Shown here: positions 1 to 64,000 of the stretch, in pieces
Layout of the letters: the number at the start of each line of letters is the position of its first letter
Numbering within the stretch: the first letter of the stretch is position 1
Assembly (NCBI GenBank): GCA_013298695.1
Contig: JAAFIS010000010.1
Span: forward strand, 1 to 64,000
Origin: Betaproteobacteria bacterium
GTDB lineage: Bacteria; Pseudomonadota; Gammaproteobacteria; Burkholderiales; Casimicrobiaceae
Direction of reading: 5' to 3'
Length of the DNA stretch: 64,000 bases
Made by a program: the position numbers and the translations under genes
The notes under the pieces: model-generated
What the model was told of the DNA's origin: nothing
The model's input: the letters and a program-made list of their open reading frames with translations, nothing else
Databases searched by the model: none

Positions 1-709
1 TACCGTCGGTGAGCTGAATTTCACCGCCAACGCCGCGTTGACTGCGCTCGATTTCCGCGAATACGTTTGCGGTTAAGACGTACCGGCCCGCCACGGCCAG
101 TGTGGATGGCGCGAGGTCTGGGTGCGGTTTCTCGATGATCGCGTCAACAGTCGACACGCGCGAATCAACGGTGCGTCCCGACACGATTCCGTAGCGCTTT
201 GTGTCAGCGCGAGGTACGTCTTGGACTGCCAAAATGCTGCCCCGCCGTTGTTCAAATTGGTCAACCATTTGCGCGAGCACAGGTGGCGTGCCAATCATCA
301 GATCGTCTGCGAGTAATACAGCGAAAGGTTCGTCGCCCACTAGCGAGCGAGCGCAAAGCACCGCATGCCCTAAACCAAGCGCCCGCGCTTGTCGTACGTA
401 GACGCACTGCATGTCACTCGGCATCACCTCTCGCACAAGCGCTAAGAGCTCGTGCTTGTCGGCGGCGTTGAGCTCGGATTCAAGCTCGTATGCAGTGTCG
501 AAATGGTCTTCAATCGAGCGTTTGGTACGGCCCGTCACGAAGATCATTTCGCGGATGCCTGCCGAATACGCTTCTTCCACGGCATACTGGATGAGTGGTT
601 TATCGACGACCGGCAGCATTTCTTTGGGCATCGCCTTGGTGGCGGGCAGAAACCGTGTGCCGAGACCTGCGACGGGAAAAACGGCTTTGCGAACGATAGA
701 GGAGGGCAT
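1..709 (-). CDS. galU: UTP--glucose-1-phosphate uridylyltransferase (C-terminal part beyond the window)
   Basis: Makes UDP-glucose from UTP and glucose-1-phosphate in the cytoplasm, feeding envelope polysaccharide synthesis. The 236 residues present start with the nucleotidyltransferase signature [19 protein letters not shown], followed by [12 protein letters not shown] and LLADD, as in bacterial GalU; about 50-60 C-terminal residues lie left of base 1. The ATG at 707-709 directly precedes the conserved start and has GGAGG-like bases nearby. The glycosyl-phosphate transferase gene upstream ends 9 bp before this start, so the two are probably co-transcribed and both serve surface glycan assembly. 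The identification is firm; only the end is missing, because the window cuts it. Confidence 0.95.
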
Positions 710-718
710 TGACAAGAA

Positions 719-1840
719 CTAAGGCAAAGATTTCGCAGTGAAATCCTGCGTGTTTGCGAGAGCGGTCGCTTGAGTTTGCGCGCTGAGCCGCGACGCCAAA
801 CCGAACCATGCAATGCTGTAGGTGATTGCAAACGCGGCGCAGGTAATGACAAGTGCCGAGGTTGATTCGCGATAAACAATCGCAACAGCAGCAAATAAGG
901 CGTAGGATGTAACGACAATCGATGAAGCTATTGAGTTACGACCTTTTTGACGCTTGAGCCCAATGAAAGCGGCGATTAATGAATGTAGGTGTTCGGCGTC
1001 AGGAGCCATGATCGGTTTACGTTGGGCCAAGCGTCGAGCAATCGCAAATGTGGTGTCGGTAAACGGATAGAGCACGGCTACGAACGCGAGCCACGGGTTA
1101 ACAGAGGGATTGCGAGCCACGAGCAGCATGCACAGAATCGCGATGGTCGTTCCCACAAAATACGCGCCACTGTCCCCGGCGAACAAGCGTGCCCTCGGAA
1201 AGTTAAAGCATAGAAAACCGACGCAAGCGCCCGCGAGCGCGAGCGCGCAAACATACACGTGCGTATCCGCTTGTTCGCGCGCCACAAACGCGATTACGCC
1301 ACAGGCCACAGTGGCCAGGCCTGCGAGCAATCCGTTGAGCCCGTCGGAAAGGTTAAATGCGTGAGCGACCCCCGCCACGCAAAACATAGAGAGCAGAAGC
1401 GGTGCGACGCTTGACGCGGCGAGCGCCGCGTCGAGCAACGGCATGTTGAATCGTACAACGGCGGCGCTGCAACCTACATAAGCGATCGCAGCGGCAACGA
1501 ACGTGGCAATGAGTCGCAGCCATGGCCCAAAGGCTTTGGTGACATCTTCGTAGAGTCCCGCAAAAAAAGGCACTGCTAGCGCTGCCGTCAACGCCATCGG
1601 TGCGATGATTTTCTCGCCGTTCGCACTGGCGAACTTCGCTTCGAACAGCGCCGCAAGAAAGCCGAGAAAAAGCGCTACGCCTCCCACTCGAGGAACCGAC
1701 GTCACGTGGATTTTCTGTGGCCCGGAATCTGGCGAATCGGCGGTGACGTGCTCATGCCAGCGCGCAGTGAGCGCGATCATTGCAGAGACCATCGCGCTCA
1801 CGACAAATGCGGCTAAAAGCGGTGATGTGTCAAGCGCCAT
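719..1840 (-). CDS. MraY/WecA-family undecaprenyl-phosphate glycosyl-1-phosphate transferase
   Basis: Integral membrane enzyme of 373 residues that transfers a sugar-1-phosphate from a UDP-sugar to undecaprenyl phosphate, the first step of an O-antigen, capsule or enterobacterial-common-antigen-like glycan. Visible family marks are the N-terminal KIHVTSVPRVGG, the Mg-binding loop in NLSDGLNGL, the catalytic GDSGAYFVG and the C-terminal HLHS motif, set among about ten hydrophobic helices. It is WecA-like rather than MraY-like because it has HLHS and lies outside a peptidoglycan cluster. The frame is open upstream to 1987, but the ATG at 1838-1840 gives the normal N-terminus. The exact sugar (GlcNAc or another HexNAc) cannot be told. 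galU follows 9 bp downstream. Confidence 0.85.
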   Translation of the reverse strand: MALDTSPLLAAFVVSAMVSAMIALTARWHEHVTADSPDSGPQKIHVTSVPRVGGVALFLGFLAALFEAKFASANGEKIIAPMALTAALAVPFFAGLYEDVTKAFGPWLRLIATFVAAAIAYVGCSAAVVRFNMPLLDAALAASSVAPLLLSMFCVAGVAHAFNLSDGLNGLLAGLATVACGVIAFVAREQADTHVYVCALALAGACVGFLCFNFPRARLFAGDSGAYFVGTTIAILCMLLVARNPSVNPWLAFVAVLYPFTDTTFAIARRLAQRKPIMAPDAEHLHSLIAAFIGLKRQKGRNSIASSIVVTSYALFAAVAIVYRESTSALVITCAAFAITYSIAWFGLASRLSAQTQATALANTQDFTAKSLP

Positions 1841-1878
1841 GTTGGATTCCCGAAAATTCCCGACGTCTACAGCTGCCG

Positions 1879-1893
1879 TTTCGTGACACGAAA
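1879..1893. promoter_or_regulatory. 15-bp perfect inverted repeat upstream of the glycosyltransferase gene
   Basis: TTTCGTG-A-CACGAAA is a perfect 7-bp inverted repeat about one base, 39 bp before the glycosyltransferase start, in the 173-bp gap behind ygfZ. The size and symmetry suit a dimeric repressor site, or a short hairpin in the mRNA leader. No regulator is assigned. Confidence 0.35.
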
Positions 1894-2013
1894 TGGAGCT
1901 CTGGCCCGGGAATCCCTCGATACAGTCATTATTTGGCTCGATTTTGACACGCAACTGGCTAGTTTTGCGGGAATAGCGCGTCGGCAATTGCCATGATGTT
2001 GCAGCGCCGCAAC

Positions 2014-2826
2014 CTACACAATGACGCGGGCTGTAAACGAGTTAGCTGACGCAGGTGCGCCGGTTGTGATTGGTGCAACTGCCAGTGCATGCCAGCCATC
2101 CGGCGTTGCCACGCAGTTGACGATCTCGATGGCGGTGTCATCACGCTGCACGATCTCTTTGCCCGGCGCAATATCCATTTCAAGCGGCAGGTGTACGCGA
2201 ATGAGCTCTCTCTTCACCGCGCCGCGGTAGTGCGCACGTGCGACGATTTCCTGTCCGGGATAACAGCCTTTTGAAAAACTTACGCCTGGCTTCGGTGTCA
2301 AGGTATCGAAACCAATCATTTGTGGGACAAACATTTCGTTGGTGGCAGCCACAATTTCGGGCTGTCGCGCTTCGATACCGCGCAGCGCCCAATTATTGAT
2401 GTCGGCCTGAGTTGCAGGGGGCCTTGCCGCCAAAATGTCAGACGTAATGTCAATCCAGCGCGTGTTGCCGAGCGAAATTCTGGTGCCTGGGATTGTTGGT
2501 GCAGGCACATTGGGTTCGCGCAGATGAAACATCAGCGCGTACGCCTGAGACACGTCGATCGCAACTTTTGATCGCAAACGAAACATCGAAAGACGCTTCA
2601 CGACAAATGGTACGACTGATTCGTGGACGACTGCGCCATAGGATTGCGCGTCGAGACGCGCCAGCGCGAAGGTGGCGTGGAGTCGCCCCTTGGCGTTGCA
2701 ATAGCCCTGCCATTGCCAGTCTCCAACGGAAAGTGCAGAGACGTCATTGGTGAGTTGCGCTTGCAAAAACGCGAGCGCGTCGGATCCGACAAACGTGATG
2801 AGCTGATGGTGCGGGGCTAGAAACAT
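2014..2826 (-). CDS. ygfZ: YgfZ/GcvT-type folate-binding protein
   Basis: Tetrahydrofolate-dependent factor for maturation and repair of [4Fe-4S] enzymes such as MiaB. The 270-residue protein has the family signature KGCYPGQEIVAR near residue 195, with its redox-relevant cysteine, in a GcvT-like fold. The ATG at 2824-2826 gives MFLAPHHQLITF; the frame stays open 59 codons further up, but that stretch is rich in Cys, Lys and Arg and looks non-coding. It is transcribed away from rpsB, with which it shares a 373-bp divergent promoter region. The family call is firm. Confidence 0.9.
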   Translation of the reverse strand: MFLAPHHQLITFVGSDALAFLQAQLTNDVSALSVGDWQWQGYCNAKGRLHATFALARLDAQSYGAVVHESVVPFVVKRLSMFRLRSKVAIDVSQAYALMFHLREPNVPAPTIPGTRISLGNTRWIDITSDILAARPPATQADINNWALRGIEARQPEIVAATNEMFVPQMIGFDTLTPKPGVSFSKGCYPGQEIVARAHYRGAVKRELIRVHLPLEMDIAPGKEIVQRDDTAIEIVNCVATPDGWHALAVAPITTGAPASANSFTARVIV

Positions 2827-3073
2827 AACGGGTGCTTTTCTGTAGCGACACGGTGAGTGGGCTTTACCGTATTTTCTCGCGGATCGCTGGCGCTTCGGAA
2901 AACGGTTATTAAAATTGGCTTTTTTAGCTTTTGGCCAACAATAATGGGCTCGGCAAGCTTTGCAGCAATAAGCGGGTTTACCGCTTAAATGGACGTAATT
3001 CACGTAAAATAGCTTATCTGGTAGTGTGTCTGTAGGTGACGCAACTGTCGAAAATGATGGGTTCGTTTCACGC

Positions 3074-3079
3074 TATAAT
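3074..3079 (+). promoter_or_regulatory. candidate rpsB promoter (-10 element)
   Basis: A perfect TATAAT lies 121 bp before the rpsB start, within the ygfZ-rpsB divergent gap. No good TTGACA is found at 16-18 bp spacing, so the -35 side is weak or unusual. The placement leaves a leader of about 110 nt that carries the fold described separately. Confidence 0.5.
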
Positions 3080-3129
3080 CAAAGGCTGTCCAAATTTTCT
3101 TGGACAAATCCACACACTCGCACAACTGA

Positions 3130-3191
3130 TGGGTGTCTCCCGGAAAACCGTGGGACTCTAGCGCGAGTGGCGGTTCTAACCCACCAGAGGA
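3130..3191 (+). promoter_or_regulatory. structured rpsB mRNA leader, candidate S2 autoregulatory element
   Basis: Just before the rpsB ribosome site the RNA can form three nested stems: TGGGT (3130-3134) with ACCCA (3179-3183), AACCG (3146-3150) with CGGTT (3171-3175), and ACTC (3155-3158) with GAGT (3165-3168). The outer stem ends directly at AGAGG (3186-3190), the likely Shine-Dalgarno sequence, so folding could mask it. Ribosomal protein operons commonly carry such feedback leaders; here the role is inferred from position and pairing only. Confidence 0.5.
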
Positions 3192-3199
3192 AAACTTAT

Positions 3200-3958
3200 A
3201 TGTCAGCAAGCATGCGCCAGATGCTGGAAGCCGGTGTCCATTTCGGTCACCAAACGCGCTTCTGGAATCCAAAAATGGCACCGTATATTTTCGGTGCCCG
3301 CAACAAGATTCACATCGTCAACCTTGAGAAGACGATGGAGCAGTACAACGCCGCGATGACCTACGTTCGTCGCATGGCCCAAAACCGCGGCACCATCCTT
3401 TTCGTTGCCACCAAACGTCAAGCCCGCGAGATCACCGCCGAGCAAGCACAGCGCGCCGGTATGCCCTACGTCGATCATCGTTGGTTGGGCGGCATGCTCA
3501 CCAACTTCAAAACGGTCAAAGGCTCAATCAAGCGCTTGAAAGAACTCGAAGCGATGGCTCTCGACGGCACGCTCGACCGCTTGCCAAAGCGCGAAGCGCT
3601 TACATTGCGCCGCGAATACGACAAGCTGATGACCTCGATGGGTGGCATTAAAGATATGGTGTCGTTGCCCGATGCGATGTTCGTGATCGACGTCGGTTAC
3701 CAGAAAATCGCCGTGCAAGAAGCTAACAAGCTTGGCATCCCAGTCATTGGCGTGGTTGATACGAACCACTCGCCGATTGGGATCGATTACGTTATTCCGG
3801 GTAATGACGATTCCGCGAAAGCTATCGCGCTCTACGCGCGCGGTGTGGCCGACGCGATTCTCGAAGGCAAGGCGCACGCCGTGCAAGAGATCGTGAAAGA
3901 ACAAACCACCGAAGAGTTCGTTGAAGTTGATCCAGCCGACATGGCTGCGAAACAGTAA
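3200..3958 (+). CDS. rpsB: 30S ribosomal protein S2
   Basis: Small-subunit protein S2 (252 residues), required for S1 assembly and translation initiation. It opens with [20 protein letters not shown], typical for the family, and includes [11 protein letters not shown] and [13 protein letters not shown]. The ATG at 3200 follows AGAGG at 3186-3190; an in-frame ATG at 3026 would add 58 residues with no resemblance to S2. It is first in the long translation/envelope cluster, with tsf 103 bp downstream and a strong hairpin terminator in between that may lower downstream expression. Confidence 0.98.
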
Positions 3959-3976
3959 GTCGTTCGCGACACATTG

Positions 3977-4002
3977 AAGGGGTCGCAAGGCGACCCCTTT
4001 TT
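3977..4002 (+). terminator. Rho-independent terminator/attenuator between rpsB and tsf
   Basis: A perfect 10-bp stem AAGGGGTCGC / GCGACCCCTT with a 3-nt loop is followed by a T run, 19 bp after the rpsB stop. As tsf is normally co-transcribed with rpsB, it may act as a partial terminator. Confidence 0.85.
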
Positions 4003-4061
4003 CATATTGAATTTCAAGCAACGCGCAGCACGTGCGGTGCTTTCTTGAGTTGGAGAACACT

Positions 4062-4949
4062 ATGGCAGATATTTCTGCATCGCTCGTTAAAGAGCTTCGT
4101 GAAATGACCGGTTTGGGCATGATGGAGTGCAAACGCGCTCTTGCTGAAACTGACGGCGACATCAAAAAGGCAGAAGAACTGCTTCGCATCAAATCGGGCG
4201 CGAAAGCAACCAAAGCCGCGTCGCGCCAGGCTGCGGAAGGCACTATTGGTGTGTACGTTTCAGCAGACGCAAGCAAAGGCGCGCTGGTTGAGTTCAACTG
4301 TGAAACTGACTTTGCTGCGCGAAATGTTGATTTGCTGGCGATGGCGGCTGCCCTCGCCAAAAGCGTTGCAGAGAACAATCCTGCCGATGTTGCCGCGTTG
4401 ATGGACACCACGATCGACGGCGAAAAAGCTGAAGTGAAGCGTGCAGCGCTTGTGCAAAAAGTCGGCGAGAACATGACCGCACGGCGCATCGCACGCATCG
4501 CTTCAAACAAGGTTGCGAGCTATATCCATGGCGGCGGCCGGATTGGCGTGCTCGTCGAGTACACCGGCAACGGCGATATCGCCCGCGACGTAGCGATGCA
4601 TCTCGCGGCATCGGTGGCTTCTACACGCGCGGTATGTGTTTCGAAAGAGCAAGTGCCTGCAGAGTTAATTGAAAACGAGCGCAAGATTTTCTCGGCGCAG
4701 GCGGCGGAATCGGGTAAGCCGGCCGACATCGTGGCGAAGATGGTGGAAGGTCGAATCAACAAGTATCTCGCCGAGGTGACGTTGCTCGGTCAGCCGTTTG
4801 TGAAAGACCCAGAGCAAACCGTTGAAAAGGTGCTCAAGGCCGCGAACACCACCGTGCACAGCTTCCAGATGTTCTTGGTGGGCGAGGGTATCGAGAAAAA
4901 GGCAGTGGATTACGCGGCGGAAGTCGCGGCGGCTGCTAAAGGTCTCTGA
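4062..4949 (+). CDS. tsf: Elongation factor Ts
   Basis: Nucleotide exchange factor that regenerates EF-Tu-GTP. The 295-residue protein has the expected N-terminus ([17 protein letters not shown], then GMMECKRAL) and the core motif [10 protein letters not shown] that contacts EF-Tu. The start ATG at 4062 has TTGGAG just upstream; an in-frame ATG 30 bp earlier adds non-conserved residues. It ends 27 bp before a hairpin terminator, so pyrH may rely on read-through or its own promoter. Confidence 0.98.
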
Positions 4950-4976
4950 TTTCTCCAACGAAATCATTCGCTCAAG

Positions 4977-5001
4977 AAAGCGGCTCTTCGGAGCCGTTTT
5001 T
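4977..5001 (+). terminator. Rho-independent terminator after tsf (UUCG tetraloop)
   Basis: CGGCTC-TTCG-GAGCCG followed by five T, with flanking A/T pairs extending the stem. The very stable UUCG loop 31 bp after the tsf stop makes this a convincing terminator. Confidence 0.88.
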
Positions 5002-5054
5002 CATTCGTGCTCACCCAGTCGACAGCGCCTCAACTCGCGATAAACTTACGAGTT

Positions 5055-5789
5055 ATGCCGAGTGACATTCCATCCCCCACGCCCGCCTTTAAACGAATCC
5101 TGGTCAAGCTCTCGGGCGAAGCCTTGATGGGTGACGACGCTTACGGAATTAACTCTGGCGTTATCGACCGCATCGTTGGTGAGATTAAAGACGTTCACGG
5201 CCTCGGCGTCGAAATTGCAATCGTGATCGGCGGTGGCAATATTTTCCGTGGAATCGCGCCCAGTGCGGTCGGCATGGATCGCGCGACGGCGGACTACATG
5301 GGCATGCTGGCAACGGTGATGAACGCGCTTGCGCTTGCCGATGCAATGCGACGCGGCGGTCTAGCGGCGCGCGTGCAATCGGCGCTTCGTATTGATTCGG
5401 TCGCTGAACCCTACATTCGCGGCAAAGCGTTGCGCTACCTCGAAGAAGGCAAGATTGTGATATTTGCTGCAGGCACCGGTAACCCGTTTTTCACCACCGA
5501 CACCGGGGCTGCGCTTCGGGGGCGAGAAATCAATGCTGATCTCGTGCTTAAAGCAACTAAGGTTGACGGCGTGTATACCGCGGATCCGATGAAAGACAAA
5601 ACGGCGACGCGCTATTCAGCGCTCACGTTCGATGAGGCAATCGTGAAGAATTTGAAGGTGATGGACGCGACGGCGCTTGCTCTCTGTCGCGATCAAAACT
5701 TGCGCCTAAATGTGTTTTCCATTTTCAAACCAGGCGCGCTGAAACGTGTGGTCTGCGGAGAAGACGAAGGCACCACCGTTACCTGCTAA
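5055..5789 (+). CDS. pyrH: Uridylate kinase
   Basis: Hexameric UMP kinase of the amino-acid-kinase fold, giving UDP for all pyrimidine nucleotides. The 244 residues include [14 protein letters not shown] at the N-terminus, the phosphate-binding IGGGNIFRG and the late [10 protein letters not shown] loop, as in bacterial PyrH. The ATG at 5055 is chosen because it directly precedes the conserved core; another ATG 48 bp upstream lies almost on the terminator of tsf. Shine-Dalgarno pairing is weak. frr follows after 46 bp. Confidence 0.97.
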
Positions 5790-5835
5790 TCACGCGTCAA
5801 AAAAGAAGCAACGAGAAACAAAGCGAGGATCAGCG

Positions 5836-6393
5836 ATGATTGTTGAAACTAAAAAAACTGCCGAAACTAAGATGGCGAAAGCTATCGAGGCGCTTAAAAA
5901 CAATTTTTCTAAAGTTCGCACAGGCCGTGCCCATGCGGGCATGCTCGATACCGTGCAAGTCGAATATTACGGAGCGCTCACGCCGCTGTCGGGTGTGGCC
6001 AACGTAACCTTGCTCGACGCGCGCACGATTGGTGTGCAGCCGTTTGAAAAAAAGATGATTCAAGTCGTGGAAAAAGCGATTCGCGAGGCTGACCTCGGCT
6101 TAAATCCTTCCGTTAACAGCGACATTATTCGAGTGCCGATGCCGATGATGAGTGAAGAGCGGCGCAAAGAGCTCGTTAAATTGGTGAAAAGCGAAGCTGA
6201 AGATGCGCGCGTTGCCGTCCGTAACGTTCGCCGCGACGCGAACAACACGTTCAAAGACGCGCTGAAAAAGAAAGAAATCTCGGAAGACGAAGAGCGCAGC
6301 GCACAGGACGCGGTGCAAAAAATGACCGACAACACGATCAAAGAAATTGACAAGATGTTCGCGGTGAAAGAAACCGAACTGTTGTCGGTTTAG
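5836..6393 (+). CDS. frr: Ribosome recycling factor
   Basis: With EF-G it splits post-termination ribosomes. The length of 185 residues is standard for the family, and the protein shows the long-helix motifs [13 protein letters not shown] and [16 protein letters not shown]. The ATG at 5836 is preceded by AGCGAGGAT. It lies between pyrH and uppS, the usual order in proteobacteria. Confidence 0.97.
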
Positions 6394-6428
6394 GCGCGAG
6401 TTCTGCCTTCATTGATCGCATCGTCAAC

Positions 6429-7163
6429 ATGTCTGCCGAGCCTGTGGTGCACGTCCCGAAACACGTAGCTGTCGTTATGGACGGCAACGGACGCTGGGCG
6501 CAAAAGCGTTTTTTGCCGCGCGTCGCTGGGCATCGGCAGGGCGTTGATGCGGTGCGCCGATTGATGCGTGTCGCGGGCGAACGTGGCGTCGCTCATCTCA
6601 CCGTGTTTGCCTTTAGTAGTGAAAACTGGAAGCGCCCCGAAGAAGAGGTGAGCTACCTTATGGAGCTTTTTTTCAAAGCGCTGCGCGATGAAATCCAAAA
6701 GCTTCACGACAACGGCATTCGCTTTCGCGCAATCGGTGATTTGGCAGCTTTGTCGCCTGACATTCAACAACAAATTCGTGCGGCAGAGCAGCTTACCGCG
6801 AATAATCGAGCGCTTACGTTCAACGTTGCGGTCAACTACGGAGGCCGCTGGGACATGACGCAGGCGGTCGAGCGCGCCTGTGCGGCGGGGCACCCAACGA
6901 ATTTTCCGCAATATCTTGCATTTGCAGACCAGCCAGATCCTGACCTGTTTATCCGCACCGGCGGCGAGCGGCGCATCAGTAACTTTCTGCTGTGGCAACT
7001 TGCATATACGGAGCTCTATTTCACCGACACGCTCTGGCCTGACTTCGACGAGGCGGAATTCGAGCGATCGCTGCATTGGTTCGCGTCTCGTGAGCGCCGC
7101 TTTGGTCAAACCGGTGAACAAGCACGCGCGCATCAAGCCTTGCCTTCTAAGGCGATTCAATGA
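6429..7163 (+). CDS. uppS: Isoprenyl (undecaprenyl diphosphate) synthase
   Basis: Cis-prenyltransferase making the C55 carrier lipid for peptidoglycan and O-antigen. In its 244 residues are the catalytic VVMDGNGRWA, the substrate motif FAFSSENWKRP and the C-terminal RTGGERRISNFLLWQ, with the Asp and Arg residues expected for diphosphate and Mg binding. The gene ends in a 4-bp ATGA overlap with cdsA, which points to coupled translation. Confidence 0.97.
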   Translation: MSAEPVVHVPKHVAVVMDGNGRWAQKRFLPRVAGHRQGVDAVRRLMRVAGERGVAHLTVFAFSSENWKRPEEEVSYLMELFFKALRDEIQKLHDNGIRFRAIGDLAALSPDIQQQIRAAEQLTANNRALTFNVAVNYGGRWDMTQAVERACAAGHPTNFPQYLAFADQPDPDLFIRTGGERRISNFLLWQLAYTELYFTDTLWPDFDEAEFERSLHWFASRERRFGQTGEQARAHQALPSKAIQ

Positions 7164-8014
7164 ATGCTCCTTCTGCAGCGGTCACCAAAAAATCTGATCT
7201 GAAGATTCGCCTGATCACCGCACTTGCGCTTGCAGCCGTAGTGATCGGCACGCTTGCAAGCGGCTCGGTTTACGCGTGGGCGGCACTGGTCACCGTGTTC
7301 TGTTTGGCTGCCGCGTGGGAGGGCGCTCGCCTTGCACAGCGGCCAGCGATCGCGCTGCAACTTGCGATGACGATTGCCGCAGTTTCATTTGTCGGTTTTC
7401 AGTTATTTAGCGGCGCGCAATCCGCATCCGTACTTTCGATGGTGCTAGTTGCAGTGACGATTTTCTGGTGTGTGATTGCGCCGCTGCAATTGTCAAAACG
7501 ATTCGTTGATCTTTCGTCGATCTCTGGGCGGGTGATTTTTGCTGTGCTCATCGCCGCCGCCTGGCTCGCGGCGGTGGCGTTGTTCCGGGTGAGCGTCTGG
7601 CATTTGGTCGCGGTCGTCGTGCTCACCGTGGTTGCCGATGTTGCGGCCTATTTTTTTGGTCGTAGATTCGGTCGAGTGAAATTGGCGCCGTCAATCAGCC
7701 CGGGAAAATCTCGCGAGGGTGCGATCGCTGGAATAGTGGCTGCGAGCGCCTGGTCAATTGGGGCTTGCGCACATCTAGGCCTAATATCAACTCTCTCGCT
7801 AGGCGTCGCTATCGCCCTTTTAGGTGGGGCGTTAGGAGCGTTAGCTGTTATCGGAGATTTGTGGGAGTCGCAACTGAAACGCCAGGCAGGCGCTAAAGAC
7901 TCTAGCCGCTTGCTTCCCGGCCATGGCGGCGTGTTAGATCGCATCGATGCTCATTTGGCGGTGTTGCCGGTTGCGACGCTCTTAATGAGCTTGTTGCTCC
8001 CCGTTTGGAAGTAG
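7160..8014 (+). CDS. cdsA: Phosphatidate cytidylyltransferase (CDP-diglyceride synthase)
   Basis: Membrane enzyme that activates phosphatidic acid to CDP-diacylglycerol, the branch point to all phospholipids. The 284 residues are mostly hydrophobic helices. The PROSITE-type CdsA signature is complete near the end: S-x-LKR, then KDSSRLLPGHGGVLDRID, with the metal-binding Asp. SPGKSREG also fits. Overlaps uppS by 4 bp, and dxr begins 4 bp after its stop. Confidence 0.95.
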   Translation: MNAPSAAVTKKSDLKIRLITALALAAVVIGTLASGSVYAWAALVTVFCLAAAWEGARLAQRPAIALQLAMTIAAVSFVGFQLFSGAQSASVLSMVLVAVTIFWCVIAPLQLSKRFVDLSSISGRVIFAVLIAAAWLAAVALFRVSVWHLVAVVVLTVVADVAAYFFGRRFGRVKLAPSISPGKSREGAIAGIVAASAWSIGACAHLGLISTLSLGVAIALLGGALGALAVIGDLWESQLKRQAGAKDSSRLLPGHGGVLDRIDAHLAVLPVATLLMSLLLPVWK

Positions 8015-8018
8015 GCTG

Positions 8019-9221
8019 ATGCGCAACGTAGCGATTCTCGGCGCCACTGGATCGATTGGCGAATCCACGCTTAAGGTGCTTCGCCAGCATCGCGACAAAT
8101 TTCGCGTTGTTGCACTCGCTGCGCATTCGAATTGGCAAGCGATGCTCCCGATCATCGCCGAATTTGCGCCACAGTATGTCGCCATGCACGACGAGAACGC
8201 CGCCGAAGCGCTGCGCACCGCGCTAACTCGCTTCTCAAAAGTGAAGGTCAGCGGCGGAGCGAAGGCGGTGACGGCGTGCGCAACGTTTGCAGAGGCAGAG
8301 ATCATCGTCGCTGGCATCGCTGGGTTCGCAGGTTTACCTTCGACGTGGGCCGCAGTTGCTAACGAACGAACAGTGCTTCTTGCCAACAAGGAAGCGTTAG
8401 TGGCGTCGGGTAATTTGTTGCTATCGCTCGCAGAAAAAACCGGCGCGACGATCCTGCCAATTGATAGCGAACACAACGCGGTGTATCAGTGCGCAAACGG
8501 GATGAGTTGCGATCGTACGAAGGTGCGTGCAATTACCCTCACCGCCTCGGGGGGGCCATTTAGAACTCGTGCGCTCGATACTTTTGCATCAATTACTCCA
8601 GACGAAGCGTGCGCACATCCGACGTGGGACATGGGCCGAAAGATTTCGGTCGATTCGGCGACGTTGATGAATAAAGGGTTGGAAGTGATCGAGGCAGCGC
8701 TGCTGTTTCGCAGAAGCGCCGACGACATTCATGTGCTGATTCATCCCACAAGCTCCGTGCACGCACTCGTTGAGCTCGTTGATGGTTCAGTGATCGCGCA
8801 CATCGGGCCGTCTGACATGCAAGTTCCAATCGCACATGCGCTGGCGCAGTGCTTGGGCGAAGACGTTCGTTTACCGCTCGATGTCGAACGATTCTCATTC
8901 TCGCGAGTCGGACGATTGGAATTTTTCGACGTAGACCCATTGCGATATCCGGCTCTCAATCTCTCATACGCAGCGCTTCGGTCCGGCCAAGGCGCGTGCC
9001 TCGCGCTCAACGCAGCCAATGAAGTGGCGGTCGCGGCGTTTCTAAGAGGCGAGCTTAGCTTTGATCGCATCGTTGCCTTGGTTGAAGCCACGCTATCGAA
9101 GGCGAACACACGGCCGCCGTCAACGCTCGAAGAAGTGTTCGAACGTGATCGCGAAGTAAGAGCGTTATCACAGCAACTCCTTACCGAAAACGCCCTTTTA
9201 GTTGGGCGAGGCGCGGAATAA
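8019..9221 (+). CDS. dxr: 1-deoxy-D-xylulose-5-phosphate reductoisomerase
   Basis: Second step of the non-mevalonate isoprenoid pathway, converting DXP to MEP with NADPH, and so providing precursors for UppS encoded upstream. The 400-residue protein has the NADPH loop GATGSIGEST at the N-terminus, NKEALVASGN in the middle and the catalytic-loop region DSEHNAVYQC, followed by the conserved TASGGPF. The final codon overlaps the rseP start by one base. Confidence 0.97.
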   Translation: MRNVAILGATGSIGESTLKVLRQHRDKFRVVALAAHSNWQAMLPIIAEFAPQYVAMHDENAAEALRTALTRFSKVKVSGGAKAVTACATFAEAEIIVAGIAGFAGLPSTWAAVANERTVLLANKEALVASGNLLLSLAEKTGATILPIDSEHNAVYQCANGMSCDRTKVRAITLTASGGPFRTRALDTFASITPDEACAHPTWDMGRKISVDSATLMNKGLEVIEAALLFRRSADDIHVLIHPTSSVHALVELVDGSVIAHIGPSDMQVPIAHALAQCLGEDVRLPLDVERFSFSRVGRLEFFDVDPLRYPALNLSYAALRSGQGACLALNAANEVAVAAFLRGELSFDRIVALVEATLSKANTRPPSTLEEVFERDREVRALSQQLLTENALLVGRGAE

Positions 9222-10588
9222 TGAGTATTTTCGGTAGTGCCATTATCGGGTTCCTGCTTGCGATTGCCATCTTGGTGACAGTTCATGAATTTGGTCACTA
9301 TCTTGTGGCGCGCTGGTTGGGTGTACGCGTGTTGCGATTCTCGGTGGGTTTCGGCCCGGTTTTGTTGCGATGGACGGGCAAACGGAGCATTTTTAAAGGC
9401 GATGAGTTCGCAGTGTCAGCGATCCCTTTGGGTGGCTACGTTCGCATGCTCGACACCCGAGACATCGATGTGGGCGTGCTCACCCCAGCGCAACAAAACG
9501 AGGCTTTTGATCGCCAGGTGTTGTGGAAACGCTCAGCAATCGTTGCCGCTGGCCCGATTGCAAACTTCCTGCTTGCAGTGGCGTTGTACGCTGCTGCGCT
9601 AGCGATGCCTGAAAAAAGTATTCCTGCAGTACTCGCGGCTCCGCGTGCAGAAACTGCTGCAGCCGCCGCCGGGATTCGCGGCGGCGAGAAGGTCGTTGAA
9701 ATCGGCGGTCGACGCGTGTATAGCTGGGAAGATGTGCGCTGGCAGTTGCTGGTGCACTTGTTTGACAACGAGCTCACGCTGGTTCTCAATGATGGCGGGG
9801 TTGATCGCGAGCTTCAACTTCAGCGTGCGCCGCTCGCAAACAACGAAGATCCGACTGCGCGGCGAGCGCTCGCGTGGGGCGTTGCGATTTTCCAACCCGC
9901 TGTTATCGGCGGTGTAGTGGCCAACGGGCCGGCCGCTGCTGCGGGCTTGCGCGCGAATGATCGCGTGGTCGCGGTCAACGGTGAGCGCGTGCGCGAGTGG
10001 GGCGAGCTCACCCAGCGCATCCAAGCGGCAGCCAACATGCCTGTGCGCTTGAGCGTGCTACGTGATGGTGCCACCATTTCGGTCGACGTGACGCCGCGCG
10101 CAGTCACGCTCGACGCGCGCACGATTGGCCGCATTGACGTGTCGCCGATGAATCCACTGGCGAGCGCTGACGCGGAACCCGGTGAACAGCGCGGCGTCTT
10201 TGCCGCTCTCGGCGAGGGCGTAAACCGAACCTGGGAAGCAACCGCGCTCACGCTACGCGTCTTGTGGGGGATGGTGTCAGGCGAGGTGTCGCTACGACAA
10301 GTATCCGGTCCGCTGTCAATGGCCGAAGGTGCGGGCGTTACGTTAAAACAGGGTGCAACCTCGTTTTTATTGTTTCTTGCCATCGTCAGCATTTCAATTG
10401 GCGTCTTGAACCTGCTTCCCATTCCTATGCTAGACGGAGGCCAGTTGCTATATCATCTCTTCGAAGCAATCAAAGGGTCGCCGCCCTCAGAGCGCGCCCT
10501 CATCATCGGACAGCGAATCGGTATCGGATTCGTCACCTCGCTCACAGCGCTTGCGCTTTATAACGACTTTTTGCGTATCTTCTCGTGA
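9221..10588 (+). CDS. rseP: RIP metalloprotease RseP (site-2 protease)
   Basis: Inner-membrane zinc protease that cleaves transmembrane anti-sigma factors and remnant signal peptides. The 455 residues show the zinc motif HEFGH in the first helix, two periplasmic PDZ-type regions (around residues 110-290) and the third zinc ligand in LPIPMLDGGQ near residue 400. It could act on the membrane-anchored anti-sigma factor encoded at 55837-56493, but that is only an inference. The stop codon overlaps the GTG start of bamA. Confidence 0.96.
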   Translation: MSIFGSAIIGFLLAIAILVTVHEFGHYLVARWLGVRVLRFSVGFGPVLLRWTGKRSIFKGDEFAVSAIPLGGYVRMLDTRDIDVGVLTPAQQNEAFDRQVLWKRSAIVAAGPIANFLLAVALYAAALAMPEKSIPAVLAAPRAETAAAAAGIRGGEKVVEIGGRRVYSWEDVRWQLLVHLFDNELTLVLNDGGVDRELQLQRAPLANNEDPTARRALAWGVAIFQPAVIGGVVANGPAAAAGLRANDRVVAVNGERVREWGELTQRIQAAANMPVRLSVLRDGATISVDVTPRAVTLDARTIGRIDVSPMNPLASADAEPGEQRGVFAALGEGVNRTWEATALTLRVLWGMVSGEVSLRQVSGPLSMAEGAGVTLKQGATSFLLFLAIVSISIGVLNLLPIPMLDGGQLLYHLFEAIKGSPPSERALIIGQRIGIGFVTSLTALALYNDFLRIFS

Positions 10589-12972
10589 CCCGTTCCCTTT
10601 CTAGATCCCCTATCCCTTTCATTCGCCTCAAACAGCTCGTTAACGGTCTCGCCGTAGCCGGAGTGTTTACGATCAGCGCGTCAGTTTTTGCGCAAGAGGC
10701 GTTCACCGTTCGCGACATCCGCGTCGAAGGCTTACAGCGCACTGATCCAGGCACGGTGTTCAACTATCTCGGCGTGAAAGTCGGCGATCGGTTCGACGCA
10801 GCTGCGGCGTCAAAAGCGATCAAAACGCTTTTTGAGACCGGTTTTTTTCGCGATGTTCGCGTTGAGTCGCAAGACGGCGTATTGATTGTGACCGTGGTTG
10901 AACGCCCGACGGTCGCCTCGGTTGCGATTTCGGGCGCAAAGGAATTTGATTCCGACACGCTGAAGAAAGCGCTGCGCGATGCCGGACTCTCCGAAGGTCG
11001 GATTCTTGATCGCACGATTCTTGATCGTGCTGAACAAGAAATCAAAAAGCAATATCTGTCACGTGGTCGCTACGACGTTGAAATCACCACCACGCTGACG
11101 CCGCTCGAGCGCAACCGCACGGCAATTACGATTGACGTAAAAGAAGGCGAAGTCGCCCGCATTGATTCGATCAATATCATCGGTGCAACGGCGTTTTCTG
11201 AAAAAACGCTGTTGGATCAAATGCAGCTGGCCGTCGGCGGTTGGCTGTCTTGGTACACCAAGGACGATCAGTATTCAAAGCAGAAACTCTCCGCTGATCT
11301 GGAAGCCGTTCGCGCGTTCTACACAAACCGCGGTTATCTCGAATTTAACGTTGAATCGACCCAAGTTTCACTGTCGCCCGACAAGTCGAAGGTGTTCATC
11401 ACGGTGAACATTTCTGAGGGCGCCAAGTTCACGGTGTCTGGCATTTCGCTATCGGGCGAACTACTGCTGCCCGAAGCGGAATTGCGCGCGCTAATTCCGG
11501 TAAAAAGCGGTGACGTGTTTAACCGCACGCGCTTGGCAGACGGCGCGAAATCGATCAGCGATCGCTTGGGGCGTGAAGGCTACGCATTCGCGGGCGTAAA
11601 TACGGTTCCCGAAATTGACCGCGAGAAGCAAACCGTTGCCTTTAACTACGTGATTGATCCGGGCCGTCGCGTGTACGTTCGCCGCATCAACATCGCTGGC
11701 AATCTGCAAACACGAGATGAAGTGATTCGACGCGAGTTGCGTCAGCTGGAATCATCCTGGTACGACCAAGCAAAGATTCAGCGCTCGAAAGTACGCCTGG
11801 ATCGTTTAGGATTTTTCGAAGAAGTAACGCTCGATAATCAAGCCATCGCTGGTGCGAACGATCAAGTCGACATCGACGTCACTGTGAAAGAGAAAAACAC
11901 GGGTAGCGTTAATGCAGGCGCGGGTTATTCGAGTGCAGAAAAGCTCGTTCTTTCTGCATCGCTTTCACAAAACAACGTGCTTGGTACCGGTAACGCGCTT
12001 GCAGTGCAGGTCAATACGAGCCGTGCCTCGAAAACGGCCGTGCTCGCCTACACAAATCCGTACTGGACGGCCGACGGCGTAAGCCGTAGTTTTGATGTGT
12101 ACCGCAGGACGTACGATCCAACTTCAACAGGCGGCGGCAGCTACATTCTTGCCACGTTTGGTGCGGGCATGCGATTTGGCATTCCGATCAGCGAAACCGA
12201 TTCGGTGAGCGTTGGCACGTCCGCCGAAAGCTCGAAACTTACGTTAACGCCGGGCCTGAGTCCGCAACGCTTTTTCGACTACACGAAAGAGTTTGGAAGC
12301 CAAACAAACACCTACAAAGTGCAGAGCGGCTGGGCGCGTGACACGCGCGACAGCATCGATTACCCAACGCGCGGCTGGCTGCAAAGCGTCGGCGTTGAGG
12401 CGACATTGCCCGTCACCAATTTGAAGTACTTTAAGTTCAATTACAACGCGCAATATTTCTTGCCGTTGTTTAGCGGGCTTGTCTACGGCGCAAACATCGA
12501 CGTCGGCTACGGCAATGGATACGGTGGCAGCTCGCTGCCGTTTTTCCAGAATTACTACGGCGGTGGCGTAGGCTCCGTGCGTACGTACGACACCAACTCT
12601 CTGGGTCCGAAAGAGGCCGTAACCACAACGATCCGCAACCCAGACGGCACCGAAACGCTGCTCACACGCTACAACGGAAGCGCTATCGGTGGCCGACGTA
12701 AGTTCACCATCAATAACGAAATTCTGTTTCCGTTCCCAGGTACGAAAAACACGAAAGACGTTCGCGGCAGCGTGTTCTTCGATGCGGGCCAAATTTATGA
12801 CAAAGGCGACGCGGTTCAAAAAGACAACGAGCGGATTCACATGTCGTTTGGCGTGGCGCTCGCGTGGAAATCACCGATAGGTGCGCTCAAATTTAGTTAC
12901 GGTATTCCGATTGGCAAGAAGCAAGACGATAAAATTCAGCGCTTCCAGTTCCAAGTGGGCACGTTGTTCTAG
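10585..12972 (+). CDS. bamA: Outer membrane protein assembly factor BamA
   Basis: Omp85 insertase of the BAM complex. The 795 residues are a signal peptide ending near ASVFAQ, five POTRA repeats (about 37-440) and a 16-strand barrel ending in Phe (QVGTLF). The GTG start at 10585 overlaps the rseP stop. One oddity: in the barrel loop L6, where BamA proteins normally have VRG[FY], the sequence reads GSVRTYDTNSLGPK, with Thr in place of the conserved Gly. The rest of that loop context is normal, so the identity is not in doubt. Confidence 0.97.
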   Translation: MTRSLSRSPIPFIRLKQLVNGLAVAGVFTISASVFAQEAFTVRDIRVEGLQRTDPGTVFNYLGVKVGDRFDAAAASKAIKTLFETGFFRDVRVESQDGVLIVTVVERPTVASVAISGAKEFDSDTLKKALRDAGLSEGRILDRTILDRAEQEIKKQYLSRGRYDVEITTTLTPLERNRTAITIDVKEGEVARIDSINIIGATAFSEKTLLDQMQLAVGGWLSWYTKDDQYSKQKLSADLEAVRAFYTNRGYLEFNVESTQVSLSPDKSKVFITVNISEGAKFTVSGISLSGELLLPEAELRALIPVKSGDVFNRTRLADGAKSISDRLGREGYAFAGVNTVPEIDREKQTVAFNYVIDPGRRVYVRRINIAGNLQTRDEVIRRELRQLESSWYDQAKIQRSKVRLDRLGFFEEVTLDNQAIAGANDQVDIDVTVKEKNTGSVNAGAGYSSAEKLVLSASLSQNNVLGTGNALAVQVNTSRASKTAVLAYTNPYWTADGVSRSFDVYRRTYDPTSTGGGSYILATFGAGMRFGIPISETDSVSVGTSAESSKLTLTPGLSPQRFFDYTKEFGSQTNTYKVQSGWARDTRDSIDYPTRGWLQSVGVEATLPVTNLKYFKFNYNAQYFLPLFSGLVYGANIDVGYGNGYGGSSLPFFQNYYGGGVGSVRTYDTNSLGPKEAVTTTIRNPDGTETLLTRYNGSAIGGRRKFTINNEILFPFPGTKNTKDVRGSVFFDAGQIYDKGDAVQKDNERIHMSFGVALAWKSPIGALKFSYGIPIGKKQDDKIQRFQFQVGTLF

Positions 12973-12980
12973 CCGAATCT

Positions 12981-13577
12981 ATGAAACATTCAATGATCAA
13001 TAGCACAGCAATCAAGAGCGTCTCGTCTTCGGTGCAGTGTGCGGTTTTGTTCGCCTTGATGGCAGCGTGCACGGCGACGCTTGCAAACGCTCAAGCGCCA
13101 GCAAGCGGAGCGGCTGCCAACGCGGCGCAATCCGCAGCGCGCACGGGGGACCTCAAGATCGGTTTTGTTAACACTGAAAAGCTGTTGCGCGAATCGGTTC
13201 CGGCGCAGCGTGCGCTGAAAAAACTTGAGCGCGAATTCGCAACGCGTCAAGCGGAAGTTGAGAAGCTTGCGAAGCGCTTCCGCGATGCTACTGCTACGTT
13301 TGACAAAGAACAGCTCACGTTATCGGACGAAGTACGCCGTACGCGCCAGCGCGAGCTCGAAACCTTAAGTCGCGATCTGCAACGTGCTCAGCGCGAATTG
13401 CGTGAAGACGAAAACCTTCGTAAAAATGAAGAGCTTACGCAACTACAGGAACGCGCACAACGGGCAATCGAGCGCATTGCAGCGGCTGAAAAATTTGACC
13501 TCATTCTTCAAGAAGCAGTTTATTTCAATGCCCGGATCGACATCACCGATCGCGTGTTGAAAGCTCTGGCCGAATAG
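12981..13577 (+). CDS. skp: OmpH/Skp family periplasmic chaperone
   Basis: Trimeric holdase that carries unfolded outer-membrane proteins to BamA, encoded just upstream. The 198 residues contain a signal peptide ending at ANAQ, an Ala-rich linker, the strand motif [14 protein letters not shown], then a long, charged coiled-coil tentacle region (about 75-165) and the closing [17 protein letters not shown] typical of OmpH. It lies 8 bp after bamA and 4 bp before lpxD. Confidence 0.93.
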
Positions 13578-13581
13578 CGAC

Positions 13582-14607
13582 ATGGGGCGTTCACTAGCGA
13601 CGCCGATTTCCGTCGGCGCGCTTGCCGAACGGCTCTCGATCACGCTCCCACATTCGGCCGAGGCCGCGCGCTTGATAACCGGCGTTGCGAGTCTGTCGCA
13701 CGCTGCGATCGGTGACATCACTTTTTTTTCCGACAAAAAGTTCGCAAAAGTCGTTGCTTCGACCTCTGCAAGCGCGGTAATTGCGTTGCCGAATGCGACG
13801 ATTCCTGAGGGGTGCGTGCATCTCCCGCATCCGCAACCGCATCTCGCGTTTGCAAATCTACTACAGCAACTTTTTCCATACAACGCCAATTTTACTGGGC
13901 GATCACCGTTATCGGATGTTCACCCAACAGCAAAGATAAACGATGTTGCTTGCCCGGTGTTTTGTGCGATTGGTGAGAATAGCTATGTTGGGGCGAATAC
14001 CATTTTGCATCCAAACGTCACTATTGGACGCAACGTCAGAATAGGGCGAGATTGCCTCATTCACGCTGGCGTCACGATTTACGACGGCGTCCAGTTGGGC
14101 GATCGCTGTATCGTGCAAAGCGGTGCGGTGATTGGCTCTGACGGCTTTGGTTTTCAGTCGTCGGCAACGGGCTGGATAAAAGTCCCACAGGTTGGAACGG
14201 TCATCATTGGTGACGATGTCGAGATTGGCGCAAACACCTGTATTGATCGTGGCGCGATTGAAGACACGGTGATCGGCAATGGGGTGAAGATTGACAACCT
14301 AGTTCAGATTGCTCACAACGTGCGCATCGGTGAGCACACCGCAATCGCGGGTTGCGCGGGGATCGCAGGCAGCACAACTATTGGTAGACGTTGCATGATT
14401 GGCGGAGACGCTAAAGTTGTAGGCCATCTTGAGATTTGTGACGATGTGATTATTTCTGCGGCAACAATCATCTCAGCGTCGATCATCACGCCGGGACGCT
14501 ACACAGGCGTATTCCCTGCGGTGGAACACCGCGATTGGATTCGTATCGCGGCGACGCTTCGACGCGGCGCCGTTAAACGAAAAACAAATGATTCCGGGGA
14601 AAACTAA
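13582..14607 (+). CDS. lpxD: UDP-3-O-(3-hydroxyacyl)glucosamine N-acyltransferase
   Basis: Third acylation step of lipid A synthesis. The 341 residues begin with the uridine-binding LpxD domain and continue in a left-handed beta helix of hexapeptide repeats (about 100-300). The catalytic His sits in the [16 protein letters not shown] segment, a near-perfect match to the family. The last base overlaps the fabZ start. Confidence 0.97.
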
Positions 14608-15089
14608 TGTCACAGAATCAATCGACAAAAATTGAAGGACAAGTGTCGCTCTACGACATCGCTCGAATTCGCGCGCTGTTGCCTCACCGCTACCCGTTTC
14701 TTTTGATTGATCGCGTCACAGCGCTAGAAATCGGCAAATCCGTGACTGCGCTCAAAAACGTCACGATTAACGAACCCTTTTTTAACGGGCATTTTCCGAC
14801 CCAGCCGGTGATGCCCGGCGTGCTGATCATTGAGGCCATGGCGCAGGCCGCTGCAGTGCTCGCATTCGAGTCGGTGCCTGCGAAAAATCCAGACGAACAG
14901 CGCATTGTTTATCTTGCTGGTGTGGATAACGCACGGTTCAAGCGGCCTGTGGTGCCGGGAGATCAACTCATTTTGCAGATCACCGTGGATCGCATCATGC
15001 GCAACATCGGAAAATTTAGCTGCACTGCAAAGGTTGATGGACAACTCGTCACCGAAGCAACTCTGATCGCGGCGCTTCAAGGAAACTAG
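14607..15089 (+). CDS. fabZ: 3-hydroxyacyl-[acyl-carrier-protein] dehydratase
   Basis: Hot-dog-fold dehydratase of fatty acid elongation. The 160 residues include [13 protein letters not shown], the catalytic His in [14 protein letters not shown] and the catalytic Glu in the following IIEAMAQ. It sits between lpxD and lpxA, the standard arrangement in which it competes with LpxA for the hydroxyacyl-ACP pool. Confidence 0.97.
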
Positions 15090-15091
15090 CC

Positions 15092-15883
15092 GTGGCAACC
15101 GTACATCCCACCGCCATTGTCGATCCGAAGGCGATGCTTCACGATGACGTCGAGATCGGCCCGTTCTGTGTTGTGGGCGAAAACGTTACGCTTGGCGCAG
15201 GCAGCAAGCTCGTCTCTCACGTCGTAATCGACGGCATTACGACGATCGGGGCGCGCAATACTTTTTTTCCATTCGCGTCGATCGGTCTCGCACCACAAGA
15301 CAAAAAGTACGCCGGCGAACCCACAAGGCTTGTCATTGGTGACGATAACGTGTTTCGTGAGAGCTGCACCATCCATCGCGGCACCGAGCAAGATCGGAGT
15401 GTCACCACGCTCGGCTCACGCATTCTCGCGATGGCCTATGCGCATGTTGCGCACGATTGCGTTGTCGGCGATGACGTCATTCTTGCAAACGCGGCAACGC
15501 TCGCTGGGCATGTCAATGTCGGTGAGTTCGCAATTGTTGGTGGGCTCGCAGCCGTGCATCAGTTTTGCCGCGTCGGCGCGCACGCCATGATTGGCGGTTG
15601 TTCTTGCGTGACGCAAGACGTCGCGCCTTATGTTCTGGGGCACGGGAATCCCTTCGCTGTGAGCGGGATGAACCTTGAAGGACTCAAACGTCGTGGCTAC
15701 GACGCCGACGCGCAGGCGGCCGTGAAAAGCGCCCACAAATTGATTTGGCGATCCGGCGTTGTATTGGCAGAAGCGAAGCTGCAGTTGCAGCAAATGCACG
15801 ACGAGGGCAACGCATCGGCGCAGCGCGCGCTCAAGCCGCTCATCGATTTCCTCGCAATATCCGGTCGCGGGCTGGCGCGCTAA
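15092..15883 (+). CDS. lpxA: Acyl-ACP--UDP-N-acetylglucosamine O-acyltransferase
   Basis: First lipid A enzyme; adds a hydroxyacyl chain to UDP-GlcNAc. The 263 residues are a hexapeptide-repeat helix followed by a C-terminal helical domain. The catalytic His lies in AYAHVAHDCVVGDD, and the family motif HRGTEQD is present. The start is GTG at 15092, two bases after the fabZ stop. The final TAA shares a base with the lpxB ATG. Confidence 0.97.
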   Translation: MATVHPTAIVDPKAMLHDDVEIGPFCVVGENVTLGAGSKLVSHVVIDGITTIGARNTFFPFASIGLAPQDKKYAGEPTRLVIGDDNVFRESCTIHRGTEQDRSVTTLGSRILAMAYAHVAHDCVVGDDVILANAATLAGHVNVGEFAIVGGLAAVHQFCRVGAHAMIGGCSCVTQDVAPYVLGHGNPFAVSGMNLEGLKRRGYDADAQAAVKSAHKLIWRSGVVLAEAKLQLQQMHDEGNASAQRALKPLIDFLAISGRGLAR

Positions 15884-17031
15884 TGCGGCGAATTGTGATT
15901 GTTGCGGGGGAAGCCTCGGGAGACCAACTGGCCGCGCACCTCGTGCGCGAAGTTCGGGAGGCCGATCCAAACGTTGATTTCGTTGGGGTGTGCGGCCCAA
16001 AAATGAGAGAAGCGGGTGTAGCGCAATGGTTTGATATTGCCACGCTATCAGTGAGAGGCTACGCGGAAGTTATTGCTGCATTGCCGCGAATTTTTCGCCT
16101 TAGGCGCGGACTGCTCACAAAGATCGACGCGTTCAACCCTGATCTCTACATCGGCGTTGACGCGCCCGATTTCAACCTGCGAATTGAAAAGGCGGTCAAG
16201 TCGCGCGGCATACGAACAATGCACTACGTTTGCCCATCGTTTTGGGCGTGGCGTGCGGAGCGGGCAAAGAAATTTCATCAATCGCTTGATCACATGCTTT
16301 GCGTGTTTCCATTCGAACCTGACCTTCTAGCCGCCCACGGCGTAAAGGCTACGTTTGTCGGCCATCCGATGGCGCGAGCGATTCATAGCGAATCGAATCA
16401 AGCAGCGCTGCGCAAAAGCTACACCCGGTTCAAGCAAGATGAGGTGATTCACGAACTGGTTGCGGTGTTGCCGGGTTCGCGAGTCAGTGAGCTCAATTTT
16501 CACGCGGAGCTTTTCGTAAACACGATTGAGATGATCGCGCGCGATCGTCCGAACGCCCGGTTTTTAGTTCCACTGGTTAACCGTGAAACACGCGCGATCT
16601 TTGAGGCAGCGCTTTGGAGCCACGGCGCAGCAATTGCAGAGAAAGTCGATCTCTTGTTCGGACATGCGGATTTCGCGCTCCGCGTCGCTGACGTCGGGCT
16701 GATTGCATCGGGCACTGCAAGTCTCGAAGCGGCGATGTGCGGCTGTCCGCACGTGGTTACCTATCGGATCAGCGCAATCACGCACGCCTATGTGCGCCGA
16801 AAACTTACGCTTCCATATGTGTCACTGCCCAATATTCTTGCGCGCGAAAAATTCATCCCCGAACTGCTTCAAAAAGACGCAACGCCGCAAAAACTATCTG
16901 CAGCCCTTGTCGAATTGCTCGACTCTGCGGAAGTTCGCCGAAGTATGACAGCGCGATTCAATGCGATTCGCGAAAGCCTTCAAGCGAATACCGCGCGCCC
17001 ATTGGCTGACGTGATTTTGAGCGCGCGCTAA
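15883..17031 (+). CDS. lpxB: Lipid-A-disaccharide synthase
   Basis: Membrane-associated glycosyltransferase (GT19) joining UDP-2,3-diacylglucosamine and lipid X. The 382 residues start with RRIVIVAGEASGDQLAAHL and contain SVRGYAEVI, CPSFWAWR and VLPGSRVSEL as expected. The ATG at 15883 overlaps the lpxA stop; the frame is open another 46 codons upstream, but that part lies inside lpxA. rnhB starts with the base after this stop. Confidence 0.96.
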   Translation: MRRIVIVAGEASGDQLAAHLVREVREADPNVDFVGVCGPKMREAGVAQWFDIATLSVRGYAEVIAALPRIFRLRRGLLTKIDAFNPDLYIGVDAPDFNLRIEKAVKSRGIRTMHYVCPSFWAWRAERAKKFHQSLDHMLCVFPFEPDLLAAHGVKATFVGHPMARAIHSESNQAALRKSYTRFKQDEVIHELVAVLPGSRVSELNFHAELFVNTIEMIARDRPNARFLVPLVNRETRAIFEAALWSHGAAIAEKVDLLFGHADFALRVADVGLIASGTASLEAAMCGCPHVVTYRISAITHAYVRRKLTLPYVSLPNILAREKFIPELLQKDATPQKLSAALVELLDSAEVRRSMTARFNAIRESLQANTARPLADVILSAR

Positions 17032-17637
17032 GTGATTTGCGGCATCGACGAAGCAGGGCGCGGCCCACTCGCCGGGCCGGTATATGCCGCGGCGGTAATT
17101 TTGGGCGAACGAGGGCTATCAATCAAAGGCATCGACGATTCGAAGAAATTGAGCCAGGGCAAACGCGAGGCACTCGCGCTAGAAATTAAAGAGAAAGCGT
17201 TCGCGTGGTCGGTTATCGCAATCGACGCCAACATCATCGACCAAATCAACATCCTGCAAGCCACCTTGCAAGGCATGCACAGCGCCTTCATGACACTCGC
17301 TGCGCAAAAAGCAAAGCGAACCGCTATCCGCGAAATTGTTATCGACGGCACACAACTTCCGAAAGCGCTTGTCGCGTGGTGTGGTGCCCATGCAATCCGT
17401 TTAGAAGCGCTTCCGAAAGCCGACGCTACGGTGAAAGAGGTCGGTGCCGCGTCGATCCTCGCCAAAACCGCACGCGATGAATTCATGATTGCGATGGACG
17501 CGCGCTACCCCGGCTACGGCTTCGCACAACACAAAGGCTATGGCACCGCGCAACATCTGCAAGCCATCGCGACGTTAGGCCCGTGTGAGCTACATCGAAA
17601 AACGTTTGCGCCCATTGCGCAGTATTCGTTGTTATAG
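17032..17637 (+). CDS. rnhB: Ribonuclease HII
   Basis: Removes RNA from RNA/DNA hybrids and starts ribonucleotide excision repair. The 201-residue protein has the catalytic DEAGRGPLAGP at the N-terminus and the later Asp residues in IDGTQLP and ARYPGYGFAQHKGYG. The start is GTG at 17032, abutting the lpxB stop. The gene is full length, but its last 117 bp occur a second time at 34080-34196. The genes that usually follow rnhB in Burkholderiales (an SpoU-type RNA methyltransferase, then the PEP synthase region) are absent; an unrelated catabolic block follows instead. Confidence 0.96.
   Translation: MICGIDEAGRGPLAGPVYAAAVILGERGLSIKGIDDSKKLSQGKREALALEIKEKAFAWSVIAIDANIIDQINILQATLQGMHSAFMTLAAQKAKRTAIREIVIDGTQLPKALVAWCGAHAIRLEALPKADATVKEVGAASILAKTARDEFMIAMDARYPGYGFAQHKGYGTAQHLQAIATLGPCELHRKTFAPIAQYSLL
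17521..17637 (+). repeat. rnhB 3'-end direct repeat, left copy
   Basis: This last 117 bp of intact rnhB recurs in the same orientation at 34080-34196 with 109 identical bases. The longest exact stretch is 51 bp (17576-17626 and 34135-34185). The right copy stops matching right after the stop codon. The two copies bracket 16.4 kb. Confidence 0.95.
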
Positions 17638-17991
17638 ATAGTTCAAATTTTCAATGGGATCGGATATTGGCGCGACCGCGCCATCCGCTTGGGGTTTCAA
17701 TCAAAAAGTGCGAATCAAGCTATTTCGGCTTTGTTTGCTCGTGTGACTGCACACCAGGGTAGGCGGACCGATGCTGAATTTTGCGAACACCGGTCTTGAA
17801 TTACAAGTCTTTGACTAAATCCACTGTTCAGCTCCAGAAGTAGCCATTAATTCTTATTACTCAAGAATTCGTATTTTGGGTTGATTACCCAGTCAAAAAT
17901 GAGCTTCTAGGTTAAACACTGATAAATAGTTAAGCAGGTCGACGAATCCGCCACACTGAGCCGCTTCTGGTTCAACATAACTCGTTCTTCG
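17638..17991. other. Non-coding gap after rnhB at the left edge of the inserted block
   Basis: About 350 bp, visibly AT-richer than its surroundings, without a credible gene. It has a tight palindrome GGCGCG-AC-CGCGCC at 17669-17682, too close-set for a normal terminator. No integrase, tRNA or insertion-sequence end is seen. The receptor promoter lies at its right end. Confidence 0.6.
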
Positions 17992-18020
17992 TTGCTCAGC
18001 GCTATTTTCGCGGCTACATT
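17992..18020 (+). promoter_or_regulatory. candidate promoter of the TonB-dependent receptor gene
   Basis: TTGCTC (17992-17997), a 17-bp spacer and TACATT (18015-18020) give an ordinary but weak sigma-70 promoter. The transcription start would fall within the operator-like palindrome at 18024-18035, a layout that suits repression by a LacI-type protein. Confidence 0.45.
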
Positions 18021-18023
18021 TGT

Positions 18024-18035
18024 GCATACGAATGC
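18024..18035. promoter_or_regulatory. LacI-family operator-like site before the receptor gene
   Basis: GCATACGAATGC, an imperfect 12-bp palindrome with a central CG, 62 bp before the receptor start. It matches 11 of 12 bases of the perfect palindrome GCATACGTATGC at 21984-21995. Central-CG palindromes are the usual form of LacI/GalR-family sites, and a LacI-type regulator is encoded nearby at 24154-25215. Confidence 0.6.
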
Positions 18036-18096
18036 AATTTTCCGCGTGTTCATCACCCCGACCGAATCAAAAGCAAAACTGCAGAGGAGATACCGT

Positions 18097-20772
18097 ATGA
18101 GATGTACCTGTTCAACCGCTCCGATCCCCCTTAAGCGTAGGCCGTTAGCACTCCACCTAGCCTTGATGCTCAGCGCGTCCGCCTCGGTCGGCAGCTGGGG
18201 ACAGACACCGTCAGCGGCATCGCCAAATGCTGATGGCGAGATTAGCAAGCTTGAACGCGTCGAGGTCACTGTTCAGCGCAGACTCGAAGACAACCAAGAT
18301 GTTGCGGCATCTGTAAGTGCGATAAGCGCACGAAAACTCGCCGAACGAAACATTACCGACGTGTCGCAAATGGAGGGAATGTCGGCAGGTTTCACGTTTG
18401 GCCGATCAGGTACCGATGCACGACCTGCAATTCGTGGCGTACGTACTGAAAACGTTGGCGTCAACGGAGACACCACGATTGGATACTTTATTGACGGAAT
18501 CTACAAATCGCGCGCGCAGCAAGCGCTGGCAAGCTTTGTCGATGTAAATCGCGTCGAGATTCAGCGCGGCCCACAAGGGACACTGTACGGCAGAAACACT
18601 TTCGGCGGCAACGTCGCCGTGACAACACGCTCGCCGCAGATTGGCCTTTTCGACGCTTTCGGCAACTTTACAGTTGGGAATAACGCAAAAACCCGCCTTG
18701 ACGCAGGCGTTAACCTGCCGATCAACGACATGCTCGCATTCCGCGTCGCCGGTGTCGCCGATCGCTCTGATGGCTGGGTCAAGAACGATTTCAATTCGGC
18801 CGCAGATTTGTTCGACCAGAACTTGACCTACGGAAGGTTCAGTGTCCGTTTTGCGCCTAACGACAAGTTTGATGCGGTGCTTAAGGTAGACAACACCAAT
18901 CAAAAGGGCAACGGCGGCTCGGCGTTTGGATACAAACTGGTCGGTTCTTACTTGGATCGTGGCAGCTGCCAGCAGTTGTTTAACACGACGTTCACCGTGC
19001 TCAATACCCGTGGCGGCAACCGAGATGGCGTGAACGATTGCACGCGCACTGTCGGTGCGGGCAACGGAACTGGAACCAACGCGATTGGCACTAGCGTTGA
19101 TCTGGGAATTCCGATTTACGCCGCCGGCAACACAACACGTGTGGACAATGACTACCAGTCTTTTTTGAGGTTGAAGGATACAAGCAGCTCGCTGAACTTG
19201 ACCTACAGCGCAGATCGCTTCACATTCAAGTCAATCACCGGAACCGCTGAATTCGACGCCTCACGCTCACAGGACACTGATTTTTCTGCATCTACGATTG
19301 GTATCGATTACCAGAAAACACGTGCGAAAACGTTTTCGCAAGAGTTTCAAATCCTGTCCAATTCGACTGGGCCGCTGAGCTACCTTGCTGGGTATTACTA
19401 CTTCAAGGACGAACTCCAAGGTCTTTTCATTAATCAGCAGCTTCCACGCACCATTCGCTCGTCAGCGGCTGCACCGTTAGTGCTTGCACAAAACGGTGCT
19501 GGGTTCTTTGACAATCAAGAAGCAGAAACCGTTTCGAACGCCGTCTACGCACAGCTTAGCTATGAGTTCAACAAAGCGTTGGCCGTTTCATTTGGCGCGC
19601 GCTGGACGGAGGATAAGAAATCATTCCGGTTCGCGAACGCCAACTCTGTGCTGCCGCGCACCTCTGCAAATACGCCGGACGGCAACCAAATCACGTTGAA
19701 CACACCGCTTCCACCACAAAGTGCTTATGGCGCTTCAGGAACCTCCAATTGCAATCCTGCACGCGGACCTGGCTTTTATTGCGATCCTGCCAACCTAGCT
19801 ACGCTTTTCGGAGCCACTTACAACGACCAAAAGTTCACGAAATCGACTTTTAGAGGTGCGCTGGACTACAAACTCGATAAGAACAAAATGATTTATGCGA
19901 CCGTATCAAACGGCTTTCGGTCGGGAGGCTTTAACTCCGGGCAAGCGATTGAATCTGCGCGTACGTTCTTGCCAGAAGAGGTCACTGCAGTTGAGTTTGG
20001 TAGCAAGAATCGCTTCTTCAATGACACTTTGCAAGTGAATGCGGCGATTTTCAACAACGATTACAAGAATCTACAAGAGCAACGCCAAGTTCCGATTGGT
20101 ACGACAACGGTGTCGGTGATCTTCAACGCGGCGAAAGCGCGGGCGCGTGGCTTCGAGCTTGAGTTTGATTGGTTGCCGACTCGACGGTTAAGCGTAGGCG
20201 GTACGCTCTCGATTTTGGACGCGAAGTACACCAGCTTCCCCGATGCGCCCCTTCCGTTTGGAACGTCGATACTGGTTGCTGATGCATCGGCACCTGCAAC
20301 GGTCGTGAACGGCGTCGTGATCGCACCTGCGGGGCAGCGTCGCGTGTTCGCCCCGGGCTTTAACTGTGGATTGTTGAGCGGCACTGGCGGCGCAGGACAA
20401 CCAGCAGCGGGGTTTGGTTGTGATCTATCGGGTAGCCGAGTGCCTTATTCGCCGCGCTACCAAGGATCGTTAGCGGTAGGCTACGATCTTTTTGTGAGCG
20501 GGATGAAACTCACGCCGCTTGTCGCAGTCACTTTCTCGGATAGTTTTTACGGCCAACCCGCCAACGTAGACGCCGTCAAGCAAGCAGCATTTGCGAAAGT
20601 GGATCTGAAGCTCGGCGTTCAGGTAAATAAACAGTTCGGACTGCAGTTCTACGTAGACAACGTGAGTGACAAGCAAACCGCGACTCGATTTGTATGGGGT
20701 GGCGGCGGTGGGTTACAAGCAAGCTACGCACCACCGCGGCTCTACGGCATGAAGGTCTCTTACAAAATGTAA
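18097..20772 (+). CDS. TonB-dependent outer-membrane receptor
   Basis: Gated beta-barrel importer driven by TonB. The 891 residues have a signal peptide (hydrophobic LALHLALMLSASASVGSWG), a TonB-box-like region (LERVEVTVQRR), a plug domain with RGVRTENVG and VEIQRGPQGTLYGRNTFGG, and a 22-strand-type barrel closing with an aromatic-rich end (RLYGMKVSYKM). It resembles the large receptors used for carbohydrates and complex organics rather than classic siderophore receptors, though this is only a similarity of style. The ATG at 18097 is chosen for its strong GAGGAG 8 bp upstream. An operator-like palindrome in its promoter matches the one before the dehydrogenase operon, suggesting joint control. 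Confidence 0.9.
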   Translation: MRCTCSTAPIPLKRRPLALHLALMLSASASVGSWGQTPSAASPNADGEISKLERVEVTVQRRLEDNQDVAASVSAISARKLAERNITDVSQMEGMSAGFTFGRSGTDARPAIRGVRTENVGVNGDTTIGYFIDGIYKSRAQQALASFVDVNRVEIQRGPQGTLYGRNTFGGNVAVTTRSPQIGLFDAFGNFTVGNNAKTRLDAGVNLPINDMLAFRVAGVADRSDGWVKNDFNSAADLFDQNLTYGRFSVRFAPNDKFDAVLKVDNTNQKGNGGSAFGYKLVGSYLDRGSCQQLFNTTFTVLNTRGGNRDGVNDCTRTVGAGNGTGTNAIGTSVDLGIPIYAAGNTTRVDNDYQSFLRLKDTSSSLNLTYSADRFTFKSITGTAEFDASRSQDTDFSASTIGIDYQKTRAKTFSQEFQILSNSTGPLSYLAGYYYFKDELQGLFINQQLPRTIRSSAAAPLVLAQNGAGFFDNQEAETVSNAVYAQLSYEFNKALAVSFGARWTEDKKSFRFANANSVLPRTSANTPDGNQITLNTPLPPQSAYGASGTSNCNPARGPGFYCDPANLATLFGATYNDQKFTKSTFRGALDYKLDKNKMIYATVSNGFRSGGFNSGQAIESARTFLPEEVTAVEFGSKNRFFNDTLQVNAAIFNNDYKNLQEQRQVPIGTTTVSVIFNAAKARARGFELEFDWLPTRRLSVGGTLSILDAKYTSFPDAPLPFGTSILVADASAPATVVNGVVIAPAGQRRVFAPGFNCGLLSGTGGAGQPAAGFGCDLSGSRVPYSPRYQGSLAVGYDLFVSGMKLTPLVAVTFSDSFYGQPANVDAVKQAAFAKVDLKLGVQVNKQFGLQFYVDNVSDKQTATRFVWGGGGGLQASYAPPRLYGMKVSYKM

Positions 20773-20796
20773 GCGGGTCGATCCTCCGGGTGATTC

Positions 20797-20832
20797 AAAA
20801 AACGCAGTTGCTTTATCGCGCTGCGTTTTTTT
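20797..20832. terminator. Bidirectional hairpin terminator
   Basis: AAAAAACGCAG (20797-20807) pairs with CTGCGTTTTTT (20821-20831) across a 13-nt loop, giving a stem with T runs on both strands. It lies between the convergent receptor gene and the NTF2-like gene and can end both transcripts. Confidence 0.82.
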
Positions 20833-20881
20833 GTGACGCACGTCGCCGGAAACGTGCTGTTTGCTAGCCACTGCCACACAC

Positions 20882-21886
20882 CTATCTGCGGGCGCGAGAA
20901 AGTAGGTCGACCCCCATTTGAAGCATAAGGTGTGGCAAGTCGATCAGCACCCAGTTCTCTTCGATCGTATGCTCGCTGACCCGCCACCAATCCATAACCC
21001 GCATCCCTATCGGCGCATTAGTCGCCGAGACCCCCAAATATTCACCGCTATGAGTTGCAGTCACGCTCGGCCAGCCGGTAGAGGCGAGGTAGTGTCCTTC
21101 CGCGATACGTGCTCGATGGCTTCCGCCCTTCCGATCGGGGAACGCATGCAAAAATGGGCGCTGATGGTGCGTTTGAAAACCAGCGACGGTGCGTGCCGTG
21201 CCAATGCCGCACGGTCCGTACCACATCATCGTGGGGCTCCAATGTTCGTGCATGCCCATCGTGTCGAGGTTCACGCCGTCAAATCGCATCAGTGCCGCGA
21301 TCATCGCTTGCACACGCGTAACGGATGAGAGTGTTCGCGCTAGCGGTTGCGGACTCAGCAAGCAACCGCCGTGATCGGCCGGACCAGGTACCCAAAGTTC
21401 TAGCCCAGAGCTCGGCGGCAGAATCGGCCGCTTGATCTGTCTGCACAAATCGACGACGTCGATCAATATCCGAGCTTCAGCAATCTGGCCACCGACCACG
21501 CGATAGAACTCGCCGTAGCGGAGGTACAGAGTCTGGCTCGTCGGCTCGAGGCCAAACAGCGGCGCAACAAATTCACCCACATAGTATCCGTGGACAGCCA
21601 CCCAAATACCTTCGCCGCCGCAGAATCTGCCGTCGAAGGCTCCACCCATAAAGATATCGATCCGACGGCCTAAACCACGGAGTGCCTTGTTCAAAGGGGT
21701 GACCCATTGAGTGGCTATTGACTCGCGCCCCTGTAGTTGATTCACCGGATGGCTGACATGCCAGACAGCATCGTGTGCAACGTGTGCTTCGAGGTTAGGC
21801 GCTGTCAGATAGGCATAAACGAGCTCTTTGCTCGCGTGCAAAATTGATTCATCGGGGATCAGGATCGGGCCGTCGGTTTTTTGCAT
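20882..21886 (-). CDS. Double NTF2-like (SnoaL-type) protein 1
   Basis: 334 residues with two NTF2-like alpha+beta cone domains in tandem: the first about 15-165 (AVWHVSHPVNQLQG, then FGLEPTSQTLYLRYGEFYRV), the second about 185-330 (MHEHWSPTMMWYGPCGIG, then ENWVLIDLPHLMLQMG). SnoaL-like proteins of this build act as small-molecule cyclases, isomerases, dehydratases or hydrolases; the reaction here is unknown. The ATG at 21884-21886 is preferred to upstream ones at 21943 and 21952, which add basic, non-conserved residues, but no clear Shine-Dalgarno decides it. It is divergent from the dehydrogenase operon, across a shared operator, and a second protein of like architecture is encoded at 25212-26204. 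Confidence 0.8.
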   Translation of the reverse strand: MQKTDGPILIPDESILHASKELVYAYLTAPNLEAHVAHDAVWHVSHPVNQLQGRESIATQWVTPLNKALRGLGRRIDIFMGGAFDGRFCGGEGIWVAVHGYYVGEFVAPLFGLEPTSQTLYLRYGEFYRVVGGQIAEARILIDVVDLCRQIKRPILPPSSGLELWVPGPADHGGCLLSPQPLARTLSSVTRVQAMIAALMRFDGVNLDTMGMHEHWSPTMMWYGPCGIGTARTVAGFQTHHQRPFLHAFPDRKGGSHRARIAEGHYLASTGWPSVTATHSGEYLGVSATNAPIGMRVMDWWRVSEHTIEENWVLIDLPHLMLQMGVDLLSRARR

Positions 21887-21983
21887 AGTTGAACTGTAGT
21901 GCGTTGTGTAGCGCAGAGTGCGTCTGAGGTGGATGTGTGCCATGGACACCAATGAAACAACACAACATACACTCGACCAAATT

Positions 21984-21995
21984 GCATACGTATGC
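21984..21995. promoter_or_regulatory. LacI-family operator-like site in the divergent promoter
   Basis: GCATACGTATGC is a perfect 12-bp palindrome with central ACGT, placed in the 144-bp gap between the leftward NTF2-like gene and the rightward dehydrogenase operon. A one-base variant lies before the receptor gene. It is a good candidate site for the LacI-type regulator encoded three genes downstream. Confidence 0.65.
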
Positions 21996-22030
21996 TACAG
22001 TCAATCCAGTTTTCCATTGGAGCGCGATTT

Positions 22031-23350
22031 ATGGTTCGTTATCTCAAATCTGGTCAAACTGCGCAGGCCCACGCTGCCGCAGACAGCAAAGTGCGAGCCA
22101 CGGTCGAGGCCATCATCGCAGACATTGAGAAGCGAGGCGACGCGGCCGTGCGCGACTATTCGGCAAAATTCGATCAATGGTCGCCAGAGCATTTCATTCT
22201 TTCCCAGAACGAGATTGAAGCCGCCGTGAAAAAGCTCTCGCCGCGAGAAATTGAAGACATCAAATTTGCGCAGCACCAGATTCGAAACTTTGCTCAGATC
22301 CAGCGCAATAGCATGCAGGATGTTGAAATAGAAACGCTTCCTGGCGTTGTGCTCGGCCACAAACATATTCCGGTGAACGCGGTTGGCTGTTACGTTCCCG
22401 GTGGAAAGTATCCCTTGATCGCGTCGGCTCATATGAGTGTTCTTACCGCGAAGGTCGCCGGTGTGCCGCACGTTGTGTCGACCGCGCCGCCCTATCAGGG
22501 CGCACCGCATCCGGCGATTGTTGCCGCGATGCATTTTGCCTGCGCAGATCAGATTCTCGTTCTCGGCGGCGTGCAGGCCGTGGCCGCTATGGCAATCGGC
22601 ACCGAATCGATAAGCGCGGTTGATATGCTCGTCGGACCAGGAAACATGTTTGTCGCTGAAGCAAAGCGTCAGTTGTTTGGTAGAGTCGGCATTGACCTTT
22701 TTGCGGGGCCGACCGAGACGTTGATCATCGCCGACGACACTGTGGACGCCGAAATGTGCGCGGTCGATCTACTCGGGCAGGCAGAGCACGGACCTACCAG
22801 TCCGGCTATTTTGTTGACGACTTCCGAGTCGCTCGCGCGGGCAACTATGGCAGAGGTCGAGCGCCAGCTTAAAGTTTTGCCCACAGCTGCAATAGCATCG
22901 ATTGCGTGGGCAGAGCACGGCGAGGTGATCGTGTGCGACAGCGACGATGAGATGGTTTCTAAGGCTGATGAAATCGCAAGCGAGCACGTTCAAGTGATGA
23001 CGCGAGACCCCGATTATTTCTTGGATCGAATGACTAACTTCGGTGCGCTCTTTTTGGGGCCGCGCACTAACGTGAGCTTTGGTGATAAGGTAATCGGCAC
23101 CAATCACACGCTGCCCACAAATAAAAACGCGCGCTACACCGGGGGGTTATGGGTTGGGAAGTTCTTGAAGACCTGTACCTATCAGCGTGTTACTAACGAC
23201 CAAGCGTCCGCAGACATTGGTGCGGTGTGCTCGCGTTTGTGCCACATGGAGAATTTCGCGGGTCACGGCGAGCAAGCGAACCTACGCGTTCGCCGCTATG
23301 GTGGACGCGACGTCCCGTGGTATCAACCTGTAGTCGCTCAATCGGTGTAG
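22031..23350 (+). CDS. Histidinol-dehydrogenase-family protein, resembling HpsN (sulfopropanediol dehydrogenase)
   Basis: 439 residues of the zinc- and NAD-dependent HisD superfamily. The metal and catalytic set is intact: Gln and His in QAEHGP, Glu-His in ASEHVQV, Asp in FGDKVIG and the late His in FAGHGEQA. The substrate-side motifs [16 protein letters not shown] and [17 protein letters not shown] differ from biosynthetic HisD (typically PNHVLPT) and recall the HpsN branch, which oxidises 2,3-dihydroxypropanesulfonate; this subfamily match is from memory. There are no histidine genes nearby and no sulfolactate lyase genes, so the true substrate is open; I infer oxidation of a primary or secondary alcohol. 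Start ATG 22031 lies 36 bp after the operator palindrome. The SDR gene follows after 6 bp. Confidence 0.8.
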
Positions 23351-23356
23351 GTTGGG

Positions 23357-24157
23357 ATGCAATCCGTGGCACGCAATACCGGGGACCCACGCGCTGCGTT
23401 ACCCGTTATGCCAAGCTTCAGGCTAGACGGAAAACGCGCTCTCGTGACAGGCGCTGGACGTGGCATTGGTCTCGCCGCGTCAGTTGCCCTTGCCGCGCAG
23501 GGTGCGGCGATCACACTGGTGGCTCGATCAGAAGCCGAAATTGTGGAGGCAGCGGAAGGGATTTGCTCGCGGGGTCAAGTTGCTGTCGCTTCCGTGCTTG
23601 ACGTGACGGACAGCGCACAGTGCGCAACTTTTTTTGCGAGAGAAGCACCGTTTGATATTGTTGTTAACAGTGCCGGTATGAATCGCCCGGCGCCACTCGC
23701 CGAAACGGACGACGAGACGATTGCAGCGATTTACTCGCTCAATGTGCTCGCTGTCTACCGCATTATCCGCTCGGCGACCGAGGGCATGATCGCATCATCT
23801 CGCGGCGGCAGCATCATTAGTATCAGTTCGCAAATGGGGCACGTGGGCGCCGCGTCGCGCAGCGTTTATTGCGGCACTAAACACGCACTTGAAGGCATGA
23901 CCAAGGCGCTAGCTTGGGAGCTCGGCACGCATCGAATCCGAATCAATACCATTTGCCCAACGTTTATCGATACACGAATGACCTCTGCGATGCTTGCCGA
24001 TACAGCATTCCACAAGTCGGTCGTGGAACGCATCGCTTTAGGGCGCGTGGGTCAGGTGGAGGACGTGATGGGTGCTATCTGTTTTCTTGCGGCTGACGCG
24101 AGCGCTATGGTGACTGGATCAGCGCTTATGGTTGATGGTGGGTGGAGCGCGCAATGA
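23357..24157 (+). CDS. SDR-family NAD(P)-dependent oxidoreductase
   Basis: Classical short-chain dehydrogenase of 266 residues: nucleotide loop TGAGRGIG, NSAG near residue 105, catalytic Ser in ISISSQMG, and the YCGTK pair of Tyr and Lys. It ends in VTGSALMVDGGW, standard for the family. The upstream ATG (23357) is used because it is only 6 bp from the dehydrogenase stop; the ATG at 23408, giving MPSFRLDGKRALVTG, is an equally plausible start. It ends in an ATGA overlap with the LacI gene. It probably catalyses a second oxidation or reduction in the same pathway. Confidence 0.88.
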   Translation: MQSVARNTGDPRAALPVMPSFRLDGKRALVTGAGRGIGLAASVALAAQGAAITLVARSEAEIVEAAEGICSRGQVAVASVLDVTDSAQCATFFAREAPFDIVVNSAGMNRPAPLAETDDETIAAIYSLNVLAVYRIIRSATEGMIASSRGGSIISISSQMGHVGAASRSVYCGTKHALEGMTKALAWELGTHRIRINTICPTFIDTRMTSAMLADTAFHKSVVERIALGRVGQVEDVMGAICFLAADASAMVTGSALMVDGGWSAQ

Positions 24158-25215
24158 GTCAGCCCCGCGATGGTCGAGCCGTCACGTCTATTGATGTCGC
24201 AAAAGCGGCTGGCGTATCGCAGTCCGCGGTCAGCCGCACGTTCACCCCAGGGACTGCTGTTTCCGAGGCAACGCGACTCAAGGTTCTTGATGCAGCAAAA
24301 AAACTTGGCTATCGCCCGAACGCGATCGCGAGAACCCTTTCGACCAGCCGCTCACGGATCATAGGCGTCGTGCTCTCTACACTTGACAACCAGTTTTACC
24401 CCGCTGCGATTGAGCACCTCTCTCGTTCACTTCAAGAGCACGGCTTGCACGTGATGTTGTTCTTTGCGGAAGGCCGCGACGTAGATGGCGCGTTGTCACA
24501 ACTCTTAACGTATCAGCTTGACGGCGTGGTTATTGCCTCCGCTACGCTTTCGTCACGGCTCGCCCGGGAATGCACTGCAATGGGCATCCCAGTGGTAATG
24601 TTCAACCGGAGCGCAGCGAGCACGCAAACAAGCTCAGTCACGAGTAACAACATTGAAGGTGGACGGCTTGCGGCGAACCATTTGCTCGATTGCGGTTGCG
24701 ATCGGATCGCCTACCTTGCCGGCCGCAGCGACTCTTCGACCAACCGTGATAGAGAAGCGGGCGTTAATCTTGCGCTTCTTGAGCGCGGCCATACGCTGGT
24801 GTTTCGCGAAGACGGGTCTTACGAACCTGCAATGGCCAAAGAAGCGACGCGCAGGCTCATGAGCGCGCCACAACCGCCAGACGGCCTAATCGTTGCAAGC
24901 GATTACATGGCTTTTGCGGCGCTAGATACTTTACGCAATGAGCTCGGTTTCGAGGTTCCTTCCCAAGTTTGTGTCGTATCGTTCGACGATGTGCCCGCCG
25001 CAGCGTGGGGTGCCTACGCGCTCACCACGGTCGCTCAGTCGATCCCAGCGATGGTGCACTCCACGGTGAGTATTCTTTTAGAACAATTTAGCGATCAAGC
25101 CATGGTAGCCCGCGATGTCATTGTTTCGTCGCGACTGATCGTTCGAAGCACCACGAGCGCTGCTCGCGTTGAAGGTCAAGTTAAGGGGCAAAAATCTGCG
25201 AGACACGCCGAATGA
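24154..25215 (+). CDS. LacI/GalR-family transcriptional regulator
   Basis: 353 residues: an N-terminal helix-turn-helix (SIDVAKAAGVSQSAVSRTF), hinge helix (PNAIARTLSTSRS) and a periplasmic-binding-protein-like effector domain (about 65-335) with IIGVVLSTLDNQFYP and GLIVASDYMAF. It overlaps SDR by 4 bp and the next gene by 4 bp, so it is made as part of the operon it probably represses. The GTG at 24142 is a possible alternative start, but the ATG at 24154 has TGGAG suitably placed. Likely targets are the central-CG palindromes at 18024-18035 and 21984-21995. The inducer is unknown, presumably a sugar or pathway intermediate. Confidence 0.92.
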   Translation: MSQPRDGRAVTSIDVAKAAGVSQSAVSRTFTPGTAVSEATRLKVLDAAKKLGYRPNAIARTLSTSRSRIIGVVLSTLDNQFYPAAIEHLSRSLQEHGLHVMLFFAEGRDVDGALSQLLTYQLDGVVIASATLSSRLARECTAMGIPVVMFNRSAASTQTSSVTSNNIEGGRLAANHLLDCGCDRIAYLAGRSDSSTNRDREAGVNLALLERGHTLVFREDGSYEPAMAKEATRRLMSAPQPPDGLIVASDYMAFAALDTLRNELGFEVPSQVCVVSFDDVPAAAWGAYALTTVAQSIPAMVHSTVSILLEQFSDQAMVARDVIVSSRLIVRSTTSAARVEGQVKGQKSARHAE

Positions 25216-26204
25216 ATGCAGCAACAAATTTAGAAAATTCTCCGCGAGGAATGCGCGGATTCGATGCCGAATTTGTTGATTTGCCAGACTACATCACCCG
25301 CATCACACACCGGATATGGGAAGAGCGGCAAATTGAACTCATACAGCAATACTACAGTGACCCGTGCGTCGTCGAAACGCCTGCATCAGTGACGACTACG
25401 CCGCAAAGCGTCATTGACGGCACTCACTCAACCTTGAAAGCATTCCCAGATCGCGAGCTGTTGGCCGAAGACATTATCTGGTCGGGCGACGCTGAGCGCG
25501 GCTATCTCTCGTCGCATCGTATCGTGTCGCCAATGACTCATTTGGGTGAAGGCGTTTTTGGTGCACCGACTGGCCGCAAAGTGCGTGTGCGTACGATCGC
25601 CGACTGTTGGTGCATCGAGAACCGGATATCACATGAATGGCTGGTGCGCGACCAAGCGGCGATTGCCCAGGCCATTGGCCTCGGGCCCGAGTCATTGGCA
25701 GCGGCGTGGCTAGAAACACGCGGTGGTCGCTGGCACCACCCCGTGGCGCCGAGCGCTCCGCCGCCATATGAAAATCACGTCGACACTGGCGTTGTCGGAA
25801 CGTTCGCAGTAGCTACCTATAGGTCGCTAGCCACCGGCGACATCTCCAGCGCATTCAATCGTTGTTATGACCGGGCAATTACGGCGGTTACCCCGGGTGA
25901 GCGCTACCGATATGGCGTCGCTGAGCTTGGCGAGTTTTGGCGCGAGTATCGTGAAGCGTTCGCTGATATTGCACTTCAGATCGAGCATTGCATTGTGCGC
26001 CAGGATCGAAACGCGCCGGTGCGAGTTGCAATGCGTTGGCGACTATCCGGTGTCCATCGCGGCGGCGGAAAATTCGGCGAACCGACCGGACGCGCAATCG
26101 AGACAATGGGAATCACACATTTGGAAATGCGAAACGGACGGATCTCACGTGAATGGTTGTTGCTAGATGAGGTCGCGCTTTGGATGCAAGTCTTAAGCGC
26201 GTGA
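25212..26204 (+). CDS. Double NTF2-like (SnoaL-type) protein 2
   Basis: 330 residues with two NTF2-like domains, roughly 15-160 and 180-325. Each ends in a similar strand (ISHEWLVRDQAAIAQ, then ISREWLLLDEVALWM), which marks the internal repeat. Sequence style is that of the SnoaL/ester-cyclase group, acting on small carbonyl or polyketide-like compounds, but no reaction can be assigned. It overlaps the LacI gene by 4 bp and lies 32 bp ahead of the ABC importer. Together with the protein at 20882-21886 this gives four NTF2-like domains in one locus. Confidence 0.78.
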   Translation: MNAATNLENSPRGMRGFDAEFVDLPDYITRITHRIWEERQIELIQQYYSDPCVVETPASVTTTPQSVIDGTHSTLKAFPDRELLAEDIIWSGDAERGYLSSHRIVSPMTHLGEGVFGAPTGRKVRVRTIADCWCIENRISHEWLVRDQAAIAQAIGLGPESLAAAWLETRGGRWHHPVAPSAPPPYENHVDTGVVGTFAVATYRSLATGDISSAFNRCYDRAITAVTPGERYRYGVAELGEFWREYREAFADIALQIEHCIVRQDRNAPVRVAMRWRLSGVHRGGGKFGEPTGRAIETMGITHLEMRNGRISREWLLLDEVALWMQVLSA

Positions 26205-26236
26205 GCCAAACTCTCAATACTGCGGAGAAATGCTAA

Positions 26237-27328
26237 GTGGCACGAGTTCAGCTCAATGAAGTTTCTCGCGTGTGGAATAGTGCAGGCATACGCACCGTCG
26301 GGCTGAAGCCGTTGTCACTCGATATCGCGGATGGTGAATTCATTGTGTTGCTTGGTCCGTCAGGCTGCGGCAAAACTACCACCATGCGCATTGTCGCTGG
26401 CTTAGAGGAATCTAGCGCTGGCGAAGTATGGATTGGTGATCGCTGCGTGAATTCGCTCGAACCCAAGGATCGTGATGTAGCGATGGTGTTTCAGAGCTAT
26501 GGTCTGTATCCCAACATGACAGTGCGTGAAAACATCGCGTTTCCCCTAAAGATTCGCGGCACACCACGCGCTGACATTGAGCCCGCAGTGGCGCGAGCGG
26601 CCGCTATGGTGGAGCTCAACGATTTGCTGGATCGCAAACCGAAAGCACTGTCAGGCGGTCAACGCCAGCGCGTTGCACTTGCGCGCGCAATCGTTCGAAA
26701 ACCAGCGGTGTTTTTGATGGATGAGCCGCTGTCAAATCTAGACGCGAAGCTGCGTGTGAGCATGCGATCGCATATCAAGCACCTCCACCACACACTGAAA
26801 ACGACCACTATCTACGTGACGCACGACCAGATCGAAGCGATGACCTTAGCCGACCGTGTGGTCGTGATGAGCAAAGCCGAAATTCAGCAAATTGGCACTC
26901 CGCAGCAAATCTACAACGACCCTGCGAACACCTTCGTAGCGAGCTTTGTGGGGTCACCAGCGATGAACTTGATTGAGGGTGAATTGCTGGCGGGAGTTTT
27001 CCGTTGCAACGGAATCGAGATCGCCGGATTCGATGCTGTTCGCGACGGGCGTGTGCTGTTGGGCGTGCGGCCCGAGGACGTTGCCGTGCAGGCCGCAGCG
27101 ACGCGCGATGTCGATTCACAGCGATACGTGCTGGTCAACGCCGACGTATTCACCTGCGAGCTGACGGGTGACGCTACGTTAGTGGTTTGTGACGTCCGAG
27201 GGCAACGCATCACTGCAAAGGCAGATAAAAACGTACGCTATGAAATCGGAGACAAAGTGGGTTTAGGCTTTTCAGCCATACACAGTTTTTTATTTGATGC
27301 GGTGACGCAAGATCGAATTCGCAAATGA
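26237..27328 (+). CDS. ABC transporter ATP-binding protein, MalK/UgpC type
   Basis: Cytoplasmic ATPase of a CUT1-type carbohydrate importer. The 363 residues show Walker [11 protein letters not shown]-loop [11 protein letters not shown], signature [14 protein letters not shown], Walker [13 protein letters not shown] and the switch His in [18 protein letters not shown]-type regulatory domain follows from about residue 240. The start is GTG at 26237 with GGAG about 10 bp upstream. The binding protein and both permeases are encoded directly downstream, so the importer is complete. Confidence 0.94.
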
Positions 27329-27374
27329 AGATGTCGAAGAGATCGCGCATTGCGCCGCTTGGTCTGAAGGGCGA

Positions 27375-28625
27375 ATGATGAACGCAACGTTTTTACGTGC
27401 AGGTTTAGTTGTGTGGTTAATCGCCGCGCCACTAGTCGCGCAAGCCAAATGTGGTTTGATTTCGGGAAAAGGCGAGATCAACGTTATCAGTAATGCGTTT
27501 TCTGCGCTTAATGACTTGGCAAAAGAAATGGAAAGCTGCAGTCGTCCCGGATTGAAAGTCACGGTGAAAATCACACCGGAAGCGCGCGTCGAGACCGAGC
27601 GAGCGTTCGCTACGGCAAGCGCGTCTCCGTTCGCTGCCGCTGTCGTATCGATGGGCACATTTTCGGGCTTGTATAGCCGCGGTCAGCTGCAAAACATGAC
27701 CGATTTAGCGAAAAAATATCGGTCACGCTACAACATTGAGGAATCAATGCTCGTGCGCGTCGATGGTGAAGTGATGGCAATTGCGTTCATGAAAAACACC
27801 CAAAATCTGTTCTACCGAAAGGACATTTTTGATAAGCACAATCTTAAGGTGCCTGTAACCTACGCAGAAATGCTTGCCACCGCTGCCACGATTAAATCCA
27901 AAGAATCAAGCATCGATTTCCCGATTGCACAGACGTTCGCTAAGGGATTCGATAGTGCGACCGAATTCGTAAATCTGCTTGCTTCGCACGGTGGTCGGAT
28001 GTTTAAAGCGGGTAGTGCGCGGCCCGAATTCAATAGCGACGCTGGAATTCAGGCAATTGAAACCATGCGTGCACTGTTGCCCTTCATGACGCCTAATGCA
28101 CTGGCTTCGAACTCCGATGATGTGATGAATCAGTTCCAGCAAGGCAAAGCGGCGATGGGTGTGCTCTGGGCCTCACGCGCGGAACGCATGGATGATCCGA
28201 GAGCGTCGAAGGTTGTCGGGAAAATGGAGTTCGCAGCGGCACCCAAAGCCAACGCAAGCGGGCGGGTTGCGGCACACCTGTGGTGGGATGGGGTGGTGAT
28301 GCCCAAAAATAGCGGGCAAGATCGTGACGTCGTGTTTCAAGTGTTGATGGAAGCGCTTGACGAGGAAACAACCCGAGCTGCCAACGACCGTGCAATCTGG
28401 GTCCGCTCTATCTACCAGCCAACCCGATTTGGCGCGGGCGTTACAGCCACAGCTCAAGCGGGCGCGCCGATATGGCCGACCGAGCCGTTTTTTGGATTAG
28501 CGCACGGCGAAATTGGAAAGGTACTGCCTGAGGCACTTGCAGGAAAGCTCACACCGAAAACCGCGCTTGACACTGCCGCCGCAGCCTATGAAAAATCCGC
28601 CGCCGACCACGGTTTCATTCGCTGA
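27375..28625 (+). CDS. Extracellular solute-binding protein (CUT1 ABC importer)
   Basis: 416-residue periplasmic binding protein with a Sec signal peptide (hydrophobic LVVWLIAAPLVAQA, cleavage near AQA-KC) and no lipobox. The mature part has the family-1 pattern: INVISNAFSALNDLAKEME, then VDGEVMAIAFMKNTQNLFYRK and QFQQGKAAMGVLWAS. Two Cys early in the mature chain (KCGL and ESCSR) could form a disulfide. The ATG at 27375 is used; a second ATG follows directly. It presumably hands the ligand, after its passage through the receptor, to the two permeases encoded next. Confidence 0.9.
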   Translation: MMNATFLRAGLVVWLIAAPLVAQAKCGLISGKGEINVISNAFSALNDLAKEMESCSRPGLKVTVKITPEARVETERAFATASASPFAAAVVSMGTFSGLYSRGQLQNMTDLAKKYRSRYNIEESMLVRVDGEVMAIAFMKNTQNLFYRKDIFDKHNLKVPVTYAEMLATAATIKSKESSIDFPIAQTFAKGFDSATEFVNLLASHGGRMFKAGSARPEFNSDAGIQAIETMRALLPFMTPNALASNSDDVMNQFQQGKAAMGVLWASRAERMDDPRASKVVGKMEFAAAPKANASGRVAAHLWWDGVVMPKNSGQDRDVVFQVLMEALDEETTRAANDRAIWVRSIYQPTRFGAGVTATAQAGAPIWPTEPFFGLAHGEIGKVLPEALAGKLTPKTALDTAAAAYEKSAADHGFIR

Positions 28626-28642
28626 GTCAACCCACCTGCACC

Positions 28643-29629
28643 TTGAAAACAGCCACTTTCATTCGTTTTTCTAGCGCATCGGTGCTACTCATGCTGCTGC
28701 TGATGGCGGTACCACTGGCAATGACTTTCTACTTTTCGCTGCAACAGTGCGCGCTCGACTTGGAGCTGGTTACAGTAACGCAAACCGGACCGTTTGGGAG
28801 TCAAGCGGTGGTGACCCAGCGCGCGCGACAAGATGCAAATGGGAAACCGATTGAACGATGCGAATTCATCGGGTTCAGACATTACGAGCGAATTCTTGGG
28901 CTCGATAATGACACTACCACCAGCGCAGCAAAAAACGAGGCACCCAACGAATTCTTTGCAGCGCTTAAATTTACGTTAACCTACATCATCAGCACCGCCC
29001 CGTTGGTACTCGCGATTGGTCTGCTTCTCGCGTTGGGAGTGCAGCGATTGTCGACGCGCTGGCGCGCGGTATTTATCACCTCAGCCCTTTTGCCGTTCAT
29101 CGTCACGCCCGTGGTCGCGGCGTTATCGATCAAATGGTTGTTTCGAGATAATGGATTGATCCCGTTTCTCCTTTCAAAAATCGGCGTGCAAGTCTTCTGG
29201 ATGGCTGAAGCATGGTCGGCCCAGCTTTTGATCGTTCTATATGGTGTATGGCATTCAGTGCCGTTCGCGTTCATTGTGCTCTTCGCAGGATTGCAGTCAG
29301 TACCACAGGATTCGCTCGAAGCGGCAACCATTGATGGCGCTAGCAAGTGGCAAAGGTTCATCTACGTCACATTGCCACACCTAGCGCCGCTCGTTGTGTT
29401 CGTGCTGCTCATTCACGTGATGGATGCGTATCGCGTCTTTGAGCCAATCGTCGTTCTCACACAAGGCGCGTTTACGACGAGCGTGCAATATCTGACGTAT
29501 TTTGTGCTGTTGCAAGAAAACAATCCGTTTAAGGCGAGTGCGGCTTCGGTACTAACGATGGCCGGTATTGCCGTACTGCTAGTGCCGCTTCTCATCAAAA
29601 CCTACCGTGAACAACGCGGGATCGCATAG
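28643..29629 (+). CDS. ABC sugar permease, MalF/UgpA type
   Basis: Inner-membrane subunit of 328 residues with about six helices and the EAA loop (EAATIDGASKWQRF) that docks on the ATPase. The start is TTG at 28643 (MKTATFIRF). Between helices 1 and 2 there is an approximately 85-residue periplasmic insert with two Cys (QQCALD and ERCEF), longer than in minimal CUT1 permeases and reminiscent of a small MalF-type periplasmic loop that may touch the binding protein. Confidence 0.9.
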   Translation: MKTATFIRFSSASVLLMLLLMAVPLAMTFYFSLQQCALDLELVTVTQTGPFGSQAVVTQRARQDANGKPIERCEFIGFRHYERILGLDNDTTTSAAKNEAPNEFFAALKFTLTYIISTAPLVLAIGLLLALGVQRLSTRWRAVFITSALLPFIVTPVVAALSIKWLFRDNGLIPFLLSKIGVQVFWMAEAWSAQLLIVLYGVWHSVPFAFIVLFAGLQSVPQDSLEAATIDGASKWQRFIYVTLPHLAPLVVFVLLIHVMDAYRVFEPIVVLTQGAFTTSVQYLTYFVLLQENNPFKASAASVLTMAGIAVLLVPLLIKTYREQRGIA

Positions 29630-29654
29630 GTCACGAAAGGATCAAAGAGCCGCA

Positions 29655-30482
29655 ATGAATTTTTCGAAGCGAAATCAAGTTTGGATTGTGGTGGCGCTCG
29701 CGATCTGGCTGGTGATCGCTTCGTTACCTGTTGTGTGGACAGCGATCATTTCGTTACGGAGCTACGTTGATGCGTTCGCGAACCCAGTCAAGTGGACTGC
29801 ACCGGTAACGTTTGAGAATTACCGCGCCCTTTGGGTGGATCGCGAGTTTTACAAAAATTTCGTCAACACGGCGATTGTGACACTAGGCACGGTAAGTATT
29901 TCGCTCACTGTAGGTTGCTTAGCGGCGTACGCTCTGGCGCGATATCGCGGAGCCTTGGGGTTCTGGTTGTTGCTGCTTGCACTCGTTTTTCGCGCGCTCC
30001 CACATTCAACGTTATTGCCATCGTTTTTCACGATGTTCGATGCACTTGGCATCCGCAATACGTACATCGCGTTGATCTTTGTTTTGGTGGCCATCAACCA
30101 GCCGTTCACCATCTGGATGTTGCGCTCTTTTTTTATGAACATTCCAGCGGAGCTTGACGAGGCGGCGATGGTAGATGGCTGCACCCGGTTTCAAGCCTTT
30201 CGCCGAGTAGTTATTCCTGTCATGTGGCCAGGAATCGTAACGACTGGTTTGTTTAGTTTCTTGCTTGCGTACAACGATTTTTTGCTGAGCTCAGCGCTTA
30301 CCAATGCCGAGAAAATGACGATGCCAGCCGCAATCGCCAATTCGATTTCCGCAGAAAGCGAGGCACTTTTGATGCAAGGTGTTGCCGGCGCGGTGAGCAT
30401 TACGCTGCCGCTGATTATTTTGGTCGTGCTTTTTCAGCGCCAAATCGTTTCTGGGTTAACTCAAGGCGCCGTGAAGGGCTGA
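29655..30482 (+). CDS. ABC sugar permease, MalG/UgpE type
   Basis: Second permease subunit, 275 residues, six predicted helices, EAA loop DEAAMVDGCTRFQAFRRVV. The ATG at 29655 is chosen because it follows AAGAGCC and directly precedes the first basic and hydrophobic segment; an upstream in-frame ATG at 29607 lies inside the preceding gene. The bicupin gene begins 7 bp after the stop. Confidence 0.9.
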   Translation: MNFSKRNQVWIVVALAIWLVIASLPVVWTAIISLRSYVDAFANPVKWTAPVTFENYRALWVDREFYKNFVNTAIVTLGTVSISLTVGCLAAYALARYRGALGFWLLLLALVFRALPHSTLLPSFFTMFDALGIRNTYIALIFVLVAINQPFTIWMLRSFFMNIPAELDEAAMVDGCTRFQAFRRVVIPVMWPGIVTTGLFSFLLAYNDFLLSSALTNAEKMTMPAAIANSISAESEALLMQGVAGAVSITLPLIILVVLFQRQIVSGLTQGAVKG

Positions 30483-30489
30483 ACTAGAC

Positions 30490-31638
30490 ATGTTGATGCA
30501 AGATGTGGTGCTCGCACCCGAAGCGCTCGCGGTACGCCATTTACGTGCGTCGGATTACGTTCCAGATACCGAGGCATTTGTTGATTGCCGATTGCCAGGG
30601 TCGATGCCCAAGGAAAACTATTCGATGATCGGGCCTGGTGTGACCCAGAGCGCGAAGCAATTTATCAACTTGCAGGAGCCGCATGGATTTAACGTTGGTG
30701 CGGCTGGCGTTCACCCTGGCATCACCAATAACCTGCATTTGCATTTCACTAGTGAAACTTTTGTCGCAGCGAGTGGTGCCTACACTCTTCGCTGGGGCGT
30801 TCGCGGCGACGAGGGTTCTCTGCACTTAGACACTGGCGACATCGTTGTCATGCCGACATGGATGTTTCGCGGATTCTCGAGCGCGAGCGATGAGTACGGT
30901 TTTTTGATGACGGTGCTTGGCGGCGACGACACCGGCGGGATCATTTGGAGCCCTGATGTGCTGCAACGTGCGCGCGGTACCGGTCTCTGGCTCACCCGCG
31001 AGAATCTACTCGTCGATACGAGCTCCGGCGCTAGCCCTCCGCCGGAAGAGGAATGTATGCCGCTCCTGGGCGATTTGGATGTCAAGCAGTTGCGGCATTG
31101 GCAACCGGAGGAGATGGCCGAACGCGTGCTTCGCAAGCAGGATCGCGACTTTCGCTCTGCAACGTTAGACACATCGGCTGGTGCCCGTTGGCAACTCGCA
31201 CCAGCGGTTGGATATGGAGTGACTCAGCGACGAGATCATTGGCCACGCGTCGGCGAGCCGCAGGGTTTTTCGATCGAATGGGCGAAACTTGAACCGGGAG
31301 ACAGCAGCGCGGTGTTTCGGACGACCGAAAAAATGGTTTTGATTAGCGTGTTTGGACGACTACGGGTGCGACTCAATCGCGCACCCAATACCCTCGAGTG
31401 CGTGCTTGGCCCGCGCGACATCCTTTCCATCCCGTCCGGGGTGTGGCGCCAGTTCATAAACGAAGATAGTGAATTGGTCGCGGCGGAGACGTTAATCGTA
31501 TTGCCAGGCGATGCTAGGAAGAAAATCGATTGGGAGTCCGGAATTCGCGATGCGGCAGCCGTCAACGGCGTCACGCTGGATGCAGATGGACGCATGGCGC
31601 CGAGTCGGCTGCTGCCACCAGGCATGCGACTCGCGTAA
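30490..31638 (+). CDS. Bicupin (double cupin) protein
   Basis: 382 residues with two cupin barrels, about 60-160 and 245-345. The first keeps an HLHFTSETFV motif, with His-x-His and Glu placed as metal ligands, followed by GDIVVMPTWMFRGF. The second (PGDSSAVFRTTEKMVLISVFG, DILSIPSGVWRQF) lacks the His pair and is probably structural. The build recalls bicupin dioxygenases and sugar isomerases; which, if either, is not clear. It is translated directly after the permease genes, so it most likely acts on the imported compound. Confidence 0.8.
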   Translation: MLMQDVVLAPEALAVRHLRASDYVPDTEAFVDCRLPGSMPKENYSMIGPGVTQSAKQFINLQEPHGFNVGAAGVHPGITNNLHLHFTSETFVAASGAYTLRWGVRGDEGSLHLDTGDIVVMPTWMFRGFSSASDEYGFLMTVLGGDDTGGIIWSPDVLQRARGTGLWLTRENLLVDTSSGASPPPEEECMPLLGDLDVKQLRHWQPEEMAERVLRKQDRDFRSATLDTSAGARWQLAPAVGYGVTQRRDHWPRVGEPQGFSIEWAKLEPGDSSAVFRTTEKMVLISVFGRLRVRLNRAPNTLECVLGPRDILSIPSGVWRQFINEDSELVAAETLIVLPGDARKKIDWESGIRDAAAVNGVTLDADGRMAPSRLLPPGMRLA

Positions 31639-31720
31639 TTGTGAGAATGCAGCTCCCAGGGAAAACAGTGCCGCGCGCGTTAACCGTTCGATTAGCCGTT
31701 TGTTTGTGCGTGCGTGAATC

Positions 31721-32461
31721 GTGAGGACTGTAAAAATCATCTCACTGCCCGGAACGCTGCTCGACGGGAGTAGCCTACAACCAATGTTGGAGATGCTCAC
31801 TGAAATTCTTGCTCGCTATGGGATTGAGGTTCGTACGCGTACCGTAATTCTTGGCGACAGCGCAACGCTTGAAGGCGAGTGTCGACGACTCGAGGCGTTC
31901 GCTGACGAGCCGACATGGTGGCTTGGACACTCTCTTGGCGGTATCGTCTCACTCGCGCTCGCGCGTCTTGCGCCGCGAGTCGTGCGTGGCATAGTAACGC
32001 TTGCATCCACCGCGCGCGCTGACGCTTGTCAGAGTGCTGAGCGTCGTCGGTTAGAGCTCGCACAGGCAGAGGAAGACGGGCATCCGATGTCAATATCGCT
32101 CGCTCTTAAAAGTACCTTTGATGTTGAGCGGGGCACACCTCTAGGCCGCACATTGATGCGTCAAGCGGCGCATGTAGGGCTCGCGCGCTTTCGGATGCAA
32201 ACGCGTTACGCGCTCGAGCGAGCTGATCAACGCGTGCAAACTTTCTTGACGCTACCTCTGCTCGCAATTTCTGGGGCGCTCGACGCGGTTTGCCCGCCAG
32301 ACCGTAGTGATGAAGTCGCGCAGGTTTCTACACAAGGCGCGCACATCTGCATTGAGGGAGCTGGTCATTTATTACCGATAACGCACGCCGAAGTCGTCGC
32401 GCAACACATCGCTACTTTCATCAATCACCATCATGGACTCCATCATGCGCACATCGACTGA
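31721..32461 (+). CDS. Alpha/beta hydrolase
   Basis: 246 residues of the alpha/beta hydrolase fold with the full triad: nucleophile Ser in GHSLGG near residue 70, Asp in SGALDAVCPP and His in GAGHLLP. The N-terminus ISLPGTLLDGSSL is of the MenH/BioH-like kind. The start is GTG at 31721; 82 bp separate it from the bicupin. It would cleave an ester, thioester or C-C bond. Its end overlaps the MetE-type gene by about 17 bp, so the two are coupled. Confidence 0.85.
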   Translation: MRTVKIISLPGTLLDGSSLQPMLEMLTEILARYGIEVRTRTVILGDSATLEGECRRLEAFADEPTWWLGHSLGGIVSLALARLAPRVVRGIVTLASTARADACQSAERRRLELAQAEEDGHPMSISLALKSTFDVERGTPLGRTLMRQAAHVGLARFRMQTRYALERADQRVQTFLTLPLLAISGALDAVCPPDRSDEVAQVSTQGAHICIEGAGHLLPITHAEVVAQHIATFINHHHGLHHAHID

Positions 32462-33602
32462 TCGAATTCTCACGACCCATGTCGGCTCATTGCCGCGAAA
32501 CCAAGCCGTTGTTGACTTCATCTTTGCAAGAGAACGAGGTGAAACGATAGACGAATCTGGTTGCCGCGCGGCGCTATCAGAAGCAGTCCAAGACGTCGTA
32601 GAGCGGCAAGTGCGTGCAGGCATCGATATCGTTTCCGACGGCGAAATGAGCAAAATTAGCTACGCCACGTACATCAAGGATCGTTTCACTGGCTTCGATG
32701 GCGACAGCCCGCGGCGGACGCCCGGCGACCTGCTTGAATTTCCAAGTTTTATGAAAAAACTCTCGGGTGGCGGAGGAACCCCAAATTATCGACGCCCGTG
32801 TTGCATCGGACCGATAGCTGTGAAATCTATGCAACCACTGTCTGACGACATTAGTTTCGTCAAGACCGCAGCTAGCAAATCGGGCGCGACCGAAATTTTC
32901 ATGAATGCTGCGTCGCCTGGCGTGATCGCGCTGTTTCAGCCCAATCAACATTACGCTGACGATGACCAGTATCTGGAAGCCCTAGCGCATGCGATGGCGC
33001 ATGAGTACAAAGCCATCGTTGATGCCGGACTTATTTTGCAGCTTGATTCGCCAGACCTTGGTTTGGGCAGGCACATGATGTATCGTGATCTTGACGAATC
33101 AGCGTATTTGTCGCGCATTGAGCGTCACGTTGAGGCACTGAATTTAGCGTTGGCAACTATCCCAGCAGACCGCGTGCGCATGCACGTGTGCTGGGGCAAC
33201 TATGAAGGACCGCACCACAAGGACATCGGTTTGGAGACTATTTTCTCAATAGTGATGAAGGCCAAACCACAAGCGCTACTTTTTGAGAGCAGTAATCCCA
33301 GGCACGCGCACGAGTGGGAGGTCGTACGCGATATGAAGTCCGCGATTCCAGATGACAAAATTCTGATCCCGGGAGTACTTGATTCCACCACTAACTTTAT
33401 CGAACATCCTCGTCTCGTTGCTCAACGTTTGAGCAAGTTCATAGAGATTGTGGGTCGTGAGCGCGTGATTGCCGGCACTGACTGCGGTTTCGGTACGTTC
33501 GCGGGATTCGGGGTGGTGGACCCTGAAATCGTGTATGCAAAGTTCGCCGCAATGGCGGAGGGAGCAGAGATAGTTACAAAGCAGTATTTCAAAGACAGCT
33601 AG
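32445..33602 (+). CDS. MetE C-terminal-domain-like zinc methyl/alkyltransferase
   Basis: 385 residues related to the catalytic half of cobalamin-independent methionine synthase and to epoxyalkane:coenzyme M transferases. It starts with ILTTHVGSLPR and keeps the zinc ligands: His and Cys in MHVCWGNYEG, Glu in LLFESSN and Cys in AGTDCGFGTF. The N-terminal folate half of MetE is absent. Stand-alone members transfer or remove alkyl groups at sulfur; the place of this one in a sugar-type catabolic locus is unusual. The ATG at 32445 fits the usual N-terminus; an in-frame ATG at 32433 is the alternative. It is the last gene of the operon, and no clear terminator follows. Confidence 0.85.
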   Translation: MRTSTDRILTTHVGSLPRNQAVVDFIFARERGETIDESGCRAALSEAVQDVVERQVRAGIDIVSDGEMSKISYATYIKDRFTGFDGDSPRRTPGDLLEFPSFMKKLSGGGGTPNYRRPCCIGPIAVKSMQPLSDDISFVKTAASKSGATEIFMNAASPGVIALFQPNQHYADDDQYLEALAHAMAHEYKAIVDAGLILQLDSPDLGLGRHMMYRDLDESAYLSRIERHVEALNLALATIPADRVRMHVCWGNYEGPHHKDIGLETIFSIVMKAKPQALLFESSNPRHAHEWEVVRDMKSAIPDDKILIPGVLDSTTNFIEHPRLVAQRLSKFIEIVGRERVIAGTDCGFGTFAGFGVVDPEIVYAKFAAMAEGAEIVTKQYFKDS

Positions 33603-34573
33603 GCAAATTTGTCGGCACAGGCTACGACCAGCTAAGAGATACAGAGAGGCGCGAATCGCGTAGAAATCAAGAAGCGTGTTCAGGGCGATCGCGCGCGTCC
33701 TCGGTTGATATTGCAAGCACTCATGCCAAGACCGATTCAATTTCGGCTCGTCGCGACGCCCTGATCGGAACTAGGAGAGTACGAGCTGTGGTTCATCGAC
33801 AAGAGTGCCTCAAGCGGGTTAAGCGACAACCCTTCGCTCGCCTCGCTGCTCGGATTTGCTAGCGCTACACGGTCGACCTGGGATCCGCAAATGCCTAAAC
33901 GCATCGCGCTGGGGCTGCTATTGATTTTTCGCGACACAAATCGACCGTGAGCGCTCTCTGAAAACAAGCAGGCAAACGACTTCAATTTTCACCATCGCAA
34001 CGAACGCAACAAAGCAAAAGTATCCCGCGACTCGATTAAATGCGCTTTCTTGCAGCACGAGCGCCATCCCAGCGACGTCTTCGCACACCACAAAGGCTAT
34101 GTCACCGCGCAACATCTGCAAGCCATCGCAACGCTAGGCCCGTGTGAGCTACATCGAAAAACGTTTGCGCCCATTGCGCAGTATTTTTTGTTGTAAGTGC
34201 GTGGGTTGAAGTTGACGTGAGTAGTCGCGTTCGGCTAAACGCGCGCTTTCGGACGGCTTAGCAACGTTTTAGTAACTCATGGAGTCCACCCCACCGTGGT
34301 GCACTGTCAGCAGAGCAATCACTGCAAAACTTTTGCGCACTTATGGATTTTCGTGAGGGCGGTAAGAACAGCCGTCGACGCGTCGCAGCGATGACCGTTC
34401 GAAGGATTGCGAGCCAGTATCTCGAGTTATTTCGCTATGAGGAACCGCGGGAGCCTACGAAATTCGCTCCGAGTGAGGGTATTCATGCGGCGACATCAAG
34501 AGAGCTGCGGAGTACTCTTAGGCCACAACTTATCAAGCTGCAGTTTCGAGCTTACTAAAACGGGGGTTCGATC
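33603..34573. other. Gene-poor scar region at the right edge of the island
   Basis: About 970 bp between the MetE-type gene and the large surface-protein gene. It holds the rnhB fragment (34080-34196) and, at 33765-33950, a stop-to-stop frame of 61 codons with protein-like composition (YELWFIDKS, then PKRIALGLLLIFRD) but no start, which looks like gene debris of unknown origin. Upstream of 34080 the rnhB similarity fades rather than ending sharply (ERHPSDVF against ARYPGYGF). The rest, including a 71-codon frame at 34343-34558, shows nothing recognisable. Confidence 0.6.
34080..34196 (+). pseudogene. rnhB 3'-end fragment (right direct repeat)
   Basis: Encodes the last 38 codons of RNase HII plus a TAA stop in frame, matching the intact gene in 109 of 117 bases. 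Of the changes, three alter the protein (Gln to His, Gly to Val in KGYG, Ser to Phe) and the stop has switched from TAG to TAA. There is no start or catalytic N-terminus, so it is not functional. Change at the conserved Gly suggests relaxed selection. It marks the right border of the 17638-34196 block. Confidence 0.93.
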
Positions 34574-37500
34574 ATGGCTAACTCACATGTTGCGCGGGCA
34601 AATGCTTCCGCACGCACTATGGTTGCTGCGCTTGTATTGGGTGCGTCTTTCTGTGCGTCTGCCGCACCGTCGCTCAAAGCGCTGCAGAGCGGTCGTACGC
34701 ATTTGCAGCTCGGCACCACGCCCTATGATTTGACGCTTGCGCCCTCAAAGAAATCAGCAGACAAGCCACGCGCTGTGAGTATGGTTAGCTGCGATTTCAA
34801 CGTAGATGGCTTCGCCGACTTAATTAGCGGCTACGCGCAGGGAGAGAGCGGATTTATCACGCTGCATCATGGTAATCCTGAAGCTTACTCGCCGACTAGC
34901 CCCGCCGCGTTTGAAAATCTGAAGCGCGGCATCTTTCCGCCGGGATTTGTCAGCGAAAGCGTAGTTACCAATGTGCCCGTCGCCCCCGAGTTGCTCGTCG
35001 CTGGGGATTTCAACGGCGACGGTAACGCCGATCTAGTGTTCGGTAAGCATGGTGATGCGGCGATTTACTTTATGCCGGGTTCGCGCACGGGTTTCGGAAC
35101 ACCGCAGAAAATTTCTCTCGGCGGTTCGCTGAATGCAATGGCCGCAGGCGAGATTGACTTACCCAACGCGGCAATCGATTTGGTGCTCGGGATTTCCGGT
35201 AATTTAGGATCAAGCCTGCAAATTTTTCGCGATGGCATCAGTACCAAGCCTTTGGTTTATCCGCTCGCGGCACCTGCTGATCAGTTAGCTATTGGCAATC
35301 TTGACGACGACCAGATGGGCGATGTAGCAATCTTGGCAGGCGGTCAAATTGCGATTTTGCATGGCTACAACCACCGCGAAAGCGCGCCCGACTTCGCGCG
35401 CTTAGAAACGTTGTCGCTCGGCAGCAAAGTGCTGTCTTTTACGCTCGGTGATTTCATCTGGGATCGCGGCGGCAAAACCGAGATCGCTCTGCTGCAAAGT
35501 GATGGCACGGTGGCTATTGCTGCGCGTGGAGCGCTCGAGATAGCTGCCTTCTCGATCGCAGAAGTGCGCGAAAAGCGCCGAACACAGAATGCTGAAAAGT
35601 CGGCGGTGATGAAGTACTGGCAGTCAGGTGTCGGCGGCAAGTGGGCGATTCAAGAGCTACACCTGGGCGTCGTCAGCAAAGCCACCGCAGGTCAGGGCGC
35701 AAAACTGTTGCGTGCAAACTTGGCTGGGCAGGCGTCCGATGACCTAATCGTCGTTGACTCGCTCGCTCAAACACTTAACGTGCTCACGGTCGAAAAATCG
35801 CAACGGAAAAGCTACCTCGTCAGCGCCAGTAGTTCGCCGGTCGCTGCACTTGCTATACCCACAAGCAGTTTTGTTCTACCTAGCCTGATTGTTTTAGGCG
35901 ATGGCGCGGTTGCGCCGAGCGTGCTGCCCTCAGTGCCGCTCGCCGTCTTCACCGTCACAAAAACGGCCGACACCAATGATGGTGCATGCAATGCCGATTG
36001 CAGCTTGCGAGAAGCGATTAGTGCCGCGAATGCGAGCGCGGGTGCTGACGCTATCGTGGTTCCAGCGGGTACCTATACGTTAACGATCGCCAACGCTGGA
36101 GGCACTAACGAGGACAACAACGCAACGGGCGATCTAGATATCAATGGGCCAGTCAGCATTTCTGGCGCAGCCCAGACGACAACGATTATCCAAGCCGGAA
36201 CTACGAACGCCAATGGCATCGACAAAGTCATCGCATTTAATCCAATTTGTACGTCCGCTGTGAATATGTCGCTCAGCGATGTCACGGTGCGCTTTGGCAG
36301 AAATTCGCAGAATGCAGCTAACCCCGATTTCAGCTACACCGGGGGCGGCATAGACGTTTGCAACACGGCTGCCGGTACTTTTTCCATGAGCAATGTCTTG
36401 GTCGATCAAAACACCAATCTCAACTCCTACGGTGGTGGCGTTAACTTTGATTCGGTAGCACCCGCAAACGGTAGCTTCAACATTACCGGCAGCACCATCA
36501 GCGGCAATCGAACCACATCTGCTGCCTCAATCATCAAAAACGGCGGCGGCATCAATTTGTTTGCCGATGCGCACAATGTCACTATTACGAACACCGCAAT
36601 TATCGGTAACACATCCGCAGTGGAGGGCGGAGGCGTCTATGCCCGCCACACCAATGGCGGTGCTATTTTGATTCAAGGCAGTATCATCAACGGCAATACC
36701 GCAGCCAGCCGCGGTGGTGGTGTGTCAAACAGTAATTTTGGCGTGTCCACGCTGACTTTAAACAACGACGGTTTTGTTCAAAACAACATCTCGCAAGGTA
36801 CAGTTTTAAACACAGAATCCCGCGGTGGCGGTATTTTCGTCAGCGCGCAAAACACCTCAAGCACCACCATCAATGAGATGAGCATCACGGGCAACACCGC
36901 TAACACCGGCACCTTCCAAGGCGGCGGTGGCGTGGCAACAATTTCTGCGGCGCCGATCACCTTGACCTTCAATCGCATCGCGGGCAACGCTGCTGGCACC
37001 GGTGGCGGCTCCGGGCTGCACAACGCGGGGGCTCCAATCACGGGTACGCGCAACTGGTGGGGCTGCAATGCTGGGCCTACTGCTGCGCCTTGTGATTTGG
37101 CAGTAGCAACCTCCGGCACGTCGACGCTCACGCCGCGCTTGCAGCTGACGCATGCGGCAAGCCCGAACGCTATATTGATCGGACAAAGCTCGACGTTGAC
37201 GGCAAGTTTCCTAACCGATAGCGGCGGCGGCGCGGTCGCTCTAGCGAATCTGGATGCCATGATCGGTACCGTCCATGCCTTTGGTAGTGCGGCATTAGGA
37301 ACTCTTTCCGCTGCACAAACCGCGATTCAACCCAACGGCACGGCAACCGCGACCTTTACCGCAACGGGCAGCGGTACGGGCTCGGCCAGCAGCGTGGTCG
37401 ACGCGCAAAGTCTGCCGGTGAGCATCACCATCGCCGTCCCTACGGCCTCAATCGCGGTAAGCCCTACTAGCGTGATTGAAGACGACGTCACTAATTTGAC

Positions 37501-38788
37501 TTACACAGTCACGTTAAGCCAAGCGGTACCCATTGCCACTTCGGTGAATTTCGTTGTGAGTGGTCTCGCGACGTCCGGCACCGATTACCCGGCAGTCGCG
37601 TCGCCGCTAGTAATTCCGGCCAACGCGCTGACGGGAACGATCACGATCAACCCGACCGCCGACGCCACCATAGAGCCCGATGAAACGGTGATCATCACGC
37701 TGACTGCGGGCACAGGCTACACGGTGGGTACACCCGCCAGTGCAACTGGCACGATCCTCAACGACGATACACCGATGGCCACGATCAGCGTGTCGCCCTC
37801 CGGCGTCGCCGAGGACGGCGCTGCCAATCTCGTCTACACCGTCACGTTGAGTCAAGTCTCGCCGACCGCAAAGTCGATCAATTTCGCTGTTAGTGGCACG
37901 GCGACATCCGGCATCGACTACCTAGCCGTCGTGTCGCCACTCGTTATCCCGGCGAACACGCTAACCGGCACGATCACCATTAACCCGACGGCAGATACCA
38001 CCCTGGAATTTGATGAGACGGTGATCATTACGCTCACAGCTGGCACCGGCTATACCGTCGGAACAACGGCCAGTGCCACGGGCTCGCTTTTGAATGACGA
38101 TCCACCGTCGCTTACGATTAACGACGTCACCGTCAGCGAGGGCAGCGCCGGTACGACCAACGCTACCTTCACGGTGAGCCTCAATGTGCCGACTACCGCC
38201 AACGTTAGCTTTGATATTGCCACTGCAAACGGCACCGCCATCGCGGGCGCGGATTACGTGGCAAAAAGCATGACCGGCCAGATCATCCCAGCGGGCAGCA
38301 GCACGTACACCTTCACCGTGCAGGTAAACGGCGATACCTTGTACGAGCCGAGCGAGACATTCTTTGTCAACATCACCAATGTGACCAATGCGGTCGTTGC
38401 CGATGGTCAGGGTCAAGGCACCATCCTCAATTTGCCCACGCCGATCCTCAATATTGACAACAGCGACGCAACGACTAAATACGATGCCGCGACCGATGGC
38501 GTGTTGCTGTTGCGCTACCTTTTTGGTTTTCGTGACACCGCGCTTGTCGACGGCGCACTCGGCAGCGGTCCCGCGTTGCGCAATGCCGCGCAGATCGCCG
38601 CACACATTAACGATAACCTCGCGGCGTTTGATGTTGACGGCGATGGATTTACGCTTCTCATGTCCGACGGCTTGATGATTTTGCGACGCCTACTAGGCTT
38701 GAGCGGTCTAGCGTTGACTGCCAACGCGAAGCAAGGAGCCACCAGCGACCTAGCCATTGCGGTAGCCATTGATGCGTTGAAGCCGTGA
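34574..38788 (+). CDS. Large secreted FG-GAP / CSLREA / beta-helix / Calx-beta protein
   Basis: 1404-residue exported multidomain protein. In order: signal peptide (to about 31, FCASAA), FG-GAP/VCBS-like Ca-binding blades (about 60-260: CDFNVDGFADL, GDFNGDGNADL), a CSLREA motif (CNADCSLREAISAANA, near 470), a right-handed beta helix rich in GGG and NGN turns (about 500-860), three Calx-beta repeats (about 955-1290, the first two nearly alike) and a C-terminal EF-hand/dockerin-like repeat pair (YDAATDGVLLLRYLFG and FDVDGDGFTLLMSDGLMILRRLLG). No PEP-CTERM or membrane anchor is seen, so it is probably released or held by partners. Likely an adhesin or matrix protein; the function is not proven. 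It lies just outside the island scar. Confidence 0.85.
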   Translation: MANSHVARANASARTMVAALVLGASFCASAAPSLKALQSGRTHLQLGTTPYDLTLAPSKKSADKPRAVSMVSCDFNVDGFADLISGYAQGESGFITLHHGNPEAYSPTSPAAFENLKRGIFPPGFVSESVVTNVPVAPELLVAGDFNGDGNADLVFGKHGDAAIYFMPGSRTGFGTPQKISLGGSLNAMAAGEIDLPNAAIDLVLGISGNLGSSLQIFRDGISTKPLVYPLAAPADQLAIGNLDDDQMGDVAILAGGQIAILHGYNHRESAPDFARLETLSLGSKVLSFTLGDFIWDRGGKTEIALLQSDGTVAIAARGALEIAAFSIAEVREKRRTQNAEKSAVMKYWQSGVGGKWAIQELHLGVVSKATAGQGAKLLRANLAGQASDDLIVVDSLAQTLNVLTVEKSQRKSYLVSASSSPVAALAIPTSSFVLPSLIVLGDGAVAPSVLPSVPLAVFTVTKTADTNDGACNADCSLREAISAANASAGADAIVVPAGTYTLTIANAGGTNEDNNATGDLDINGPVSISGAAQTTTIIQAGTTNANGIDKVIAFNPICTSAVNMSLSDVTVRFGRNSQNAANPDFSYTGGGIDVCNTAAGTFSMSNVLVDQNTNLNSYGGGVNFDSVAPANGSFNITGSTISGNRTTSAASIIKNGGGINLFADAHNVTITNTAIIGNTSAVEGGGVYARHTNGGAILIQGSIINGNTAASRGGGVSNSNFGVSTLTLNNDGFVQNNISQGTVLNTESRGGGIFVSAQNTSSTTINEMSITGNTANTGTFQGGGGVATISAAPITLTFNRIAGNAAGTGGGSGLHNAGAPITGTRNWWGCNAGPTAAPCDLAVATSGTSTLTPRLQLTHAASPNAILIGQSSTLTASFLTDSGGGAVALANLDAMIGTVHAFGSAALGTLSAAQTAIQPNGTATATFTATGSGTGSASSVVDAQSLPVSITIAVPTASIAVSPTSVIEDDVTNLTYTVTLSQAVPIATSVNFVVSGLATSGTDYPAVASPLVIPANALTGTITINPTADATIEPDETVIITLTAGTGYTVGTPASATGTILNDDTPMATISVSPSGVAEDGAANLVYTVTLSQVSPTAKSINFAVSGTATSGIDYLAVVSPLVIPANTLTGTITINPTADTTLEFDETVIITLTAGTGYTVGTTASATGSLLNDDPPSLTINDVTVSEGSAGTTNATFTVSLNVPTTANVSFDIATANGTAIAGADYVAKSMTGQIIPAGSSTYTFTVQVNGDTLYEPSETFFVNITNVTNAVVADGQGQGTILNLPTPILNIDNSDATTKYDAATDGVLLLRYLFGFRDTALVDGALGSGPALRNAAQIAAHINDNLAAFDVDGDGFTLLMSDGLMILRRLLGLSGLALTANAKQGATSDLAIAVAIDALKP
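37441..38103 (+). repeat. Tandem near-identical Calx-beta coding repeats
   Basis: Two adjacent units of about 330 bp encode Calx-beta domains sharing long stretches such as TLTGTITINPTAD and DETVIITLTAGTGYTVGT. A third, diverged unit follows (to about 38440). Such repeats can expand or contract by recombination. Confidence 0.8.
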
Positions 38789-38865
38789 ACCGAGCGCAAG
38801 TTAGGTCCCAACCTTTGAGCCGGGGCAACCCCCCTCGCAGCTAGCCCACTACTCCAGCATCGCCC

Positions 38866-39480
38866 CTACCCAACCACCCGCTTAAATTTGCTTTCATGAA
38901 ACACGAGGGCCTCGCCGGTGAAGTGGTTTGCCCGCAGCACTTCGCCGATGAATAGCTCATGGTCGCCTACCCGGTAGTCGTTGATTTTTTTGCAGTGGAA
39001 GTGTGCGATAGCGTTGGCGATAAGCGGAGATTCGCCGGGTGTTTCAACCAGTGCTACGCCTTGAAATCGTTCGGGCGCGCGGCTGGCGAATTGTTTTGCA
39101 ATGTGGTCTTGGTCGGCGCGTAAAACACTGACCGCGAAATGCGTTGCGTTGATAAAGGTTCTGTGTAGTCCCGAATTGATGCGCAGGCTCCATTGAATCA
39201 GCGGCGGATCGAGCGACACTGAGCCAAACGAGTTGGCGGTGAGTCCTACCGGCGCGCCGTGTTCATCAAGCGTTGTGATTACTGTGACGCCCGTGGCGAA
39301 GCTTGCGAACGCGGCGCGTAGCGCGAGCGAATCGAGATTCTGCGGAGGGACAAGCGCGGCGGCGGAAGTGGTGGCGGTGACGGGTGCGCGGGGACGAGCG
39401 TGCGACAACAAAAGCTCTGGTTTTCTACGGTGCTGCGCTCGCGCGCCGTTTGCCCGAGGGCGTGCGTCGCGACGGTACAC
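38866..39480 (-). CDS. Flavin reductase-like domain protein
   Basis: 204 residues; the FMN-binding split-barrel domain runs from about 52 to the end (LRAAFASFATGVTVITT, GLTANSFGSVSLDPPL, FAVSVLRADQDHIAKQFAS). Such proteins reduce FMN with NAD(P)H for a partner monooxygenase. The start is uncertain: the GTG at 39478-39480 opens the frame, but the first 45 residues are Arg- and Ala-rich, and a TTG near residue 24 would also serve. It is divergent from the NDH-2 gene. No monooxygenase gene is adjacent. Confidence 0.82.
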   Translation of the reverse strand: MYRRDARPRANGARAQHRRKPELLLSHARPRAPVTATTSAAALVPPQNLDSLALRAAFASFATGVTVITTLDEHGAPVGLTANSFGSVSLDPPLIQWSLRINSGLHRTFINATHFAVSVLRADQDHIAKQFASRAPERFQGVALVETPGESPLIANAIAHFHCKKINDYRVGDHELFIGEVLRANHFTGEALVFHESKFKRVVG

Positions 39481-39687
39481 TCACCATCAATGATTTGCTG
39501 TGATTATCGAGCTTTCTAACGACGTGCTCATAGACGCTGTGAAGTGACGGCCTTTGAGGCGGACGGATGAACAGCTTAAACGCCCTTGCCCCAATCTGTA
39601 AGGGGTCAAGGGTTGAATAGATATGTTATTGAGTAAACTATTGGCTTGCGTCTTTGCCCATAAGAATAGGGCGTTGGTGTCTATTGT

Positions 39688-41022
39688 TTGAATTTCAACC
39701 TGAGCAATCTTAAAAGCGTGCACGACGGCACTTTACTCCCGCGAGTGGTGGTTATCGGCGGCGGATTCGCCGGGCTCTGGTGCACGCGTGCACTCGCTCG
39801 TGACAACGTCGCCATTACCCTGATTGATCGTAGCAATCATCATCTGTTTCAGCCGTTGCTCTATCAGGTGGCGACCGCTGGCCTCTCAAGCCCTGATATC
39901 GCCGCGCCCCTGCGGCACATTTTGCGCAACCAAGCGAATGTGGAAGTGCGCTTGGGTGAAGTCGTCGCGATTGACAAATCAGCGCGCACGGTGAGGCTCG
40001 CGGATGCTTCGATCATTGGATACGACTACCTGTTGGTGGCAACCGGAGCGGGGCATGCGTATTTTGGGCACGATGATTGGGCGGCTCATGCGCCGGGCCT
40101 CAAAACGCTCGATGACGCGCTCGAAATTCGACGCCGGGTGCTGACTGCGTTTGAGCGTGCGGAGTCGTGCAGCGACCCGAAGGAACGCGCTGCGTGGCTT
40201 AGTTTCGCTGTGGTGGGCGGCGGGCCGACCGGTGTTGAGCTAGCCGGCACGCTTGCTGAAATTGCGCGGCACACGTTGAAGCGAGAGTTTCGCCACATTG
40301 ATCCGGCAAGCGCGAAGGTTCGCCTTATCGAGGCGGGTACGCGGGTTCTCGCATCGTTCCCTGATTCATTGTCTGAAAAAGCGCTGCAACAGCTTGAACG
40401 TTTGGGTGTTGAAGTGCTCACCGGAACCCCGGTGTCAAACATTGATGAGCGTGGCTTTCAACTGGGCGATCGATTGGTTGAGGCGCGCACGGTGATTTGG
40501 GCGGCCGGCGTTGCAGCATCTCCGCTTGCACAAACGTTAAACGTCGAAACGGATCGCGCAGGTCGCGTGCTGGTTCGCGACGATTTGTCAATTGAAGGCG
40601 CGTCAGAGATTTTCGTCGCGGGTGACTTAGCGAACGTGAAGTACGAGGGCAAGTTAGTACCCGGCATCGCGCCGGCCGCGAAGCAAATGGGCGCGCATGT
40701 GGCGTTGGCGATTCGCGCACGGATGGCCGGAAAAATGGTTCCAGCGTTTCGCTATCGCGACTACGGGAATCTGGCAACGATAGGTCGGTTGGCCGCGGTC
40801 GTTGACCTGCGCGGCTGGAAGTTTTCGGGGATGGTTGCGTGGTGGTTTTGGTTGCTTGCGCACGTGTTTTTTCTCATCGGCTTTCGCAATCGCTTTGTTG
40901 TGATGTTGAACTGGGCGCTTTCTTACTGGACGTATCAGCGTGCGGCAAGAATCATTCTTCGAGTGCCGGATGAAGGGGCCGTGCCCAGCTCGCGCAAAAC
41001 GAGTGAAATCGCTGCTTCGTAA
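39688..41022 (+). CDS. ndh: NAD(P)/FAD-dependent oxidoreductase, type II NADH dehydrogenase
   Basis: Single-subunit respiratory NADH:quinone oxidoreductase. The 444 residues have two Rossmann motifs, GGGFAGLWCTRALA (FAD) and VVGGGPTGVELAGTLAE (NADH), the FQPLLYQVATAGLSSPDIA segment and VAGDLANV near the FAD end. A hydrophobic C-terminal stretch (MVAWWFWLLAHVFFLIGF) anchors it in the membrane. The frame begins with TTG at 39688; a GTG at 39718 is a possible alternative. Assignment to NDH-2 is firm at family level. Confidence 0.88.
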   Translation: MNFNLSNLKSVHDGTLLPRVVVIGGGFAGLWCTRALARDNVAITLIDRSNHHLFQPLLYQVATAGLSSPDIAAPLRHILRNQANVEVRLGEVVAIDKSARTVRLADASIIGYDYLLVATGAGHAYFGHDDWAAHAPGLKTLDDALEIRRRVLTAFERAESCSDPKERAAWLSFAVVGGGPTGVELAGTLAEIARHTLKREFRHIDPASAKVRLIEAGTRVLASFPDSLSEKALQQLERLGVEVLTGTPVSNIDERGFQLGDRLVEARTVIWAAGVAASPLAQTLNVETDRAGRVLVRDDLSIEGASEIFVAGDLANVKYEGKLVPGIAPAAKQMGAHVALAIRARMAGKMVPAFRYRDYGNLATIGRLAAVVDLRGWKFSGMVAWWFWLLAHVFFLIGFRNRFVVMLNWALSYWTYQRAARIILRVPDEGAVPSSRKTSEIAAS

Positions 41023-41160
41023 TTTCGAAACTCGATTAGCTTATTTGTTTAGACGACGCATTGATTGGGCGAAAAGGCCCTAGTAGGTAATAGTCGCTAA
41101 GTATGTGAGAAGTACTATCGCTCCAAATAAATAAGCCACTTAAAGAACTAGCTGTTTTGT

Positions 41161-41181
41161 TTATAGGGTTTATCCTATAAT
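41161..41181 (+). promoter_or_regulatory. -10 element and hairpin immediately before moaD
   Basis: TTATAGG-GTTTAT-CCTATAA forms a perfect 7-bp stem at 41161-41180, and its right arm contains a perfect TATAAT (41176-41181) only 6 bp before the moaD ATG. Transcription from it would begin at or next to the start codon, giving a leaderless mRNA. No clear -35 is seen. Confidence 0.4.
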
Positions 41182-41187
41182 AGGTAT

Positions 41188-41460
41188 ATGACTCAAACCA
41201 CTGCCTCGATCCAGTTGGTATTTCTCGCGAGGTTGCGTGAACGCTTCGGCGTCGCACGCGAGACGGTCGCAATCGACAGCACCGAAACCTCGGTCGCCGC
41301 CGTGCTCTCAAAGCTGCGCGCGAGGGGTGAGGTGTTTGCCGACGAACTGGCCGAAGGCCGCGCGTTTCGTGTTGCCGTGAACCATACTGTCGTGGGGTTC
41401 AATCATGCAGTGCGCAGCGGCGACGAAGTCGCGATTTTCCCGCCGGTCACCGGCGGCTAG
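41188..41460 (+). CDS. moaD: Molybdopterin synthase sulfur carrier subunit
   Basis: Ubiquitin-fold sulfur donor for molybdopterin synthesis, 90 residues, ending in the required Gly-Gly (PPVTGG) that is thiocarboxylated. QLVFLARLRERFG at the N-terminus and GDEVAIFPPVTGG at the end match the family. It is followed by a structured spacer and moaE, its partner subunit. Confidence 0.92.
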   Translation: MTQTTASIQLVFLARLRERFGVARETVAIDSTETSVAAVLSKLRARGEVFADELAEGRAFRVAVNHTVVGFNHAVRSGDEVAIFPPVTGG

Positions 41461-41462
41461 CT

Positions 41463-41550
41463 CCGCGCGGTTGGAGTTGCGCACGCTGACGATCTAGCCG
41501 CATCGCAGTTTTTCGATGCGGGTTTTTAGCGTGGCGACTCCAAACCACGG
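41463..41550 (+). terminator. Extended inverted repeat with inner terminator between moaD and moaE
   Basis: The inner hairpin CCGCATCG-CAGTTTTT-CGATGCGG (41498-41521) followed by G and five T is a good terminator. It is enclosed by a longer imperfect inverted repeat: 41463-41487 (GGTTGGAGTTGCGCACGCT) can pair with 41528-41550 (AGCGTGGCGACTCCAAACC). The stacked arrangement in the moaD-moaE gap may be a regulated attenuator rather than a plain stop. Confidence 0.7.
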
Positions 41551-41594
41551 TTTCCCTTACTCGGGATCGAACGCAATCGCGATACGCTTCTGGC

Positions 41595-42080
41595 ATGAGT
41601 CATTTTGTTCGAGTTCATCACGATGATTTCGACGTTAGTCGCGAGCTAGCGGCGCTGCGCGCGAAGGATCCACGCGTCGGCGCAGCGGTGACGTTTCTTG
41701 GCTGCGTGCGCGACATGAACGAGGGCGACGAAGTCTCCCTCATGTATCTAGAACACTATCCCGGGATGACAGAGCGTGAACTTGAGCGCATTTCAATCGA
41801 AGCTGCCACCCGTTGGCGCGTTTACGACACGCTGGTAATTCATCGAATTGGTGAGCTGCGACCGCTCGATCAAATCGTCTTTGTCGCGGTGACCAGTGCC
41901 CATCGGGGAGATGCATTTAGCGCCTGCGAATTCATCATGGACTATCTGAAGACACAGGCGCCGTTTTGGAAGCGCGAGGTGACTGCAAACGGCGAACGCT
42001 GGGTTGATGCGCGCGAAAGCGACGCGGCGGCTGCCAAGCGCTGGGAAGCCTCGCAACAGCCACAATCACAATCAGCGTGA
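41595..42080 (+). CDS. moaE: Molybdopterin synthase catalytic subunit
   Basis: Converts precursor Z to molybdopterin using MoaD thiocarboxylate. The 161 residues show VRDMNEGDEV, the LEHYPGMTE region that contacts MoaD, HRIGEL and the catalytic-Lys segment KTQAPFWKRE. A Gln- and Ser-rich tail follows. It overlaps the dgoK start by 4 bp, so the following carbohydrate kinase is on the same transcript. Confidence 0.94.
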   Translation: MSHFVRVHHDDFDVSRELAALRAKDPRVGAAVTFLGCVRDMNEGDEVSLMYLEHYPGMTERELERISIEAATRWRVYDTLVIHRIGELRPLDQIVFVAVTSAHRGDAFSACEFIMDYLKTQAPFWKREVTANGERWVDARESDAAAAKRWEASQQPQSQSA

Positions 42081-43006
42081 ATGCAACAATCGCGGCAGTC
42101 GGGATTGATTGGGGATCGACCAACGTGCGTGCGTTCGCGTTTGACAACGAGGGACGCGTTCTAAGTGTCGCTCGAAGCAGCGCAGGCGCAATGTCGTTAA
42201 GCAGTCATCAGCAATTTGAGCGCGCGCTCAACGAGCTCGCGGGCGATTGGTTGCGTAGCGCCCCGAGCGCCCAGTTGATTGCGTGTGGCATGGTCGGCGC
42301 ACGCGGAGCATGGGTTGAAGCCGGGTATTGCGCAATCGGTGCTAATGTCGATCAGCTCGCAACTCATAGCGTTGAAATGGCCACTCAATTTAGCCAACCA
42401 CTCTGCGTTATCCCCGGCGTCGCAAGCGATGAGCCTGACGTGATGCGCGGTGAAGAAACGCAATTAGTCGGACTTGATCGCGACGACGCGCTCGTAGTGT
42501 TGCCGGGAACACACAGCAAATGGGTAGAACTTCGTTCGCGGCGTATTGCGAGCTTCAAAACGTTTCTTACCGGAGAGATGAATGCCGTGATTCGCGAGCA
42601 CACGTCAATCGGAAAAGTGCTGCAAGACGCGCCCTCGCTCGATGATAAGGTTGCCGTGGCGCAGGGTATTGATCGAGCGCGACGTGGCGTCGGTGATGAG
42701 CGACACTGGCTGCATGAGCTGTTTGGCTTTCGCTCGCGCGCCGTCACGCAAGGGCCCGCGCCTGCGCTCAGTACGGAGTTTTCAGCTTGGCTTATCGCGT
42801 CGGAAATAATGGCTGCGCGCCGCTCCTATCCTGACGTCACGCAAATTCAGTTGCTCGCGAGTCAGCCTCTCGCTAATTGGTATGAGCAGATTGCAGTGAT
42901 GCTCGGTTTCAATGTGAATACGCACAACGCTGAGCACTGTGTTGCAAGTGGGCTGTGGCGCATCCTGAAGGCGCGCACGCGTCTTCAACGCGCGTTCGCG
43001 CCATAG
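42077..43006 (+). CDS. dgoK: 2-dehydro-3-deoxygalactonokinase-like kinase
   Basis: 309-residue kinase of the DgoK family, which phosphorylates 2-keto-3-deoxygalactonate. Motifs: GIDWGSTNVRAFAFD at the N-terminus, CGMVGARGAWVEAGY, LPGTHSKWVELR and FLTGEMNAVIREH. The GTG at 42077 overlaps the moaE stop. The usual partners (KDPGal aldolase, galactonate dehydratase and transporter) are not adjacent, so it is either an orphan served from elsewhere or has another sugar-acid substrate. Confidence 0.85.
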   Translation: MNATIAAVGIDWGSTNVRAFAFDNEGRVLSVARSSAGAMSLSSHQQFERALNELAGDWLRSAPSAQLIACGMVGARGAWVEAGYCAIGANVDQLATHSVEMATQFSQPLCVIPGVASDEPDVMRGEETQLVGLDRDDALVVLPGTHSKWVELRSRRIASFKTFLTGEMNAVIREHTSIGKVLQDAPSLDDKVAVAQGIDRARRGVGDERHWLHELFGFRSRAVTQGPAPALSTEFSAWLIASEIMAARRSYPDVTQIQLLASQPLANWYEQIAVMLGFNVNTHNAEHCVASGLWRILKARTRLQRAFAP

Positions 43007-43015
43007 AATGAAGCC

Positions 43016-45766
43016 ATGGCTCAGCACCGTCTATCAAAGCTTTTTGCACCGCAGTCGATAGCCATCGTCGGAGCATCGGAGCGCGAAGGAAGCATTGGTC
43101 GCGCGTTGTGGGAGCGCGTTCACGCGCACTATCCGGATTCGACGCAGCGCTACGGCGGACGGGTCTACGCGGTTAATCCAAAGCACGCTACTGTGTTTGG
43201 CTCGCCTTCTAGCGCGTCTGTGAAAGCGTTGCCTGAACGCGTCGACCTAGCGCTAATTTGTGCGCCCGCGCGCGCATGTCCAGATATCGTTCGAGAGTGC
43301 GGTGAAGCCGGTTGCGGGTACGCGCTGATTCTTTCGCATGGGTTCTCCGGTAATCCTGAAGCAGAAAAGCTAGCCGCAGAACTGATTACGGCTGCGCGCG
43401 CGTCACGCGTGCGCATCGTGGGCCCCAACGCACGCGGCATGTTGCGTCCACGCTTATCGCTGGATGCGTCCACAATGACCGGAGTTGAGCAACTGCCGCT
43501 CGATGGAACGCTCGGCGTACTCTCGCAATCCGGCGCTTGGCTCTCGGTTTTGCGTGATTTTTCGACCGGTTCTGCGATTGGTTTCTCGAGCGTTTTGGCG
43601 CTCGGAGATGCGCTTGATTTGGACTTCGGTGAGTTGCTCGAATTTTTTGCGTTTGACAGCGTCACCACCGACATGCTCCTCTATGTAGAAACGGTGCGCA
43701 ACGCGCCTGCCTTCATGTCAGGTGTGCGCCAGCTCTCGCGAGCAAAGCCCGTTGTTGTGTTGAAGAGCGATCGGTTTTCTGAATCAAACTCAAGCGACTC
43801 GACGCATGCGAGTAAATTAATCCGTTCCGATCGCGTTTTTGATGCGGCAATCGCGCGCGCGGGTGCGGTGCGGGTGGAAACATCGATGCAAATGGTGTCA
43901 ACCGCGCGCCTGCTTTCCGGGCACCGTGCGCGCGCGCTAAACCGGCTCGCGATAATCACCAATGGAAAAGGCCCCGCTCGCGTTGCTCTTGACGCTGCGC
44001 TCTCTAAATCGTTGAGCATCGCGCGCTTTTCAGACACTCGTCGTGCGGTTCTTGCGCGATTTTTGCCGAAATATTTATCACCCGACAATCCGCTCGATCT
44101 TGCCGGCGACGCCGACGCGATCCGTTATCGACACGCCATCGAAGCGCTCTACGACGACCCAGAAATCGACGTTGTTGTCGTTCTTTTTTCACCGCAGTCG
44201 ATGTTGTCAGCCGATGCGCTGGTCGATGTGTTGCTCGAAGTCACTCAGCTTCATCCCAACCACGCAGCAAAAACCATGCTTGTTGTTTTGGGCGGTGGAG
44301 CCAGCGTGTATCGTGCAAGACAGCGACTCGATGCCGCAAAAATTCCACAGTTTTTGAGTCCAGAAAACGCGATCGACGCAATCGCTTTCCTCGATATGTT
44401 TGTGCGTAACCAAGCACTGTTGCGGCAGGTGCCAGCGCAAAGCGTTGACGGCTTCGTGCCGCAACTTGAAATTGCAAGAAGCGTTTTTGCAAGCGTTTGG
44501 GCGGCAGGTCGCACCCAGCTTCTCGCGCACGAAGCGCACACCTTGTTAGCGGCGTTTGGCATCGCGATGGCGGATACACGGCTCGTGCGCACGCCGAAAG
44601 AAGCGGTGGACGCAGCGGATGTGATGGGTTATCCGGTGGTGCTCAAAGTTGCCTCCACCGAGATTGCTAGCAAAACCGCAGTGGGTGGCGTACGACTTGA
44701 TTTGCGAGATGCAAAAGCGGTTCGCGCAGCCACTAAATCAATTTTTCAGGAGGTAGAAGCGAAGGCAGGCGGTGCGAAAGTGCTTGGCGTATATGTCCAA
44801 CGCTACTTTGATCAACGCGGCCAACGAGAGCTCTATGTGGGCATGGCCACCGACCCAACGTTCGGTGCAACGCTTGCGTTCGGAAGTGGTGGTTTGAGCG
44901 TTGAACAGGTCGATGACGTTGCGTTCGAACTGCCTCCGATTAACGACGTATTGATCAACAATCTCATTCTGCGAACGCGAGTCTCGCGAACGCTCGATGC
45001 TTATAGCAACGTTCCCGGGATAAATCGTGCTGCGCTGACACAACTGCTGCTTCGCTTTTCGACGCTTGTATGTGCGTGCCCAGAAATTGTGTCGTGTGAT
45101 TTAAATCCAGTACTCGCAGACCAAACAAATGTCGCGGCAGTGGATGCCCGCATTGTGCTTCGAGCTCGAGACGCTGCCGCCTCGCTCCGAGAACAGGGCA
45201 GATATGCGCACCTTGCTGTTTATCCCTATCCGCGCGAACTCGAAGAGCGGGTAACGTTGAAAGACAATTCATCGCTCTTGATTCGACCGATCCAGCCGGA
45301 GGACGCTGATAGAGAGCGCGCGTTTGTGGCGCGCCTGTCGCCGGAGACGCTTTACTTGCGCTTCATGATGCCAATCAGGGAACTCGCGCCGTCGATGATT
45401 GAGCGTTTCACGCAAATCGACTACGGTCGCGAACTCGCGTTGGTTGGCGTCGTGTCGCGGACCAACGATCACGGTGAATCGTCAGATGAGATTGTTGGCG
45501 TTGCGCGAATCACTCCCACCACTGAGCCAAGTCGCTGCGAATTTGCGATCGTCGTTGAAGAATCGATGCAGGGCACAGGACTCGCGCGCGCGTTGATGCA
45601 ACGCTTGATTGAAGCCGCACGCACGTTGCGCTACACGCAGATAGAGGGCGTTGTGTTGCGTGAAAATCCGCGCATGCTCAAGTTCTGCGAGGCGATGGGA
45701 TTCAAAATTTTGCCCAACCCCGATGATTCCAATGAACGAATCGCGACACGTCGGCTAAGCGATTAG
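43016..45766 (+). CDS. Acyl-CoA synthetase (NDP-forming)-like protein with GNAT domain, Pat/PatZ type
   Basis: 916 residues: CoA-binding domain (about 1-130, IAIVGASEREGSIGRALWE), flavodoxin-like ligase domain (150-290, LGVLSQSGAWLSVL), second ligase domain, ATP-grasp (about 500-710, GYPVVLKVASTEIASKT) and C-terminal GNAT acetyltransferase (about 745-916, IRPIQPEDADRERAFV). This is the layout of bacterial protein lysine acetyltransferases that shut down acetyl-CoA synthetase. The His equivalent to the synthetase phospho-His appears kept (STHASKLIRSD against SHTGALAGSD), so residual ligase activity cannot be ruled out. It lies 9 bp after dgoK. Confidence 0.85.
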   Translation: MAQHRLSKLFAPQSIAIVGASEREGSIGRALWERVHAHYPDSTQRYGGRVYAVNPKHATVFGSPSSASVKALPERVDLALICAPARACPDIVRECGEAGCGYALILSHGFSGNPEAEKLAAELITAARASRVRIVGPNARGMLRPRLSLDASTMTGVEQLPLDGTLGVLSQSGAWLSVLRDFSTGSAIGFSSVLALGDALDLDFGELLEFFAFDSVTTDMLLYVETVRNAPAFMSGVRQLSRAKPVVVLKSDRFSESNSSDSTHASKLIRSDRVFDAAIARAGAVRVETSMQMVSTARLLSGHRARALNRLAIITNGKGPARVALDAALSKSLSIARFSDTRRAVLARFLPKYLSPDNPLDLAGDADAIRYRHAIEALYDDPEIDVVVVLFSPQSMLSADALVDVLLEVTQLHPNHAAKTMLVVLGGGASVYRARQRLDAAKIPQFLSPENAIDAIAFLDMFVRNQALLRQVPAQSVDGFVPQLEIARSVFASVWAAGRTQLLAHEAHTLLAAFGIAMADTRLVRTPKEAVDAADVMGYPVVLKVASTEIASKTAVGGVRLDLRDAKAVRAATKSIFQEVEAKAGGAKVLGVYVQRYFDQRGQRELYVGMATDPTFGATLAFGSGGLSVEQVDDVAFELPPINDVLINNLILRTRVSRTLDAYSNVPGINRAALTQLLLRFSTLVCACPEIVSCDLNPVLADQTNVAAVDARIVLRARDAAASLREQGRYAHLAVYPYPRELEERVTLKDNSSLLIRPIQPEDADRERAFVARLSPETLYLRFMMPIRELAPSMIERFTQIDYGRELALVGVVSRTNDHGESSDEIVGVARITPTTEPSRCEFAIVVEESMQGTGLARALMQRLIEAARTLRYTQIEGVVLRENPRMLKFCEAMGFKILPNPDDSNERIATRRLSD

Positions 45767-45845
45767 CGTTCAGCCGAGCGGGCCAATTGTGCTGCTCGCG
45801 TACAATCCGCGACCCGCCGCAAACGGCTGTTCTTAACTTTTATTC

Positions 45846-47207
45846 ATGCCGCCTGCGCACCCAACGCATCTCAGCGAATCTACCGACAAACCTTTCGCGC
45901 TCGGCCTCGATTTCGGCACCACCAATACCGTACTCGCCGCCGCTGACGAGATGGGTCGCGCGCGGGTCATCCCGTTTACGCTTCGCACCGAACGTGACGA
46001 AGAGCACCACACCACTTTTCGCTCTGCGCTCTGTTTTTGGGAAGAAGAGGTTGAGCGCGGCCTCGATCTAAAGTTTGACGCGGGACCTTGGGCGATTGAG
46101 CGTTTTATTGACGATCCGTTCGGTTGTCGATTCTTGCAATCTTTCAAGACCTTTGCTGCGAGTAAGTCGTTCACTGAGACCTACATCCACGGTCGAAAAT
46201 ACTCGTTTGAGAATTTGCTCACCGCGTTTATTGACCGGATGCGATCACACGCCGATGGATTGCCGAGTGCGATACCGCGAACATTGGTTGTCGGCAGACC
46301 CGTCGCCTTTGCAGGAGTTCAAGCTGACGAACAACTCGCGCTGTCGCGGTATCAAAAGGCGTTCGCCGAAATCGGTTTCGAAAACGTTGTCTACGTCTAC
46401 GAACCGGTCGCAGCGGCGTATTTTTTCGCGCAACGTCTCACCGAAGCAGCCACCGTTTTGGTGGCTGACTTTGGTGGCGGCACTAGCGACTTCTCAGTGA
46501 TTCGATTTGATCCTACTGGCGGGAGCTTAACCTCCGAAGCGCTGTCGCATTCGGGCGTTGCGGTCGCGGGCGACAGCTTCGACTACCGAATTCTGCAGCA
46601 CGCGGTGCTGCCGCAGCTCGGCTATCGCGCAGCGTATCGGAGCATCAACAAGACGCTTGAGATGCCCGCGCACTATCACCATCGCTTTGCGCAATGGAGC
46701 CAATTAGCGTTGATGAAATCGCCGGTCGTGTTGCGTGAGCTTCGCGAGTTTCAGCGCTACGCAGTTGCGCCTGATGGATTGCAAGCGTTTATTGCGATCA
46801 TCGAAAACGATTTGGGTTATCCGCTGTACAAAGCGGTATCAAACGCGAAAACCGCGTTGTCGACCGCAACCGAAACGACGTTCACATTCCAGGCGAACAC
46901 GCTCGCCGAAACCCTCTCGCTATCGGCACGCATTACGCGCAGCGAATTTGAGTCGTGGATTGCTCCAGAACTCGCGATGATTGAGTCAGCCGTAAATGAA
47001 GCGCTCGCAAAAGCGAAACTCAGCGCAGATCAAATTGATCGCGTGTTTCTCACTGGCGGCAGCTCGTACGTTCCGGCCGTGCGCGAAGTGTTTGAACGAC
47101 GCTTTGATGCAGGGAAGATCGAAACCGGAGACCAGCTCGAGTCGATCGCGTACGGTCTTGCGCTCATCGCTCGAAGCGATCAACCCGAACGCTGGAGTGC
47201 GCGATAG
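45846..47207 (+). CDS. Hsp70-like ATPase, YegD type
   Basis: 453 residues of the actin/Hsp70 ATPase fold: GLDFGTTNTVLAAA (phosphate 1), VADFGGGTSDFSVI (phosphate 2) and FLTGGSSYVPAVREVF (adenosine). The substrate-binding half of DnaK is missing, as in the YegD group, whose targets are not well known. It is 79 bp after the Pat-type gene and convergent with tgpA, the stops only 18 bp apart. Confidence 0.88.
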   Translation: MPPAHPTHLSESTDKPFALGLDFGTTNTVLAAADEMGRARVIPFTLRTERDEEHHTTFRSALCFWEEEVERGLDLKFDAGPWAIERFIDDPFGCRFLQSFKTFAASKSFTETYIHGRKYSFENLLTAFIDRMRSHADGLPSAIPRTLVVGRPVAFAGVQADEQLALSRYQKAFAEIGFENVVYVYEPVAAAYFFAQRLTEAATVLVADFGGGTSDFSVIRFDPTGGSLTSEALSHSGVAVAGDSFDYRILQHAVLPQLGYRAAYRSINKTLEMPAHYHHRFAQWSQLALMKSPVVLRELREFQRYAVAPDGLQAFIAIIENDLGYPLYKAVSNAKTALSTATETTFTFQANTLAETLSLSARITRSEFESWIAPELAMIESAVNEALAKAKLSADQIDRVFLTGGSSYVPAVREVFERRFDAGKIETGDQLESIAYGLALIARSDQPERWSAR

Positions 47208-47225
47208 CTCACACCGCTGATAGGT

Positions 47226-49397
47226 TTAAGCGCGCACGGGGTTAGCTTCAGCAACAACTTGCGCGGAGCGCTTCAACGCGGCAACGGAGGGCAACTGTTT
47301 CGCGATGAGCTTAAGTGCCGCAACTCGTTCCCGGTTTAACGAAGTGGTTTGCTTTGCAAAACGATTGCCTTCGTAGACTGTGGCGAACTCCAGAAACAGT
47401 GCGGCGCTATCGGGCCAGCGTTGCGCCGCTTTGTCCATCGCTGCACGCACTGTGTCGTGTGGCGCAATGCTCAGGCCTGCACGCTGCAGGCGTTTGCGCA
47501 GAACGTGCCAGAGCTGAACGTTCGCATCAAGCGCTCGCTCGCTGCGTCGACGCGCAAGCCACCAAGCCAGCGCGACAATCCCACCGCTCACGCTTACCGC
47601 GATCAGCATCCATCCGATGGCGGCCATTGGATTCATGTTGCCAAGGCCTAGGTCTCGCATCAATTCGCGCTGCCGATCACGATCAAATCCGATCACCCAT
47701 TTGGTGTAAGAAAACGTCATGTTTTCCCAGAGCGCTGTGAGTTGCTCGGTTTGAAACCATCGTTTTGAATTAAGAAGCAGCGCCTCGGTTTCAGGCAGCG
47801 CAGCCGATAGGCCAAGTTCGACTCGATTGGGCGCTACGGCCGCTGTCGGATCAACCCGTGTCCAGTTTCCATTGAGCAATACCTCGACCCACGCGTGAGC
47901 GTCGCTTTGGCGAACGATCATGTATCCAGAGGGTTGCATTTCGCCGCCTTGATAACCGGTTACAACGCGCGCTGGAATCCCACTGGCACGCAGCAAAAAA
48001 ACCGTGGCGCCGGCGTAGTGTTCGCAAAAGCCGCGACGTCCTTCAAACAGGAATCGGTCAATCGAGGTCGCGCGCTCTTGGTTGTAGAGCGGCGGATTAA
48101 GCGTGTAGAAAAACTGTTCGCGATTGAAGAAATCCAGCACTGCGCGCACGCGAGTGCTCGGATCGGGAAACTGCTCGCGCAGTGTCGCTGCAAACGCGCG
48201 CGCTCTAGGCTGAAACGAAGGCGGACCTGTGCCGAGTTCTGAATTCAGGCTTTTGCCGTCTAACGCCGAAAAACTTGGGCGCGGGATCGACTGCACACGA
48301 TAAGCGGTAGCGCCGTTGGGCGCACGTCTGACCCCAATTTGCTGGGCGTCACTCAAAAAAGCCGTACTCTCAATTGCCGGGCCGCTGGGGAACGCGATTG
48401 GAAGCTCAAGCACCGGCAACCAGCGTGAATCTAGCCGCTCCAGCGTAACCGTATAAGTTATTGCATCGCGCTCAACTTGCTCCGGAGTGATCGCGGTGAA
48501 ATCACCTCGAATCCCCAAATCTCCGCTGCTCCAGCGCAAACCATCGAAGCTGCGCAACACCGGCCCGCGCCAATACAAATCGGCGCGGGCGGGGCGTCGC
48601 GTGCCTTCGAATTCGACGCGGAACGCAGTCTCGCGCGATTGGATGAGTTGCGCAATTTCGCCGGGTTGCATCTCTTCCGACAATCCGGTTCGCGCGGTTG
48701 AGGTGTCGCGCATTCCCCAAAGCGGCGCAGCAGCGCGCGGGAACAGCACAAAGAGCATTGCTGCCAACGGAATGCCCATCAACGTGTGGATCAGCGCGGT
48801 TTTTGTATGGGCGAACAGCGATGGCGCGTCGGGCTCTTTTGCAGGGGCGTCGAATAGCCGCAATGCAGTGATGTAGGACACGATGATGACTGGAAGGGTA
48901 AGCGCCGCGCCGAGCCCGAGATTCTCGAAGAAACTTGCGACATAAAGCACCAAACCCAATCCCCAGACCCACATGTAGTCGCGCGGCGTCCGCGCTTCGA
49001 TGAGTTTGAGTGGACCGAAAATAAACAGCAACGCAATGCCCGAGTCACGGCCAATTAGTTTTCCATACGAAACGAATACAACGAAGCCGGCTGCGAGCGT
49101 GAGCAGCAACAACAATGCGCGCCAAACAAATCGACGCGGCGTTTCGCGGATTGCGAGCGCTGCCAAGCTTGCTGCGAACCCGACCACCATCACCGTCGTG
49201 TTCATTGCCGTGACGTTGGCAAGCTGCGAGAGCACCATTGCGAACCACAGAAAACGGCGTGCCCGAATATCAGGATTGCGATCAATGAGCGCGTCATGTG
49301 CGCCGTAAGAAAAGCGCGGTTTGGCTTCAAAACCGAAGAATACGGCCACTTGATCTCGAAAGCGGATGCGCTTAACGGCGAACACCGCGAACCTCAC
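47226..49397 (-). CDS. tgpA: TgpA-like membrane transglutaminase/protease
   Basis: 723-residue membrane protein: an N-terminal block of about six helices (40-200), a long periplasmic region with a transglutaminase core, a further helix near 600 and a cytoplasmic tail. The triad is present: Cys in GFCEHYAGATVFLLRASG, His in SDAHAWVE and Asp in RVDPTAAV. TgpA is essential in Pseudomonas aeruginosa. It is last in the moxR-DUF58-tgpA operon and overlaps the DUF58 end by 26 bp, with a GTG start at 49395-49397. Confidence 0.88.
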   Translation of the reverse strand: MRFAVFAVKRIRFRDQVAVFFGFEAKPRFSYGAHDALIDRNPDIRARRFLWFAMVLSQLANVTAMNTTVMVVGFAASLAALAIRETPRRFVWRALLLLLTLAAGFVVFVSYGKLIGRDSGIALLFIFGPLKLIEARTPRDYMWVWGLGLVLYVASFFENLGLGAALTLPVIIVSYITALRLFDAPAKEPDAPSLFAHTKTALIHTLMGIPLAAMLFVLFPRAAAPLWGMRDTSTARTGLSEEMQPGEIAQLIQSRETAFRVEFEGTRRPARADLYWRGPVLRSFDGLRWSSGDLGIRGDFTAITPEQVERDAITYTVTLERLDSRWLPVLELPIAFPSGPAIESTAFLSDAQQIGVRRAPNGATAYRVQSIPRPSFSALDGKSLNSELGTGPPSFQPRARAFAATLREQFPDPSTRVRAVLDFFNREQFFYTLNPPLYNQERATSIDRFLFEGRRGFCEHYAGATVFLLRASGIPARVVTGYQGGEMQPSGYMIVRQSDAHAWVEVLLNGNWTRVDPTAAVAPNRVELGLSAALPETEALLLNSKRWFQTEQLTALWENMTFSYTKWVIGFDRDRQRELMRDLGLGNMNPMAAIGWMLIAVSVSGGIVALAWWLARRRSERALDANVQLWHVLRKRLQRAGLSIAPHDTVRAAMDKAAQRWPDSAALFLEFATVYEGNRFAKQTTSLNRERVAALKLIAKQLPSVAALKRSAQVVAEANPVRA

Positions 49398-50421
49398 CCA
49401 CAGGCGTTGGGAATGCGGCGAGCGACATCAGCGCCTCGTCGTGATGCGGCGCGCTATCGGCGAGTGGTAACTGCGCATTGGGAAGAGTGAGCGAAAACGC
49501 CACACCTTCGTTTCGCGCCCGATCAATCCACGCTGCCATTCGCGCGAGCCGCGCTTCGGTGTCGCTCAACTGCGTTGCATCCCAGCGCAGATCAACTTCG
49601 CCGCGCTGGCCGATTTCGCCGGTTCGCGTGTACCACTCTCCGGATTTCGCGACATGTTTCCAGGCAACGCGCTTCAACGAATCGCCGGGAACGTATTCGC
49701 GCAAACTATCGGGATCGTGGGCAACGTCTTGCTTAGCGGTTGTTTTTGCATCTTCGCCCACTGCGTGCGGCAATTCGGGATACGGCATTTCGGGCTTCGG
49801 CTCAACCCATCCGATCCACTCAAAATTGGCGTAACTCCAGGCGCGAATCAGTCCGTACGGTGCACGAGATTCAATGAGTACGCGCCCGAGCGAAACGATG
49901 CCGCGTTTTGTGGTCGTGACGTCAATCGGATACAGGCGTATCGCGTCGGCTGCAAGACGAATGCGCGGCGCGTTAAACAACGCGGCGCGCTGCGCTCGCC
50001 CGGTCAATGCAAGCCGCGTAATCGAGATGCCCTCGCGCGCTCTTTCAGGGGACGCGACGCTGATCGCAAACTGCAGCGTTTCACCCGCGATGACGCGCGG
50101 TGACTTGCCAACGCGAATGACCGCGCCGCGCAAATTTCTGTAGGTTGCGTGAAGGGCGACTTGCAGGAGTCCGCCGAGCAAAAACGAGACGACGTACGCC
50201 AGCGAAAGTTGGTAGTTAACTCCGACCAGTAGCAACACGATCGCAATCACGATCACCGACCAACCGCGCGCACTTGGCAACACGTAGATTCGTCGCTGCA
50301 CGAGTTCAAGCGAGTCGCCTTCGTTTACCGAATGACCAAAGGCTTGCTTCCACCATAACCGCATTCGGTGAAACGCCGATTGAATTGGGCTATCGTGCGA
50401 TAAAACTGCTGCATCGCTCAT
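49372..50421 (-). CDS. DUF58 domain protein
   Basis: 349 residues: two adjacent membrane helices (about 50-95) and a C-terminal DUF58/von-Willebrand-A-like domain with the typical DSLREYVPGDSLKRVAWKHVA motif. It is a usual partner of MoxR AAA ATPases, thought to help mature envelope or secreted complexes; its exact role is unknown. It is encoded 11 bp after moxR and upstream of tgpA on the same transcript. Confidence 0.88.
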   Translation of the reverse strand: MSDAAVLSHDSPIQSAFHRMRLWWKQAFGHSVNEGDSLELVQRRIYVLPSARGWSVIVIAIVLLLVGVNYQLSLAYVVSFLLGGLLQVALHATYRNLRGAVIRVGKSPRVIAGETLQFAISVASPERAREGISITRLALTGRAQRAALFNAPRIRLAADAIRLYPIDVTTTKRGIVSLGRVLIESRAPYGLIRAWSYANFEWIGWVEPKPEMPYPELPHAVGEDAKTTAKQDVAHDPDSLREYVPGDSLKRVAWKHVAKSGEWYTRTGEIGQRGEVDLRWDATQLSDTEARLARMAAWIDRARNEGVAFSLTLPNAQLPLADSAPHHDEALMSLAAFPTPVGEVRGVRR

Positions 50422-50432
50422 AGTTGTTATCG

Positions 50433-51368
50433 CTATGGCGCCCCAACGCTGACGAGCGTAGCCTGTGCGAGCTGTAAACTTTTTTGCAGGCTATCATGAC
50501 TCGCGCCGAGGCGATGACTTACCACGGCAGGCCACACTGCTTGCACATCATCGGGCAGCACATGGTCGCGTCCGGTCTGCAGCGCAAACGCTCTTGCCGC
50601 GCGCAATAAGGCAAGACCGGCACGTGGCGACAGCGGTCGCGTTGCGCCGGTTCGGCTTGCCGCGAGCAGCTGTTGCACATAGGCATATACAGGCTCCGCG
50701 ATGTGGATTTTGTCGATCACGCTTTGTAGCTTTATCAGCGCTTCACCATTGACGATGGAGCGAGCGTTGATCGCACTGCCGCGCCGATCGCCGCCGCGCA
50801 GGAGCGCGAGTTCAGCCTCCGCCGTTGGGAAGCCCAATGTGAGCCGCATCATAAATCGATCCATCTGCGATTCTGGCAACGGCGATACGCCGACTTGATC
50901 CATCGGATTCTGCGTTGCAATTACAAAGAAAGGCGTTGGCAGCGCGCGGCTCACACCATCGACGCTGACCTGCCGCTCTTCCATTGCTTCAAGCAATGCG
51001 CTTTGTGTTTTTGAGGGCGCGCGATTGAGCTCATCCGCGAGCAGGACTTGCGAAAAAATAGGCCCCGGCGAGAAACGCATCGCCTGTGCCGTAGCGTCCC
51101 AAATAGACAAACCCAAGAGATCTGAGGGCAGCAAATCGTTGGTGCAGGGAACTTTCGCATAGTTCAACCCAAACGTTTTCGCTAGCGCGACGGCGAGCGT
51201 GGATTTTCCCAAGCCCGGAGCATCTTCGATCAGCAAATGGCCTTGCGCGAGCAAGCAGGTCATGGCAAGCCGCGTAACGTCGGATTTGCCCAGTACAATC
51301 GAATTGAGTTGTTGATGGATGTCGCCCAACAGCTGTGTGGCGGCAGAAAGAGGCGGAGATGCAGTCAC
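50433..51368 (-). CDS. MoxR-family AAA+ ATPase
   Basis: Chaperone-like ATPase of 311 residues. Walker A is in EDAPGLGKSTLA, Walker B in VLLADELNRA, sensor 1 in FVIATQNPMDQ, and the C-terminal lid includes PLSPRAGLALLRAARAFAL. The GTG at 51366-51368 gives the normal N-terminus. The frame is open to 51479, but that stretch is Arg- and Ser-rich and lies antisense to the neighbouring gene. With this start it overlaps the 5' end of the divergent Rieske gene by 10 bp. Confidence 0.88.
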   Translation of the reverse strand: MTASPPLSAATQLLGDIHQQLNSIVLGKSDVTRLAMTCLLAQGHLLIEDAPGLGKSTLAVALAKTFGLNYAKVPCTNDLLPSDLLGLSIWDATAQAMRFSPGPIFSQVLLADELNRAPSKTQSALLEAMEERQVSVDGVSRALPTPFFVIATQNPMDQVGVSPLPESQMDRFMMRLTLGFPTAEAELALLRGGDRRGSAINARSIVNGEALIKLQSVIDKIHIAEPVYAYVQQLLAASRTGATRPLSPRAGLALLRAARAFALQTGRDHVLPDDVQAVWPAVVSHRLGASHDSLQKSLQLAQATLVSVGAP

Positions 51369-52081
51369 AAAACGCTTTCGAGAACTTATGCAGCGCGGCT
51401 GGAGACACTTCGCCGGCTGCGAACGAGCGGCGAGAATTTTTGCTCGCATGCTCGTCGACGCTTCTGGCGTCGGTGGCATTGTCGCCGTTGGTCGCCAGTG
51501 CCGCCTCGCAAGCGCGCCAAATAAAACGCTACTCGAATGCGATCTTATCCGACTCGCTCGGCGATCCGTTGAGGGCTTCTACTTTAAAGCCGCTCACCAA
51601 CTACATTTTTCATTATCCGTTTGCCTCGACGCCGTGTTTGTTGATTGATATGAACCGCGATGTCGGCGGCGTCGGAAAACGCAAGTCAATCGTCGCCTTT
51701 TCAGCAATCTGTTCGCACAAACTCGCCTATCCCGCGAAAGAGGTGAGTTTCATTCGATTCCAAGCGGCAGCGTCGGCAAAAAGTCAGGCCGAACAAATTC
51801 ATTGTTGCGCCGATCATTCTGTGTACGACCCGTCGGCAGGAGCCAAAGTCATTGCGGGGCCAGCCACTGCTCCGCTTGCAGCGATCGCGCTTGAATACGA
51901 CGCCAAATCGGATGCACTTCGCGCGCTCGGCACCGCTGGCGCCGAGCAATTCGACCCGTTCTTTGCGAAGTATGAATTCAAACTGTCGATGGAATACGGT
52001 GCGCGCGCGAAAGATCGCGTGCAACAACGCGCGGCCGTGCAGGAGCTCACTCAGTTTTGCCGCAACGTCGCACAGTGTTGA
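51359..52081 (+). CDS. Rieske [2Fe-2S] protein with Tat signal
   Basis: 240 residues. The N-terminus has a twin-arginine signal (ERREFLLACSSTLLASVAL) for folded export. Cluster ligands are the Cys-x-His of ICSHKLAYP and the Cys-x-x-His of CCADHSVYDP, spaced about 40 residues apart as in Rieske proteins. It may be a periplasmic electron-transfer subunit, but no cytochrome b or oxidase partner gene is adjacent. The ATG at 51359 has AGGCGGAG in front. aat follows after 45 bp. Confidence 0.82.
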   Translation: MQSQNAFENLCSAAGDTSPAANERREFLLACSSTLLASVALSPLVASAASQARQIKRYSNAILSDSLGDPLRASTLKPLTNYIFHYPFASTPCLLIDMNRDVGGVGKRKSIVAFSAICSHKLAYPAKEVSFIRFQAAASAKSQAEQIHCCADHSVYDPSAGAKVIAGPATAPLAAIALEYDAKSDALRALGTAGAEQFDPFFAKYEFKLSMEYGARAKDRVQQRAAVQELTQFCRNVAQC

Positions 52082-52126
52082 ATGCAATGCGTGCGCCTTC
52101 GCTAGCGTCGCCGTAGCGCAGCCCTG

Positions 52127-52858
52127 ATGACTAGCCTCATTTGGCTCGACAAAAACGACGGTTTTCCACCGGTTACCGAGGCGCTTGACGAGCCCAACGG
52201 CTTGCTTTGCGCGGGGCTAGAGCTCAGTAGTTCGCGGGTGCTTGCGGCGTACGAGCGCGGAATTTTTCCCTGGTACAGCGAAGGTCAACCGGTACTTTGG
52301 TGGAGCCCGGATCCGCGCATGGTGTTGCGGCCTGGGGCGTTCAAATTGCGTCGAAGTTTGCTAAAGGTGTTGCGCAATTCGGATTACGAAATCCGAGTGG
52401 ATCAACACTTTGAATCGGTGATGCGTGGCTGTGCCGAGCCGCGACCTGAGCAAGACGGCACCTGGATTAGTGACGCCATCATCGACGCCTACAGCGAGCT
52501 GCATCGCGCGGGGTTTGCGCACTGCGTTGAATGCTGGATGGATGGCGAATTAGCGGGCGGCCTTTACGGCATCGCGCTCGGACGCGTTTTTTTTGGGGAA
52601 AGCATGTTTATGCGGCGAACCGACGCTTCGAAGATCGCATTCGCGCATGCCGTAGCCCAGCTCAAGCGCTGGGGTTTCGAGCTCATCGACTGCCAACAGG
52701 AAACGCAACATCTCGCAAGTTTCGGCGCTGCCCCCATTTCGCGAAAAACCTTCGTTGCCGAGCTTTCGCGATTGGTACACTCGGAAGCAAACGTTGCCCG
52801 AACCGGGCGCTGGACTTTTGACGATGATTTGCATGCAGCTTGGCAAAAATCGGAGTAA
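52127..52858 (+). CDS. aat: Leucyl/phenylalanyl-tRNA--protein transferase
   Basis: Adds Leu or Phe to N-terminal Lys/Arg of proteins, creating N-degrons for ClpS/ClpAP. The 243 residues contain GLLCAGLELSSSRVLAAYERG, FPWYSEGQPVLWWSPDPR and the late LIDCQQETQHLASFGA. The three-base gap to bpt makes this a two-gene N-end-rule operon. Confidence 0.95.
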   Translation: MTSLIWLDKNDGFPPVTEALDEPNGLLCAGLELSSSRVLAAYERGIFPWYSEGQPVLWWSPDPRMVLRPGAFKLRRSLLKVLRNSDYEIRVDQHFESVMRGCAEPRPEQDGTWISDAIIDAYSELHRAGFAHCVECWMDGELAGGLYGIALGRVFFGESMFMRRTDASKIAFAHAVAQLKRWGFELIDCQQETQHLASFGAAPISRKTFVAELSRLVHSEANVARTGRWTFDDDLHAAWQKSE

Positions 52859-52861
52859 GCG

Positions 52862-53608
52862 ATGAGTAATCCGCGAGAGCTCGCGCGAGTCCCGTGGCAA
52901 GCGCTTCAGTTTTATTCCACCGCGCCGTATCCGTGCAGCTATCTTGAGCGTCGCGTCGCGCGTTCACAAGTGGCGACCCCCGGGCATTTGATTGATTCAC
53001 AGGTCTACGGTGAATTACTGCGCGTTGGTTTTCGCCGCAGCGGCACCTTCGTCTATCGGCCGCATTGCGATGGCTGCAACGCTTGCACGCCGCTTCGCGT
53101 TGCGGTGCGCGAATTCACGCCGACGCGGAGCCAGCGCCGCGCCTGGGACAAACACCGCGCAGAACTCAGCGTTCGCTTTGTGCCGCTCGAATTTCGCCAC
53201 GAGCACTACGAGCTCTATCTGCGCTACCAACGGCTTCGTCACCACGGCGGCGGGATGGATCGCGATAGCCGTGAGCAGTACCAACACTTTCTGTTGCAAA
53301 GCCACGTCGACACCTTGCTCGCTGAGTTTCGCGACGATAAGGGCGAGCTGTTGATGGTGAGCTTGATTGATGTGCTGGTTGACGGGCTGTCAGCGGTGTA
53401 CACGTTCTACGAACCGACGAGGCGTGGCAGCTTGGGGACGTTTGGCGTGATGTGGCAACTCGATCTGGCGAAGCAGCACAACTTGCCGTATCTGTATCTC
53501 GGATACTGGATCGACGGCAGCAGCAAAATGGCGTATAAAAGTCAGTTTCGACCCTTTGAAACATTGATTGCTGGGGCCTGGCGCAGGGCCGAGCCGGCAA
53601 TCGCGTAA
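52862..53608 (+). CDS. bpt: Aspartate/glutamate leucyltransferase
   Basis: Conjugates Leu to N-terminal Asp or Glu, the second bacterial N-end-rule transferase. The 248 residues include the N-terminal [20 protein letters not shown], the Cys-rich [12 protein letters not shown] and [20 protein letters not shown], all typical of the ATE1-related Bpt family. A gap of 194 bp without visible gene or hairpin follows. Confidence 0.94.
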
Positions 53609-53802
53609 ATTGCGCGTTGAGAGACGCTACGCATTCTTTTTGCCCGCGTAATATCGAACAGCTTTAACACTTTAGCGCCGGTTCCATTGGGCTCTACTGC
53701 GAAAAAAATCTGTTAGTGATAAATGCTGAGAAATCCCTCACCGCCCAATAAAAACTGCGCTACCGTGGGTAGGTTATTGTCGAATTACTCATAACTGTCC
53801 GG

Positions 53803-54885
53803 CTAGCGAGTCGGCTCTGCAAACACCGCACGGACGACAGAATTTGCGCTCAGCCACGCGCCTTCCACCCCCGCACTGTGATTCCAATCACCAATCATTC
53901 CGACGGCGCGGGTGGCGTCCCATGAAGACGCATGGTGCGTATCGATCGTCGGATCAAAGGTAGCGCTCGCGTTTGCGAAACGCCAGCGATGCGCAACGAC
54001 CGATTCAGGCGCAGGTGCACCCAGTTCTTTGAAGGCACGCATCAGCGCATCAACGACAAACTCTGGCGACGCTTCGAGATGTTGTGCACTCCACGCAGCT
54101 GATGCGTGAAGTACCCAGAGTTCAGCGCCGCTGCGTCCGGGTTTGGAGCGGTCGCAAACTGCAAGCTCGAGCGGAGAATTGTTTGTGCGCGCAGCATCAA
54201 ATGGCAGCGCGGTTGACGCTGCAAACCGCGCCATCACGGTCCAATCTGGAGCCATTTGCGCAGTCTCTGCGCGAGCGATGAAGTGATCTGGCACGCAGCC
54301 GCTGCTCGATTCCAACAAGGCCGCGGCTTGCGGCGCGGGCACCGCGAGGATCACCGCGTCGAACTCGGCGTGCGAGACACCATGCTCTTTAGTTTCCAGC
54401 GTCCACATCGCCCCGAATTTTTGAATGCGGGTGACCGTATGCTCAGCCAGAACGCGTGATTCGATCTCTTGCGCGAGGCGTTTGGCAATCGCATTCATGC
54501 TCGGAAAGCCCACGAAAATTTTCTCGAGCGGATTTTCCGCGAGCGCGTCTTGCTCCGACTGAACAGCGCGAACTTCCTGAAGTTTCCAGCGCGCCGCCCA
54601 CGGGCTTGCGAAGCCTTGTGCAACCCAGCGCGAAACTTCCGCTGAAAACTCGGGTGTGGTCGCGCTGAAAAACGGTGCGCCGTGGTCGCATTGCCACTCG
54701 CCGCTCGAATCGAGCATGTCGCCGCGTGATCGTCGGGTGCTCAGGCGGCCGCCAACGCCGCGCGATTTCTCAAACACGGAAACTTCCACGCCGCGATCCA
54801 TCAATTGCCGTGCTGCGGTGATGCCGGCAAGTCCCGCGCCGATGATCGCAATTTTTTTGGGTAAGGAAATGGGCGAGGGCGTCAA
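53803..54885 (-). CDS. FAD-dependent amine oxidase-like (renalase-type) protein
   Basis: 360 residues with the FAD-binding IAIIGAGLAGITAARQL, the GG-doublet-like SRGVGGRLSTRR and CDHGAPFFSATTPEFSAEV; the closing FAD segment is MIGDWNHSAGVEGAWLS. This matches bacterial renalase-like NAD(P)/FAD proteins that oxidise off-path NAD(P)H isomers or amines; the substrate is not certain. The start ATG is at 54883-54885. It stands alone on the minus strand. Confidence 0.85.
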   Translation of the reverse strand: MTPSPISLPKKIAIIGAGLAGITAARQLMDRGVEVSVFEKSRGVGGRLSTRRSRGDMLDSSGEWQCDHGAPFFSATTPEFSAEVSRWVAQGFASPWAARWKLQEVRAVQSEQDALAENPLEKIFVGFPSMNAIAKRLAQEIESRVLAEHTVTRIQKFGAMWTLETKEHGVSHAEFDAVILAVPAPQAAALLESSSGCVPDHFIARAETAQMAPDWTVMARFAASTALPFDAARTNNSPLELAVCDRSKPGRSGAELWVLHASAAWSAQHLEASPEFVVDALMRAFKELGAPAPESVVAHRWRFANASATFDPTIDTHHASSWDATRAVGMIGDWNHSAGVEGAWLSANSVVRAVFAEPTR

Positions 54886-54965
54886 GTGTCTTAGCAGCTG
54901 GTCGCGCCTGGCTCGTTTCCGAGTCGATCACGAGTCAGGAAAGTTAGTGGAAAAAGGCGGGAAGG

Positions 54966-55040
54966 TGGTGGACGGTGCAGGGTTTGAACCTGCGACCCCT
55001 GCCGTGTGAAGGCAGTGCTCTACCGCTGAGCTAACCGTCC
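54966..55040 (-). tRNA. tRNA-Val (anticodon CAC)
   Basis: A 75-nt cloverleaf on the minus strand with encoded CCA. The acceptor stem GGACGGT pairs with ACCGTCC, the D-arm reads AGCTCAGCGGTAGAGC, the anticodon stem CTGCC/GGCAG holds loop TTCACAC with CAC, and the T-arm contains GGTTCAAACC. CAC reads GUG codons (valine). Confidence 0.95.
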
Positions 55041-55181
55041 GACTTGCGAGATTGAAATTGTAGCAGCGCGATTTCCACCAGCATTTGCGCTCGGGCTGGC
55101 GCATTTCGAGGCACAATCGCGTCTTCTGATGTATCCACAGGAAACGGATCGCGCGGTGCGAGCCCGTGTGGCATCACTTTC

Positions 55182-55775
55182 ATGACTTCCGATTCAACCG
55201 ACAACTCTCATGCGCGCTCGGCGAGCGACGCCGAAATGAAAGCAACGCTTGCGTTGATTGCTACGGGCGATCAACAGGCGATGATCCGGTTTTACAAAGC
55301 TTTTGAGTCTCGCGTTTTTGCATTCTCAATGCGCCGCTTGTCGAATCCAGAAGAGGCGGAATCGGTGGTCGTTGAAACGATGTACGAAGTCTGGAAAGTG
55401 GCTAAGAATTTCAAAGGTGATAGCCGCGTTGAAACCTGGCTGCTCGGGATTGCCAAATACAAGTCGCTCGACAAGCTGCGAGCCCGCGATACCGAATCCG
55501 ACGACATTGATGATCACGCCGATAGCCTCGCGGACACTGCGCCGGGCGTTGAGCAACTCGTTTACGCGAAACAAGCGGCGCACGCGCTCTCAGAGTGCAT
55601 TGACGAGCTGCCGAAAGATCAAAGTGAGGCGCTGCACTTGGTGTATTTCGAGGGCGCGAGCGTAGAAGAGGTCAGCTTGGTGCAGGAAATTCCCTCGGGC
55701 ACCGTCAAAACGCGTCTGTTTCACGCGCGGAAGAAACTTAAAGACTGTTTGGAGAAACATGCTGTCGCGGTTTGA
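55182..55775 (+). CDS. ECF-type RNA polymerase sigma factor
   Basis: 197 residues. Region 2 is about 35-105 (RFYKAFESRVFAFSMRRL, with TWLLGIAKYKSLDKLRAR) and region 4 about 130-190 (LPKDQSEALHLVYFEGASV then SGTVKTRLFHARKKLKD). Regions 1 and 3 are missing, as is normal for ECF factors. A membrane-bound anti-sigma candidate and a secreted subtilase are encoded next, so this factor probably controls an envelope or protease response including its own operon. Confidence 0.92.
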   Translation: MTSDSTDNSHARSASDAEMKATLALIATGDQQAMIRFYKAFESRVFAFSMRRLSNPEEAESVVVETMYEVWKVAKNFKGDSRVETWLLGIAKYKSLDKLRARDTESDDIDDHADSLADTAPGVEQLVYAKQAAHALSECIDELPKDQSEALHLVYFEGASVEEVSLVQEIPSGTVKTRLFHARKKLKDCLEKHAVAV

Positions 55776-55836
55776 ACCGAACGTCGGCTCCTAACGACAA
55801 AGGGTTATACGCGGAAACTTTTATCCCGGAATCATC

Positions 55837-56493
55837 ATGGCAAGCATCTCTCTTCAAGAATTTCAGCAACGCGCCGAGCAAATACCGTTTCTCCTGAACG
55901 GAACGCTGCCCGCCGCTGATCGCGACGCTCTGCAGGCAGCCATTGCGGCTGAGCCCGCACTTGCGCGCGAAGTTGAATTGCACAAAGCAATTCGCGAAGC
56001 GGTGAACAACAGCGCTGCCGTGCCGCACCGCTCATCCCTGCCGCAGTTCCTTAACCGGCTTGCCGCTGAGTCACAGCGCGACGTCAATCTCGCTGAAAAC
56101 GTCAAACCGTTGCAACGCACGGTCACCCCGCTTGCGGGAGAAATCGCAAGTAGACGCGGATGGAAAATCGCGTTTGCGTTGGCTGCAAGCTTGGTGGTTA
56201 TTCAGGCGGCAGTGTTAGCGCCGCTACTCAAACAAACGTCGCCAACGCTGGAGCCGCTTTCAGGCGCTTCGGCGGCCGCAGCGAGCGCCAATCTCCAGTT
56301 AACGTTTAAACCCAACGCCACTGAGAAGCAAATGCGCGAGCTGTTGCGTGCTAACGGCGTGGAACTCGTCGCCGGGCCGTCGGCGCTCGGCGTGTATCAA
56401 GCCCGCGCGTCAAACGCGGCTTCCGCGGCGTCCCAGCTGAAAGCAAGCGGTATCGTCGACGAGGCATCAGCTTTAGGCGGAAAAGCTCAATAG
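55837..56493 (+). CDS. Membrane-anchored anti-sigma factor candidate with propeptide-like tail
   Basis: 218 residues: an acidic, helical cytoplasmic part (1-105, without a zinc-binding HxxxCxxC motif), one membrane helix (about 110-132, IAFALAASLVVIQAAVLAPLL) and a periplasmic tail (about 145-215, LTFKPNATEKQMRELLRANG then VYQARASNAASAASQL). The tail has the beta-alpha-beta rhythm of a subtilase propeptide or inhibitor-I9-like domain. It lies between an ECF sigma gene and a subtilase gene, which makes the anti-sigma call likely; the protease-inhibitor idea is inference. Confidence 0.72.
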   Translation: MASISLQEFQQRAEQIPFLLNGTLPAADRDALQAAIAAEPALAREVELHKAIREAVNNSAAVPHRSSLPQFLNRLAAESQRDVNLAENVKPLQRTVTPLAGEIASRRGWKIAFALAASLVVIQAAVLAPLLKQTSPTLEPLSGASAAAASANLQLTFKPNATEKQMRELLRANGVELVAGPSALGVYQARASNAASAASQLKASGIVDEASALGGKAQ

Positions 56494-56510
56494 TATTGGG
56501 TGAATGAAGC

Positions 56511-58586
56511 GTGAATGCCAATTCCGATAACAAGCGGTTACGACCGCTAAGCCTAGCGCTGGCGGCATTCTTCCTAAGTGGCTATGACGCAAAATCGGCT
56601 ACCGCGCCGCCGCCGAGCTCACCGCCGCTTTACGCGCCTGGAACCGACGCGCTGGCTCGCGCAAGTACGCTCTCAACGGCTGCCGCTGCGCAAAACGCGT
56701 TAGCGGAGCGGTGTCGGCGACTTATCGCTGCGGGAACGCCGCGCGCGCAGATGCCGCCGGAATGCATCCCGTTTTTAGCGCCAGCATCAGACACGGCTTC
56801 GTTCAAACCGCTGTTTACTTACGTTCCGCTGGTGATTCCTGCCGGAACGCTCCTTGCGCGTCCATCTGCAACGCCGCCAACGGCCGCACCATCGTCGTCA
56901 GTGCCGCCCGGGCCGAGTCCGGCTGATATTCGAAAGCGTTGCAACGATTTGCGCGACCGAGGAACGCCGCTGTCTCAACTCCCCACAGTCTGTCAGCAAT
57001 TCTTCGGCACAAATGCAGGCACGCCGCTCTGCCCGGATCCGACGGTGTACACCCACGTTCGTTTGATTCCGTGCCCCGCGCCGCCTCCGCCTGGAACGAA
57101 TCAACGGCCTTCAGGAAACCCGCCCGTCACGCCACCGTCGAGCACTCCCACGCGCCCGCCGGGAACAGCAACGCCGCCACCACAACCACCTTCTGTCGGG
57201 CAACGTCCGCCCGCACCACCCACGCCGCCACCGCCACCTGCGCCGTCGGTGCCACCAGCGCTGCCACCTGAGCTGCCGCCATCGCCTGTGCCGCCTGTCG
57301 TGCAGCCGCCTGCGCCTGTTCTGCCGCCATCGCCACCAGCGCCGGTAGTTCGCGCGCCCGCGTCACAAATTCCAACCGGCGGCGGCGGTGCAGCCGTTTC
57401 GCCGCTGTCGCTGCCGCCGCCGCGCCCGCCTGTTGCCTCTACCGCATCGCCGCCAGCTGCTGCCTCGCCTGCGGTTGATAACCAGGAATTCGAACCGGGC
57501 GAAGTCATCGTGTTCGCGCCGTATGCGCAAACTGCGCAGGGCGCGCTCGATGTCATCGCGCGCGCCGGTGGCACCGTGTTGCTGCAAGACTCGCTCACCG
57601 CGCTCGATGCTTTGCTAATTCGTGTTCGGGCGAACGATGGCGACGCGCCGAGGCTGGCGCAAATCCTTCGCGCGCAATTACCGCAGGCCAGTGTTGATTT
57701 GCACAGCCGCTTATTTCTGTTTCCACTTTCCGGCACGGGCAGCACTGGCAGCGCACCGCGACATTACGCACGTGCCATGTTGCAACTTCCCGCCAAACCT
57801 GCGCCGCTGCTGCGAGAAGTGCGCGTGGGCGTGATTGATTCGGGCGTCGAGCGGGTCAGCGCGTTGAGCTCTGGCGTTGCCGGTGAACGCAGCTTTTTGC
57901 CGAATGAAGCATCGCCCGCCGACAGCGTCCACGGTACGGCAGTTGCATCCCTCATCGCAGGGCAAGACGAGAGTACGGGCTTCGCCGGTGCTGCACCCGG
58001 TGCCAAACTCTACATCGCTCGTGCAATGAGCAATTTGCCCGACGGACGAAGCTACACCAACGCGGTGTCGGTATTGCAAGCGCTCAATTGGTTGCTCTCT
58101 GAGCAGGTGCCCATCGTCAACATGAGTTTGGGCGGTAAGGGCGATTCCACTCTCGCGCTCGGCATCGCACAAGCAATCGAGAAAGGTTTGATCGTGGTGG
58201 CTGCCGCGGGCAACAGCGGCCCGACGGGAAGCGCTTCGTTCCCAGCCGCACTACCCAACGTAATCGCGGTGACTGCGGTGGATGTTGAATCCAGCATTTA
58301 TGCGCAAGCCAATCGCGGCGAATACGTGATGATCTCGGCGCCAGGTGTTGACGTTTGGGCACCACAAGGCGCAAGCGGCCGCTACGTTTCTGGCACTTCG
58401 TTCGCGTCGGCTTGGGTAAGCGGGGCTCTAGCCTTGGTTGCGAGTCAAAGCAAAACAGCCAACCGCGCTACTTGGTCGCAAGCGTTGTGCAGAAGCGCGA
58501 AAGATCTGGGGCGAAGCGGTCGTGACACCGATTTTGGCTGCGGGCTTTTGCAGGTCGCTGCGTTTGCAGCAGCGATTGGCAACTAA
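56511..58586 (+). CDS. Secreted S8 (subtilisin-like) serine peptidase with Pro-rich linker
   Basis: 691 residues: a signal-like N-terminus (LALAAFFLSGYDAKS), two copies of a Cys-pair motif (residues 68-85 and 144-161), a Pro-rich linker (about 185-325), a propeptide-like domain (about 328-412, EFEPGEVIVFAP) and the catalytic domain with Asp in VGVIDSGVERV, His in VHGTAVASLIAG and Ser in SGTSFASAWVSG. The start is GTG at 56511. Where a lipoprotein would have a lipobox LSGC, this one reads LSGY. It sits 17 bp after the anti-sigma gene; probable target or effector of the same regulon. Confidence 0.88.
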   Translation: MNANSDNKRLRPLSLALAAFFLSGYDAKSATAPPPSSPPLYAPGTDALARASTLSTAAAAQNALAERCRRLIAAGTPRAQMPPECIPFLAPASDTASFKPLFTYVPLVIPAGTLLARPSATPPTAAPSSSVPPGPSPADIRKRCNDLRDRGTPLSQLPTVCQQFFGTNAGTPLCPDPTVYTHVRLIPCPAPPPPGTNQRPSGNPPVTPPSSTPTRPPGTATPPPQPPSVGQRPPAPPTPPPPPAPSVPPALPPELPPSPVPPVVQPPAPVLPPSPPAPVVRAPASQIPTGGGGAAVSPLSLPPPRPPVASTASPPAAASPAVDNQEFEPGEVIVFAPYAQTAQGALDVIARAGGTVLLQDSLTALDALLIRVRANDGDAPRLAQILRAQLPQASVDLHSRLFLFPLSGTGSTGSAPRHYARAMLQLPAKPAPLLREVRVGVIDSGVERVSALSSGVAGERSFLPNEASPADSVHGTAVASLIAGQDESTGFAGAAPGAKLYIARAMSNLPDGRSYTNAVSVLQALNWLLSEQVPIVNMSLGGKGDSTLALGIAQAIEKGLIVVAAAGNSGPTGSASFPAALPNVIAVTAVDVESSIYAQANRGEYVMISAPGVDVWAPQGASGRYVSGTSFASAWVSGALALVASQSKTANRATWSQALCRSAKDLGRSGRDTDFGCGLLQVAAFAAAIGN

Positions 58587-58708
58587 GTTTCCCGCGAGCC
58601 AGCTTCACGAATCGGATCAATCCACCGCTTTCGCCTCCATCGCCCGCTTCTATTTGGGGGAAGCGTTCAAAAGGATGAGCACCCGCTCTTCAATCTAAAT
58701 GACCGCGA

Positions 58709-58730
58709 CGCCCAATTAAGTGGGCGCTTT
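58709..58730 (+). terminator. Possible terminator between subtilase and FAD oxidoreductase genes
   Basis: CGCCCA-ATTAAG-TGGGCG followed by CTTTG, between convergent genes. The stem is only 6 bp and the T run short, so it may be weak. Confidence 0.4.
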
Positions 58731-58759
58731 GTTGAATGAACTGTTAGTTTGAGACAGTG

Positions 58760-59857
58760 CTATTCATATTTCGCCATCCAAGCGCGATCAATGCGGTCTT
58801 TCCACCGCCACGCCCACGCGCCAGTCAGCGCGAAACCGTTTCGTACGGCTATTGCGCGCTGTTCTCCTAAAGAAATGAGCGCGAGGGCAGCGGCTTTGTG
58901 ATCGTAGCTTTGCAGGTCGCCGCCACGAATGGCCCGACGTAAGTTTTCGTACAACACCGGGCCCTGGCGCACCGCAAACACGCCGGACTTTGGATAACTC
59001 GCTTTCGGGTTGCCCGCGCAATCACCAGCGGCAAACAAGTTCTTGTGACTTCGCGATTGCAAGCCGCTGTTGACCGCGATGCTGCCGTCGTCTGTCTTGG
59101 TGACTTCAATCTCAGCGATCAACGGCGCTGGAGCAGGTCCGGTCGCGAGCAGTGTGACTTGGCTCGGGATGAACTCGCCGCTGCTGAGCACCAATCGCGT
59201 CGGCTCGATCAACTGTACCGGCGTGCTCTCGCGCACCGTCACGCGCGCAGCAGCACAAGCCGCCAGCGCCGCCTTGCGCGCAGCGCGTGGCATGCCTTGC
59301 AACAGCACGCCGCCGCTCACGATACCGATTTTTTTTTCGGGAGCGCCGCGCCAACGATGCGCCAAACCCAGTGCAACCTCTAGCGCCGCCGCGCCGCCGC
59401 CAATGATTTGAATCGCGAGGGAAGACGAGCGGATCGCTTCGCGTTCGTTGATCGCGGTCAGCAACGCATCGATGGGTTTCACGGGAACGGTGTACGCGCC
59501 TGGCGACGCCGGAACACTGCGAGAAACGCTGCCGACATCAAACGACACGACATCGTAAAAATGGCGATCACCGGCTGCGGTGTACACGCGCTGCAGCGCC
59601 GGATCGACGTTGGTAATCGCAGCTTCAATAAAACGAACGCGCGCGCGCTGGCAAAGCGCCCACAGATTGACCTTTGCCTCGGCGGGTTGATAGTGACCGG
59701 CAATTACGCCTGGCACCATCCCGGAATACCAAACGCTCGGACTTGGGTCGAAGAGTGCGATATCGGCGTCGCCCAGTGGTTTTTCAGCCAGCAAACGCAG
59801 CACTTCGACATGCGCGTGTCCGCCGCCGACTAACAAAAGCGTTTTCTTGTCGCTCAT
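58760..59857 (-). CDS. FAD-dependent pyridine nucleotide-disulfide oxidoreductase (SelD-associated/NDH-2-like)
   Basis: 365 residues: LLVGGGHAHVEVLRLLAEKP at the N-terminus (a form seen in flavoproteins fused or linked to SelD), WYSGMVPGVIAGHYQPAEA, IIGGGAAALEVALGLAHRW for NAD(P)H and FAAGDCAGNP for FAD. No redox-active CxxxxC is seen in the FAD domain, so it is NDH-2-like rather than a disulfide reductase. No selD is adjacent. It overlaps prmB by 4 bp and is last in the pilU-prmB operon. Confidence 0.82.
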   Translation of the reverse strand: MSDKKTLLLVGGGHAHVEVLRLLAEKPLGDADIALFDPSPSVWYSGMVPGVIAGHYQPAEAKVNLWALCQRARVRFIEAAITNVDPALQRVYTAAGDRHFYDVVSFDVGSVSRSVPASPGAYTVPVKPIDALLTAINEREAIRSSSLAIQIIGGGAAALEVALGLAHRWRGAPEKKIGIVSGGVLLQGMPRAARKAALAACAAARVTVRESTPVQLIEPTRLVLSSGEFIPSQVTLLATGPAPAPLIAEIEVTKTDDGSIAVNSGLQSRSHKNLFAAGDCAGNPKASYPKSGVFAVRQGPVLYENLRRAIRGGDLQSYDHKAAALALISLGEQRAIAVRNGFALTGAWAWRWKDRIDRAWMAKYE

Positions 59858-60768
59858 ACGCTCAACAAATCATCCCGTCGCAACATGAAAACGCCATCTT
59901 CAGCGCCTTCGGTGACCAACCAGTTAAAAGCAAGTCGAGGAAATCTCGCCTCGACCAGCTCGCGATTGTGGCCCACGTCTACAAAGATTTGACCCTCGTC
60001 ATTAAGCATCATCGCTGCGGCGGCGAGCATCCGTTCAAGCACGTCACAACCGTCGCTGCCCGCAGCTAGCGCGAGCGCCGGTTCTTGCATAAATTCGCGC
60101 GGCAAATGCGCCATGCTGTCGTCGGTCACGTAAGGTGGATTCGAAACAATAACGTCGAACTTCTGTCCGGTCCAAGGCGCAAACAGATCGCCCTGGCGCA
60201 GATCAATAACGTCGTCGAGACCGTAGGCCGCGATATTGGTGTTGGCCACTGCAATCGCGTCTGGCGATACATCGCTTGCGAACACGTCTGCTTCCGCAAA
60301 AGCATCAGCCGCGATCACCGCTAAGCAACCCGAGCCTGTACACAGATCAAGTATCGAGGCGATTTCAACTTGGTCGGGCAACCACGGTGCAAGCCGATTC
60401 ACCAAGAGCTCGCCGAGGTAGGAGCGCGGTATCAAGACCCGTTCATCGACGCTGAATCGGTAGCCGAGTTGTTGAGTGAACCCCAGTAAATACGCGACCG
60501 GAATATGCTCAGTACAGCGACGCTTCAAAAGCGAAAACAGGAGTTGCTTTTCATCGTGCGCGAGTGCGTAAGCACGAAACTCGTCAAACGCATCCAGCGG
60601 CAGTGACAGCGCACCGAGCACCAAAAAACTGGCATCGTCAGTAGCGCTCGTGGTGCCTTGCCCGTACGCGACTTCGGCGCGCTCAAGGCTCGATACCGAG
60701 TATCGCCACCAATCGCCAATCGTCAATAGCTCAACAGGCACCGACGTCGGAAACGCCGTACCAATCAT
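59854..60768 (-). CDS. prmB: 50S ribosomal protein L3 glutamine methyltransferase
   Basis: SAM-dependent N5-methylation of a Gln in ribosomal protein L3. The 304 residues contain the HemK/PrmB markers: PVAYLLGFTQQLGYRF, LDLCTGSGCLAVIAA for SAM and the catalytic NPPYV. The N-terminal helical domain has the PrmB-type length. It overlaps pilU by 4 bp upstream and the FAD oxidoreductase gene by 4 bp downstream. Confidence 0.93.
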   Translation of the reverse strand: MIGTAFPTSVPVELLTIGDWWRYSVSSLERAEVAYGQGTTSATDDASFLVLGALSLPLDAFDEFRAYALAHDEKQLLFSLLKRRCTEHIPVAYLLGFTQQLGYRFSVDERVLIPRSYLGELLVNRLAPWLPDQVEIASILDLCTGSGCLAVIAADAFAEADVFASDVSPDAIAVANTNIAAYGLDDVIDLRQGDLFAPWTGQKFDVIVSNPPYVTDDSMAHLPREFMQEPALALAAGSDGCDVLERMLAAAAMMLNDEGQIFVDVGHNRELVEARFPRLAFNWLVTEGAEDGVFMLRRDDLLSV

Positions 60769-61922
60769 CGCGCCGTTTCAGCGGTGCGCTGTGGGCTGAG
60801 TTCAAACGATTCAAAGCTCGCCACAAAGCTTGATCGATCGCGGCTTGACGCAGTCGCTTGCGACTGTTGCGACTGATTGATGATCCACGCGAGGTTGGTC
60901 GGAGAATCGGCCGCAGCGAGCGCATCGTCGTAAGTGATTGCGCCGCTCAGATACAGCTTTGATAGCGCTTGCTCAAAGGTGCACGAGCCTTGCGTCAAGC
61001 TCTGCTCCATCGCTTCTTTCACTCGCGATAGATCGCCTTGCGCGATCATGTCGGCGACTAACTTGGTGTTGATGAGTACTTCAACCGCTGGTTGCAACAC
61101 GCCCTGCTTATTTTTCACGAGTCGCTGGCCGATGATCGCTTTGAGTCCGTAAGACAAGTCAGCGAGCAAACCGCTTCGCGCTTCTTGCGGGTACATGTTT
61201 ACGATGCGCGATAGCGCGTGGTAGCTGTTGGTCGCGTGTAGCGTTGAGAGGCACAAGTTGCCGGTGAGTGCGTGGGTGAGCGCATGTTGCATTACGTCTC
61301 GGGTGCGAATTTCACCAATCAAAAGGAGATCCGGCGCCTCACGCAACGCGTTGGCAAGCGCGTTGTCATAGCTTCGGGTATCGTGACCGACTTCGCGCTG
61401 ATTGACGACGCAACGCTTGTGGCGAATCAAATACTCAATCGGGTCTTCCATCGTAAGGATGTGACCGGTGGAATTTGAATTGCGGTGATCAATCATCGAC
61501 GCGAGCGACGTCGATTTGCCGGAGCCCGTTGAACCTACAACCAGAATCAAACCGCGACGCTCCATTGCCAGATCGAGCAGAATCGGCGGTAATTTCAACG
61601 TCTCAAATGCTGGAATTTTGCTGCGAATGTAGCGAACGACCATCGACACTGCGCCGCGTTGCCGCAAGATATTGATACGGAAATTTCCGTATTCAGGTTC
61701 GATGTGTGAGAGATTCATCTCCCAGTCGCGCTCGAAGCGGGAAATCTCATCTTCGCTCATCACCTCGTAGGCGATTTTCTTCGCGGTGGAAGCGTCAATG
61801 ACTTGAGTGGAGACCGGAAGCGTCTCGTTATTCACTTTCATGTGAATCGGCGCGCCAGCGGAAATGAACAAATCTGAGGCCTCGCGTTCGGCCATCAATT
61901 GCAGGAGTCGGGTGAGATACAT
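60765..61922 (-). CDS. pilU: Type IV pilus retraction ATPase, PilU type
   Basis: 385-residue PilT/PilU family motor helping pilus retraction. There are an N-terminal PAS-like part with EASDLFISAGAPIHMK, Walker A VGSTGSGKST, the Asp box LTMEDPIEYL, Walker B DLLLIGEIRTRD and the His box LSTLHATNS. The extended C-terminus past residue 345 and details such as RHKRCVVNQREVGHDT favour PilU over PilT; pilT itself is not in the window. First gene of the minus-strand operon with prmB. Confidence 0.92.
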   Translation of the reverse strand: MYLTRLLQLMAEREASDLFISAGAPIHMKVNNETLPVSTQVIDASTAKKIAYEVMSEDEISRFERDWEMNLSHIEPEYGNFRINILRQRGAVSMVVRYIRSKIPAFETLKLPPILLDLAMERRGLILVVGSTGSGKSTSLASMIDHRNSNSTGHILTMEDPIEYLIRHKRCVVNQREVGHDTRSYDNALANALREAPDLLLIGEIRTRDVMQHALTHALTGNLCLSTLHATNSYHALSRIVNMYPQEARSGLLADLSYGLKAIIGQRLVKNKQGVLQPAVEVLINTKLVADMIAQGDLSRVKEAMEQSLTQGSCTFEQALSKLYLSGAITYDDALAAADSPTNLAWIINQSQQSQATASSRDRSSFVASFESFELSPQRTAETAR

Positions 61923-62018
61923 AGGCAGGCGGTGCGCGAGGATTACGGAAATTGCTGAGAGAATAACGAGTTACGAGCAATAGCTCAAGTTGTTGATGCA
62001 CGTTTGTAAGGAACAGGT

Positions 62019-62783
62019 ATGTTCGCAGTGATCGGTGGTAGCGGCGTGGTCGGTTCGTCGCTGATGAAAATGTCGCGGCGAATGGTCGCGCGAACGCCTT
62101 ACGGTGCGGCATCCGGTCCGCTGAATTTCGCGGAAATCGAGGGGCAATCGGTGGTGTTCATCGCGCGGCACGGCCCGGGCCACATCCATCCGCCGCATAA
62201 AGTGAACTACCGGGCAAACCTTTGTGCACTGCAGGAAGCGGGCGCCGACGCGATTATCGCGCTGGCGGCCGTGGGCGGTATCGGCGAGGGCTGCGGTCCG
62301 GGCGCAATCGTCGTTCCCGAACAAATCATCGACTACACCTACGGTCGCGAACACACTTTTTTCGACGGCGGTGATCGCCAGGTCAGGCACATCGACTTCA
62401 CGCGCCCCTACGATGACCGCCTTCGCAGCGCGCTCTTGGCTTCTGCGAAAAATGCGGGTGAGGCCGTCGTTGACGGCGGCACCTACGCTGCGACCCAAGG
62501 CCCGCGCCTAGAAACTGCCGCTGAAATCGAACGCTTTGCGCGCGATGGCGCGACGCTCGTGGGGATGACCGGTATGCCCGAAGCGGCGCTTGCGCGCGAG
62601 CTGGAAATGCCGTACGCACACCTCTGCGTCGTATCGAATTGGGCCGCTGGGCGTGGCGATAGTTCGGTGAAGATTTCCCACGATGACATCGAAGCGACGA
62701 TGCGTGCCACGCTCGCTCGCGTTGTTTCGATTGTGGCTGCGTATGCGCGCAGCCGCGGAAAGGCAGCCAATGGCGGTTCGTGA
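62019..62783 (+). CDS. Methylthioadenosine/methylthioinosine phosphorylase family protein
   Basis: 254-residue nucleoside phosphorylase (MTAP/PNP class II) with IGGSGV for phosphate, [18 protein letters not shown] and the base site [19 protein letters not shown]. The last stretch, with Pro-Glu after GMTGM, is like S-methyl-5'-thioinosine phosphorylases, so it may act in methylthioadenosine salvage; the exact purine is uncertain. The ATG at 62019 has AAGGAAC upstream. def overlaps its end by 14 bp. Confidence 0.87.
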
Positions 62784-63303
62784 AATTTTGAAAATGGGCG
62801 ATGCGCGATTGCTGCGGGTGGCGCAACCAGTTCCTAGCAGTCTGTTTGCTAGCGGTGAGATTGAAGCGCTTGTTGCGGACATGCTCGACACCATGAAAGC
62901 GGCGAGCGGCGCGGGCATCGCTGCACCGCAAATCGGCGTCGATTTGCGTGTCGTCATTTTTGGCGGAACGGGCAAGAATCCCCGCTACCCCGACGCGCCG
63001 GAAATTCCGTTCACAGTGCTTTGCAATCCTGTAATCGAGCCGCTGGGTGACGAGAAAACAAGCGGCTGGGAAGGTTGTCTTTCGGTGCCTGGCTTGCGCG
63101 GCGAAGTGCCTCGATTTGAACGTTTACGCTACTCGGGACTTGATCAAACCGGCACCCGTTTCGAGCGCACGGTGGATGGTTTTCATGCGCGAGTTGTGCA
63201 ACACGAGTGCGATCACCTCGACGGCATCCTGTATCCCCAACGCGTCGAGGACTTGACACAATTTGGATTTACCGACGTGCTGTTTCCCGCGGTCGCTGTG
63301 TAG
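62770..63303 (+). CDS. def: Peptide deformylase
   Basis: Removes the formyl group from nascent proteins using Fe or Zn. The 177 residues have all three motifs: [18 protein letters not shown] (metal Cys) and QHECDHLDG (metal His pair). The ATG at 62770 directly precedes the conserved [13 protein letters not shown]; the frame is open 29 codons further up but lies inside the phosphorylase gene. It is not next to fmt, so it is probably a second or relocated def. Confidence 0.94.
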
Positions 63304-63544
63304 CTCTATGATTAGCCGACCGCTTTAATTGGGTGAAAATGACGGAAATATTTGTAGACAATAGTTAGTTAATTCTGCGTTGTCGCCCGTTTAATATGGC
63401 CGTTCGTTGAGATAGCTGACGCGAAAGATTCGTGCGCGAGCAAACGATTCGCAACTAAAAACATCAACTCTCAGCGACGCGCGTTTCCGGTCATCACCGC
63501 TTTCACCGCTACCGCGCCCAGATGTTTTGAATCAACCGATCATA
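63304..63544. other. Non-coding gap after def
   Basis: About 240 bp without a supportable gene. It ends at the leftward terminator hairpin of the small membrane-peptide gene. No terminator for def itself is obvious. Confidence 0.6.
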
Positions 63545-63577
63545 AAAAAGCCGCGAGCGATGAACTCGCGGCTTCAA
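63545..63577 (-). terminator. Rho-independent terminator for the small membrane-peptide gene
   Basis: AAGCCGCGAG-CGATGAA-CTCGCGGCTT is a perfect 10-bp stem. Read on the minus strand it is followed by six T (AAAAAA at 63545-63550), about 30 bp after the stop of the gene at 63607-63777. Confidence 0.9.
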
Positions 63578-63606
63578 AAACAGAAGTCGCTACGAAACGT
63601 TGAGAT

Positions 63607-63777
63607 CTATTTTTTGCGGTTAATGCGTTTTGCGCCGTAAATACCGACGGCTACCGCGAGTGCAGCCAGGGCGAGTCCGCCCATAGTCGGTGCGCCGACG
63701 GGCGCGGGAACCGCCGTGCCCGCCAGTGCAAGACTCGAAACAGCGAAACCAACAACTGCAACGGAAACTTTCAACAT
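63607..63777 (-). CDS. Small secreted/membrane protein with sorting-signal-like C-terminus
   Basis: 56 residues; the coding signal is good although the gene is short. The ATG (63775-63777) has a strong AGGAG 7 bp upstream and a clear terminator behind the gene. The protein is a signal peptide (VAVVGFAVSSLALAG), a short PAPVGAPTMG segment, a second hydrophobic helix (GLALAALAVAVGIYG) and a basic end (AKRINRKK). The tripartite tail recalls PEP-CTERM/IPTL-type sorting signals or the mid-cut small proteins that go with exosortases, but the motif is not exact. No function is assigned. Confidence 0.75.
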   Translation of the reverse strand: MLKVSVAVVGFAVSSLALAGTAVPAPVGAPTMGGLALAALAVAVGIYGAKRINRKK

Positions 63778-64000
63778 GTACTACTCCTAGAGGTGGAAGG
63801 GAGGCAAGCACACGAAATTCCGTTGAGCTTGTGTGTGAAGTATCCGAGGTGACGCATCTCTCGTCAACGAAACTGCGGTGTTGCGTGCTTTTGTTGACTA
63901 TCTTCCTGTTGTAAAACCAGTCAAGAGACGTGTTGCACGCAACACCAAACACGCCAACAAATGCGCTAAGTCAGTCTGCGCCGATCAACACCTTGACATG
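63778..64000. promoter_or_regulatory. Upstream region of the small membrane-peptide gene
   Basis: Contains GTGTTGC-AC-GCAACAC (63930-63945), a 7-bp inverted repeat, and the related 11-mer GTGTTGCGTGC about 55 bp to its left (63875-63885). They could be sites for one dimeric regulator. No gene is seen before the window ends. Confidence 0.35.

Follow-up and report, generated by a model that had tools for sequence, protein, structure and literature searches.

We have found that two closely related palindromes in the window (the whole 64-kb stretch of DNA that was analysed) very probably serve as operators for a LacI-family protein (gene at 24154-25215), which would act as a local repressor of its own operon and of a gene for a TonB-dependent receptor. 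It is hypothesized that a LacI dimer binds TTGCATACGTATGCAA-type sites and, without inducer, blocks the promoter of an operon for a HisD-like dehydrogenase, a short-chain dehydrogenase/reductase (SDR), the repressor itself and an ABC importer, together with the promoter of the receptor gene; a divergent NTF2-like gene would probably be blocked as well. LacI would be released by a small molecule, for which the imported substrate or an early intermediate is the likeliest candidate, and outer-membrane uptake, inner-membrane uptake and oxidation would then be induced jointly. We infer binding, repression, autoregulation and induction at both sites from the features of the locus and of its relatives. 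A switch of this type is textbook, and LacI control of a TonB-dependent receptor is already known from SuxR and SucR. The novelty lies in a regulog that is widespread and apparently undescribed, built around a HisD-like enzyme in which both the HisD and the HpsN signature are missing.

The features of the locus are given in Table 1. As had been predicted, a LacI gene lies inside the operon, encoding a protein with domains PF00356 and PF13377; Pfam recognised no other regulator gene in this operon. The LacI gene is the third one, and its ATG, read from the sequence, overlaps the stop codon of the SDR gene (ATGA), so the operator would control the repressor's own gene too. The operon site lies 36 bp upstream of the dehydrogenase ATG and 98 bp from the ATG of the divergent NTF2-like gene, and the other site 62 bp upstream of the receptor ATG. 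Within the importer, the ATPase contains PF00005, TOBE_2 and OB_MalK and the binding protein PF01547 (Pfam), while the permeases (28643-29629 and 29607-30482) were identified through their position and through orthologues with a sugar ABC permease annotation.

Table 1. Receptor gene, dehydrogenase operon and their candidate control elements in the window
Feature	Position	Strand	Basis
Candidate receptor promoter, TTGCTC-17 bp-TACATT	17992..18020	+	Read from the sequence, inference
Putative receptor-gene operator, GCATACGAATGC (minus strand AATTGCATTCGTATGC)	18024..18035	-	Uniqueness; matrix score 24.6 bits; variants in G007 and G015
TonB-dependent outer-membrane receptor, plug and beta-barrel, 891 aa	18097..20772	+	PF00593, E 7e-33; PF07715, E 8e-13
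Divergent two-domain SnoaL/NTF2-like protein	20882..21886	-	PF07366, E 7.5e-21
Putative dehydrogenase-operon operator, GCATACGTATGC, perfect palindrome	21984..21995	.	TGCATACGTATGCTACA invariant in five genus genomes
Candidate extended -10 element, TGCTACAGT, abutting the operator	21993..22001	+	TGCTACA(G/T)T the same in 5/5 genus genomes; inference
HisD-like dehydrogenase, catabolic paralogue, signature G-K-Y-P-L	22031..23350	+	PF00815, E 2.5e-137
Short-chain dehydrogenase/reductase (SDR)	23357..24157	+	PF13561, E 5e-52
LacI-family repressor (predicted), recognition helix VSQSAVSR	24154..25215	+	PF00356 and PF13377 above cut-off
Second two-domain SnoaL/NTF2-like protein	25212..26204	+	PF07366, E 2e-26
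Sugar-type ABC importer: MalK-like ATPase, solute-binding protein, two permeases	26237..30482	+	Pfam, position, orthologues
Cupin protein, alpha/beta hydrolase, MetE-like (cobalamin-independent methionine synthase type II) protein	30490..33602	+	Same genes in orthologous clusters

The letters and coordinates of both palindromes were checked and agree exactly with the original prediction: the one in the operon promoter is perfect, and the one upstream of the receptor gene has a single mismatch. Their likeness extends beyond the 12-mer, with 15 of 16 positions identical between AATTGCATACGTATGC at the operon and AATTGCATTCGTATGC on the minus strand at the receptor gene. When the window was simply scanned for the 12-mer at up to two mismatches, three matches appeared against 2.74 expected, which is chance level, so that likeness alone is weak evidence. 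The genome-wide scans used patterns, and the matrix scan described below covered the 64-kb window and selected loci. In the 4.08 Mb genome, the 14-mer TTGCATWCGTATGC has two perfect matches, namely the operon and receptor-gene sites. Three further matches appear when one mismatch is allowed; one is the operon site read in reverse orientation, and the other two fall inside reading frames. For this 14-mer and at most one mismatch, the expectation that there is no third intergenic copy is therefore borne out over the whole genome. An exact copy of the 14-mer was also seen in a related genome (G016:C312), in or near a reading frame unrelated to the cluster.

Upstream of the receptor gene, the sequence TTGCTC-17-TACATT ends directly ahead of the palindrome, and given this candidate promoter the operator would cover the transcription start. 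At the operon promoter, an extended -10 element can tentatively be recognised in TGCTACA(G/T)T. A strict sigma-70 consensus scan of 17640-22100 found no match and reported neither site's promoter, which leaves our promoter reading conditional. Of the -10 box proposed originally before the receptor site, a candidate TACATT can be read, but the strict scan returned none, and we retain it tentatively.

Conservation within the family ties the palindrome to the LacI protein. Close LacI orthologues (61-100% identity, E below 1e-120) occur in 5 of 64 family genomes, and distant homologues of 33-35% identity in three more. The 13-mer TGCATACGTATGC is present in exactly the five genomes with a close orthologue, each time at the cluster, and in 0 of the 59 others. 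Five genomes of the genus share an unchanged TGCATACGTATGCTACA(G/T)T at the operon promoter despite diverged flanks, and the core is perfect in four genomes of the genus besides the one that holds the window. In one relative (G009), lacI and the NTF2-like gene directly flank a site, and in G016 the divergent region next to the dehydrogenase contains two. Variant sites precede the orthologous receptor gene in G007 and G015, which are both of the relatives in which the region upstream of that gene is intact; G007 has a variant site before the NTF2-like gene as well. In G016, the receptor adjoining the cluster is unrelated (31% identity) and has no site.

Outside the family, similar clusters in alpha-, beta- and gammaproteobacteria, some of them on plasmids, contain LacI orthologues of about 40-53% identity; records of Variovorax and Ruegeria are among those that share the gene core. 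Of 44 orthologue loci, 26 contain a TGCATACGTATGCA site when up to one mismatch is allowed, and 33 when up to two are. As a control, 100 palindromes with permuted half-sites and the CG centre kept gave means of 0.05 (maximum 1) and 1.7 (maximum 12), respectively. Three loci that were cut off in the first set all had sites once extended (3/3). Loci whose LacI protein has the same glutamine (Q) in its recognition helix and at which no site was found are L068, L071 and L171, cut by contig ends, the distant L072 and L073 (36-37% identity), and L153, which is unexplained. A matrix was then built from 49 distinct sites, all from outside the genus, with the consensus TTTGCATACGTATGCAAA; both window sites fit it, including the central CG noted originally as typical of LacI-family operators. 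The two best-scoring matches to this matrix in the window were the receptor site (24.6 bits) and then the operon site (21.1 bits), followed by a third match at 9.7 bits; across 200 random 64 kb sequences the best match averaged 9.4 bits, with a maximum of 22.8. The sites are thus kept at orthologous loci, as the original prediction demanded: in the genus genomes, at the receptor genes of G007 and G015, and with the LacI orthologue across three classes.

Among the alternatives, the one that survives best holds that the operon site is a real LacI operator while the receptor-gene site is non-functional and the receptor stands outside the regulon. Its mismatch, the failure of the strict scan to recognise the receptor promoter and the unrelated receptor adjoining the G016 cluster all speak for this reading, as does the finding that no receptor-gene orthologue was seen in the clusters of other families among the loci examined. 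We nevertheless regard it as unlikely, because an independently derived matrix gives this very site the window's top score, because G007 and G015 have sites ahead of their receptor gene, and because the core identical to GCATACGAATGC serves as the sole site at L070 and, in the opposite orientation, at L067.

The assignment of the sites to the LacI protein draws on co-occurrence (5/5 versus 0/59), operator grammar and matching changes of helix and operator. The recognition helix VSQS[AT]VSR, with Q at the variable position, is found in 42 of 52 LacI proteins. L160 has arginine (R) there and is nested within the Q group of the tree, and its operator is TTGCACACGTGTGCAA, a type shared by the distant R-helix proteins L077 and L079; with other distant R-helix proteins the operator is TTGCAACCGGTTGCAA. 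At L148, with a T helix, no recognisable site was found at the locus. The operator differs among Q, R and T helices, with one nested Q-to-R case and one T case. In the published LacI code, Arg at AA-20 goes with G at NT-6 (PMC2978694), and the protein and operator described here agree with it (Arg at AA-20, G at NT-6). The Q-to-R change tracks NT-3, outside the main code positions of PMC2978694, and this link between helix and operator is a correlation over few cases.

These changes bear on the possibility that another regulator binds the conserved palindrome while LacI travels with the cluster and binds elsewhere. LacI binding at the palindromes is itself a prediction, and some clusters do carry further regulators, for example a second LacI gene in L153. 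The idea is nonetheless improbable in our view: lacI is the sole regulator recognised in the window's operon, the site and the close LacI orthologue agree over 64 family genomes, and the operator changes where the recognition helix changes. Taken together, the operator shared by the receptor gene and the operon that was originally proposed is supported, with the LacI protein of the operon as its predicted ligand.

The genome has a second LacI locus (C1:228000-245000), in which a LacI gene (C1:233600, helix VSVSTVSR) is accompanied by its own TonB-dependent receptor and, judging from the sequences of the products, by a likely sucrose phosphorylase and an MFS transporter. The presumed sites of this second protein, TTTGCAAACGTTTGCAAA and ATAATGCAAACGTTTGCATAAA, differ from the cluster sites at one position per half-site, and the operator type of the second regulon is TTGCAAACGTTTGCAA. 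The TGCAAACGTTTGCA sites at this locus reach 26.1 bits with our matrix; since they score as high, a single position per half-site may be all that separates the two regulons, and cross-talk could occur. The similarity of these sites to the window pair and their high score favour the reading that the second protein also, or instead, controls both window sites, to which we give slightly less credence still, since a LacI protein is encoded in the cluster itself and is the one that the motif follows in distant genomes. Two LacI regulons in one genome, one position apart per half-site, offer a natural test of how a helix residue relates to operator choice. That two short palindromes in promoter DNA resemble each other by accident, which would suit the chance-level window scan at two mismatches, is contradicted by genome uniqueness, co-occurrence with the protein and conservation across classes, and can practically be dismissed.

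Control by the operon's own LacI protein remains our preferred explanation. Counting against it are the Q-helix loci L072 and L073 and the locus L153 without a site, the receptor of G016 without one, the equally high matrix score of sites at the second LacI locus, the position of the Q-to-R change outside the published code, and the lack of a strict sigma-70 promoter.

Several described systems resemble the predicted one. In Xanthomonas campestris, the LacI-family repressor SuxR of the suxA locus controls its own gene, a TonB-dependent receptor, inner-membrane uptake and catabolism (PMC1790865). The same arrangement is predicted here from sequence, with a LacI repressor over its own gene, a TonB-dependent receptor, inner-membrane uptake and the catabolism of one substrate. 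The SuxR locus serves sucrose through an amylosucrase and an MFS transporter, whereas the present locus has a HisD-like dehydrogenase, an SDR and an ABC importer. By their sequence, the two best sites in the window would place a TonB-dependent receptor and catabolic genes under one regulator, as in a carbohydrate utilisation (CUT) locus of the SuxR type. SucR of Caulobacter crescentus (sucA locus) is a LacI-type repressor, and the first gene of its operon encodes a TonB-dependent receptor (PMC11897816). A receptor gene is likewise a target of our predicted LacI-type repressor, but sucR is described as constitutively expressed, and the lacI gene here lies within the operator-bearing operon. The text of PMC4052901 that was searched describes LacI-family local regulons as having an even palindrome with a central CG, 30-140 bp before the gene, with autoregulation usual; the present sites resemble these in their even, CG-centred palindrome, their distance to the gene and their apparent control of local uptake and catabolism. 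In line with a LacI local regulon, we found DNA-binding and periplasmic-binding-protein-like sensor domains, a CG palindrome, conserved sites in regulator-linked promoters and a helix-matched operator. A HisD-like/SDR regulog with this motif was not found in the searched text of PMC4052901, and a literature search for the operator string or the HisD-like/LacI cluster returned nothing relevant.

The nearest solved structures of the HisD-like dehydrogenase are the DHPS dehydrogenases HpsN. HpsN is the DHPS 3-dehydrogenase of DHPS catabolism, and His126 in its G-R-Y-A/S-H motif recognises the sulfonate (PMC11382572). The operon's first enzyme belongs to the same HisD family, but in its G-K-Y-P-L the position of this histidine is taken by Leu; HpsN-type DHPS catabolism was rejected on this ground. 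Ordinary histidine biosynthesis is disfavoured, as the enzyme has no G-S-A-P-L motif and the genome contains another HisD homologue (C1:60701, 37% identical). Orthologues of the enzyme have G-K-[YF]-P-[LM] wherever the motif is readable, with Leu or Met in place of His126. Lacking both the HpsN histidine and the HisD motif, the enzyme seems to form a separate branch of the HisD family. The substrate may be a sugar, polyol or sugar acid; the ABC importer and its binding protein are of the sugar type, but the operon enzymes do not name it. Solved structures related to the NTF2-like, cupin, MetE-like and binding proteins were sought as a guide to the substrate, and gave general matches or none.

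The operator matrix and the conserved HisD-like/SDR/LacI core are ready markers of this apparently undescribed catabolic pathway in many proteobacteria. The effector of the repressor would point to the pathway substrate, and the operator is a means of finding that effector. We see about even chances that the clusters form a previously undescribed regulog over alpha-, beta- and gammaproteobacteria, with a third HisD-family class (G-K-[YF]-P-[LM]), an SDR partner and exchangeable transporters, and with a TonB-dependent receptor under the same repressor in this genus only, as far as the loci seen. The transporters in the orthologous clusters vary among ABC, TRAP and TTT-type binding proteins.

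A single operator precedes the HisD-like gene in the window, whereas Burkholderiales relatives carry a tandem operator pair with a spacing fixed at 26 bp (six cases at five loci), and the pair precedes the HisD-like gene in five of the six. The Rhodobacterales orthologue loci (L046-L048) have two hybrid sites that are mirror images of each other, GCATACGTTTTC and GAAAACGTATGC, located at about 6280 and 6405 between the divergent genes for a binding protein and a MalK-like protein. A second LacI locus of the source genome (L192) has two TGCAAACGTTTGCA sites, one of which lies immediately upstream of that locus's receptor gene.

The cluster is bounded on both sides by a 139-bp direct repeat (91% identity). 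Two Casimicrobiaceae genomes were compared; within the stretches read, the rnhB end showed up as a single copy in both G008 and G007, and in G007 rnhB and the cluster occupy separate contigs. The rnhB repeat around the cluster is possibly a scar left when an island was acquired. Mobility of the HisD-like/SDR core is suggested by its location on conjugative plasmids of Delftia (L150) and Advenella (L148), and by an IS1071 transposase gene close to the core on the Delftia plasmid, which is of the IncP type.

Four loci (L167, L170, L172 and L173) contain an additional HisD-family gene, 48-49% identical, whose motif G-R-Y-P-I represents a further variant alongside the G-K-Y-P-L type of the window's dehydrogenase.

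Coordinates of tandem operator pairs, repeat copies and the second LacI locus
Feature	Location	Position	Description
Tandem operator pair	L146	9839/9865	
Tandem operator pair	L150	9804/9830	
Tandem operator pair	L154	9845/9871	
Tandem operator pair	L155	8177/8203	
Tandem operator pairs (n=2)	L157	4060/4086 and 12545/12571	
Repeat copy 1	window	17498-17636	rnhB 3' end
Repeat copy 2	window	34057-34195	second copy of rnhB 3' end, past MetE-like gene
Second LacI locus (L192)	G000:C1	228000-245000	gene products named by reading their sequences: a TonB receptor belonging to the locus, a kinase of the ROK type, a likely sucrose phosphorylase and an MFS transporter

Follow-up and report, generated by a model that had tools for sequence, protein, structure and literature searches.

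Introduction

The closest described relatives of the protein studied here are MetE, the core methionine synthase MesD of Shewanella (PDB 3RPD) and XecA, the epoxyalkane:CoM transferase (EaCoMT) of Xanthobacter Py2. The zinc ligands and homocysteine-contact residues of MetE and MesD are listed in the accessible part of PMC7857596. Many aerobic bacteria, and haloarchaea as well, encode stand-alone MetE-type proteins, which are annotated as methionine synthases. The accessible text of PMC12478193 (2025) describes stand-alone MetE homologues with four conserved residues in aerobic marine bacteria and calls their function "questionable".

We investigated a MetE-like protein encoded in the window, a stretch of 64,000 nucleotides from a betaproteobacterium of the Casimicrobiaceae (contig JAAFIS010000010.1). 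A literature search, with subscription papers and preprints mostly outside its coverage, found no published description of the gene cluster to which it belongs, and the part of PMC12710314 that is accessible holds nothing on the MetE-like gene.

Results

Frame, domain and predicted fold of the MetE-like protein

The open frame at 32433-33602 (plus strand) encodes 389 amino acids, and a second in-frame ATG at 32445, which is the start given in the initial annotation, gives 385; either start can be right, and residues are numbered here by the 389-residue frame. Homologues of 36-81% identity retain the same motifs, indicating that this is no chance frame. Meth_synt_2 was the only domain found by the Pfam search (46.3 bits, cut-off 21), which reported no N-terminal, folate-binding MetE domain, in agreement with the initial annotation of the window. 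That annotation had also placed the gene last in its operon, in coupling with a hydrolase. The end of the hydrolase frame, at 32461, lies inside the MetE-like frame, the overlap being 17 nt with the start at 32445 or 29 nt with the start at 32433, and the next plus-strand frame of at least 150 amino acids in the ORF list begins at 34574. This latter frame (34574-38788), located 3' of the cluster, encodes a 1404-residue repeat-rich protein that appears secreted or surface-bound. Terminator-like sites in the region numbered 16, against 16.3 expected by chance, and a promoter scan likewise gave no excess.

Structure prediction had been proposed as a check on the zinc site and pocket, and the AlphaFold2 model (mean pLDDT 79.7) has a MetE-type fold. 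Its top match was MesD (3rpd; Z 32.4 over 320 residues, 23% identity), and it also matched the C-terminal, catalytic half of MetE (Z about 31), 1ypx (Z 27.2, 21% identity) and UroD-type proteins (Z about 21). The Pfam search gave no match to the UroD family, to which MtaA-type proteins would belong.

Zinc ligands and other conserved residues

The initial annotation had described the zinc ligands as intact. H251, C253, E285 and C351 indeed align with the MetE ligands H641, C643, E665 and C726 (Table 1). S19, E71, D205, H251, C253 and C351 are invariant in all 44 family rows of the tree described below, and the two exceptions at Glu285 (L074 and L075) carry Pro or Ser. H16, R249, D264, H291, H293 and H325 are each present in 44 of 44 family rows and in none of the 6 outside rows; the model's secondary structure places them in loops that come after barrel strands, near the zinc ligands. 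An acid-base role for these family-only residues would be a guess.

Table 1. Positions in the window of the cluster genes and of the codons for key residues of the MetE-like protein.
Feature	Position	Strand	Basis or remark
TonB-dependent receptor	17992..20772	+	homologue near MetE-like gene in many relatives
Tandem SnoaL protein, divergent	20882..21952	-	sequence comparison
HpsN-like dehydrogenase, HisD fold	21992..23350	+	motif GKYPL, without the sulfonate-binding His of HpsN
SDR oxidoreductase	23357..24157	+	Pfam
LacI-family regulator	24142..25215	+	Pfam
SnoaL/NTF2-like protein ("Snoa2")	25212..26204	+	Pfam
UgpC-type ABC ATPase	26237..27328	+	NCBIfam 441 bits, cut-off 432
Solute-binding protein, sugar type	27375..28625	+	Pfam; weak match to sugar binders
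ABC transporter permease 1	28643..29629	+	Pfam
ABC transporter permease 2	29607..30482	+	49% to Ruegeria carbohydrate ABC permease
Two-domain cupin	30490..31638	+	HxH-xxx-E metal motif in first domain
Alpha/beta hydrolase	31721..32461	+	Pfam; overlaps MetE-like gene
Stand-alone MetE-type (Meth_synt_2) zinc protein	32445..33602	+	ORF list, Pfam, alignment, predicted fold; frame may begin at 32433
Ser19, homocysteine-contact position (MetE S433)	32487..32489	+	alignment; role from accessible part of PMC7857596
Glu71, homocysteine-contact position (MetE E484), Arg in XecA	32643..32645	+	alignment
Asp205, homocysteine-contact position (MetE D599)	33045..33047	+	alignment
His251-x-Cys253, zinc ligands	33183..33191	+	alignment; 44/44 rows
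Glu285, zinc ligand	33285..33287	+	alignment; 42/44 rows
Cys351, zinc ligand	33483..33485	+	alignment; 44/44 rows

The MetE-like protein belongs to a separate family

A stem of 2.63 changes per site (support 100/99) separated 44 rows, the window protein included, from the rest of a 50-row tree. The 44 are betaproteobacterial, alphaproteobacterial, actinobacterial, enterobacterial and haloarchaeal proteins. Six rows fell outside the family: MetE, XecA, the MesD-type paralogue from the genome of the window protein, and three distant ones; the order of these outside branches is unsure because the tree was midpoint-rooted and the outside branches, including the single XecA row, are long. Reference rows for MesA, MesB and MesC were left out. 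Five rows were dropped, of which L027, L030, L032 and L033 were in the wrong frame and L052 was a fragment. L026 and L031 had no frame (the place of L026 being that of L080, retained), L053 was shorter than the 300-residue minimum, and for L054 the split frame was left out. L040, which agrees with contig G006:C590 in length and match coordinates, is that contig. One genome, G197, contains at least four full-length copies of the family (L066, L068, L069 and L077) in differing settings.

Alignment A1 has 28 members, each of which matches NCBIfam methionine-synthase models, and none comes near any cut-off. Best by E-value in A1 is the Halobellus member, with 118.9 bits against a cut-off of 406, and the window protein scored 100.8 bits against its closest such model (cut-off 406). 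Judged from tree and profile scores, the MetE-like protein is a member of a separate family, apart from full MetE, the MesD-type paralogue and EaCoMT. The counter-case named in the initial annotation, an ordinary methionine synthase whose N-terminal half is a separate protein, was rejected on the family, the scores and the genome's other synthases.

Contig C12 of the genome carries a split MetH, with the Met_synt_B12 domain in one frame and the S-methyl_trans domain in another, and contig C21 encodes a MesD-type protein (L001 1489-2517). The latter scored 566 bits against NCBIfam PRK09121 (cut-off 392), a model that we take to represent MesD, whereas the window protein scored 55.3 bits, below this cut-off. 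A search of the genome for MesX (PF08908) gave no match, and this search matched no control either. Given the split MetH and the MesD-type protein, a housekeeping role of the window protein in methionine synthesis is unlikely, and there is no apparent need for another methionine synthase.

Content of the gene cluster

The sugar-type operon proposed in the initial annotation is borne out by the UgpC-type ATPase, which exceeds its NCBIfam cut-off, the solute-binding protein and the permeases. The cupin model gave broad cupin matches only, among them oxalate decarboxylase (Z 22.1, rmsd 6.9) and quercetinase YxaG (Z 21.2, rmsd 3.1). Several tandem SnoaL/NTF2 proteins per cluster were observed (the two in the window, on opposite strands, and those of L034 and L039), and Halobellus has five, of which the four full-length ones are 63-71% alike.

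The dehydrogenase scored 380.6 bits against HpsN and 256.5 bits against the best HisD (histidinol dehydrogenase) chain. HpsN carries the motif G-R-Y-A/S-H with the sulfonate-binding His126, according to the accessible text of PMC11382572. The corresponding position reads GKYPL in the window, in its close relatives and in another genus of the order (g66), and GKFPM in Ruegeria and Rhizobium; a separate HpsN-like copy in G001, which served as a positive control, reads GRYAH. A DHPS/sulfonate pathway, suggested by the HpsN score, was rejected because GKYPL lacks the sulfonate-binding His. The absence of this His indicates that the cluster substrate is likely a related but non-sulfonated compound with neighbouring hydroxyl groups. 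Speculative candidates are compounds of the mycosporine or gadusol type, head groups of betaine lipids, sulfonium compounds and O-methyl sugar acids. The GKYPL/GKFPM dehydrogenases form a subgroup (the window protein and L089-L095), and close relatives of the window dehydrogenase (E<=1e-140) were detected in 27 of 199 genomes, mostly without a MetE-like gene nearby.

Conservation of the cluster

Ruegeria, Octadecabacter, Marinovum and a marine Rhizobium carry homologues of the window genes at 20882-33602 in the same setting, although their loci are without a TonB receptor of this kind. The cluster is also present in named MAGs, several of them pond- or lake-derived by their titles, in members of the window's genus and in five genomes of g66. 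Its core partners are the HpsN-like dehydrogenase, the SDR, the LacI regulator, the SnoaL-type proteins, the cupin and the alpha/beta hydrolase, and an HpcH- or RraA-type aldolase is often present in the homologous clusters. In G001, there is no hydrolase between the cupin and the MetE-like gene.

Partner genes were counted within 12 kb of the MetE-family gene at 56 loci, the window excluded; these loci are unequal in length and not independent, and one of them (L042) starts about 100 bases before the gene, while another (L066) has none of these partners. Among the loci of at least 56% identity, 18 of 23 contained a SnoaL-type gene and 15 of 23 a TonB receptor. At the 33 loci below 56%, the SnoaL-type gene was found once (Halobellus) and a TonB receptor of this kind was not found; most of these loci lacked any partner tested. 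Partner genes track the subfamily, and since most of the more distant loci lack the tested partners, function may differ between members across the whole family. The window SnoaL protein occurs in 7 of 199 relatives, including all five genomes with a MetE-like protein of at least 60% identity; the hypergeometric value for this co-occurrence, 8.5e-9, overstates it because the genomes are related.

Two genomes have the cluster but no MetE-like gene linked to it. The contig of G002, a member of the window's genus, ends 363 bases past the hydrolase with no MetE start before the end, and a search of the genome found no MetE-like gene; because the contig ends there, a piece may be missing. In G197, the 20 kb examined on contig C175 contained the cluster and no match to the MetE-like gene was found on that contig, the other copies being elsewhere in the genome.

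Neighbours of outlying family members

In two genomes, the MetE-like gene adjoins LtnD-, OtnK-, OtnC- and OtnI-type genes (L067 9908-18503; L069 4394-10163). The names are assigned from Pfam families, and the genes presumably represent a four-carbon sugar-acid pathway. At three sphingomonad loci (L037, L056 and L062), an NTF2-like gene and an IclR regulator come after the MetE-like gene, with an aminomethyltransferase, MetF and PurU nearby. We take the aminomethyltransferase to be of the LigM/DesA type and the setting to be C1 release from methoxylated aromatics. On Dietzia and Rhodococcus plasmids (L038 and L057), a 2-oxoglutarate oxygenase, a phytanoyl-CoA-type dioxygenase and an HD protein are encoded after the gene, an arrangement that recalls the PhnY/PhnZ phosphonate oxygenases.

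Discussion

We tentatively propose that the MetE-like protein is a catabolic zinc-dependent homocysteine methyltransferase, that is, a demethylase, a reading to which we give slightly less than even confidence. Counted in its favour were the conserved zinc and contact residues, the separate family, the retention of the cluster between the window's genus and Alphaproteobacteria, the tracking of the subfamily by partner genes, the coverage of methionine synthesis by other enzymes, and the location of outlying members beside C1/demethylation or sugar-acid genes. Counted against it were the clusters without a linked MetE-like gene (G197 C175 and G002), the partner-poor loci below 56% identity and the two rows without E285. 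The initial annotation had suggested that the substrate or an intermediate carries a transferable alkyl group. This fits the conserved linkage to a catabolic cluster, and the alkyl transfer itself stays putative; a pathway enzyme of this kind would most likely have homocysteine as acceptor and a methyl group as cargo. The three homocysteine-contact residues are retained and EaCoMT has lost two of them, pointing to homocysteine, rather than CoM, as the probable acceptor.

In the scheme that we infer, for acceptor, direction, methyl donor and order of the pathway alike, the cluster would import a methylated, polyol- or sugar-acid-like compound through the TonB receptor and the UgpC-type ABC transporter under LacI control. 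The zinc ion, bound by H251, C253, E285 and C351, would activate the thiolate of homocysteine held by S19, E71 and D205, and this thiolate would accept a methyl group carried by the substrate or by an intermediate, yielding methionine and a demethylated product. Protonation of the leaving group may fall to the barrel-rim histidines H16, H291, H293 and H325. The HpsN-like enzyme, the SDR, the SnoaL proteins, the cupin and the hydrolase would then oxidise and cleave the carbon skeleton. No homocysteine-recycling system was found in the cluster, and a stoichiometric catabolic flux into methionine would presumably need one, which also speaks against this reading.

Like a core methionine synthase of the Mes type, the window protein has the zinc and homocysteine-contact residues, all of them retained, in a stand-alone catalytic domain, and its best fold match is MesD. 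It might thus be a core biosynthetic enzyme that uses a general donor (a methyl-corrinoid protein or other) and stands in the cluster as a sink or by chance; the accessible text of PMC12478193 proposes that aerobic marine bacteria might produce their homologues when cobalamin is limiting. We consider this unlikely, because the genome already has a split MetH and a MesD-type protein, the gene lies in a catabolic cluster with a LacI regulator that is conserved in different classes, and the protein scores far below the methionine-synthase cut-offs. Deleting a mes-like gene, which may or may not belong to the family, left the DMSP response of Phaeobacter inhibens intact (PMC12366255, accessible part); this species has a MetE-like protein, PGA1_c27430, of uncertain placement.

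The initial annotation had likened the protein to EaCoMT, in which case a thiol other than homocysteine would open an epoxide or take a larger alkyl group. XecA is of the same fold family and stand-alone architecture, is 26.5% identical over the protein and is likewise encoded with SDRs in a catabolic plasmid cluster. The proposed likeness is nevertheless not supported: XecA has Asn and Arg at the positions of Ser19 and Glu71, which are kept in 44 of 44 family rows, and it falls outside the family in the tree. Among the genes of the window cluster, moreover, no disulfide oxidoreductase like that beside xecA was recognised, and we regard an EaCoMT-type transferase as distinctly unlikely. Slightly more doubtful still is a zinc enzyme without alkyl transfer, a lyase, hydrolase or isomerase acting on a sugar-like substrate via the extra histidines. 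The long stem and the family-only invariant residues in post-strand loops (H16, R249, D264, H291, H293 and H325) would suit such an enzyme, but it would not need invariance of the three residues that contact a thiol amino acid.

The conserved catabolic cluster offers a testable biological setting for the family and argues against the annotation of its members as methionine synthases. If the demethylase reading is true, it would add a third route, beside the tetrahydrofolate and corrinoid enzymes, by which aerobes pass on the methyl groups of growth substrates. More speculatively, and on balance rather improbably, MetE-fold zinc enzymes of proteobacteria, actinobacteria and haloarchaea could form a new class of aerobic demethylases that work without cobalamin or folate and pass the methyl group of a growth substrate straight to homocysteine, the substrate here being a methylated polyol or sugar acid from algae or plants that enters via the TonB and ABC systems.

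Among solved structures, the best sequence match is 1YPX of Listeria (74 bits with the family profile), a putative B12-independent methionine synthase whose function, to our knowledge, is not established. DmtS of Novosphingobium, considered as a possible MetE-like demethylase, was rejected because it is VanA-like (accessible part of PMC8091115). Like the window protein, MesD consists of one catalytic domain and keeps both the zinc ligands and the homocysteine contacts, but the window protein is far below the PRK09121 cut-off and sits in a catabolic cluster. With MetE, the window protein shares the fold of the C-terminal half and all seven residues, whereas it is without the N-terminal folate-binding half and is only 13-16% identical to the solved MetE chains listed. 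XecA shares the stand-alone MetE-type domain, the zinc ligands and a location in a catabolic cluster, its own being on a plasmid, but differs from the window family in two homocysteine-contact residues and in its place in the tree.
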